Assembly (NCBI GenBank): GCA_002717225.1
Contig: PBDG01000060.1
Location: 1 to 34,749 of the forward strand
From: Rhodospirillaceae bacterium
Lineage (GTDB): Bacteria; Pseudomonadota; Alphaproteobacteria; UBA828
Length of the DNA stretch: 34,749 nt
Direction: 5' to 3'
Of the stretch, positions 1 through 34,749 are shown piece after piece. Positions within the stretch are counted from its first letter, which is position 1; each line of letters starts with the position of its first letter. A program made the translations under genes and the position numbers. The notes beneath the pieces are model-generated. The model was not told where the DNA came from. It saw only the letters and a program-made list of their open reading frames with translations, and did not search any database.

Positions 1-680
1 AAATTAAAAATGCGATAAATGCCTCTGCAGCGGATGTCACGGCTACGTCATCAGGAGCAGTTGTTACCATCACAGCGAATAAGGCCGGGACAGCTTTAGG
101 CACCACGACCATTACCGGCACATCTGGCGGTGGATCGGCTACTCCCGCAGCAAGCGTCGCGAATGTCACTGCGAATGTGGACGGGGATGCTTTAACGGCA
201 GAAAATCTACGCTCTTCAATCAATGCTATTTCAGGTGTAACGGCCACGAGATCTGGCAATATCATTAGCATCACTGCCGACACTGCAGGAACACCCATCA
301 CCGGTACAACTAGTGTAACGCGTTCTGATACAACTAATTCAACCGCGACCGTTGAAACCTCTGTTTCCAATAAGTTTGATGTCAGAATCGATTCTGTAAC
401 CGGTGCCCAAAATGCAATTGTTCAGTTGAAGGTAGCCATCGACGAGATGACCAATGACCGCGCCAAACTCGGCGCCATCCAACAGCGGCTTATTTTCACT
501 GATGAACAGCTGCGCGTCGCCCGTGAGAAAGTGACAGCCTCGAAAAGCCGTTTGATTGATGTGGACGTGGCCGAGGAAGCCACTAACTACGCACGTTATC
601 AAATTCTGGTGCAATCAGGCACCCAGATGCTGCGACAAGCCAACGAGCTGCCAAAATACGCACTCGATCTACTCCGTTAA
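1..680 (+). CDS. fliC: Flagellin, C-terminal part (5' end outside window)
   Basis: The reading frame is open from base 3 to the stop at 678-680, giving about 225 residues, and the true start lies left of the window. The last 100 residues are a typical flagellin D0/D1 C-terminus, with the late motifs DVDVAEEATNYARYQ and ILVQSGTQMLRQAN and a terminal LLR. The visible N-terminal half is Ser/Thr/Gly/Ala-rich and contains two imperfect repeats of the Flagellin_IN type, one starting at AINASAADVTAT (about bases 12-120) and one at SINAISGVTAT (about 213-330). Such surface-exposed repeats are common in flagellin variable domains and are usual sites of O-glycosylation. The protein is exported by the flagellar type III system and polymerises as the filament. 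Its C-terminus is closely similar to that of the flagellin at 1029-1850, so the two are paralogues. Confidence 0.95.
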   Translation, partial: IKNAINASAADVTATSSGAVVTITANKAGTALGTTTITGTSGGGSATPAASVANVTANVDGDALTAENLRSSINAISGVTATRSGNIISITADTAGTPITGTTSVTRSDTTNSTATVETSVSNKFDVRIDSVTGAQNAIVQLKVAIDEMTNDRAKLGAIQQRLIFTDEQLRVAREKVTASKSRLIDVDVAEEATNYARYQILVQSGTQMLRQANELPKYALDLLR

Positions 681-700
681 CCTCCACGTATTAAATCACC

Positions 701-970
701 ATGATCGTCCAACCCGTCACCCAGCATCCCAACAGTGCCCCGCGGACCGCCCCGGGGCCAGCTGCCCCAGCCGCCGCTCCGGGCATCCCCACGCCAGAGG
801 ACAAAGGCCCCAATACTCATCCCGAATTGCCTGCCGTCAACGATGCTAACGAAGCCGCCAGCCTCACTCAAGAGACTCTGCGAATAATCACCGGCGACCC
901 AAATCCTGATGATGGCTTGCATGATTTCAGCCATTTGACACCGGAACGTCTCCAGGAACTCCTGGGATAA
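701..970 (+). CDS. Small proline-rich protein between two flagellin genes
   Basis: This 89-residue ORF begins 20 bases after the flagellin stop and ends 58 bases before the next flagellin. I do not recognise the family. The first half is low-complexity and rich in Pro and Ala (residues about 10-50). The second half is acidic and probably helical, ending in HDFSHLTPERLQELLG. There is no signal peptide or membrane segment. Its place in a flagellin operon suggests an accessory role such as a FlaG-like or chaperone-like function, but no FlaG or FliS motif is visible. No clear Shine-Dalgarno site precedes the ATG. A longer antisense ORF covers this stretch, but position and spacing favour the plus-strand call. 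Confidence 0.55.
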   Translation: MIVQPVTQHPNSAPRTAPGPAAPAAAPGIPTPEDKGPNTHPELPAVNDANEAASLTQETLRIITGDPNPDDGLHDFSHLTPERLQELLG

Positions 971-1015
971 CTTGAAACCTATAAGGACATAGCAACCACC
1001 CACAAACAACACAGC

Positions 1016-1023
1016 AAGGAGAG
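1016..1023 (+). promoter_or_regulatory. Strong ribosome binding site of second flagellin
   Basis: AAGGAGAG lies five bases upstream of the ATG at 1029. It is one of the few near-consensus Shine-Dalgarno sites in the window and fits a highly expressed protein. Confidence 0.75.
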
Positions 1024-1028
1024 CTAAA

Positions 1029-1850
1029 ATGGTTATCAATACAAACACAGATGCGATGCGAAACGCGAACAACCTCAACGCTAGCCAAGCCAATCTGGCA
1101 AAGGCCCTAGCCAGGTTGAGTTCCGGCGACAAGATTATCTATGCCAACGACGACGCCGCCGGATTGGCCGTCAGCGACCGTCTAACAGCTCAGCTTAGCC
1201 GCATTGATTCGGCCGCCAGCAACGTCATCAACGCAGTGTCATTCGCTCAAACACAGGATGGCTACCTAAAAACAGTCACCACCTCTCTACGCCGCATGGG
1301 CGAGTTAGCAATGCTGGCTCAAGACACTTCCAAGAGTTCCGCCGACATCGAGTTGTATGACAAAGAGTTCCAGCAGTTGATTAGCTTTATCAACGCCACG
1401 AAGACCCAAACCTATAACAGCGCAAACCTGTTCAGTTCGTCGACTCTAGCAGTAACCATCGATTCTGACGGCACCACCTTCGGCATGCCCCCCATCGACA
1501 TGACGGTCTCGGGCTACGATAACGCTATTACAACCGCTACTGCCAACGCCTTGGACGTTAAGTCGGTCTCTAGTGCCGTAGATGCCATTACCAAAATCAA
1601 GACGGCCATCACCCAAGTAGCTACCGATCGCGCGACGCTCGGCTCCGTGATGTCACGCCTGCAGTTTACCAAGGAACAGCTCTCGATTACTAAAGAGAAC
1701 CTTTCCGCCGCCGTCAGCCGTATCCGCGACGTGGACGTGGCCGATGAATCGACCAAGTACGCCCGCTGGCAGATTCTCGTGCAGTCCGGCACACAGATGT
1801 TGCGGCAGGCCAACCAGCTTCCTGCCGGCGCCCTACAACTCCTGCAATAG
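1029..1850 (+). CDS. fliC: Flagellin (complete, short form)
   Basis: This 273-residue flagellin is complete. The N-terminal D0/D1 region opens with VINTNTDAMRNANNLNASQ and contains the conserved LARLSSGDKI and NDDAAGLAVSDRL segments (residues about 25-52). The C-terminal D1/D0 region has RIRDVDVADESTKYARWQ and ILVQSGTQMLRQANQLP. The central variable part (about 140-190) is short, so the protein is nearer a minimal flagellin than its upstream partner, which carries Flagellin_IN repeats. The start is fixed by a strong AAGGAG site. It is probably co-transcribed with the upstream flagellin, since no separate promoter is evident in the 58-base gap. The many Ser and Thr residues in the centre are possible targets for the neighbouring glycosylation machinery, which is inference. 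Confidence 0.97.
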   Translation: MVINTNTDAMRNANNLNASQANLAKALARLSSGDKIIYANDDAAGLAVSDRLTAQLSRIDSAASNVINAVSFAQTQDGYLKTVTTSLRRMGELAMLAQDTSKSSADIELYDKEFQQLISFINATKTQTYNSANLFSSSTLAVTIDSDGTTFGMPPIDMTVSGYDNAITTATANALDVKSVSSAVDAITKIKTAITQVATDRATLGSVMSRLQFTKEQLSITKENLSAAVSRIRDVDVADESTKYARWQILVQSGTQMLRQANQLPAGALQLLQ

Positions 1851-1865
1851 GAGTTGCCGGGCCCG

Positions 1866-1976
1866 GTTGGGCGGTCGGTTGAGAGACTCGCTGTCACACG
1901 ATAGCAGGCAGGATGGATCTTAAAAATCTATACCACCCCGGTCCACTCCGCCTAGTCTCTCACCCGGCCGCCCAAC
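1866..1976 (+). repeat. Long imperfect inverted repeat after flagellin
   Basis: A 23-base left arm (1866-1888) is the reverse complement of a right arm (1954-1976), with only two differences. As RNA, one difference becomes a G-U pair, leaving a single mismatch. The arms enclose 65 bases. The structure lies between the flagellin stop and the terminator at 2008-2042, so it would form in the flagellin mRNA 3' UTR. It may be an mRNA-stabilising stem, a small RNA or a relic of a mobile repeat. Confidence 0.7.
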
Positions 1977-2007
1977 GAAGCCATCACGCCATCTAAGCTC
2001 TCCTAAT

Positions 2008-2042
2008 CACGGCGTCCCTTGGGGCGCCGTGAATCCTTTTTC
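2008..2042 (+). terminator. Rho-independent terminator of flagellin operon
   Basis: A GC-rich stem opens with CACGGCG (2008-2014) and closes with CGCCGTG (2025-2031). It is extended by inner C-G pairs around a short loop and is followed by CTTTTT. It sits about 160 bases after the flagellin stop. Confidence 0.75.
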
Positions 2043-2080
2043 ATCGCCAGCTTCCCCTACCCCGCCGTAACTTCCACCCC

Positions 2081-3283
2081 GTGTCCAAGGCCAAGGACCA
2101 ACACGTGCTTATCATCGGCGGAGGCATCGTCGGCCTCGCCACTGCCCACCAACTGCTGCGCCAGTTCCCCGGCCGCCCCGTCACGATTCTGGAAAAAGAA
2201 GACGCCCCCGGTCGTCATCAAACCGGACACAACAGCGGCGTCCTCCATTGCGGCCTATACTACAAACCCGGCTCCGCCAAGGCTCGCCTCGCGGTCTCTG
2301 GCATTCGCCAGATGGTCGAATTCTGTCAACAACACGACATCCCCCACGACGTCTGTGGCAAACTAGTCGTGGCCGTCAACAAAGCTGAGGTCGCCCGCAT
2401 GGAAAAGCTCCAAGAGCGCGGTGTGCAAAATGGTCTGCAGGGCATCAAACGCCTCGGCTCTGAGGCCATGCGCGAGATCGAGCCTAACGTAGGTGGAATC
2501 GCCGCCCTCAAGGTGCCCCAGGAAGGCATCGTCGATTTCCCCGCCGTCTGCCGCGCGCTCGCCTGCGAAGTTGAAAAAGCCGGCGGACGGCTTGTCACTG
2601 GCGCTCATGTGACCTCCCTCCGGCAAATCGACGGCTGGACCGCCGAGACACCCGCAGGCGCCTTTTCCGCGGAATTCATCGTCAACTGCGCTGGCCTCCA
2701 CTGTGACCGAGTCAGCCAACTCGCCGGACAACGCCGCCAGCTACGCATCGTCCCCTTCCGTGGTGAATATTTTGAGCTCAAACCCAACCGCCATGACCTC
2801 GTCCGCCACCTCATTTACCCCGTGCCCGACCCCCAATTCCCCTTCCTCGGCGTCCATTTCACCCGTCTTATTCATGGAGGTGTTGAAGCTGGCCCTAATG
2901 CCGTCCTCGCCTTCGCCCGTGAAGGCTACCGCAAAACCGACATCAACCTCCGCGACTTGTGCGACGCCCTCACCTACAGCGGCCTCTGGCGCTTTGTGAT
3001 GAAATATCCAAAAATGTGTCTTAGCGAGCTGCGCGGCTCCTTCAGCAAACGCCACTTCTGCCGTCAGCTCCAGCGCCTTGTGCCTGCCATTGAGCCAGCA
3101 GACCTGGCCCCAGGCGGTGCCGGTGTCCGCGCCCAAGCCCTCGCCCCGGAAGGTGAATTGGTCCACGACTTCCACTTCGTACGCGGCCCCGCCAGCCTCC
3201 ATGTCCTTAACGCCCCCAGCCCCGCGGCAACCGCCTCGCTTGCCATCGGCGCCGAAATCGTGAAACAAATGCACGGGGATTGA
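2081..3283 (+). CDS. lhgO: L-2-hydroxyglutarate oxidase-like FAD enzyme
   Basis: This 400-residue protein of the DAO flavoprotein family starts with GTG. An N-terminal FAD-binding Rossmann motif (IIGGGIVGLATAHQLL, about residues 10-25) is followed by the LhgO-typical HQTGHNSGVLHCGLYYKPGS. The C-terminus has HDFHFVRGPASLHVLNAPSP and ATASLAIG, also characteristic of L-2-hydroxyglutarate oxidases/dehydrogenases. The family oxidises L-2-hydroxyglutarate to 2-oxoglutarate, passing electrons to oxygen or the quinone pool. It is the first gene of a three-gene run with an epimerase and a nucleotidyltransferase, so it could act on a sugar-pathway hydroxyacid instead. The gap to the next gene is 19 bases. 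No good Shine-Dalgarno site is visible, so the exact start is moderately certain. Confidence 0.88.
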   Translation: MSKAKDQHVLIIGGGIVGLATAHQLLRQFPGRPVTILEKEDAPGRHQTGHNSGVLHCGLYYKPGSAKARLAVSGIRQMVEFCQQHDIPHDVCGKLVVAVNKAEVARMEKLQERGVQNGLQGIKRLGSEAMREIEPNVGGIAALKVPQEGIVDFPAVCRALACEVEKAGGRLVTGAHVTSLRQIDGWTAETPAGAFSAEFIVNCAGLHCDRVSQLAGQRRQLRIVPFRGEYFELKPNRHDLVRHLIYPVPDPQFPFLGVHFTRLIHGGVEAGPNAVLAFAREGYRKTDINLRDLCDALTYSGLWRFVMKYPKMCLSELRGSFSKRHFCRQLQRLVPAIEPADLAPGGAGVRAQALAPEGELVHDFHFVRGPASLHVLNAPSPAATASLAIGAEIVKQMHGD

Positions 3284-3302
3284 CCCCACACACTCAAGCA
3301 CC

Positions 3303-4235
3303 ATGAACATCCTCATCACCGGCGGCGCAGGCTACCTCGGCAGCGTCCTCACCCCCCACCTCCTGTCCCTCGGCCACACCGTCACGGTGCTCGACAATTT
3401 TCTTTTCCGTCAAGCCACCCTCGCAGAGTGCTGCCACTACGAAACGTTTCAAGTCGTCCGCGGCGACTGCCGCGACCCTGAAACCCTAAAGCCTCTCCTC
3501 GCCGAAGCCGACGCCGTAATTCCCCTTGCCGCCATCGTCGGCGCACCCCTTTGTAACGAGGACCAAACCGCTGCCGAGTCTGTCAACTTCGGTGCTGTCC
3601 AGACCCTCTGTGACCTCCTCGATCCCGCCCAGCAACTCCTCATGCCCATCACCAACAGTGGGTACGGTATCGGTGAGGCCGGCAAGATGTGCACCGAGGA
3701 TTCCCCCCTCAACCCAATCTCTCTCTATGGCCAAACCAAGGTCCGCGCCGAGGAAACCGTCCTCCAGCGAGACAATTCCCTCAGCTTCCGCCTCGCCACT
3801 GTTTTCGGCATGTCCCCTCGCATGCGATTGGACCTCCTCGTCAACGACTTCGTTTACCGTGCCCTGAACGACCGCGCTGTCGTGATCTTCGAGGGTCACT
3901 TCAAGCGCAATTACATCCACATCCGCGACATCGCCCGCGTCTTCGTTCACGCCCTCGATAATTTTGACTCCATGAAAGGTCGCCCCTACAACGTTGGCCT
4001 CGAGGAAGCCAACCTCTCCAAGCTCGAGCTTTGCGCCGTCATCCAGCAACACCTCCCCAAGTTTCAATACCTAGAAGCCTCCGTCGGCGAAGACCCTGAC
4101 AAACGCGATTACATCGTCTCCAACCAGCGCCTGCTCGACACTGGCTTCCGTACCGAGTGGACCCTCGACCGCGGTATTCAGGAACTCATTAAGGGCTACA
4201 CCATCATCCGGAACGCCCAATACTCCAACGTTTGA
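3303..4235 (+). CDS. NAD-dependent nucleotide-sugar epimerase/dehydratase
   Basis: This is an extended short-chain dehydrogenase of 310 residues. The N-terminal dinucleotide-binding motif is TGGAGYLGS (residues 6-14). The catalytic YGQTK (Tyr-x-x-x-Lys) lies near residues 141-145, preceded by the ITNSGYG strand in place of the usual STS/SSS. The family epimerises, dehydrates or reduces the sugar of an NDP-sugar. The substrate is not clear from sequence. The adjacent HddC-like nucleotidyltransferase (four-base gap) and the HddA-like kinase further on would fit a GDP- or other NDP-heptose, which is inference. Codon use is very C-rich at third positions, like the genes on either side. Confidence 0.85.
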   Translation: MNILITGGAGYLGSVLTPHLLSLGHTVTVLDNFLFRQATLAECCHYETFQVVRGDCRDPETLKPLLAEADAVIPLAAIVGAPLCNEDQTAAESVNFGAVQTLCDLLDPAQQLLMPITNSGYGIGEAGKMCTEDSPLNPISLYGQTKVRAEETVLQRDNSLSFRLATVFGMSPRMRLDLLVNDFVYRALNDRAVVIFEGHFKRNYIHIRDIARVFVHALDNFDSMKGRPYNVGLEEANLSKLELCAVIQQHLPKFQYLEASVGEDPDKRDYIVSNQRLLDTGFRTEWTLDRGIQELIKGYTIIRNAQYSNV

Positions 4236-4239
4236 AACC

Positions 4240-4977
4240 ATGCCTCCTCAGCCAGATATCACCGCCCTTTTGCTCGCGGGCGGTCAAGGCACCCGCGTGC
4301 GCCACCTCCTTGGCGAAACCCCCAAGCCCATGGCCCCCGTCGCCGGCCGGCCCTTCATCGAATGGATCCTTCGCCACCTCGCCGCGCAAGGTATCCGCCA
4401 CGCCCTCCTCTCCACTGGCCACCAAGCCAAAGCCTTTGCCGACCACTTTGACCCACAGCCCGTCCCCAATCTCACCATCGAGTGCATTGCCGAGCCTGAA
4501 CCCTTGGGCACCGCCGGTGGCCTACGCTATGCCGCCCGCCAAGCCGACCACACCCCCAGTGCTTGGCTCGTCCTCAACGGCGACTCCCTAGCCTTCCTTC
4601 ATTTACCTACACTCGCTGCCTCACTGGAAAAATCTGATGCCGTCCTTGCCGCTCGCAACGTCCCCGACACCACCCGCTATGGCTCCCTGCAAATTGACAC
4701 ACACCAACGCCTTCAAGCCTTCCGCGAAAAACAACCCGGCGCGGGCCTCATAAACGCCGGCATCTACCTCCTCCGCCCTCCTTTGCTGGAAAATCTCCCT
4801 GACAAAACGCCCCTTAGCCTTGAAACCGAGGCTTTTCCGGACTGGCTTAGGGCGGGCCATCATATTCAAGTCACCGAACTAAAAACCCCATTTCTGGACA
4901 TCGGCACACCTGAAACTCTCCCTCAAGCAGAAACCTTCATCACCGATCACCTAGATCAATTCCTCTTGAGCCCGTAA
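4240..4977 (+). CDS. Sugar-1-phosphate nucleotidyltransferase (HddC-like)
   Basis: This 245-residue protein is a GT-A-fold nucleotidyltransferase. The N-terminal signature LLAGGQGTRVRHLLGETPKP (residues about 10-30) contains the GxGTR loop and the PKP lysine that contact the nucleotide. A metal-binding Asp lies in the later LVLNGDSLAF segment, and EPLGTAGGLRYA lies between. Length and motifs match the short HddC/RmlA-type enzymes that load sugar-1-phosphates onto NTPs. D-glycero-D-manno-heptose-1-phosphate guanylyltransferase is the best guess because an HddA-like kinase follows. Mannose- or glucose-1-phosphate as substrate cannot be excluded. The gene ends a three-gene unit with a probable terminator about 30 bases beyond. 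Confidence 0.8.
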   Translation: MPPQPDITALLLAGGQGTRVRHLLGETPKPMAPVAGRPFIEWILRHLAAQGIRHALLSTGHQAKAFADHFDPQPVPNLTIECIAEPEPLGTAGGLRYAARQADHTPSAWLVLNGDSLAFLHLPTLAASLEKSDAVLAARNVPDTTRYGSLQIDTHQRLQAFREKQPGAGLINAGIYLLRPPLLENLPDKTPLSLETEAFPDWLRAGHHIQVTELKTPFLDIGTPETLPQAETFITDHLDQFLLSP

Positions 4978-5004
4978 ACTGCTCAATATCAGTAGATTGA
5001 CTCT

Positions 5005-5046
5005 AAAAAGCATTTTCCCAAATTTGGGTAAAATTAAGCTTTTTCC
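5005..5046 (+). terminator. Nested palindrome, probable terminator
   Basis: A perfect 12-base palindrome CCCAAATTTGGG (5017-5028) is nested inside outer arms AAAAAGC (5005-5011) and GCTTTTT (5038-5044). It lies 28 bases after the nucleotidyltransferase stop and ends in a T tract, as an intrinsic terminator would. Its centre is also 40 bases upstream of the sigma-54 promoter, so an operator role is possible. Confidence 0.5.
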
Positions 5047-5062
5047 ATTAATAAATGCCTAA

Positions 5063-5078
5063 TGGCATGCCTTTTGCT
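5063..5078 (+). promoter_or_regulatory. Sigma-54 (-24/-12) promoter
   Basis: TGGCATGCCTTTTGCT matches the sigma-54 consensus TGGCAYRN4TTGCW at every defined position, with GG and GC ten bases apart. Transcription would start near 5089, giving a leader of about 70 bases before the kinase ATG at 5161. The in-frame ATG at 5062 overlaps the promoter and so cannot be the kinase start. This is predicted to drive the long plus-strand sugar operon and to need an enhancer-binding activator. Confidence 0.8.
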
Positions 5079-5160
5079 GTTATCCGCTGGAACCGGTGTG
5101 GGTGCACACCTTGGACGACGCAAAAAAGAGAGTAAAAGTGCGAAAAAAAAGCGAAATTAC

Positions 5161-6246
5161 ATGATTATTACGCGCACACCCTATCGCATCTCGTTCTTTG
5201 GCGGGGGCACAGATTACCCGGCGTGGTATCGCGAACACGGCGGAGCGGTAATTTCCTCCACTATTGACAAGTATTGCTACCTTTCGGTTCGTCATTTACC
5301 TCCGTTTTTTCAGCATCGGTTCCGAGTGGTATATTCCGCCATCGAGAGCTGCAAATCCATTGACGACATCCAACACCCCTCGGTACGCGAAACATTACGG
5401 TTTCTGAAGATTGACCGTGGTGTGGAAATCCATCATGACGGCGACCTACCTGCCCGCAGTGGCATGGGATCCAGTTCGGCCTTCACAGTGGGCTTGCTCA
5501 ACGCGCTGCATGCACTAAACGGCCACATGGTCTGCAAGGATGAACTCGCCCAACAGGGCATTCAACTAGAGCAGGATATACTGAAGGAAACCGTTGGCTC
5601 GCAGGATCAGGTCAATTGCGCCCACGGCGGATTCAACCACATCCTGTTTCATTCTTCCGGCGAAATCTCAGTACGCCCAGTCATCCTGCCGCCCGAGCGC
5701 CTGACCAACCTCAACGATCACCTCATGCTTTTTTACACTGGCATAAAGCGCACCGCCGAGCAGGTTGCCCAGAGCTTTGTGCCCACCATTGAGGCAAAGC
5801 GTCGCCAACTGCGCATCTTGCGTGACATGGTGGACGAAGCCCTGTCCGTCCTATGCGGCCAAGGCGACCTCACCGGCTTTGGAGAACTACTGCACGAAGG
5901 CTGGCTGGCCAAGCAGTCCCTGAGCGATCGTGTCAGCAACGAAGCCATCAGCGGGATTTACGATGCCGCACGCGCTGCGGGAGCCGTAGGCGGCAAGATC
6001 ACCGGCGCGGGCGGCGGCGGCTTCCTGTTGCTGTTCGTGCCGCCGGAGCGCCAATCGGCCGTGCGCGAACGCCTGGGCAAGCTGGTCCACGTGCCATTCA
6101 AGTTTGAGAACGCCGGCAGTCAGGTTATTTTTTACGATCGGGATGAGGACTATCGCGCCGCCGAGGCCGACAACCAGCGCCGTGCGTTGGCCGCCTTCCG
6201 CGAACTGGAGGAAGTCGAAGCCTCTCCCGCAGCCACCATGGTTTAG
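5161..6246 (+). CDS. hddA: GHMP kinase, HddA-like (heptose 7-phosphate kinase)
   Basis: This is a 361-residue GHMP-superfamily sugar kinase. It begins MIITRTPYRISFFGGGTDYP, the usual start of HddA-type D-glycero-D-manno-heptose-7-phosphate kinases. ATP-binding motif 2 is DLPARSGMGSSSAF (about residues 95-108). C-terminal motif 3 is KITGAGGGGFLL (about 280-290). The known reaction makes heptose 1,7-bisphosphate from heptose-7-phosphate on the way to GDP-heptose. I chose ATG 5161 over an upstream ATG at 5062 because the extra 33 residues are a Lys-rich non-homologous leader and overlap a sigma-54 promoter. It is the first gene of the operon. No gmhA isomerase or gmhB phosphatase gene is visible in the window. 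Confidence 0.88.
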   Translation: MIITRTPYRISFFGGGTDYPAWYREHGGAVISSTIDKYCYLSVRHLPPFFQHRFRVVYSAIESCKSIDDIQHPSVRETLRFLKIDRGVEIHHDGDLPARSGMGSSSAFTVGLLNALHALNGHMVCKDELAQQGIQLEQDILKETVGSQDQVNCAHGGFNHILFHSSGEISVRPVILPPERLTNLNDHLMLFYTGIKRTAEQVAQSFVPTIEAKRRQLRILRDMVDEALSVLCGQGDLTGFGELLHEGWLAKQSLSDRVSNEAISGIYDAARAAGAVGGKITGAGGGGFLLLFVPPERQSAVRERLGKLVHVPFKFENAGSQVIFYDRDEDYRAAEADNQRRALAAFRELEEVEASPAATMV

Positions 6247-6250
6247 AAAT

Positions 6251-6255
6251 AAGGA
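6251..6255 (+). promoter_or_regulatory. Ribosome binding site of transketolase N subunit
   Basis: AAGGA lies six bases before the ATG at 6262 and supports that start over the second ATG at 6268. Confidence 0.6.
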
Positions 6256-6261
6256 TACCTC

Positions 6262-7161
6262 ATGATCATGCCCCGGGACCCATCCAAGGACGGAACTAGC
6301 CTGAATAGCCAAGGCACTCCCACCCCTCACACCGAGGGGCTAGCGAAGCTGCAGGATCGCTCGGCTTGGCTACGGCGCACGCTATTTGACATGGTCATGC
6401 GCTCACGCAAGGGCCACATCCCCTCCTCTTTTTCCTGTGCCGAGACGCTGCTCACCCTGTTCTACGGCGGCGTCTTGCGCTACGCCCACGGCGCACCGAA
6501 CCATCCGCACCGTGACCGACTCATCGTCAGCAAAGGACACGCCGCCATGGCACTCTATCCCATTCTCGCCGACATCGGCTATGTGCCGGAGGAGGAGTTG
6601 GAAAACTTCACCCGCAAGGAAAGTCTTCTGCGGATGTATGCCGACCCCGGTATCCCGGGCATCGATTCCATCACCGGCTCGCTGGGGCACGGACTGGGCG
6701 TCGCCGCCGGCTATGCGCTGGCGTCGCGGCAGGACGGCCGAGATCAGCGCGCCTTTGCGGTGCTGGGCGACAGCGAATGCTACGAAGGCTCTGTTTGGGA
6801 AAGCGCCCTTTTCGGCGCGCACCACGGGCTGGACAACCTTGTGACGATCGTCGACCGCAACGGCCTGGCGATCATGGGTCAAACGGAAGAACTTCTTGCG
6901 CTCGATTCGCTCGAAGAAAAATTCCGGGCCTTTGGCTGGCATGCCCTTTCGGTCGACGGCCACTCCTACACAGCACTGCAGTCAGCTTTCGGCCAACTCG
7001 GCAACACTGACGGAAAGCCGCTGGCCATCATTGCCCAAACTGTGAAAGGCAAGGGCATCTCCTTCATGGAGAACCGTAGCGAATGGCACAACCGCATGCC
7101 CGATGACGAGCAGGAAGCCCGTGCCCGTCAAGACCTCCAAACCAACTGCATTACAAACTAG
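6262..7161 (+). CDS. Transketolase, N-terminal (TPP-binding) subunit
   Basis: This 299-residue protein corresponds to the TPP-diphosphate-binding half of transketolase. It shows SKGHAAMALYPILADIGY, SITGSLGHGLGVAAGYALA, and the TPP motif GDSECYEGSVWESALFGAHH ending at the Asn of IVDRNG. It would work as a heterodimer with the product of the next gene, two bases downstream. Transketolases move two-carbon ketol units between sugars using thiamine diphosphate. Split versions recur in LPS and capsule clusters, where their substrates are usually unknown. A dedicated copy here could make a C7 precursor for the HddA-like kinase, or add a C2 branch to a keto-sugar. Both are inference. Confidence 0.9.
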   Translation: MIMPRDPSKDGTSLNSQGTPTPHTEGLAKLQDRSAWLRRTLFDMVMRSRKGHIPSSFSCAETLLTLFYGGVLRYAHGAPNHPHRDRLIVSKGHAAMALYPILADIGYVPEEELENFTRKESLLRMYADPGIPGIDSITGSLGHGLGVAAGYALASRQDGRDQRAFAVLGDSECYEGSVWESALFGAHHGLDNLVTIVDRNGLAIMGQTEELLALDSLEEKFRAFGWHALSVDGHSYTALQSAFGQLGNTDGKPLAIIAQTVKGKGISFMENRSEWHNRMPDDEQEARARQDLQTNCITN

Positions 7162-7163
7162 CC

Positions 7164-8183
7164 ATGGCCACCCCCCTCCAACGCGACGTTTTTATCGACA
7201 CCATTTTCGAGGCCGCCCAAAGCGACCGCGACGTGCTGTTCCTTAGCGCCGACTTGGGCGCCAAGGCGCTGGACCGTTTCCGCGCAGAACTGCCCGACCA
7301 GTTCATCCATCCCGGCATCTGCGAGCAGAACATGATCGATGTCGCTGCCGGCCTCGCTCGCAGTGGCAAGAAGGTTATCACTTACGCCATGGCCAGCTTC
7401 ATCACCGCGCGCTGTTACGAGCAGATCAAGTGCGCGCTGGCGGCCATGAATCAACCGGTGACAGTAGTTTCCGTCGGTGTGGGTTTGGGCTACGACAACG
7501 CCGGCCCAACTCATTACACCACCGAGGATCTCGCCTGCCTGCGCGCGCTGCCAGGTGTGGAGGTCTGGTCGCCCGGCGACGCTGAGGCTACGCAGGAGTT
7601 GGCCCGCCTTTGTCTCGACCGCCCTGCCCTGCGCTACGTGCGCCTCGAGCGCCCCGCGCTGGAGCCCCTTTACCACGGCACCTTCTCTACCGTGCGTGAT
7701 ACCGGCCTAGCGGAGATCGCCCATGGTGACCGTGTTTGCATCCTCTCCAGCGGCTATCTCCTACACCGCGCGCTGGATGTGCGCGACCTGCTGCGTCCGG
7801 AAGGCATTGACTTGGGCGTCATCGACCTTTTTCGCCTGAAGCCGCTGGATACCAAGCAATTGGCAAACACGTTGAGACACTACAAAAAAATCATCACGCT
7901 GGAGGAACAATGCTTGGACGGTGGCTTTGGCAGTGCCGTGCTGGAAGCCTTGAATGACAGTCAACTACACCGTCCCCTACTGCGCTTGGGCCTGCCCAAC
8001 CGGTTCTTCTTCGAGAATGGAGGCCGCAGCCATGTGCTTGAGAAGTGCGGACTCAACCCCGCCACCATCGCCCTGAGCATCCGCGAATTTATCGCCGGAC
8101 AACAACTGGCACAACCCACCCAGACCGGCAACACGCTGATCACAAACCCCGCCCGCGCCGCCGCCACTCCGGACGCCCATTAA
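7164..8183 (+). CDS. Transketolase, C-terminal (pyrimidine-binding) subunit
   Basis: This 339-residue protein supplies the Transket_pyr and C-terminal domains. The activating Glu that contacts the TPP aminopyrimidine lies in HPGICEQNMIDVAAGLA (about residues 50-65). It is followed by the pyrimidine-domain core around YAMASFITARCYEQIK and a C-terminal domain (about 190-310) with IITLEEQCLDGGFGSAV. It lies two bases after the N-subunit gene and one base before the dehydrogenase gene, which implies tight co-translation. The last 25 residues are a low-complexity Ala/Thr/Pro tail. Function is as for the N subunit: a dedicated thiamine-dependent C2 transfer on a sugar substrate that cannot be named from sequence. 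Confidence 0.9.
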   Translation: MATPLQRDVFIDTIFEAAQSDRDVLFLSADLGAKALDRFRAELPDQFIHPGICEQNMIDVAAGLARSGKKVITYAMASFITARCYEQIKCALAAMNQPVTVVSVGVGLGYDNAGPTHYTTEDLACLRALPGVEVWSPGDAEATQELARLCLDRPALRYVRLERPALEPLYHGTFSTVRDTGLAEIAHGDRVCILSSGYLLHRALDVRDLLRPEGIDLGVIDLFRLKPLDTKQLANTLRHYKKIITLEEQCLDGGFGSAVLEALNDSQLHRPLLRLGLPNRFFFENGGRSHVLEKCGLNPATIALSIREFIAGQQLAQPTQTGNTLITNPARAAATPDAH

Positions 8184-8184
8184 C

Positions 8185-9162
8185 ATGAAACCGCTCATCA
8201 AGGTCACCTCGCCTTCCTTCAGCAAAAATCCCGTGCTTGCTGCAGAACTGGCCGCCCTGCCTGTGCGCCCTGTGCTCAATACCGCCGGCAAGCGCTACCG
8301 AGGCAAGACACTCGTTGAATACTTGGCGAATGCCGATGGCGCGATCGTAGGCCTTGAAAAGATCACGGCCGATGTGCTCGACCGCTGCCCTCGCCTAAAG
8401 ATCGTCGCCAAATACGGCGTGGGGCTAGACAATCTGGACCGTGACGCCTGCCGCGACCGCGGCATCGCTGTCGGCTGGACACCCGGCGTCAACAAGCGTT
8501 CCGTGGCCGAGATGGTGGTCGGTCAAATGATTGGCCTTAGTCGCAACTTGTTCACTCACTCCCGCCTCCTTGCCAGCGGCGACTGGCATAAGGACGGTGA
8601 CCGACAGTTTTCGGACATGACCGTGGGTATCGTCGGCCTCGGGCACATCGGTCGTGAACTCGCTCGCTTGCTGCAGCCTTTCGGCTGCCGTCTGCTTGGC
8701 AATGATATTCTCGACCGGGCCGCATTCGCCCGGAAGCATCGCGTTCAGCTTGTGGCTAAGGAGGAACTCTTTTTCCGATCGGACATCGTCACCCTTCATG
8801 TGCCATTGACCGCCGCCACAGCCCACCTCATTAACGCACGCACCCTTCGCCTTATGCAGCCAGAGGCCTTTCTGGTGAACACCTCACGCGGCGGCGTGGT
8901 CGACCAGCAAGCCCTAAAGGCCGCCCTGCGCAAAGGCCGTCTGGCCGGCGCCGCGATCGATGTCTACGAGGAGGAGCCGCCCACCGACCGCAGCCTGCTC
9001 GGCCTGCCCAATCTCATTTGCACTCCACACATAGCAGGCAATGCCGCTGAGGCCGTCACGGCCATGGGCCGTAGCGCCCTGCGCCATTTGGAACGTTTTT
9101 ATAACCCACCTGCCGAGCGCGCGCCCGCTAAGCGTCGCGCTGCATTAGCCGCCACGCACTGA
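8185..9162 (+). CDS. D-isomer 2-hydroxyacid dehydrogenase (SerA-like)
   Basis: This 325-residue protein has the phosphoglycerate-dehydrogenase-type catalytic core and no regulatory ACT domain. The NAD motif is VGIVGLGHIGRELARLL (about residues 147-163). Catalytic Arg235 is in NTSRGGVVD, the acidic residue is in DVYEEEPP (about 262-264) and His282 is in TPHIAGNAAEA. Family members reduce a 2-oxoacid or oxidise a 2-hydroxyacid with NAD(H). In sugar clusters they may act on onic or uronic acids, or recycle 2-oxoglutarate and 2-hydroxyglutarate. It is packed one base from both neighbours in the operon. The substrate cannot be assigned. Confidence 0.88.
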   Translation: MKPLIKVTSPSFSKNPVLAAELAALPVRPVLNTAGKRYRGKTLVEYLANADGAIVGLEKITADVLDRCPRLKIVAKYGVGLDNLDRDACRDRGIAVGWTPGVNKRSVAEMVVGQMIGLSRNLFTHSRLLASGDWHKDGDRQFSDMTVGIVGLGHIGRELARLLQPFGCRLLGNDILDRAAFARKHRVQLVAKEELFFRSDIVTLHVPLTAATAHLINARTLRLMQPEAFLVNTSRGGVVDQQALKAALRKGRLAGAAIDVYEEEPPTDRSLLGLPNLICTPHIAGNAAEAVTAMGRSALRHLERFYNPPAERAPAKRRAALAATH

Positions 9163-9163
9163 C

Positions 9164-10366
9164 ATGAGCCCTGCCACTGCCACATTCGCTCCTGCCCGCC
9201 GGTTGGACTGGCCGTTGATGCGCAACAACATCACGCGGACAGATCTGGACGTGCTCATCGAGTTTCTGCAGCAGGACGACCCAATCCTGACACAGTCAAA
9301 AAACGTCGCTGCTTTCGAGCGCGAATGGTCCGAATGGCTGGGGGTGAAACATAGCCTTTTTGTCAACTCCGGCTCCTCAGCCAACCTTATCACCATGGCC
9401 GCCCTGCGCGAGCTGCACGGCGAAGGCGAGGTGATTGTGCCCACGCTCACGTGGGTTTCCGACATCGCCTCGGTTCTCCACGCCGGACTCAAACCTGTGT
9501 TCGTGGACATCAATCCGCGTACGCTGGGTATGGACATCGGACAGGTGCTCGACAATTTGAACGACCACACCCGCGCAGTGTTCCTCACCCATGTGCTGGG
9601 CTACAACGCGCTAGAGCAGCGCTTGCTCGACGAGTTGGAGTCGCGCGGCATCCCGTTAATCGAAGACTGCTGCGAATCGCACGGCGCCACCTTCGGGAGC
9701 CGCAAGGTCGGCAGCCTTGGCTGGGCCTCCAACTTCTCGTTCTACTACGCCCATCACCTGAGTACTATTGAGGGCGGCATGGTCTGCACCAACGACGATG
9801 CCTTGTACGAAACCCTGCGCATCTACCGCTCGCACGGCATGGTACGTGAAGCCCAGAACGAAAACACCCGCGCGGACTGGCGCGACCGCCATCCGGATCT
9901 GAACCCAGATTTCATCTTTGCCTTCCCCGCCTACAACGTGCGCGGCACAGAAATCAATGCAGTTCTCGGCCGCCATCAACTCAAACGGCTCGATGCCAAC
10001 AACGCCGTGCGTACTCGCAACCTAGAGCGTTTCCTAGGCGGATTGGATCCCACAAAATATCAGACCGATTTTGCCGTGGAGGGCAGTTCCAACTACGCCT
10101 TTACACTGATCCTGCGCAAGCCCGACGCTACATTGCGCGACCGCGTGGAGGCGACCCTGCGTGAACACGGCGTTGAATTCAGACGCGGCACCGCTGGAGG
10201 CGGCAACCAACTGCGCCAACCCTATGCCCGCGCGCGATTCGGGGAGGAATACCAAAATCATCCATTTGTCGATCACGTCCATTTTTACGGCTGGTACATC
10301 GGCAACTACCCCGACCTCGACCCGAAGAACATCAACGAGCTGACCCAGCTTTTGAATCAACTTTGA
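9164..10366 (+). CDS. PLP sugar 3-dehydratase-like enzyme, DegT fold, Lys replaced by His
   Basis: This 400-residue DegT/DnrJ/EryC1-fold protein is close to sugar aminotransferases. The PLP-phosphate region is VNSGSSANL (about residues 67-75) and the ring-stacking Asp is in PLIEDCCESHGA. The internal-aldimine lysine is missing: FSFYYAHHLSTIEGG puts His at position 198. That swap is the hallmark of the PLP/PMP-dependent 3-deoxygenating dehydratases ColD and E1/RfbH. The Cys-rich CxC motif that holds the 2Fe-2S cluster in E1/RfbH is absent, so it is more ColD-like. Expected action is removal of the C3 hydroxyl from a 4-keto-6-deoxy NDP-sugar. The actual substrate is unknown. It lies one base after the dehydrogenase gene. 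Confidence 0.85.
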   Translation: MSPATATFAPARRLDWPLMRNNITRTDLDVLIEFLQQDDPILTQSKNVAAFEREWSEWLGVKHSLFVNSGSSANLITMAALRELHGEGEVIVPTLTWVSDIASVLHAGLKPVFVDINPRTLGMDIGQVLDNLNDHTRAVFLTHVLGYNALEQRLLDELESRGIPLIEDCCESHGATFGSRKVGSLGWASNFSFYYAHHLSTIEGGMVCTNDDALYETLRIYRSHGMVREAQNENTRADWRDRHPDLNPDFIFAFPAYNVRGTEINAVLGRHQLKRLDANNAVRTRNLERFLGGLDPTKYQTDFAVEGSSNYAFTLILRKPDATLRDRVEATLREHGVEFRRGTAGGGNQLRQPYARARFGEEYQNHPFVDHVHFYGWYIGNYPDLDPKNINELTQLLNQL

Positions 10367-10369
10367 GCC

Positions 10370-11983
10370 ATGATCATGCCTCTCAAAAAACAATTGGACG
10401 TGCTGTTTGTCAGCGCCGACTCCTCCATCCAAGCCTATCAGGCGCTGGCCGAGACGTACGCCGCCATTGAACCGCCCACCTGGTCCCTCTTGCTGGCCGA
10501 GAGCTGCCGCGGCAAGGGCTTCGAGGCTGCCATCCTAGACTGCACCGCTGAACGCCTCAGTATCACCGATGCCGTCGAGCGCATCCGGGAGGCCAACCCT
10601 CGGCTGGTCGTGTTCGTTGTTTATGGGCAGAACCCGAACTCCGGCACCACCAACATGATCGGCAACAGCAAGCTGGCCGACACCCTGCGCGAGCAGTATC
10701 CGGAGTACCGCACCTGCTTCGTTGGCTCCCACGTGAGCGCCCTGCCCTTGCAAGTGCTGGCCGACCACGATGGCATCGACCTCGTCCTCTACAACGAAGG
10801 CGTTTACGCCCTCCACAACCTGCTTGCATCAAGCTTGGCCGATGAAGACATCCTCAAGACCCACGGCGTGGGCCACAAACTCCATGGTCGCCCCACCCTC
10901 AACCCACCCGAGCAGGTTGTCCCTCAGGCCCGCATGGACATCGACCTGCCCGGCTATGCCTGGGACCTGCTGCCTTACGATAAGCGCCCCCTCGATTTAT
11001 ACCGCTCGCATTTCTGGCACGCCGGCTTTGACCACGGCAACCGCACCCCTTTCGCAGCCCTCTACACCTCGCTCGGCTGCCGCTTCAAGTGCGACTTCTG
11101 CATGATCAACATCGTCAACCGCACAAGCGATGCCGAGGACACCGTCTCCGCTCACTCCCCCATGATGCGTTACTGGTCGCCCGAGCTGATGCTCCGCGAG
11201 TTCGAGAAGTTAAACCAGCTCGGCGTCGAGACCATCCGGCTCAGCGACGAGATGTTCTTTCTCGATAAGCGCCACTACGAACCACTACTCAACGGCATCA
11301 TCGACCGTGGTTACCAAAATCGCATGTGGTCCTACTCCCGCGTAGACACCGTTCGCCCCCAGCACCTCGACCTCTTCCGGCGGGCCGGCGTAGAGTGGTT
11401 CTGCCTTGGCATTGAGGCTGCCAACCAAGTCATTCGCAAGGAAGTCTCCAAGGGCACCTTCAAGGAAATCAACATCCGCGAAGTCTGCCACACCGTGCGC
11501 GAAAGCGGCATCAACATTATCAGCAACTTCATCTTCGGCTTCCCCGATGACGATTTAAATTCCCTCTGCCAAACCCGCGACTTGGCCATGGAACTGAACA
11601 CCGAGATGACCAATGTCTATGCCTGCCAAGCTCTTCCCGGCAGCCCACTCTACTACACCGCCCAGAAGAATGGCTGGACAATCCCGAAACAATACGAGGG
11701 ATTTGCCTTCCTCGCCTACGACTGCCTCCCCCTCCCCACCAAGCATCTTTCCGCCGCCGAGGTCCTTCAGTTCCGTGACGACGCCTGGCACAAAATTTTT
11801 TCAAACCCCGACTATCTCAAGCTCGTCGAATCAAAATTCGGCCCTAAGCAACGTAATAATGTCGAAGACCTCTTTCAAATCCGCCTCAAGCGCAAACTGC
11901 TGGGAGATGCTCCGCCGCCGATGAAGACCACTCCAGCCGAACGTATGCCGACAAACACCGCGCCGAAACCGATGACAGCCTGA
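10370..11983 (+). CDS. B12-binding-type radical SAM protein
   Basis: This is a 537-residue class B-like radical SAM enzyme. An N-terminal cobalamin-binding-like Rossmann domain (about residues 10-160) shows EPPTWSLLLAESCRGKG and FVGSHVSALP but has no DxHxxG histidine. The radical SAM domain follows, with the CX3CX2C cluster motif at Cys237, Cys241 and Cys244 in SLGCRFKCDFCM, and later GIEAANQVIRKEVSKG and FIFGFPDDD. These families do methylations, rearrangements and C-C bond formation. A glycan-modifying methylation or chain rearrangement is plausible because all neighbours are sugar genes, but no substrate is evident. ATG 10376 is an alternative start. The C-terminal 30 residues are Pro/Thr-rich and probably disordered. 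Confidence 0.87.
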   Translation: MIMPLKKQLDVLFVSADSSIQAYQALAETYAAIEPPTWSLLLAESCRGKGFEAAILDCTAERLSITDAVERIREANPRLVVFVVYGQNPNSGTTNMIGNSKLADTLREQYPEYRTCFVGSHVSALPLQVLADHDGIDLVLYNEGVYALHNLLASSLADEDILKTHGVGHKLHGRPTLNPPEQVVPQARMDIDLPGYAWDLLPYDKRPLDLYRSHFWHAGFDHGNRTPFAALYTSLGCRFKCDFCMINIVNRTSDAEDTVSAHSPMMRYWSPELMLREFEKLNQLGVETIRLSDEMFFLDKRHYEPLLNGIIDRGYQNRMWSYSRVDTVRPQHLDLFRRAGVEWFCLGIEAANQVIRKEVSKGTFKEINIREVCHTVRESGINIISNFIFGFPDDDLNSLCQTRDLAMELNTEMTNVYACQALPGSPLYYTAQKNGWTIPKQYEGFAFLAYDCLPLPTKHLSAAEVLQFRDDAWHKIFSNPDYLKLVESKFGPKQRNNVEDLFQIRLKRKLLGDAPPPMKTTPAERMPTNTAPKPMTA

Positions 11984-11997
11984 CCCCATTCGACACC

Positions 11998-13047
11998 ATG
12001 AAGACACTGGACAATAAAACCCAGACAAAGACGGACACCCTGAAACGTCTATCAGACCGAGTGGCATCACACGGAAATCGCCTCCCTCCTCTTCGCCAAA
12101 CACAATTAGCCCAATCACTGAGAAGCGAGCTAAACCCACCTGGTGACATCAAGGGCGACCTTCAGGCACCCGAGGAATTTAACTTAGTGTCTGCTGCCAA
12201 TTTTAAAATTCATAGCTGGTCTTCTAAAGAGGTCCGCAAGGCTCTTGTGGCTTTAGCGAAGCGAATCTACTCCAATCGCGAGGTGGAAACAAATTTCAAG
12301 GCCGACTTCCCCGAGATGCATGGACACGCCTTGATCGAGTTCTTGGCCACTCGCAAGCACCGGAGAGGCGTCCGGATTTTGGAGATCGGCTCCTGTCGCG
12401 GCGCTTCAACTGGCTTTTTCGCTGAATATGCACGACTGATGGACGGGATGGTGTGCTGCGTAGACAGATGGCGAAACTCGGAAGATGACGTAGCCACCGC
12501 AACCACACTAGAAAACTACACGGATTTCCATGAGAATATCCGAACTCTGGGATTGGAAGATGTTGTGCACCCCATACATACCGACCCTCTAAAAGCCGCT
12601 TCCTTTATTCAGGATCATTCCTTCGACATTATTTTTATTGATGCTGATAATCGTTATTCAATGTCCCGAAAAGATATCGAGGCCTACTGGAGCAAGCTTA
12701 AGCCAAACGGCACCTTTTGCGGCCATGACTGTGATGTTCGTTACGATAAGTTGACCCCTGAGGAACAAGCCTTTGTTGATCGAAACGGGGAACAAAACAC
12801 CGCGAAAATGTCGATTAAAAGAAACCCATCGTGGTCTTCATTTAGAGTGAATAGTGGTGTGATTGAAGCGGTTCCGGCACCACTACAGCCCCCCAAACTC
12901 CAGCCGTTAACTCATGTGCACTGCGGTGTAGTCAAGGCGGTTCAGGATTGTTTTGGTGAGCGTTATGCCATTCTGCCTGACTCCTCAATCTGGATTGCGA
13001 AAGGGTCACCTAACTGGAATAATTTTGAATGGGAAAATTCAGGTTGA
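11998..13047 (+). CDS. Class I SAM-dependent methyltransferase (Methyltransf_24-like)
   Basis: This 349-residue protein has a Rossmann methyltransferase core. Motif I is VRILEIGSCRGASTGFF (about residues 123-140), the acidic ribose-binding residue is in VCCVDRW, and FDIIFIDADNRY with LKPNGTFCGHDCD forms motifs IV-V. This is the arrangement of Methyltransf_24 and cephalosporin-hydroxylase-type proteins. About 75 extra N-terminal residues look disordered, and a C-terminal extension after about 260 is unassigned. It lies 15 bases after the radical SAM gene at the 3' end of the GC-rich operon section. O-methylation of a glycan hydroxyl is the likely role by context. A 130-base gap follows. Confidence 0.8.
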   Translation: MKTLDNKTQTKTDTLKRLSDRVASHGNRLPPLRQTQLAQSLRSELNPPGDIKGDLQAPEEFNLVSAANFKIHSWSSKEVRKALVALAKRIYSNREVETNFKADFPEMHGHALIEFLATRKHRRGVRILEIGSCRGASTGFFAEYARLMDGMVCCVDRWRNSEDDVATATTLENYTDFHENIRTLGLEDVVHPIHTDPLKAASFIQDHSFDIIFIDADNRYSMSRKDIEAYWSKLKPNGTFCGHDCDVRYDKLTPEEQAFVDRNGEQNTAKMSIKRNPSWSSFRVNSGVIEAVPAPLQPPKLQPLTHVHCGVVKAVQDCFGERYAILPDSSIWIAKGSPNWNNFEWENSG

Positions 13048-13177
13048 TGGATGGAGCCCTGCGCCAATCAGCAACACTTTGGCACCCCTGCCACTAGACA
13101 CTCAACCACCCACTGACTGAGACCTAAATCTTGTGCGCTTCAAATAAATAACCCTGAATTAACCAATAAAGAACACC

Positions 13178-13300
13178 ATGCCGGAACAAAAATTAACGTG
13201 CTTGAATATTAATAGAAATTTTCAAGACACCATTTCCAGCATATATTCCAATTGTGATCACTGGGGTGTGTGGCAGGTGGCAAAAATCAATGAATTATGA
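13178..13300 (+). CDS. 40-residue ORF coupled to radical SAM gene
   Basis: A 41-codon ORF (ATG 13178, TGA 13298-13300) overlaps the next gene's ATG as ATGA, the classic translational-coupling overlap. The peptide starts MPEQKLTCLN and ends GVWQVAKINEL, with two Cys, two Trp and no clear hydrophobic leader. I recognise no family. It may be a substrate peptide for the radical SAM/SPASM enzyme it is coupled to, a small accessory protein or a remnant of a longer gene. The upstream AAAGAA is only a weak ribosome binding site. Confidence 0.45.
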   Translation: MPEQKLTCLNINRNFQDTISSIYSNCDHWGVWQVAKINEL

Positions 13301-14517
13301 ATGATATATCCTTCTCGCTCTCAACGAATGATCTATTGCATGCAGATCCAAGGAATATTGCCAAACTGCAGGTGGAATTGACCAGTGACTGTAATCTGCG
13401 CTGTACATATTGCACCCTCAGTCAGCCTTGGTATGAAGGACGTCATATGGAGGATTCAAACATTCACAAAGTAATTGAATTTACCAAGCGCCACAATATT
13501 CAGTCCGTGCATCTAAACGGCCATGGTGAAAGCACCATTGCGCCCCGATGGACGGAAATCGCACAAGAGTTCCTGAAATCAGGTTTCCATCTGACCATTA
13601 CCACAAACTTGGCCAAAAAATATACCTCTGATGAGATCGAGACCCTAGCCCAGTTTGAACAATTGGACATCAGCCTGGAAACTATTGATCTTAAGACCCT
13701 CCAACAACTGCGGCGCAAAGCTGATATCCGGCAAATATTGCACAACATTCATATGATCCGTGCAAGGGCACTGGAACTAGGATGCCCTACACCAAGAATC
13801 GTCTGGGGCAGCATCATCGCCGCTGAGACCGTCGAGCATTTCCCAAAACTCGTTGCCATGGCCATTGAATGCAGAATAAATCATTGGCATATACAATCAC
13901 TGACCAAGATGGATGAGATTGAAGGTGCCCTGAACCTGAATCCGATCCTGAGCTTGGAAGGCGAGGTCTTTCTTGAAGCCGTACAACACCTTAATGAGGC
14001 TCTATCCCTTGCGCGAAAACACCAACTCTCATTCCATTTTCAAGGCTCTATGGCGGAAGACTTGATGGCGAAGGCAAGGGAAATATTAACCTCTAGGCAA
14101 AGTCAGGCCTCTTGTAGACCGGGCGGTCCAAAAGCGATAAGGAAATCTGTTATTAAGGCCGACGACAGTTGTATGCCTGCGGACGCCATCTTATATGGTT
14201 CTGGCACCCCCAAGGGTTATACTAGAGATTGCACTGACCCTTGGTCATTCATGATGCTGGAATCCAACCAGCAAGTGTCCTGCTGCTGTTTTGGGCAAAA
14301 ACCCCTTGGCACTCTGAAATTGGGCCAGTCCATTGAGGAGGTCTTTAATGCCCCCAGAGCCAATAATCTCCGAAACAGTCTGCTAACGGGCGAGCTGGAC
14401 TCCATTTGTGCCAACTGTAGTTATCGCACACTTGTTCCCGTGGATAAATTTCACAAGAAAATCTCACATGAATTTAGAGTTACCACTAGTCTCAACGGCA
14501 ATGCACATGCGCACTGA
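13297..14517 (+). CDS. Radical SAM/SPASM-domain protein
   Basis: This 406-residue protein has the radical SAM cluster motif CX3CX2C at Cys32, Cys36 and Cys39 in LTSDCNLRCTYC. The TIM-barrel segment GHGESTIAPRW follows. The C-terminal Cys-rich region (DCTDPWSFMML, VSCCCFGQ, then SICANCSYR) matches a SPASM or twitch domain binding auxiliary 4Fe-4S clusters. Related proteins modify peptides, anaerobic sulfatases or sugars. In surface-glycan islands they often accompany methyltransferases and their substrates are largely unknown. It overlaps the 40-residue ORF by four bases. Base composition is visibly more AT-rich than in the operon upstream, suggesting separate acquisition. Confidence 0.88.
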   Translation: MNDISFSLSTNDLLHADPRNIAKLQVELTSDCNLRCTYCTLSQPWYEGRHMEDSNIHKVIEFTKRHNIQSVHLNGHGESTIAPRWTEIAQEFLKSGFHLTITTNLAKKYTSDEIETLAQFEQLDISLETIDLKTLQQLRRKADIRQILHNIHMIRARALELGCPTPRIVWGSIIAAETVEHFPKLVAMAIECRINHWHIQSLTKMDEIEGALNLNPILSLEGEVFLEAVQHLNEALSLARKHQLSFHFQGSMAEDLMAKAREILTSRQSQASCRPGGPKAIRKSVIKADDSCMPADAILYGSGTPKGYTRDCTDPWSFMMLESNQQVSCCCFGQKPLGTLKLGQSIEEVFNAPRANNLRNSLLTGELDSICANCSYRTLVPVDKFHKKISHEFRVTTSLNGNAHAH

Positions 14518-14595
14518 ATATCCAATGCTCGATTATCCTGTACGCATAAAGGAACAAAGTTAGCCAACCGGGGAGTACTTAAGGAATCCTCTAAC

Positions 14596-14951
14596 ATGAA
14601 ATTGATTTCACCCAAATCTAAGCGAACGAGGCTTGCCTGCCTCATGGTCGAAATCACCAGTAAGTGCGACCTCAGGGATCGTCACTGTACAAAGAGCATG
14701 GCTGGCATGTCTGGCCAGAATATGCAAAGTGGCTAAATATGATTAACTCTCCAGAAATATAGACCAATAGGATTCCTTCCAAGTGGGAGCGTATCACATG
14801 GCCTCTAGACAGGTAAAAAAAGATCTCATTTGACCGTGACATGTGTAAGGGCGTATTTTGCGACTTTAAGGTCTGTTACCCCAACCAACTTCTTACAGGA
14901 ACAAGCCTCCGGCAGGACGACAGGAAGGCACCAGCACAAACTGTAACATGA
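14596..14951 (+). pseudogene. Decayed radical SAM/SPASM gene
   Basis: Two fragments of a second radical SAM gene remain. From ATG 14596 a 46-codon frame reads LMVEITSKCDLRDRHCTKSM, the usual cluster region with the middle Cys lost (C-x3-D-x2-C), and stops at 14734. From 14829, in another frame, a Cys-rich tail (DMCKGVFCDFKVCYPNQ) resembles a SPASM terminus. It runs to a TGA at 14949-14951 that overlaps the rmlA ATG as ATGA. The middle of the gene, some 250 codons, is missing. It is a broken relative of the intact gene just upstream. Confidence 0.7.
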
Positions 14952-15826
14952 AAAACCGCAAAGGCATCATCCTCGCTGGCGGCACGGGCACACGTTTGCA
15001 TCCAGTGACCCTCGCGGTGTCAAAGCAATTGTTGCCTCTTTACAACAAGCCGATGATTTACTATCCCCTTTCCACCCTGATGCTGGGAGAAATGAGGGAT
15101 ATTCTAGTCATCACTACCCCGTTGGACCAACCCATGTTCCGGCGCTTGCTGGGTGAAGGAGAGGATTTCGGCATTCGCTTGACCTACGCTGTCCAGAAGG
15201 AACCGCGCGGAATCGCCCAAGCCCTCTCAATTGCGGAAGATTATCTCGACGGAGCCCCCAGTTGTCTAATTCTGGGAGACAACCTATTTTACGGGCAAGG
15301 TTTGGGCCCGCGTCTACGACAAGCAAACCACCAGTCGGAGGGCGCCACCATTTTCGTAACCCATGTCAACGACCCGGAGCATTACGGGGTGGTAGAAGTT
15401 GATGCCTTAGGCGCGCCCACATCTCTTCAGGAAAAGCCAAGGCAACCACAATCCAACCTAGCGATTACCGGCCTTTATTTTTACGATGCCCAAGCTCCCA
15501 AACTCACCCAAAAACTCAATCCGTCCCCTCGAGGTGAATTGGAAATAACGGATCTTAACCGCCTCTATCTAGACCAAAACCAACTGAATATTGAATATCT
15601 AGGACGAGGCCATTGCTGGATGGATATCGGCACTCATGACCGCTTGGCCGAAGCCGGTCAATTCGTTCGAACCATAGAAAGTCGCCAAGGCCTACACATC
15701 GGCTGCCCTGAAGAGATTGCATGGAGTCACGGATGGCTCGACCAAGCACGCATGAAAAGCGCTATTGCAGCTCATGGCGGCACTACCTACGGGAACTACC
15801 TAAAGGAACTAGTCACTAAAAAATAA
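14948..15826 (+). CDS. rmlA: Glucose-1-phosphate thymidylyltransferase RmlA
   Basis: This 292-residue protein is the full length of RmlA/RfbA. The N-terminus has GIILAGGTGTRLHPVT and the PKP-equivalent SKQLLPLYNKPMIYYPLSTL (residues about 5-45). Then come YAVQKEPRGIAQAL, LILGDNLFYG with the metal Asp, GVVEVD and EKPRQPQSN, and the C-terminal ELEITDLNRLYL with GHCWMDIGTHD. It makes dTDP-glucose from dTTP and glucose-1-phosphate, the entry step for dTDP-deoxysugars. No RmlB 4,6-dehydratase is recognisable in the window. The FdtA-like ketoisomerase (24307-23867) and the aminotransferase at 20780 can use its downstream products. Its ATG overlaps the stop of a decayed gene. Confidence 0.96.
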   Translation: MKNRKGIILAGGTGTRLHPVTLAVSKQLLPLYNKPMIYYPLSTLMLGEMRDILVITTPLDQPMFRRLLGEGEDFGIRLTYAVQKEPRGIAQALSIAEDYLDGAPSCLILGDNLFYGQGLGPRLRQANHQSEGATIFVTHVNDPEHYGVVEVDALGAPTSLQEKPRQPQSNLAITGLYFYDAQAPKLTQKLNPSPRGELEITDLNRLYLDQNQLNIEYLGRGHCWMDIGTHDRLAEAGQFVRTIESRQGLHIGCPEEIAWSHGWLDQARMKSAIAAHGGTTYGNYLKELVTKK

Positions 15827-15849
15827 ATAACCTGAACGAAAATTAAGCC

Positions 15850-16077
15850 ATGATTAATGAGTCCGAGTTAATTGATTTAGTCTCCGATGCCTTGGGGGTG
15901 AACAAAGACAGCATCCGCCCGGAATCCCAGTCGCATGAAATACCAGAATGGGATAGTCTAGGGCATTTGAGCATCCTCAGCCTCTTACAGCAAAAACTTG
16001 GTGATCGTTACCAAGAAAATCAAGAATTGGCATCAGCCACTTCCATCAAAGAGCTGCTTGAATGCCTTAACAAGTAG
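15850..16077 (+). CDS. Acyl carrier protein
   Basis: This 75-residue acidic protein has the four-helix ACP pattern. The phosphopantetheine attachment Ser is at position 36 in EWDSLGHL, and the rest of the fold (LGVNKDSIRP before it, ATSIKELLECL after it) fits. It is a specialised ACP, not the housekeeping AcpP, because the motif is DSLGH rather than DSLDTVE. It would carry acyl intermediates as a phosphopantetheine thioester. The KAS III-like gene starts five bases later, and the whole 15850-20733 block reads as one ACP-based acyl pathway. Confidence 0.92.
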   Translation: MINESELIDLVSDALGVNKDSIRPESQSHEIPEWDSLGHLSILSLLQQKLGDRYQENQELASATSIKELLECLNK

Positions 16078-16082
16078 ACACC

Positions 16083-16988
16083 GTGCGACTATTGATCACT
16101 CAAACCGCCCTAGGAAATCGGAGAATTCGAGTCGCTGATCTTTTTGACGCCCCTGACTTGATAGAAAAAACAGGTATTGAGCACGTATATGAAGCTGAAG
16201 AAAGCACCACATCCCTTGCCGTCAAAGCATGCCGTAAAATCCCGAACCTCCAAGCCCGCCCCATCAAACTTTGTTTGATGGTCACTCAACCCCCAGACGA
16301 TTTCCTGCCCGCCAATGCCATTGACTTGGCAAATCAAGTCGGCCTTCCCTCTAATATCATTGCCTTCGATTTAAATCAGGGCTGCTCCGGCTTTGTGCAA
16401 GCTCTCTGTCTGGTTGAAAGACTGCTAGACTACTACAGTGAGACTTTACTTGTGACAGCAGACAGATACAGGAGCAAACTGGATCAAGCGGACCGTTCGA
16501 CCAACTCCGTGTTCAGTGATGCCGCCACCGCAACCGTCTGCGCAACGGACAACAGACTCGGCATTATTTACGAAGACCACTACACGGACGGAGCCAAGCG
16601 CAACCTACTGTTCCAGTCTGCCAGCAAGGAAGACAACAACGGGCATCTGCACATGTCCGGCGCAGAGATTTGGATGTTCACACGCCTGCAAGTCGTCCCG
16701 CAAATTCAAAAGGCAATCCAATACTGCGAGGAAAATGACCTCAAGATCGGGGGGGTATACCTGCACCAAGCCAGTCGCATCGTGGTTCACGGTATAAAAA
16801 AATTCCTGCCTGTGGACAAAAGTATTGTTTTCGAAAATTACCACATCCACGGCAACACAGTCTCCTCAACTATCCCTTTCCTACTGAAAGAGCACCCGCT
16901 AGATGAATCGGGTGGCACAACGGTGAGCATTCTGGCCGGGTTTGGCGTTGGCCTTACTTCTTCAGTAATTGTGTATGGAGAAAAATGA
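16083..16988 (+). CDS. 3-oxoacyl-ACP synthase III-like ketosynthase
   Basis: This 301-residue thiolase-fold protein starts with GTG and is FabH-like. The active-site triad is present: Cys101 in DLNQGCSGFVQAL, His228 in LHQASRIV and Asn258 in HIHGNTVSS. The C-terminal GFGVGLTSSVIVY is typical. KAS III enzymes condense an acyl-CoA starter with malonyl-ACP to form 3-oxoacyl-ACP. It is a little shorter than FabH (about 320), mostly at the N-terminus. Placed between an ACP and a reductase-like SDR, it probably starts the synthesis of a short acyl chain. Similar ACP/KAS III/reductase sets occur in Pseudomonas flagellin glycosylation islands, from general knowledge. Confidence 0.92.
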   Translation: MRLLITQTALGNRRIRVADLFDAPDLIEKTGIEHVYEAEESTTSLAVKACRKIPNLQARPIKLCLMVTQPPDDFLPANAIDLANQVGLPSNIIAFDLNQGCSGFVQALCLVERLLDYYSETLLVTADRYRSKLDQADRSTNSVFSDAATATVCATDNRLGIIYEDHYTDGAKRNLLFQSASKEDNNGHLHMSGAEIWMFTRLQVVPQIQKAIQYCEENDLKIGGVYLHQASRIVVHGIKKFLPVDKSIVFENYHIHGNTVSSTIPFLLKEHPLDESGGTTVSILAGFGVGLTSSVIVYGEK

Positions 16989-17665
16989 GTAATTTATTCA
17001 TAGTTTATGGCTCAGAGACAAAGCTCCTACAGGGAATCCTGAATACTCAAGACTCTCAATTTATCCGAATCTACCACAACCGGATCCCTCAAGCGCAAGC
17101 AAACGCAATAGACGTCAACAATTTCGACGCGTTCAAGCTTGCCTTGGACAAACAGGTTGCCGACAATAATGTAGAAAGGATAATCTTTATAGGAGCTGCA
17201 TTTCTTGTTCAAAACAACCTTTTCATTTCCGAAAAGTGGTGCGAAATCGAAGATATGATAGAAACGAATGTCTCCAGCTATGTGAAATATAGCCATTACC
17301 TGTTGCCCTATATGCTAAAAATTCGATCAGGCAATTTCATCTACTTGAGTTCATTTAGGGCCAATGTTTTGGGACGAGGGACAAGTGTTTATTCAGCATC
17401 AAAGGCTTTTGGGGAAAAATTCTTCGAAGGCATAGGCAAAGAGTACGGAAATTGCGGTATTTATTCGGCATCCATTAGACTTGGTTGCTTTGATGGCAGA
17501 ATGTTTGATGCTTTAGGAGAGGATCAGAAGAATAAGTGGATTTTATCCATAGGAAATCGCAGATTAGGAACGGCTGATGACTTGGTCAAAACGATCCATT
17601 TTGTTCTTGCCAATGAATACACAAATGGCGGCGTTATTGAGTTGACGGGGGGAATAAGTTTCTGA
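16985..17665 (+). CDS. Short-chain dehydrogenase (FabG-like), degenerate cofactor loop
   Basis: This 226-residue SDR overlaps the ketosynthase by ATGA. The catalytic set is visible: Asn95 in IETNVSS, Ser122/123 in YLSSFRA, Tyr136 and Lys140 in VYSASKAF. The C-terminal GGVIELTGGISF matches FabG endings. By context it would reduce the 3-oxoacyl-ACP to 3-hydroxyacyl-ACP. The N-terminal glycine-rich TGxxxGxG loop is not conserved: the sequence there is IVYGSETKLLQG. Nucleotide binding may therefore be altered, or the protein may have a divergent role. Composition is AT-rich compared with most genes in the window. Confidence 0.85.
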   Translation: MSNLFIVYGSETKLLQGILNTQDSQFIRIYHNRIPQAQANAIDVNNFDAFKLALDKQVADNNVERIIFIGAAFLVQNNLFISEKWCEIEDMIETNVSSYVKYSHYLLPYMLKIRSGNFIYLSSFRANVLGRGTSVYSASKAFGEKFFEGIGKEYGNCGIYSASIRLGCFDGRMFDALGEDQKNKWILSIGNRRLGTADDLVKTIHFVLANEYTNGGVIELTGGISF

Positions 17666-17672
17666 AGCAACC

Positions 17673-18269
17673 ATGATTGCACCAGCAAAACAGAATAAGC
17701 TTGAGCAACTATTCAAAGCCAACCCCATTAAAGGCCGATTCTGCCAACTACATCACGTTGCCACAAGCGATGCACAATTCATTTATGACTTGCGTACAAG
17801 CAGAGGGCAGCACCTCAAGCCCATCGGAGAAACTGTTGCAGAACAGAAGGCATATCTGCGTAGTTACCATGGGCGGTTTGCAAAACGTGAAGAAATCTAT
17901 TTCAAGATTTTTGATATCAAGAATGGAAGTTTCTCAGGCGTTACACGCCTAACGATGCTTCAAGATCAAGAATCTTTCAACTTTGAAAGTGGGGTAATGG
18001 ATAAGAATGCGAATCCTAATGTATATCTGGATGCGATGTTCATGTGCTATCGGATTGGATTCGATTTTCTCGGCAAAAAATCATCAGGACCGTGGACTGT
18101 CGACAAAGGCAACACCCGAATGATCCAATTACACAAACTTGTGAACATTGGCAAAGTTACTGGGGAGAAAGGGCAATTTTGTATCTTACACGCAAAAAAG
18201 GCCGACTATCACAATCGTTGTGGTGGATTTCTGAAAATGGGATTCGGGAAACTAGGAGGGCTATTATAG
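17673..18269 (+). CDS. GNAT-type acyltransferase
   Basis: This 198-residue protein looks like a GNAT-fold N-acyltransferase. It has an early ATSDAQFIYDLRTS helix, the central strand pair FSGVTRLTML and FNFESGVM, and a later helix region DAMFMCYRIGFDFLG with NTRMIQLHKLVNIGK. No exact Q/RxxGxG/A loop is obvious, so acyl-CoA binding may be unusual or the donor may be acyl-ACP. Placed inside an ACP/KAS/SDR/MaoC set and near a sugar aminotransferase, it is the best candidate to N-acylate an amino sugar with the pathway's product. That role is inference. It lies seven bases after the SDR and one base before the dioxygenase gene. Confidence 0.7.
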   Translation: MIAPAKQNKLEQLFKANPIKGRFCQLHHVATSDAQFIYDLRTSRGQHLKPIGETVAEQKAYLRSYHGRFAKREEIYFKIFDIKNGSFSGVTRLTMLQDQESFNFESGVMDKNANPNVYLDAMFMCYRIGFDFLGKKSSGPWTVDKGNTRMIQLHKLVNIGKVTGEKGQFCILHAKKADYHNRCGGFLKMGFGKLGGLL

Positions 18270-18270
18270 C

Positions 18271-19077
18271 ATGAGGAATACTGAGGAACTTAGAAAGTCG
18301 CTTTTAGACAACGGCTTTGTCCACGTTAAAGGCTTCATGACTGATGCCAACCTTAAACTGCTGGACAGTGCCATTTCGGAAGTTACCTCAAACCCAAGCC
18401 CATTCAAAATCGTTAAGAATAATGAACAAGGTTGCTTTTTCATGGATTTCAACAACTGGAGAAGGATGCCAGTCGTGGAAGAATTGTGCAAGTTACCTAG
18501 ACTGGTTGATCTGGTTACAAAGCTTACAAACTCCGAAAAATGCTGGTTGATGCATGAGGATGTGGTAGTCAAGTCTGGCTGCCACGGAGCACCAACACCA
18601 ATACACCACGACCGGCCATATTTTATCTTCAAGGGCGACTTAAACTTGTCTGTCTGGATGACTGCAGAGGATGTCGCTCGCAACTCAAGCCTCACCTGTT
18701 ACCGGGGAACCCATCTATTAAACAACCTGTTTTTGCCCAAGGTCTTCAAGACAGGATCCGATGCGAGCGAGTACCCTGAACTAGACAAAGGTGAGTATGA
18801 AGTTATACGGGATAATACCTTCGCCCATAACGAACTGGTTGACTTCGAACTGAAAGCCGGCGATGTCGTTGTTTTTTTTCACAAGACGATTCACGGATCA
18901 CATCCGCATTCTTCTCCTGTCTCTCGAAGATCTCTGGTGGTGAGATATTTGCTGGATGGGGCTAGGTTGACCAAGAAATATTTCAACAACGTCCCTCCCT
19001 ATGAAAAGATGGGCGTTAACATCAAGGAAGACGCTCCCGTTCCAGAAGAATTTTTCCCACTTTTAACCAAGGATTGA
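18271..19077 (+). CDS. Phytanoyl-CoA dioxygenase-family Fe(II)/2-oxoglutarate oxygenase
   Basis: This 268-residue PhyH-like protein has the iron-binding facial triad: His112 and Asp114 in IHHDRPYF and distal His208 in HKTIHGSHPH. The 2-oxoglutarate-binding Arg is in SRRSLVVRY (about 219-225). These enzymes hydroxylate aliphatic carbons using O2 and 2-oxoglutarate. In this operon it could hydroxylate the acyl chain on ACP or on the sugar, producing a branched or hydroxylated acyl decoration. It lies one base after the GNAT gene, and the CCR gene begins six bases after its stop. Confidence 0.88.
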   Translation: MRNTEELRKSLLDNGFVHVKGFMTDANLKLLDSAISEVTSNPSPFKIVKNNEQGCFFMDFNNWRRMPVVEELCKLPRLVDLVTKLTNSEKCWLMHEDVVVKSGCHGAPTPIHHDRPYFIFKGDLNLSVWMTAEDVARNSSLTCYRGTHLLNNLFLPKVFKTGSDASEYPELDKGEYEVIRDNTFAHNELVDFELKAGDVVVFFHKTIHGSHPHSSPVSRRSLVVRYLLDGARLTKKYFNNVPPYEKMGVNIKEDAPVPEEFFPLLTKD

Positions 19078-19082
19078 AAGTC

Positions 19083-20261
19083 ATGTGGGCATATGGCATT
19101 GGCAAAGAAGCCGTTGCAGAGCTTCAGAAAGCCCCCCTAGAAGAAAGAAGACCTTCTAGGGGCATCAAGAGACTTGAGGTGCCCACCCCGGAACCCAAAG
19201 ATGATGAAGTGTTAGTGAAGGTTAAATCAAGCGCGCTGAACTATAATTCAATTTGGAGCGGCTTGTGCCATCCATTGTCTCCTTTTCAGCTGATCAACAG
19301 GCATGTCTCACGCAACATACAGTGTGATGACCATGCCCAAGATTATGCAATTTTTGGAAGTGATGCCAGTGGGGTTGTAGTCAAGGCGGGCAAAAATGTC
19401 ATGGGCTGGAACCAAGGGGACGAGGTTATTATTCACTGCAACGTAATTAACACCGATGAACCCGTGGCCCAAATCGATGGCATGGTTGCAGACAGCCAGT
19501 CTATCTGGGGTTATGAAACAAATTTTGGGGCCTTTGCAGAATTTTGCAAAGTAAAGGCTTCGCAGTTGATTCGGAAACCTAATGATGTTTCTTGGAAGGT
19601 CGCCGGGTGTTTTTGCCTTACCCTGTCAACGGCATACCGCATGTTAATCTCACCAAACGGTGCCTCTTTAAGGCCTGGCCAGAATTGCCTTATTTGGGGT
19701 GCGGCAGGAGGGCTCGGCAACTTTGCCATCCAACTGGCCCGGTTGACCGGAGCCAATCCTATCGCTGTGGTATCGAGTGATGAGAAGGAAGAGATCTGCC
19801 GGAATCTCGGCGCGACCGCGGTCATCAATAGAAGCAAGGACAACTTTGGCGATTTCATCCTAAAAAATGGCGAGCCTAATTACTTAGCATGGCGTAACGC
19901 AAAACTAACATTGGAGAAAAAAGGGGTTAAAGATTTGCATGTGGTGTTTGAGCACGTAGGGAAGGAGACCATAGGTGTCTCATTGTTTCTGCTTTCACGT
20001 GGAGGGACTGTCGTCACCTGCGCGGCGAGCAGTGGTTACAACGCAGTGGTCGACTTGAGATACCTCTGGATGAATCTCAAAAAAATCATCGGAAGTCACT
20101 GTGCAAATTATTACGAAGCGGAACAAGCTGCCAATCTGGTGTTTAACAACCAAGTCACACCACTGATCCATTCGATTCAGTCCATTCACGCGCTGCCCGA
20201 CGCAGCGGATGCGATGCACTCAAACTCCACGTATGGAAAAACTGTATTCCTGCATGACTAA
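19083..20261 (+). CDS. Crotonyl-CoA carboxylase/reductase family protein
   Basis: This is a 392-residue zinc-free MDR reductase of the CCR type. It has SALNYNSIW, FGSDASGVVVKAGKNV and WGYETNFGAFAEF. The NADP motif LIWGAAGGLGNFAIQLARL lies near residues 203-220, followed by VVSSDEKEEICRNLGA, and DLRYLWMNLKKIIGSHCAN comes near the C-terminus. Known CCRs reductively carboxylate crotonyl-CoA with NADPH and CO2. The CO2-pocket Asn (ALNYN), Glu145 and His339 look conserved, while the usual Phe is Tyr144. The likely role is enoyl reduction, with or without carboxylation, of the acyl intermediate. ATG 19083 is preferred over TTG 19074 because AAGGA lies nine bases ahead. It is shorter than typical CCRs (about 420-450). 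Confidence 0.88.
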   Translation: MWAYGIGKEAVAELQKAPLEERRPSRGIKRLEVPTPEPKDDEVLVKVKSSALNYNSIWSGLCHPLSPFQLINRHVSRNIQCDDHAQDYAIFGSDASGVVVKAGKNVMGWNQGDEVIIHCNVINTDEPVAQIDGMVADSQSIWGYETNFGAFAEFCKVKASQLIRKPNDVSWKVAGCFCLTLSTAYRMLISPNGASLRPGQNCLIWGAAGGLGNFAIQLARLTGANPIAVVSSDEKEEICRNLGATAVINRSKDNFGDFILKNGEPNYLAWRNAKLTLEKKGVKDLHVVFEHVGKETIGVSLFLLSRGGTVVTCAASSGYNAVVDLRYLWMNLKKIIGSHCANYYEAEQAANLVFNNQVTPLIHSIQSIHALPDAADAMHSNSTYGKTVFLHD

Positions 20262-20733
20262 CGCATCTCGAGATTCCCACAACGGCCTGATTGGAACCCC
20301 TCATTGTTTCAAAGGAAAAAAATTTGAGAACATCTCCGTTGGGGAAACAGGAGAGTTTACTCTAGTTTACAAAGAGGAGTTCATTGGATTGTTTGCTGCA
20401 CTATCAGGCGACTACAACCCCGTACACATGGATAAGGACTTTGCACATCAATCTGTATTCAGGGGCAGGATCGGTCATGGCATGTGGTGTGCAGCATTGT
20501 TGTCAGGCGCAGTGGCGTCGGTACTGCCTGGGCCGGGGACAATTTATAGGAGCCAAACCATCAAGTTCCTGAACCCCATCAGAATCAATGATGAATTAAC
20601 TGCACGTCTTAAAGTGGAGAGGAAAAACAACAAGACAAGGCTTATCGCGATGAGTTGTACCGTGGTAAATCAGCGGCGTGAAAAGATCGCGACGGGAATG
20701 GCAGAGGTAATTGCACCGACCATGCCAGGCTAG
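20254..20733 (+). CDS. MaoC-family (R)-specific enoyl hydratase/dehydratase
   Basis: This 159-residue hot-dog-fold protein has the (R)-hydratase signature. The catalytic Asp53 and His58 lie in LSGDYNPVHMDKDFA, followed by GRIGHGMWCAALLSGAV. C-terminal NPIRINDELTARLKV matches MaoC/PhaJ proteins. It would dehydrate (R)-3-hydroxyacyl-ACP or -CoA to the trans-2-enoyl form, supplying the CCR-like reductase encoded just upstream. ATG 20254 is chosen because it overlaps the CCR stop by eight bases and gives the family length. An in-frame ATG at 20209 would cause a 53-base overlap. Confidence 0.9.
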   Translation: MTNASRDSHNGLIGTPHCFKGKKFENISVGETGEFTLVYKEEFIGLFAALSGDYNPVHMDKDFAHQSVFRGRIGHGMWCAALLSGAVASVLPGPGTIYRSQTIKFLNPIRINDELTARLKVERKNNKTRLIAMSCTVVNQRREKIATGMAEVIAPTMPG

Positions 20734-20779
20734 GTAATTGCACTTGCGAGGCACGATGAGGAGGAGCCTGAGAGCAAAC

Positions 20780-21874
20780 ATGGAAATTCCATTTTACGAT
20801 TTGGGAAAGCTGCACAAGGGGATGCGCGGAGAACTAGAAACAGCTTTTCAGCGTGTGATCGACTCCGGGGTTTATGTGCTCGGTAACGAGGTGGAAGCCT
20901 TTGAGGCTGAGTTTGCCGATTACTGCGGGGTCAAGCACTGCATTGGCGTGGGAAGCGGCCTCAGCGCACTGCACCTGACCTTGGTTGCCATTGGCATTGG
21001 CAGAGGCGATGAGGTAATAGTGCCGGCCCATACCTTCATTGCCACTTGGCTGGCAGTAAGCGAGACGGGGGCAAAGCCCGTGCCCGTGGAGCCCGACGCC
21101 GCCACTTACAACATCAATCCTCACTTGATAGAGGACGCCATCACACCAAGAACCAAGGCCATAATTCCGGTGCACCTATATGGCCAACCGGCTGACATGG
21201 ATGCCATCAGCTTGCTTGCCCGGCAGCATGGCCTCAAGGTTATCGAAGACGCTGCTCAAGCACATGGTGCCCGCTACAAGGGTAAGCGCACTGGAGGGCT
21301 CGCGGATGCGGCGGGGTTTAGTTTTTATCCCGGCAAAAACCTGGGGGCATTGGGGGACGGTGGCGCAGTGACAACGCAGGATGATACCTTGGCCGACAGA
21401 GTGCGCCATCTGCGGAATTATGGTTCGCGGAAGAAATATCATCACGAAATCCGAGGTCATAATTCCCGACTGGATGAATTGCAGGCAGCCTTGCTGCGAG
21501 TGAAACTCAAGCATTTGGAACGGTGGCAGGCCCGCCGTTTAGCAATCAGCAGAGTCTACGTGCAAGGGTTGAAGGCATCCCCCTTAGTCTTGCCGGAGGT
21601 GCTAAGCTCGACAGAACCATCTTGGCACTTGTTCGTTGTGTGCTGCCACCAGCGAGACCAATTTCGCAAAAAGCTGGAGGTTGATGGCATTCAAACGGCA
21701 GTCCATTACCCAAAGCCACCCCATCTACAACCAGCGTATCGAGGTGCCGTTCCCGAGGGTTTTCCCGTGACGGAAGCGATTCACAAAACGGTTGTCAGTC
21801 TCCCCATGGGGCCTGCCATGGACGACCAACAGGCCGAGCGGGTGGTGCAATCCTGCCTCAATGCTTTGGATTGA
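20780..21874 (+). CDS. dTDP-3-amino-sugar aminotransferase (FdtB/QdtB-like)
   Basis: This 364-residue DegT/DnrJ/EryC1 aminotransferase is of the FdtB/QdtB/TylB branch: it starts [40 protein letters not shown] binds PLP phosphate, [11 protein letters not shown] supplies the ring Asp, and the PLP lysine is Lys186 in [14 protein letters not shown]. The family adds an amino group at C3 of dTDP-3-keto-6-deoxyhexoses with L-glutamate. Its partner, an FdtA-like 3,4-ketoisomerase, is encoded on the other strand (24307-23867). ATG 20780 is preferred: upstream in-frame TTG/ATG codons would add a non-homologous Arg-rich leader. It ends the plus-strand operon and converges with the GT61 gene. Confidence 0.92.
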
Positions 21875-21881
21875 ACGGGCC

Positions 21882-21904
21882 GGACATGGCTTGAGCCGGT
21901 GTCC
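21882..21904. terminator. Weak hairpin between convergent genes
   Basis: GGACA (21882-21886) and GGCT pair with AGCC and TGTCC (21900-21904) around a two-base TG loop, with a small asymmetric bulge. It lies exactly in the 31-base gap between two convergent stops. No T tract follows on either side, so it may be only a weak bidirectional terminator. Confidence 0.35.
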
Positions 21905-21905
21905 A

Positions 21906-23870
21906 TCATGCTAACGAATACCGAGCTTCATTGGCTACTTGAATGAGCCGAGCAACATTCTCCAGCGGGACATAATATCGTTTGTGGCAGGAGTCGAGGT
22001 GATACTCCTCAGCCCCGGCGATGATCTGTTTCCACGAGGATTCCTGCGCCGTGGGGACAAATGATCCGACGGCGATGGCATATTGCAGTCCGTACAAGTG
22101 ACAAGTGTAATTATGCATGGGGCCATAGTAATCTGAAGGAACTATCATGGCTACATGTGCCCCAGGTTGGCAAAAGATCAAGTTGCCGCCCCACGCCCCC
22201 GCGGGACCGGCAATGCTGGCAGCGGAAGAAAAGGTCAGCACTTGCTCTTCAAAGGTCATAGCTTGGGGATGAATGACCTCGTAGCCTGCCCCTTCATAGA
22301 CATTACGGATCTCCACCTCATTGACCAAGCTACGGACGCCCATTTTTTCACGAGAAACATATAACTTGCGGTGGGGTGCAACCGGCTGGATCTCTAGGCG
22401 CTCCCAAAGCTTTTGGCGCAGTTTCAGCAACTCCCCGGCACAGGGGACTTCATCACGGCAGGAGATGAAATAATCGGCTTGGTCAAATTTCACCGGAAAT
22501 TCACCATCATATTCCAGTCGAGATTCCGCGGACACCCCCAGACAATCCAGAATCGTTCTTTGCCATGGTTCCAAAGTATAAGGAAAGAACAAGGGGTTTA
22601 TGGATTGCCAGCCCCCAGAGTGCTCAGCAGCCATTAGAATATTTGGCAAAATGTTGAGCATCCACGTGAAGTAGTTTGTGCCCGCCAGTCCATAGGTGAC
22701 GATGGAGCAGGCGGGCCCCTCCCAGTGGTGTGGAGTAGGTAATTGAGCCAAAGCCTTGGTGGCATCCGCAAACTCGATGTGCGGCCAGTGGCTTCGGTAA
22801 TGTGGGTTTTCGGGCATCGACTCCCGAACGAGGCTTTGATCACGCGACATGATCAAGCTGTAGGAATCTAGTAGTTGGACATCTTTCAATTCCGCAAACC
22901 TTGAGGAAGGAGTGGAAAATATTTCCTGTTGTCTATTCTCACCCTCAGCCGTCACAAACGAGAATTCCAGTTCCACGGTCCTTGCAGGTTCAATTTCTTG
23001 AATTTGATATTTATTTGCACAGCAGATTTCCTCCAAGCCATGAATCTGGCACACCAAAATTTCTGGTTTGGCACTCGATAACTTCGTAGCTTTTTCGATC
23101 AGGGCTTTGGCCCCATCGCTATCGCCCGAGGCAACTTTCTCTTTGAGAGCAACGCGGACTTCCTTGAATTCACTTGTCAAGGTGATCATCTTGGAATGCT
23201 CGGCCCGCTCTTTGTCCCCCTGTCGTAGCCATACCTTTCGCTCAAATGCGAGCGCTGGATGCGCGGGAGACTTTTGGCGTAACAGGTCACATGTATCCAA
23301 AACGCGCTGGTCCTCCCCCAACAGGAATGAAGTCTCCGCGCACAAGGCCAAAAAATTTGCATCTGCCTGTGCTCGGTTTTCAGGGTCCAAACGGTCCAAG
23401 AAACCAATGGTCGTGTCCATTTCCCTGAGTGTGCCGCAGTCAAATACGCGCGATGTTTGCCCCGGAGGAATTGGCAATTCCATAAGGTGACCTTCGCGAA
23501 TATAGTTTTTCCAACGCTCGTCCCCCTTGTGCTGCACAAGACGCATACCCACCAAGAGCTTGGTGGCAAACAGTTGTTCCTCTGGGTGAGTTTGGTCTGA
23601 AGCACATTTTTCTAGATGATAATGGGCTCGTCTAAAAAACCCGTAATCCGCCAAGGCCAAGCCCCAAAGGGAGTGGGGCACGGTGCCTACAGGTAACTCC
23701 TTGGTGGCTTGGTCCAAAAAATGTTCTGCGTCCTCAATGCGCCCCTCGGAGACTAGTTCATAGGCTTGGATGGCCTTTAGATTAGCCCATCCATTCAGCT
23801 TCAATCCTTTGCTAGTCTGAAGGGCCAGAATGGCTTCCTTTCTTATCTGTAGCTCCTCCCTGGTGATCAT
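21906..23870 (-). CDS. GT61-type (DUF563) glycosyltransferase with N-terminal TPR-like region
   Basis: This 654-residue protein has two parts. Residues about 1-290 are helical and TPR-like (AIQAYELVSEGRIEDAEHFL, then LWGLALADYGFFRRAHYHLE). Residues about 330-640 match the GT61/DUF563 glycosyltransferase fold, with KLYVSREKMGVRSLVNEVEI, GYEVIHPQAMTFEEQVLTF and AASIAGPAGAWGGNLIFCQPG. Bacterial GT61 proteins transfer sugars in capsule or LPS synthesis, and TPR fusions occur in O-linked protein glycosylation. The usual His in the GxHGAG motif is Ala here. Its ATG overlaps the stop of the ketoisomerase gene by ATGA. No transmembrane segment or signal peptide is seen, so it is probably cytoplasmic. 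Confidence 0.85.
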   Translation of the reverse strand: MITREELQIRKEAILALQTSKGLKLNGWANLKAIQAYELVSEGRIEDAEHFLDQATKELPVGTVPHSLWGLALADYGFFRRAHYHLEKCASDQTHPEEQLFATKLLVGMRLVQHKGDERWKNYIREGHLMELPIPPGQTSRVFDCGTLREMDTTIGFLDRLDPENRAQADANFLALCAETSFLLGEDQRVLDTCDLLRQKSPAHPALAFERKVWLRQGDKERAEHSKMITLTSEFKEVRVALKEKVASGDSDGAKALIEKATKLSSAKPEILVCQIHGLEEICCANKYQIQEIEPARTVELEFSFVTAEGENRQQEIFSTPSSRFAELKDVQLLDSYSLIMSRDQSLVRESMPENPHYRSHWPHIEFADATKALAQLPTPHHWEGPACSIVTYGLAGTNYFTWMLNILPNILMAAEHSGGWQSINPLFFPYTLEPWQRTILDCLGVSAESRLEYDGEFPVKFDQADYFISCRDEVPCAGELLKLRQKLWERLEIQPVAPHRKLYVSREKMGVRSLVNEVEIRNVYEGAGYEVIHPQAMTFEEQVLTFSSAASIAGPAGAWGGNLIFCQPGAHVAMIVPSDYYGPMHNYTCHLYGLQYAIAVGSFVPTAQESSWKQIIAGAEEYHLDSCHKRYYVPLENVARLIQVANEARYSLA

Positions 23871-24307
23871 GCCATGCCTTCCTCTCCGGCTTGTCCAGCC
23901 TTAGAAAGGAATTCTTGATAATCCGTGACGTAGTCCGCGGGATCATATTTTTCCGATGCCAAGACGAGGATCACGCAATCGGGAGATATCCTAGTCATTT
24001 GCCGCCACACTAGGCCCGTCAGCAAGACGCCGCGCTCAGGCCGATCCAGCACGACAGACTCTCGAGTAGTGCCATCGTCCAGATCCAATTGAAACGAGCC
24101 CGCAACACTGAGGAATAACTGGCTTAAGTTCTGGTGAGCATGGCCTCCCCTTTGGACTCCGGGACCGGGCACATGGTAAATGTAGTAGATGCGCTTGATG
24201 TCAAATGGAACGTCATGGGCTGACTCAGCGAAGGACAAATATCCTCTGCTTGCATCCCCCTTGCACTCTAGTTCCAGCCATGAACAACCTTGAACTGCCA
24301 GACTCAT
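23867..24307 (-). CDS. dTDP-sugar 3,4-ketoisomerase (FdtA/WxcM-like cupin)
   Basis: This 146-residue single-domain cupin is of the WxcM/FdtA/QdtA type. The active-site pair is His56 and His58 in VQRGGHAHQNLSQLFLSVAG, preceded by IKRIYYIYHVPGPGVQR. The family converts dTDP-4-keto-6-deoxyglucose to the 3-keto isomer, setting up C3 amination by an FdtB-type enzyme such as the one at 20780. ATG 24307 is taken in preference to GTG 24313 as the better codon. It sits 86 bases after the epimerase stop, and the GT61 gene is coupled to it by ATGA. Confidence 0.93.
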   Translation of the reverse strand: MSLAVQGCSWLELECKGDASRGYLSFAESAHDVPFDIKRIYYIYHVPGPGVQRGGHAHQNLSQLFLSVAGSFQLDLDDGTTRESVVLDRPERGVLLTGLVWRQMTRISPDCVILVLASEKYDPADYVTDYQEFLSKAGQAGEEGMA

Positions 24308-24393
24308 TGGCACTTGCGAAGTTTAAACCTTGCAAGCTTGTATTCAAACCAATTTGACGCGGGCCACTCCCATGACAAACCTAGGCCGACTAC

Positions 24394-25389
24394 CTAGGTA
24401 AGCCACCAAGGGTTGGCTCGGGCCCATTGGATGCAGCGCTGAATGCCTTCCTCAACGGAAATCGTGGCGCTCCAGCCCAATTGTCGCCTGGCCTTTTCTA
24501 CTCGGGGGATACGATGGGGAATGTCCTCGTAGCCCGGTCCGTAAAACTCACCGGTATCCAAGGGCTCAAGCTTGAGGGTGCTCTCCTTGCCGGCCAGCTT
24601 GATGATAAGCTCGTTGATTTCGCGAATGGTCCAAGGTTGATCCTGACCAATGTTGAACGCCTCGCCCACCGCAATCTCCTGACTCGCAGCCTGGACCATC
24701 CCCTCGACGGCGTCATCGACATAAGTAAAGCAACGATTTTGCTGGCCTGAATCATACATCAATGGTCGCAACCCATTGAGAACTCGGTGTATACCCCGTG
24801 AAACGACAAAGATCGGGTTTTGCCGCGGTCCATAGACATTGAAGAAGCGGACAATGGAACAACGGAGCCCCTTGTTCTGGGCTAACGCAAAAATCATATG
24901 CTCGCACAGTGCCTTGCTGGTGGCATAACTCCACCTGTCCACCGTCGTGCTGCCCACCACCCGGTCATCCTCTTCGCCCCAAGGCACCTTAGGATTGCGA
25001 CCATACACCTCACTGGTGCTGGTGAAGAGCATGCGCACGTCATGGTGCAGTGCCGCCTCCATCACGTGGCGAGTTCCCAAAACATTCACGTCGATGACCT
25101 CTAGCGGGTTGTCACAGTAGTGCTGAATGCCAACGATGGAAGATAGATGATAGACTTGAGAGATGTCCTGGGTAATAACTTGGCGAACTTGGCCCACGTT
25201 GCAAACGTCCCCATCAATGACCTCCAGTCTGGGATGATCCTTGATGCCTTCTAGATTGCGGTGCTGCATATGCCGAAACGAGTCAAAAATGATGATCCGG
25301 TGGCCTTCCTCGCGCAGAAGCCGTTCAGCCAAGTGGCTGCCAATAAAGCCCGCTCCACCGGTGATGACAATCGATTTAGTCCCCCGCAT
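24394..25389 (-). CDS. NAD-dependent sugar epimerase/decarboxylase (UXS-like)
   Basis: This 331-residue extended SDR begins MRGTKSIVITGGAGFIGSHL, with the GxxGxxG loop at residues about 11-17. The catalytic region is FTSTSEVYGRNP followed by WSYATSKALCEHM, with Tyr and Lys in YATSK. C-terminal FFNVYGPRQNP and GEAFNIGQDQPWTI also fit. The TSEVYG form with a Glu is typical of UDP-glucuronate decarboxylase (UXS) and related enzymes, not RmlB. Paired with a UDP-sugar dehydrogenase it suggests UDP-glucuronate to UDP-xylose or a related pentose. ATG 25389 overlaps the dehydrogenase stop by 14 bases. An upstream TTG at 25419 would extend it by ten non-conserved residues. Confidence 0.88.
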   Translation of the reverse strand: MRGTKSIVITGGAGFIGSHLAERLLREEGHRIIIFDSFRHMQHRNLEGIKDHPRLEVIDGDVCNVGQVRQVITQDISQVYHLSSIVGIQHYCDNPLEVIDVNVLGTRHVMEAALHHDVRMLFTSTSEVYGRNPKVPWGEEDDRVVGSTTVDRWSYATSKALCEHMIFALAQNKGLRCSIVRFFNVYGPRQNPIFVVSRGIHRVLNGLRPLMYDSGQQNRCFTYVDDAVEGMVQAASQEIAVGEAFNIGQDQPWTIREINELIIKLAGKESTLKLEPLDTGEFYGPGYEDIPHRIPRVEKARRQLGWSATISVEEGIQRCIQWARANPWWLT

Positions 25390-26773
25390 GGCAGTGCCCC
25401 CCGATGGCGGTGTAATCAAAACCAGCAGCCTTCACAGACAGAGGGTCAAACCCTAGCCGCCCGTCCAGAAACCAGCAGTTTTCACGGGTCCGCTCTTTGA
25501 GTTGGCTTAGGTTGGCAGATCGAAATTCTTCGTGGCAGGAGAGACAAGCCACCACATCCGCCCCCTCCACAGCAGCCTGAATGTCCGGGGCAATGGCGGA
25601 ACCGGTCAATGCCCGGGCTTGATTCTCAGACACAAGTGGATCATATGCTTGAACCTTGCAGCCATGATCTTCCAGCATCTGGATGATCGGCCCAGCGGGT
25701 GTGCTGCGTGTGTCGCCGGTATCGTTCTTGAAAGACAAGCCCAAGATAGTCACTCGGGCTTGGGCTGGATCCTTTTGATGTGCGTGCAGGCAGGAGATTA
25801 CCCGCTGCACAGTGACCGAAGGCATCTGCTCATTAACCGCACGCGAACACTGCGGCGTCTGGAGGTCGATGTCCCGCTGAGCCCCCAAACGGTGTAAAAA
25901 CCAAGGATCTTTCGTGAGACAATAACCGCCCACACCGATGCTCGGGTAGAGAATGTTGACCCAGTGCTGCCCCTTCGGGAGGCTATTGGCAGCCTTAATA
26001 ACTTCCATAGCGTCCACCCCGATCGCATCGCTCAACAAGGCAATTTCATTGGCCAGTGCAATGTTCAGATCGATCCACTGGTTGTCGGCCAGTTTGACCA
26101 ACTCCGCAGTGGTGGGATCCGGGACCACCATGGTCTCCACCCCAAGTGTGCGGGTCCAGAATTCAACGGCCAGCTCACTACTGGCTGTGTTGACCCCTCC
26201 GACAACAACAGGAATCCCGTACAACCCCTCAAGCACGTTGCCTTCATCCACGCGTTCGGGTGAAAATGCCAAACCAAAGTCAACCCCAGCCTCCATGCCA
26301 GAGGCTTCCTCCAAGATGGGCCGAACCAACTGCTGAGTTGTCAATGGGGGCACCGTGCTCTTGAGTAAAATCAACATTCCCGGCTGCAGCACCTTGCCCA
26401 AGCTACGGGTGGCCGATTTCAAATGATCCAAAATAGGACCATGATCCTCATCCAAAGGCGTGCCGACCACAATCAAGACCACATCGGAACTCTTGATCTC
26501 AGTGTAATCGGCTGTAACCCTCAAGGTATGACGCTCCTTTGCCCTAGCGAGCACAGCTGCCAAGCCGGGCTCTTCGAAAGGGCACTCACCTGCTTCAAAC
26601 GCTTGGAGAATTCCCGCAGCCTTGTCGATACCCACAACCGGGAAACCCTTAGAAGCAAGCAAAGAACCCATCGAACCCCCAATGTGACCGAACCCAATGA
26701 TTGCAATCGAGACGTCACGGCAATCCCATCGAGACAGACGTTCATCCGCCTCCAATAGAGTCCAACGGCTCAC
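25376..26773 (-). CDS. Nucleotide-sugar dehydrogenase (UDP-Glc/UDP-HexNAc type)
   Basis: This 465-residue protein is a member of the UDP-glucose/GDP-mannose dehydrogenase family. The NAD motif is IAIIGFGHIGGSMGSLLASK (about residues 22-41). VVLIVVGTPLDEDHG, LAFSPERVDEG and KLADNQWIDLNIALANE follow. The catalytic Cys285 is in GVGGYCLTKDPWFL. It performs a four-electron NAD oxidation of the C6 hydroxyl to a uronate. Sequence alone does not separate UDP-glucose from UDP-HexNAc substrates. It starts with GTG and is the first gene of the minus-strand operon. About 20 extra N-terminal residues precede the Rossmann motif, so a shorter start is possible. Confidence 0.93.
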   Translation of the reverse strand: MSRWTLLEADERLSRWDCRDVSIAIIGFGHIGGSMGSLLASKGFPVVGIDKAAGILQAFEAGECPFEEPGLAAVLARAKERHTLRVTADYTEIKSSDVVLIVVGTPLDEDHGPILDHLKSATRSLGKVLQPGMLILLKSTVPPLTTQQLVRPILEEASGMEAGVDFGLAFSPERVDEGNVLEGLYGIPVVVGGVNTASSELAVEFWTRTLGVETMVVPDPTTAELVKLADNQWIDLNIALANEIALLSDAIGVDAMEVIKAANSLPKGQHWVNILYPSIGVGGYCLTKDPWFLHRLGAQRDIDLQTPQCSRAVNEQMPSVTVQRVISCLHAHQKDPAQARVTILGLSFKNDTGDTRSTPAGPIIQMLEDHGCKVQAYDPLVSENQARALTGSAIAPDIQAAVEGADVVACLSCHEEFRSANLSQLKERTRENCWFLDGRLGFDPLSVKAAGFDYTAIGGHCHAGD

Positions 26774-27188
26774 GCCAATACTCCTTGTTGAACGTTGTTC
26801 ATTATCGTGGCGGTAATAGGGGCCAGTTCAAGGCAATCGGCTTTTACGGCAAATACAAACTAGAATTATAAAAAGCGGCCGTTTTCAATCCAATACAACA
26901 ACAATAAAACCCAAATAGGGCTAATTGGGTTATCCCGTCTCAAATCCATCCTTGGCTAGCCAATTAACGGGCGGTTTGTATGTTTGATCAGAAATTAAAA
27001 AAATCAATAAAAAAAGCTTAATCCACAATTTCATCCATTTTTCACATAAAACCACTGCAAAAGTGGCGACAAAAAACTAAAAAAGCCTGTAAATATGCAA
27101 AATATCCAGAAATCCCAAAATTCCATTCTGCAAGACTCTTTATCATGTTCCTCGTAATGCAGGAACTACTCTGAAAGCAAATATCAAT
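26774..27188. other. AT-rich divergent intergenic region
   Basis: This stretch separates the minus-strand dehydrogenase operon from the plus-strand giant glycosyltransferase. It contains several A/T runs, a 7-base inverted repeat AACCCAA/TTGGGTT (26908-26931), a TGGCTAGCCA palindrome (about 26953-26962) and a CCACT/AGTGG hairpin (about 27051-27065). These could be activator or nucleoid-protein sites. No ORF with coding character is seen. I could not identify a convincing promoter for the minus-strand operon. Confidence 0.5.
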
Positions 27189-27204
27189 TGGCCCGGAATC
27201 TGCT
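27189..27204 (+). promoter_or_regulatory. Sigma-54-like promoter of giant glycosyltransferase
   Basis: TGGCCCGGAATCTGCT has GG and GC at the exact -24/-12 spacing and differs from consensus at two positions. Transcription would start near 27215, so the in-frame GTG at 27205 would not be transcribed and ATG 27232 becomes the likely start. Nearly the same 18 bases recur upstream of the TPR gene at 33538. Confidence 0.65.
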
Positions 27205-27231
27205 GTGACAATCGACAATAATACTATCAGT

Positions 27232-30200
27232 ATGACAGTCAAGCAGCACAAGGATGTGAAGACTCCGTTCATTTCTGTGGTCGTTCCCACACGCAATCGC
27301 GCGGAATTGTTGACCCAAAGCGCCTTGCCCACGGTATTGCAGCAAACGTTTGAAGATTTTGAACTGGTAATTTGTGACAATGCCTCCAGCGATGACACCG
27401 AAGAGCGGGTCATGGCGTTGAAGGATAACAGGATAAAATTTTTCCGGTCGGAAGAATGGATTCCCAAGGAGGATTTTTTCCAATGGTCGCTTGAGAGGGC
27501 CACGGGAGAGTACAGCATGTTGTTTTTCGATGATGATGCTTTGTGTCGGCGAGCCTTGGAAAAATGCCATGCGATCCTGAGGGAAAAACCGGTTGAAGCT
27601 CTGACGTTCGCTCGAAGCTTGGTGTATCATTTTCCCAACTGGCACGCCCCCAAGTACCGCAACGTCCTTTCCATCCCGCAGTTTTCTAAGAAGGCCTTTT
27701 TGATTGATTCACGCCGTCATCTAGAAAGGGTGTATCAACATATGGACATCCTCGGGGAAACGCCAATGGTGACCAATGCGCTGTACCGCTCTTCGTTTAT
27801 CAAGGATTTAGCAGATCAACACGGAAGGCTGTTCCCACATGGACACATGGGGGATTACAATGTGGCATGTTGGATTCTTAATTATACCAAGGAATTTGTG
27901 TATTTGGATGACCCGATCGCGGTGTTTGGGCACTGGAAAGAAAACACATCCGCGCAACTGCATGATTTTCAGACGACAATGCCTGAATATCAGGAGTGGA
28001 TTGACTGGATAACAGCTGAACATCTATCGAAGATGCCATGGACCCAATACATTTGGCCTAATTGCGTCGCCGCCGCCCTAGAAGATATGAACCGTCAACT
28101 GGGGATGAATATCGAGGTCGATCCAGTACAATATTGGTTTGAAATGTTCCGTGAAATTAAAAGAGTGGCTGCAGCAGGCGGAAATGCCGACCATTTAGTG
28201 GAAGATTTGGAGCTTACATTAAAAGAAAAAGCATCCACGCAAGTGGTGAAGAAGGTGATGGAAGCCGTACGTGACGGCAACACACTTGCCAAAATTAGCG
28301 ACCAAATCCGGACTTTGGATTACCAAGATCCCAACCAAGCGTACCCCAACGATCGTTCAATCTTAGGTAAACAGTTTCTTCACAAAACGGGCAAACTCAA
28401 CGGTTTCAATGATGTCTCCGGGGCCTGCAAGTTTTTTGAGTGCATCAGCGGGGAAGAAAACTTGTTGGATAAGCGCACCCGACGGGAGAAAAATCGTTCA
28501 AAATCCACCTGCACCAAAGAAGCAGGATTGTGTTTCAATGGAGAAACAAAAGATTTGCCTGGCAAAGGCGACTATCCGGCATTGATCCGCCAGACTTCAC
28601 GCGAAGACTGGCGACATTGGGCAGCAGAAGCCTTGATTGGAAAAACTGACAATGCAATCAAGGAACTCGCTGAAATTGATGGGCCCGAAGCACGATTCTA
28701 TTTGGGGGTGGCACACTGGATGGCAGGACAAGATAGGGAAGCACTGGCGGTTTTGCGGAAAGTGGACACGGAGCATGCGCGAAATTTAGCCTCCTTGATC
28801 GCCAAGCCCAAGCTCCGCGTATTAGCTCAAACTGATTGGTTTCCGGAGGATATCACAGATGAAAAATTTGCGGTTCAGTTCATGGGGATCCGCCGCAAGG
28901 AACTTGGGCCGCGTGGATTTGGAATCCCAACCGCAGACATGCCGTTGGAAGCGTTTGAAAATATCACGCATTTTGCGAATACGGAACCCGCCGATTTTTA
29001 TTTTGCGCACATGGTGGAATGGGAATTGTTACCTCGTGATTTACCGGAACTTGAATGTCCCAAGATTGCTGTCACTTCGGATGTAGATTGGCACGCGCAG
29101 GAACTGTATCCATGGCTGCCTGTGTTTGATGAAGTGGTGGCAACTGGATCTGAAGAACGGAGCGAAACGTTGAAACTGGATCCAAAAGGGTCGGTTTCGG
29201 TTTTCCCAAAGGTATTTGGCTTGCGAGACCAACTGCTTCCGGAACTGCCAGGCTGTGAACGGGAAGTGAACCTCTTCGTGTCTGGCTCTTACGTCGGTCC
29301 CTTCCATGAGGACAAAGCCCAACTGATCCGGCAATTGCTTGATAGCAATTTAGACCGAATCCGCTATGTAGACGGATACATGGACTTGGGCGATTATTTT
29401 AATGAGAATGGCCAAGCTAAGGCTGTCTTCACATATGTTCGGCAGCATCCTGGCACCATGCCCACCCGCGGGCTAGAGGCTCTGGCTATGGGTTGCGCTG
29501 TTGTAACCCAAAAGGATTGCTCTCTTTCCCTCTATTACGGGAGTCAAGACGGGGTATTTTCTTATGAAAAAGACAAGCAAGACTTGGCGGCGCAAATCCA
29601 TCGAATTTCAGACCACTGGGAAGAGTTGGGGCAGCGCCTACAGAAAACAGCCAAGACCGTGCGCCAAGAATTCAACTTGTCCCGCTGCACTTCACAGTTC
29701 CTAAGATACGCCACGGTGCTGGCAGCAAAGCCTCGCGCGCGCCGCAAAAAACCAACCACGCGCCACCTAATGGTTGCCAAACGCCATTTTTCCGAACGAG
29801 GGCATCCGCAATCCCTGCCTGCTGCCAACCTCATGCTCCAGCATAACTGGAGATGTTGGGAAGAGGATTACCGCCGACATGGGGATCCTGGCAGCCTCAT
29901 AAACATGGGGCGGGAGTTGGATTTGTTCCTGAATGCGGACATGGGCCGTTTGCAGAAATTAAAAGACAATTGGCAAATTCAAAACTGGCAGAAAACACGC
30001 CGGAGAATGCTCAAACAAGTGGAGTCCGTCTATGGGTTCGGCATTAGGACACACCCAAAAAGATTGGTACTGCTGTTTAATGCCCTGCGCCATGCGTTTC
30101 ATATTGGTAACTCTTCACAAGTACCACATGCCATAAACATGGCTGAATCACTCCTTGAAAAACGGGATTCTTACTGGGAAATCAACCTCTTGGACGATGT

Positions 30201-32475
30201 GTTTCCCTGGGACTATATGAGTGCTTATTTCAACTTCCGAAAATACTCGGAAACCGTCTTTGATGGGCTGACGTCGGGCAATGATCGCCAAAGTGACTTG
30301 GTCCGGCTGATCCGCGCCTCAATACACTATTACTTAGGCCACTTAAAGGGTGGCATGGATCACTTTGAAAAAGCAGTGGAATTGGATCCGGATTTTCCTT
30401 ACTACCGATACTATCTGGCCATGGCCTTGTTGGATGCTGGCGGTAAAGATGAATTAACCAGAGCTGCCAACTTGCTGGAGGATCTGGCACGCGACTCCAT
30501 AATGATGGAGACTGCATTCAATTGCTTGGCCGGATTGCATGAACGAAAAGTTTATTCCTCACCATTGATAAATCAAATGGCCCGTCAAATGCGCCGTCTC
30601 AAACGGTTCCGAATGGATGCCTTTGGTTCATCGGGGGAGTTTGAGACCATCGACCTTGTCCTGCCCCCTGGAACAAAAGCCCTGCCCACACAACAAATAA
30701 TTAAACGCCAAGCTTCCTCTCTGCGGCACACGGAGCACTCTTCACATTGTGTAAATGTGGGAAGAGTGGGAGAGAGCAAAAAAATTCTGCTGATTCCGTT
30801 TGAACTGGCAAACTGGAAGAATGGGCGGGCTTGGTCCTATACAGGTAATTTCGGGTTTGAAGAAGGGCTGACCGCTAATGGGATCGACTGCACGGTGATG
30901 CCAGCCATCGCCGGTCTGCATTCAGATGACCAAGCTTCTTGGCTCGATTATGCCGCTCTACTGTTTAAGGACAAGAAATTCGACCAAGTGTGGATTTGGA
31001 TCACACACAATAACTATACCCCGGAATTCTTTGCTTGGCTGAAAACCATAGCCCCCGTGCGAGTGGGCATAGTGATGGAATCCATGGAACACACCCCCCA
31101 GGAACTCAAGGAAATGGCCAAGGTGGGGGAACGCAAACTAAAGGTACTGAGAGAACTGCGGCACATGACCCATGTGGTGACATATGATGACGCCGACGCC
31201 AACATGTTCGATCGGGAACTAGGAAAGCCCGCGCTGTGGTGCCCCATATTTGTGCCTTGGCACAACGTAACCGAAAAAATCAAACTCCCCAGTCCCGGAC
31301 CAGGGGTTTTTCTTGGCTCTACATACAATGCAGAACGGCAAGCTTATTTGGATTATGACAATCTCAAGGATTATTTGGTGAGTCCAGAATTGCCAGAAAG
31401 CCATACACGTTGGCCAGCCCAATTCGACCAGCTCCAAGCCAATTGCCTACACTTCCTAAAAACCACCTCCACGCTGGGTGTCGGTGACTTTAACAATTAT
31501 GTAATTCTTCTGCGAGCCATCCGCCGGGAATTGTTCAATTTATGGCTTGAAGGATTACAACTGGGTTATACTACGGTAAACCTACCTTCCATCTGCAAGT
31601 TTTATCCGGGGCGTGTTGTGGAAAGCATGGCAGCAGGGCGGCCTGTAATCACCCCTCAACCTAAAGGGAAGGCCATGCAGCAACTCTTCGAACCCGGGCG
31701 GGAAATCTTGTGGTACGATCGGAATCGGCCAAGCACATTACGGGATCAAATTAAGTTCCTACATCAACATCCTGAGCAGGCCCAAGCCATGGCGGAACGG
31801 GCACGGGACAAGGTGTTGAAATACCACACTGCTGAAATCCGCGCACGCCAGATTCTGGACTGGATTGAGTCTGGAGCTCAACCCAACTTTGGCTTGGGAG
31901 CCGTGCCGCAGAACACTGCGCTGTCCGACCCGGCTGAGACCAGCATAGAAAAGAAACCTATGGCCTCGACGGCGGACCAAATGGATCCCCATCCATCAAT
32001 GGAAAATCCTCTCGAGGCACTCAAGACCAAGGCACATGAATATTACCAACAGGGCCAGCTTGAAAAGGCCAAGTTAACATACCAACAACTAACTGATATG
32101 CTGCCCGATGAACCAGCAGTGTGGGTGGAACTGGCAACTGTGTGCCTGCAAAGCAAGGACGGGGGTGGATTTGAAAAGGCTCTTAATCACGCTCTCCAAT
32201 TGGATCCCACGGACTTTGAAGCACGAAGACTACTGGCACATGCTAATTTCATGGGTGGGAAGTATGTCGATGCTTGCGGATTGTACGCCGGGCTGGTCAA
32301 GGAACAGCCGGAGGATTTGGAGCTCACTCTGGCCTTCGGTGCGGCGAATTTTCATACCCGCTCCTTCCATGATGCCGTTGGCGCTTTTGAGCAGGCCTTG
32401 GTACTGGATCCCAGCAATCAGGTCGCCCGCGACAACCTCAAGGCTGCGCGTGAAGCCAGCGAAGCCTTGGTGTAA
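27232..32475 (+). CDS. Giant multidomain glycosyltransferase (GT2, two GT-B, TPR)
   Basis: This is a 1747-residue protein. The N-terminal GT2 (GT-A) domain starts FISVVVPTRNRAELL and has the metal motif FFDDDA at Asp100-102. A first GT-B/CgeB-like domain runs from about 528 to 835 (LRVLAQTDWFPED to a late GLEALAMGCAVV). A helical and TPR-like stretch covers about 840-1110 (GHLKGGMDHFEKAVELDP). A second GT-B domain covers about 1183-1547 (KILLIPFELANWKNGRAW, then FYPGRVVESMAAGRPVI). C-terminal TPRs fill about 1590-1740. No signal peptide or transmembrane segment is evident. It may build several linkages of one glycan, with TPRs binding the acceptor protein, plausibly flagellin. An in-frame GTG at 27205 is rejected because it abuts the promoter. 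Confidence 0.9.
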   Translation: MTVKQHKDVKTPFISVVVPTRNRAELLTQSALPTVLQQTFEDFELVICDNASSDDTEERVMALKDNRIKFFRSEEWIPKEDFFQWSLERATGEYSMLFFDDDALCRRALEKCHAILREKPVEALTFARSLVYHFPNWHAPKYRNVLSIPQFSKKAFLIDSRRHLERVYQHMDILGETPMVTNALYRSSFIKDLADQHGRLFPHGHMGDYNVACWILNYTKEFVYLDDPIAVFGHWKENTSAQLHDFQTTMPEYQEWIDWITAEHLSKMPWTQYIWPNCVAAALEDMNRQLGMNIEVDPVQYWFEMFREIKRVAAAGGNADHLVEDLELTLKEKASTQVVKKVMEAVRDGNTLAKISDQIRTLDYQDPNQAYPNDRSILGKQFLHKTGKLNGFNDVSGACKFFECISGEENLLDKRTRREKNRSKSTCTKEAGLCFNGETKDLPGKGDYPALIRQTSREDWRHWAAEALIGKTDNAIKELAEIDGPEARFYLGVAHWMAGQDREALAVLRKVDTEHARNLASLIAKPKLRVLAQTDWFPEDITDEKFAVQFMGIRRKELGPRGFGIPTADMPLEAFENITHFANTEPADFYFAHMVEWELLPRDLPELECPKIAVTSDVDWHAQELYPWLPVFDEVVATGSEERSETLKLDPKGSVSVFPKVFGLRDQLLPELPGCEREVNLFVSGSYVGPFHEDKAQLIRQLLDSNLDRIRYVDGYMDLGDYFNENGQAKAVFTYVRQHPGTMPTRGLEALAMGCAVVTQKDCSLSLYYGSQDGVFSYEKDKQDLAAQIHRISDHWEELGQRLQKTAKTVRQEFNLSRCTSQFLRYATVLAAKPRARRKKPTTRHLMVAKRHFSERGHPQSLPAANLMLQHNWRCWEEDYRRHGDPGSLINMGRELDLFLNADMGRLQKLKDNWQIQNWQKTRRRMLKQVESVYGFGIRTHPKRLVLLFNALRHAFHIGNSSQVPHAINMAESLLEKRDSYWEINLLDDVFPWDYMSAYFNFRKYSETVFDGLTSGNDRQSDLVRLIRASIHYYLGHLKGGMDHFEKAVELDPDFPYYRYYLAMALLDAGGKDELTRAANLLEDLARDSIMMETAFNCLAGLHERKVYSSPLINQMARQMRRLKRFRMDAFGSSGEFETIDLVLPPGTKALPTQQIIKRQASSLRHTEHSSHCVNVGRVGESKKILLIPFELANWKNGRAWSYTGNFGFEEGLTANGIDCTVMPAIAGLHSDDQASWLDYAALLFKDKKFDQVWIWITHNNYTPEFFAWLKTIAPVRVGIVMESMEHTPQELKEMAKVGERKLKVLRELRHMTHVVTYDDADANMFDRELGKPALWCPIFVPWHNVTEKIKLPSPGPGVFLGSTYNAERQAYLDYDNLKDYLVSPELPESHTRWPAQFDQLQANCLHFLKTTSTLGVGDFNNYVILLRAIRRELFNLWLEGLQLGYTTVNLPSICKFYPGRVVESMAAGRPVITPQPKGKAMQQLFEPGREILWYDRNRPSTLRDQIKFLHQHPEQAQAMAERARDKVLKYHTAEIRARQILDWIESGAQPNFGLGAVPQNTALSDPAETSIEKKPMASTADQMDPHPSMENPLEALKTKAHEYYQQGQLEKAKLTYQQLTDMLPDEPAVWVELATVCLQSKDGGGFEKALNHALQLDPTDFEARRLLAHANFMGGKYVDACGLYAGLVKEQPEDLELTLAFGAANFHTRSFHDAVGAFEQALVLDPSNQVARDNLKAAREASEALV

Positions 32476-32499
32476 CATCAGCGCTTTTCCGCTCTTTCA

Positions 32500-32528
32500 C
32501 GAAAACAAAAACCCCGCCGATGCGGGGT
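32500..32528 (-). terminator. Rho-independent terminator of minus-strand methyltransferase
   Basis: Read on the minus strand, ACCCCGC and GCGGGGT form a seven-pair stem around a four-base loop, followed directly by TTTTGTTTTC. It lies about 35 bases after the methyltransferase stop and also just past the end of the giant glycosyltransferase, but only the minus strand has the T tract. Confidence 0.85.
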
Positions 32529-32563
32529 GGATAAACACGGGTTTGCAATAAAAGAATAAAGAA

Positions 32564-33256
32564 TCAGTCGGCGTGCTTGCGGGCTACCACCACGCACACA
32601 CCCTCTTGATTTTCTTGCAGGGGGGTGAACTCACCGCCTTGCTGACGGTACAGTGACACCGAACAATCCTTCACACAACGGGACAAGAGGGCTTCCAGAT
32701 CGCGTCGTGTCACTTTATCCGCGCCGGTATCAATTCCTAAGTTGAAGGAAATCACCATCACTCCGCCCGGGTTTAGCCAGCGGATGATGCCGCGCAAAAA
32801 TTCCGTGGCGTCCTCACGTGGCATCTGCTCCAACATCCCCAAGCTCACCACGCCATCGAACACGTTGGCGGCAAAGCGCAGCTGGGTCATGTCGCCTTGG
32901 TGAAAAGTCACCTCCCGCGAGCCGAAATGGCGGCGGGCAAACTTGATGGCTTCAGGCGCATTGTCCACACCCACCACCCGATCCGCCCGCATTGCCAACA
33001 CTGCGGCGCCGTAGCCGGAGCCGCATGCGCAATCGAGCACTTGTTGGCACGCGGGTAGGTGGCGGGCGGCAAATTCATAGCGTGCCAAGTGTTCGCGTTC
33101 CCGCCCGCCACGCGCGGGTTGATTCGAGTCTATAAAGACCTGTTCAGTTACCGGTCGTTCGGCACTTGGCAGAGGCGGGGAGGCATCATCCACGGCGGCC
33201 ATCAGGGCAGCCGGATCTGGAGTGAGCGTGGTAGGAAGAGAAAGGCGTTTCGTCAT
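32564..33256 (-). CDS. SAM-dependent methyltransferase (Methyltransf_11 type)
   Basis: This 230-residue class I methyltransferase has motif I VLDCACGSGYGAAVLA at about residues 73-88, the acidic VVGVDNAPEA, QGDMTQLRFAANVFDGVVS and LNPGGVMVISFN. The first 35 residues are low-complexity. The substrate is unknown. Context suggests methylation of a sugar or of a flagellar protein. A sigma-54-like promoter on the same strand (33284-33269) would start transcription only about two bases before the ATG at 33256. The message is then nearly leaderless, or translation begins at Met19 (33202). A strong terminator follows. It is a single-gene unit divergent from the TPR gene. Confidence 0.85.
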   Translation of the reverse strand: MTKRLSLPTTLTPDPAALMAAVDDASPPLPSAERPVTEQVFIDSNQPARGGREREHLARYEFAARHLPACQQVLDCACGSGYGAAVLAMRADRVVGVDNAPEAIKFARRHFGSREVTFHQGDMTQLRFAANVFDGVVSLGMLEQMPREDATEFLRGIIRWLNPGGVMVISFNLGIDTGADKVTRRDLEALLSRCVKDCSVSLYRQQGGEFTPLQENQEGVCVVVARKHAD

Positions 33257-33268
33257 GGTTTTTTTCAG

Positions 33269-33284
33269 AGCATTCCCTATGCCA
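33269..33284 (-). promoter_or_regulatory. Sigma-54-like promoter of methyltransferase
   Basis: On the minus strand TGGCATAGGGAATGCT fits the -24/-12 consensus at all but one defined position (A for T just before TGC), with correct GG-to-GC spacing. The predicted start is near 33258. Confidence 0.65.
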
Positions 33285-33537
33285 TAAGATTCACTGGGAC
33301 AGACGAGGTTTCAATGGTCTGAAGCGAAATATGGCCCTCGGTAGAGTTCCGCCATATTTCCGGAAAAACGGACTTTTATGCCGATTCAAGAATAGATATT
33401 GCACTTTTGAAAATGAGGCTTGTTTTCTTAAAATGTCAATATTTTGTATAACTTGTGTAAATATAGCTCAATATATAGTGTTTGTCTAGAAAAAGCTGGT
33501 TTTTTGTGATGAGAAAGAATTTCGACGCTTCAATGGT
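33285..33537. other. Shared upstream region of two divergent sigma-54-like promoters
   Basis: This is an AT-rich stretch without coding character, lying between the minus-strand promoter at 33269 and the plus-strand promoter at 33538. It holds a perfect 10-base inverted repeat (33326-33360) and long A/T tracts (about 33395-33480). A bidirectional enhancer region for an activator plus bending protein is a reasonable reading. Confidence 0.45.
33326..33360. repeat. 10-base perfect inverted repeat upstream of both promoters
   Basis: GAAATATGGC (33326-33335) and GCCATATTTC (33351-33360) are exact reverse complements with a 15-base spacer. It lies 42 bases upstream of the minus-strand promoter and about 180 bases upstream of the plus-strand one, distances compatible with an enhancer-binding-protein site. 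Confidence 0.6.
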
Positions 33538-33553
33538 TGGCCCGGAAATTGCT
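33538..33553 (+). promoter_or_regulatory. Sigma-54-like promoter upstream of TPR gene
   Basis: TGGCCCGGAAATTGCT matches the sigma-54 consensus except for C in place of A at the fifth base. It is a near copy of the promoter at 27189. Transcription would start near 33564, giving about 175 bases of leader before the TPR gene ATG at 33740. Confidence 0.72.
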
Positions 33554-33575
33554 GATGACAGGTGAATTTGACATG

Positions 33576-33725
33576 ATGACAAGTCGGCAACACATGGATG
33601 TGAAGGCCCCATCTCAACCGGTCGAGGCAGACCGTTCCTTTTGGTTGAGTCACACCGATCCCCAGACACGCTCTGTTGGCAGTTCTTTGGCCACCCCCCG
33701 GGTATTCCCCCAAGCATTGATTTAA
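33576..33725 (+). pseudogene. 5' relic of a second glycosyltransferase gene (leader ORF)
   Basis: The first dozen codons (MTSRQHMDVKAP) match the start of the giant glycosyltransferase (MTVKQHKDVKTP) at 8 of 12 residues, and the DNA at 26 of 36 bases. Similarity is then lost. The frame stops at 33723-33725, 14 bases before the TPR gene. Together with the copied promoter this looks like the remnant of a duplicated glycosyltransferase gene that lost its catalytic body. It may now act as a leader ORF. Confidence 0.5.
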
Positions 33726-33739
33726 ACAATACAAACACC

Positions 33740-34749
33740 ATGGAAACCAATCAGCCCTCATCCGAATCCCGTTCTTCTGAGATCCCGGTACAAGACGACC
33801 GCCGAGAGTCGCTGCTGGCCAAGGGTCAGGAGCATTACCAAGCTGGCGACTTGACTCAAGCAAGGCGCACCTACGAGACGCTTCTTGGCGATCATGCCGA
33901 TGAAGTGCACGGCTGGGTACAGTTAGCCCTAGTGTGTTTCAAGCAGGAGGATTTCCCAGCGTTCGAGGCCGCTCTGGAGAAGGCCTTCGAACTGGATCCA
34001 GCGCATTACGAAGCGCTGAGATTGCTCGGCAATGCAAATTTCCTCGCTGGCAAGTTCAAGCCGGCCTCTTTTATTTACGGTCGCATGTTGAAGGATCAAC
34101 CTGATGACGTCGAAATTCTTCACGCCATGGGAGTTTGCCTGTTCAAGAACGACCTGCTCGACGAAGCCGCCGATATGTTTGATCACGCGTTAGAAGTTGA
34201 TCCTGACAATGAGTTGGCCCAAGACAATTTACGCGCCATTAGGGAATCTGTGAAAACTGGTGCCGAACCCGCGATTGAAAAAACCGAGCCTGTGGATTCT
34301 AAGCTGGATGCACTGGAGCAAGCCGAGTTCTTTTACCAATCAGGCAACCAAGTGGCGGCCATTGAGGAACTGGAACGCGCTCTGTCAGGCGAGCCAGAGA
34401 ACCCCAAGTTCATCGAAGCTCTCGGTTCTTTGCGCTACCAAAAAGGTGACTTGGAGGAATCCCGTCAACTCTTCCGCCGTCTAGTGGAATTGCAACCACG
34501 TAATCCCAGTGCCTATACGCGTTTGGCCATGGCTGCCATCGGCCTAGGACTACTAGAGGAATTTGAATCGGCTGTCGGACTGGCACTAGAGATGGATCCG
34601 GACAATCCGGACACCCTGCGCTTCCTGGCCAAGATTAATCTGGAACAGGAACGCTATCTAGAAGCCGGCCAACTTTACCTACAGGCACTGCAAAAGGGAG
34701 GCGATGACTTGGAAACTCTACTGGCTCTCGGCAAATGTCTGGCCCAAGG
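33740..34749 (+). CDS. TPR-repeat protein (3' end outside window)
   Basis: The frame is open from ATG 33740 to the window end, 336 codons so far. After a Ser/Glu-rich start of about 20 residues it is built of tetratricopeptide repeats, for example AKGQEHYQAGDLTQARRTYE, then AFELDPAHYEALRLLGNANF and ALEVDPDNELAQDNLRAI, with a second block after about residue 185. The first 150 residues align without large gaps to the C-terminal TPRs of the giant glycosyltransferase (both have HEYYQ/HYQ-GxL, LDPxxxEARRLLxxANF and VxDPxNxxAxDNL patterns). TPRs mediate protein binding. A glycosyltransferase domain could follow beyond the window. Confidence 0.88.
   Translation, partial: METNQPSSESRSSEIPVQDDRRESLLAKGQEHYQAGDLTQARRTYETLLGDHADEVHGWVQLALVCFKQEDFPAFEAALEKAFELDPAHYEALRLLGNANFLAGKFKPASFIYGRMLKDQPDDVEILHAMGVCLFKNDLLDEAADMFDHALEVDPDNELAQDNLRAIRESVKTGAEPAIEKTEPVDSKLDALEQAEFFYQSGNQVAAIEELERALSGEPENPKFIEALGSLRYQKGDLEESRQLFRRLVELQPRNPSAYTRLAMAAIGLGLLEEFESAVGLALEMDPDNPDTLRFLAKINLEQERYLEAGQLYLQALQKGGDDLETLLALGKCLAQ

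Follow-up and report, generated by a model that had tools for sequence, protein, structure and literature searches.

Seven tightly packed genes in the window (the whole 34,749-nucleotide stretch of DNA that was analysed, from a marine bacterium) appear, at a probability of roughly 0.6, to encode a dedicated pathway that places an N-acyl group on a 3-amino sugar of a flagellin glycan, a reading that leaves the carboxylation step open. The more specific proposal, that a crotonyl-CoA carboxylase/reductase (CCR)-type reductive carboxylase acts on a carrier-bound enoyl group to give a carboxylated (alkylmalonyl, probably hydroxylated) acyl chain amide-linked to that sugar, is tentative and closer to doubtful than to likely; if it were true, CO2 fixation would serve to put acyl groups with a negative charge on the flagellum. 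Known viosamine-type flagellin acyl sets end at the 3-hydroxyacyl, and the present set goes further, with a dehydratase, a CCR and an Fe/2-oxoglutarate hydroxylase. It would therefore widen the range of chemistry among substituents of bacterial glycans and show CCRs at work beyond polyketide supply and the ethylmalonyl-CoA pathway.

The putative acyl operon and its proteins

The operon (15850-20733, + strand) was delimited from the ORF list and family searches and lies between rmlA and a C3-aminotransferase gene:

14948-15826, +: RmlA, glucose-1-phosphate thymidylyltransferase (TIGR01207 at 420.7 bits, over the cut-off), separated from the downstream ACP gene by 23 bp
15850-16077, +: acyl carrier protein (ACP), 75 aa, phosphopantetheine Ser S36 in DSLGH
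16083-16988, +: beta-ketoacyl-ACP synthase III (KASIII), 301 aa (PF08545/PF08541; triad C101/H228/N258)
16985-17665, +: SDR, probable 3-ketoacyl-ACP reductase, 226 aa (PF00106/PF13561, FabG-like)
17673-18269, +: FdhC-kind sugar N-acyltransferase (predicted GNAT fold), 198 aa (homology to FdhC, PDB 5kta)
18271-19077, +: PhyH-family Fe(II)/2-oxoglutarate hydroxylase, 268 aa (PF05721, 2.2e-17; iron-ligand motifs)
19074-20261, +: CCR homologue, 395 aa (TIGR01751; TTG start, 4-bp overlap with PhyH)
20254-20733, +: MaoC-type (R)-specific enoyl hydratase/hydroxyacyl dehydratase (PF01575, 1.6e-22; motif SGDYNPVH); the longest ORF runs from 20209, and the start is probably 20254 (M16)

The tight packing described in the earlier note holds, since every ORF is present on the + strand and the successive gaps from rmlA to MaoC are 23, 5, -4, 7, 1, -4 and -8 bp. 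Its family calls for KASIII, SDR, PhyH, CCR and MaoC are borne out by Pfam/NCBIfam matches, and those for the ACP and the GNAT protein, neither of which has a match in Pfam or NCBIfam, stand instead on the DSL motif with its position and on the homology to FdhC, respectively; KASIII, SDR, ACP and a sugar acyltransferase are found together in one operon. The best PDB match of the KASIII is 3gwa, itself a KASIII, and the SDR has S122/Y136/K140 without the usual TGxxxGxG nucleotide motif, which is likewise missing from a 57%-identical orthologue in an unrelated alphaproteobacterial MAG (L046). PhyH carries the iron ligands H112-x-D114 and H208 and a 2-oxoglutarate-binding arginine (R219 or R220), a ligand pattern of the hydroxylase type (HxD) and not of the halogenase type (HxA/G), and it matches human PhyH (2a1x) at E 1.6e-5; it is <30% identical to every relative found, the two loci inspected for its plasmid relatives (<30% identity) had no informative neighbour genes, and its AlphaFold model, from single-sequence input, has a pLDDT of 36, too low for interpretation. 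The MaoC protein is PhaJ-like.

The predicted amino sugar and the flagellin genes

The genes that bear on the acceptor and on the glycan are the following:

96-680: second flagellin, 5'-truncated (Pfam)
1029-1850, +: flagellin, 273 aa (PF00669/PF00700)
20780-21874, +: DegT-family nucleotide-sugar C3-aminotransferase, QdtB/DesV type (PDB 2oga, 1.8e-131; 3frk QdtB, 4.1e-120); the longest ORF runs from 20738, and the start is probably 20780
21906-23870, -: GT61 glycosyltransferase, 654 aa (PF04577)
23867-24313, -: FdtA/QdtA-type sugar 3,4-ketoisomerase (PF05523; PDB 5tpu, 7n67, 2pa7, 4o9e)
27205-32475, +: multi-domain glycosyltransferase with TPR repeats, 1756 aa (PF13524, PF00535, PF00534, TPR families)

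FdhC transfers 3-hydroxybutyryl to dTDP-Fuc3N, and the present acyltransferase matches it at E 1.1e-8 over 154 residues (20-173), with an AlphaFold model (two-row alignment as input) of pLDDT 38, too low to use; FdhC is a GNAT-fold sugar N-acyltransferase, and the homology predicts this kind for the present protein too, but FdhC of Acinetobacter nosocomialis takes its donor from acyl-CoA, whereas here a dedicated ACP pathway adjoins the acyltransferase. Its relatives in Tritonibacter and Sulfitobacter adjoin FdtA/QdtA and DegT genes, in Tritonibacter also a GT61 gene, and the aminotransferase is 52-55% identical to the DegT proteins beside FdtA and GNAT in two loci (L054/L055), is nearest to the C3 enzymes DesV/QdtB, which, with FdtA/QdtA present, speaks against a VioA-type C4-amino sugar pathway. 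Four of the five functions of the dTDP-3-amino-3,6-dideoxyhexose pathway (RmlA, 3,4-ketoisomerase, C3 aminotransferase, N-acyltransferase) are on the contig, and neither the window's bin nor the Opitutae bin with a second copy of the operon, both incomplete, gave an RmlB above cut-off. The gene at 24394-25419 was considered as RmlB and rejected, being UXS-like and nearer to UDP-glucuronate decarboxylases, with STSEVYG. Taken together, the FdhC homologue, rmlA, the QdtB/DesV-type aminotransferase and the FdtA/QdtA isomerase make a dTDP-3-amino-3,6-dideoxyhexose, rather than viosamine, the most likely acceptor. The earlier note had proposed a short branched, carboxylated or hydroxylated chain on an amino sugar; a dedicated acyl pathway that supplies an N-acyltransferase for amino sugars, encoded in an island with flagellin genes at its start, is retained from that claim, and its acceptor is now sharpened.

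In the proposed pathway, the amino sugar (Qui3N or Fuc3N type) would come from RmlA, the FdtA/QdtA-type isomerase, the QdtB-type aminotransferase and a 4,6-dehydratase whose gene lies elsewhere, while KASIII would condense a short acyl-CoA, its presumed substrate, with a malonyl unit on the dedicated ACP, presumably the carrier in place of CoA, and the SDR would take the product to a 3-hydroxyacyl. MaoC would dehydrate this to an enoyl, and the CCR homologue would reduce it, most likely with CO2 capture and not by plain reduction, to a 2-alkylmalonyl (ethylmalonyl-like) thioester; PhyH would hydroxylate the acyl chain, so that these three enzymes would convert the 3-hydroxyacyl to a saturated, probably carboxylated and hydroxylated group, and the FdhC-like GNAT would pass it to the 3-amino group of a sugar predicted to end on flagellin. 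A point against ACP as the carrier is that CoA esters are the classical substrates of CCRs and of PhaJ-like MaoC proteins. The 1756-aa TPR glycosyltransferase is a candidate for the transferase that would attach the glycan to flagellin.

Known acyl sets and a separable core

The Pseudomonas template on which the earlier note drew is real, as vioS/vioR/acp/vioB of P. syringae make 3-hydroxybutanoyl-viosamine on flagellin, and neither a CCR nor a PhyH is part of it, as the note had said (PMC3927599). The viosamine island (vioA, vioM, vioT, vioS, vioB, vioR, acp; orfA-N in P. aeruginosa PAK) shares with the present one a dedicated KASIII, ketoreductase, ACP and acyltransferase, which there N-acylate a dideoxy amino sugar destined for flagellin (PMC3927599) and are predicted to do the same here, but there C4 carries the amino group (VioA) and here C3 does (FdtA/QdtA + QdtB type), there VioB is described as a viosamine acetyltransferase (PMC3927599) and here the acyltransferase is FdhC-like, and the viosamine island is without a dehydratase, an enoyl reductase/carboxylase or an oxygenase. 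On Burkholderia glumae plasmid pBGF3 (flagellin-fliD-fliT-TPR-vioA-KASIII-ACP-second KASIII ORF-SDR-acetyltransferase-Rieske), whose KASIII is the best plasmid match (33%), a flagellin-linked acyl set also ends in an oxygenase, so that the present operon is not alone in pairing an acyl set with an oxygenase; there, however, the oxygenase is a Rieske protein instead of PhyH, the aminotransferase is the C4 enzyme VioA, and CCR and MaoC are missing. Flagellin islands of Aeromonas and Enterobacteriaceae (ACP, FabG, CaiC, LuxE, LuxC; one FabZ) similarly hold genes of fatty-acid-synthesis type but are of the acyl-CoA reductase/ligase types, with no KASIII-CCR-PhyH set described (PMC7874193, PMC4875605), and literature searches for CCR or PhyH together with flagellin glycosylation returned nothing relevant.

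The gene-order search proposed in the earlier note gave a divided answer: the full seven-gene order recurs only in a near-identical second assembly (L045), while ACP-KASIII-SDR-GNAT recurs in the same order in L046, at identities of 56/65/57/49%, without PhyH, CCR and MaoC. Judged from these gene orders, the first four genes are a separable core and PhyH-CCR-MaoC an added block, which offers a natural comparison, since the core alone (L046) should give a 3-hydroxyacyl sugar and the core with the block a saturated or carboxylated one.

The CCR homologue and competing readings

The CCR homologue scores 417.5 bits against TIGR01751 (cut-off 378.55) and matches PDB CCRs at E down to 1e-95. It is homologous to Kitasatospora setae Ccr over its full length, with 41% identical residues over the aligned stretch, and its N58, Y147, E148 and H342 correspond to N81, F170, E171 and H365, the CO2-binding residues of that enzyme (PMC10966969). 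Some 30 sampled alphaproteobacterial CCRs usually have Tyr at the F170 position. Unlike known CCRs of the ethylmalonyl-CoA pathway or of polyketide extender units, this one sits in a sugar-acylation operon and has a shorter N-terminus. In the tree it falls outside the clade of alphaproteobacterial ethylmalonyl-CoA pathway CCRs and, on a long branch, joins polyketide-type CCRs (support 95/88).

A rather unlikely alternative to carboxylation is that the CCR is a trans-enoyl reductase only and fixes no CO2; the product would be a short saturated chain, butyryl or the like, and its hydroxylation by PhyH would leave the amino sugar with, e.g., 2- or 4-hydroxybutyryl. CCRs can also carry out the reduction in the absence of CO2, the genes cover a fatty-acid cycle apart from a dedicated enoyl reductase, a gap that the CCR fills, and the pocket is changed, because Cys343 follows the pocket His where crotonyl-type enzymes usually have Phe; the CO2 pocket could then be a relic. 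Cys343 aligns (by alignment offset) with V350 of AntE, in which V350G broadened the substrate range (PMC6164871). Against this reading, four of four CO2-pocket positions are kept despite the long branch, whereas in seven relatives from the order to which the window is nominally assigned Gln replaces the pocket Glu. A distinctly improbable variant would have MaoC and the CCR supply an extender (3-hydroxyacyl-CoA to enoyl-CoA to alkylmalonyl-CoA) that KASIII condenses with loss of CO2, such that after the SDR the sugar bears a branched 2-alkyl-3-hydroxyacyl. Extender supply is the established role of the polyketide-type CCRs with which this one groups, MaoC belongs to a CoA-level family, and in a Streptomyces polyketide cluster (L062) a CCR occurs alongside KASIII and a 3-hydroxyacyl-CoA dehydrogenase; the clade join, however, is between long branches, KASIII enzymes normally use malonyl-ACP, the cluster is without an acyltransferase for loading the extender onto the ACP, and PhyH is left without a clear role.

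That PhyH acts on the sugar or another island substrate, with the acyl pathway extended by MaoC and CCR only, is possible though doubtful: PhyH proteins have very varied substrates and this one is distant from all others found, but it lies within the PhyH-CCR-MaoC block, overlapping the CCR gene, and is missing along with CCR and MaoC from the L046 core. Somewhat less probable is that the acylated sugar is destined for another surface glycan (O-antigen, capsule) and that the neighbouring flagellins are incidental. The L046 core is in a polysaccharide locus without flagellin, the Sulfitobacter GNAT-FdtA-DegT trio sits with exopolysaccharide genes, and the window's 3' half has no flagellar gene; however, the two flagellin genes head the contig before a near-continuous row of sugar genes, and comparable KASIII/ACP/SDR sets adjoin flagellin in B. 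glumae and Azospirillum. The flagellin-glycan reading remains the preferred one; counted against it and the dedicated pathway are the 14 kb between the flagellins and the acyl genes, a stretch that includes a further sugar pathway, the missing RmlB, the SDR's missing nucleotide motif and the narrow occurrence of the full set.

Distribution, host and assembly

Only one species-level contig, the window with its 99.6% copy, is known to carry all seven genes. KASIII searches in the phylum sample of the window's bin (G000), the Opitutae class and the order of G762 did not turn up another such cluster, the KASIII matches at 1e-25 to 1e-37 being generic or from other contexts, and neither viral contigs scanned with KASIII, CCR, PhyH and GNAT nor phage records searched with GNAT gave matches. 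No CCR was found at 1e-60 in 275 other genomes from the class of the Opitutae bin, so that the CCR is not a class-wide primary-metabolism gene there. Two bins are candidate hosts of the operon, the window's bin being without FlhA and the second copy lying in a flagellated Opitutae bin, and a tetranucleotide binning test gave a mixed result; because the binning is doubtful, searches for relatives centred on G000 were probably wrongly centred, and they were repeated around the Opitutae bin (G761).

The second assembly (L045, 16.3 kb, 99.6% identical) contains the entire seven-gene set, which is thus not an assembly artefact. L045 diverges from the window at 10671, and chimerism at this point was considered; in the window the match to a B12-binding domain (residues 25-151) is continuous across 10671, whereas in L045 the start of a TPR lipoprotein is joined to the middle of that domain, and a fault or rearrangement is therefore more likely in L045 than in the window.

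The seven-gene operon and its surroundings

The window, 34,749 bp long, is a complete contig. Seven ORFs occupy its positions 15850-20733 as the earlier note described them, and they lie among the following genes.

Upstream of the acyl operon: two flagellins, one truncated by the contig end
Upstream of the acyl operon: L-2-hydroxyglutarate oxidase-like protein (PRK11728, 540 bits)
Upstream of the acyl operon: epimerase, GHMP kinase and nucleotidyltransferase (HddC/HddA-like nucleotidyltransferase and kinase)
Upstream of the acyl operon: split transketolase, 2-hydroxyacid dehydrogenase, DegT protein
Upstream of the acyl operon: B12/radical-SAM protein, methyltransferase, radical-SAM/SPASM protein
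15850-20733 (+): acyl operon, ACP, KASIII, SDR, GNAT, PhyH, CCR, MaoC
Directly after MaoC: DegT aminotransferase (nearest PDB entries DesV, E 1.8e-131, and QdtB, 4.1e-120)
Opposite strand to the acyl operon: GT61, FdtA/QdtA isomerase
24394-26773 (-): UXS-like protein and nucleotide-sugar dehydrogenase, overlapping genes
Beyond the opposite-strand genes: glycosyltransferase with TPR repeats, 1756 aa

Packing is tight, with rmlA only 23 bp upstream of the ACP gene and intergenic distances from rmlA to MaoC (taking 20254 as the MaoC start) of 23, 5, -4, 7, 1, -4 and -8 bp. Family searches assigned KASIII, SDR, PhyH, CCR and MaoC and gave no match for the ACP, which carries DSLGH with S36; the 198-aa GNAT had no match in Pfam or NCBIfam, and a PDB sequence search related it to FdhC (5kta, E 1.1e-8). 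The expected catalytic residues are all present in KASIII, PhyH, MaoC and CCR, and the SDR possesses S122, Y136 and K140 and lacks the canonical glycine motif.

The acceptor sugar

RmlA, FdtA/QdtA, a QdtB-type aminotransferase and an FdhC-like GNAT together form the gene set characteristic of a dTDP-3-(acylamino)-3,6-dideoxyhexose, and a 3-amino-3,6-dideoxyhexose, either Qui3N or Fuc3N, would accordingly be the acceptor (probability about 0.8). Independent support for a 3-acylamino sugar comes from plasmids of Tritonibacter mobilis and Sulfitobacter, where a relative of the window GNAT (30-31%) is accompanied by FdtA/QdtA (44%) and a DegT protein 52-55% identical to that of the window. No RmlB dehydratase was found above cut-off in either bin, leaving this step unfilled in a MAG of 87% completeness. 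Elsewhere in the window, the overlapping pair at 24394-26773 (-) is likely a branch from UDP-glucuronate to UDP-xylose (or a 4-keto-pentose).

A separable core and an added block

The sole other genome with the module in a scan of genome contigs, 'Alphaproteobacteria bacterium RIFCSPLOWO2_01_FULL_40_26', holds ACP-KASIII-SDR-GNAT in the window's order (identities 56, 65, 57 and 49%) within a polysaccharide locus, and since PhyH, CCR and MaoC are all missing there, these three constitute a separate contiguous block; because its patterns came from the query sequence alone, the scan may have overlooked clusters that are more diverged. This core fits the viosamine logic of KASIII, ketoreductase, ACP and acyltransferase (PMC3927599). 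The 25-kb Burkholderia glumae plasmid pBGF3 (11911-16794) carries a flagellin with its own acyl-sugar set, in the order flagellin-FliD-FliT-TPR-VioA-KASIII-ACP-second KASIII-like ORF-SDR-acyltransferase-Rieske oxygenase; the terminal gene of this flagellin-linked set encodes a Rieske protein, giving oxygenases a precedent as finishing enzymes.

The earlier proposal of a dedicated acyl-ACP pathway for a flagellin amino sugar is upheld in part and sharpened: the operon reads as a variant of known flagellin amino-sugar acylation sets, while carboxylation of a glycan acyl group, the genuinely unusual element, stands as a candidate. The order we infer as most likely would run from KASIII through SDR, MaoC, CCR and PhyH to GNAT, with glycosyltransferases then transferring the sugar to flagellin, which is the probable final acceptor; PhyH would, with similar likelihood, act on the acyl chain. 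The sequence itself shows which genes and motifs are there, how tightly they are packed, the acceptor genes, the separable core and the conserved CO2 pocket; substrates and the sequence of steps are inferred. Calculated residue masses for a 3-amino-3,6-dideoxyhexose are 215.116 with butyryl, 231.111 with hydroxybutyryl, 259.106 with ethylmalonyl, 275.101 with hydroxy-ethylmalonyl and 259.142 with 2-ethyl-3-hydroxybutyryl.

Does the CCR homologue fix CO2?

The window CCR exceeds the TIGR01751 cut-off, and the CO2-binding residues N81, F170, E171 and H365 of K. setae Ccr (PMC10966969; PDB chain numbers are the paper's plus 2) map to N58, Y147, E148 and H342, with Tyr at the second position being usual among some 30 sampled alphaproteobacterial CCRs. 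Chances even or slightly better are given to CO2 incorporation by the CCR, either as the final group or in an extender. The pocket Glu is lost (GYQT) in seven proteins from the window's nominal order, one of them from its own bin; the clade with Gln at this position (L002, L009-L014; 34-38% to the window CCR) perhaps comprises CO2-independent enoyl reductases.

The pocket His is followed by Cys343; at this position crotonyl-type enzymes carry Phe, and two CCRs from polyketide or peptide clusters (L015, L064) carry Gly plus an upstream Ile-to-Ala change. By alignment offset it corresponds to AntE V350, and V350G broadened the substrate range of AntE (PMC6164871). In the tree, the window CCR falls outside the ethylmalonyl-pathway clade on a long branch joined to polyketide-type CCRs (95/88), a tentative join because long branches meet there.

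Host and assembly

A near-identical copy (99.6% across 16.3 kb, contig CAJWSN010000010) occurs in 'uncultured Opitutae bacterium ERR599156_bin.207', which has a full FlhA. Because no FlhA was found in the window's bin or in two near-complete relatives (98-100%), and no flagellin match in the 21 order relatives, the contig is probably mis-binned. A search of 275 further genomes from the class of the Opitutae bin gave no CCR at 1e-60. By tetranucleotide signature the picture is mixed: the stretch from 1 to 12 kb lies slightly nearer the window's bin and that from 12 to 34.7 kb nearer the Opitutae bin, and GC shifts together with the signature at about 12 kb. Positions 2081-11983, from the L-2-hydroxyglutarate oxidase homologue through the B12/radical-SAM gene, encode a further sugar pathway and are GC-rich (about 0.60).

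The copy diverges abruptly within the B12/radical-SAM gene (window 10671, copy 845), where in its sequence the beginning of a TPR lipoprotein runs straight into the central part of the B12 domain, which suggests a chimera or deletion on the copy's side. Between the radical-SAM gene and rmlA, positions 14632-14739 are what is left of another radical-SAM gene: they match residues 21-56 of the protein encoded at 13297-14517 with 41.7% identity (E 7.6e-6), and stops lie downstream.
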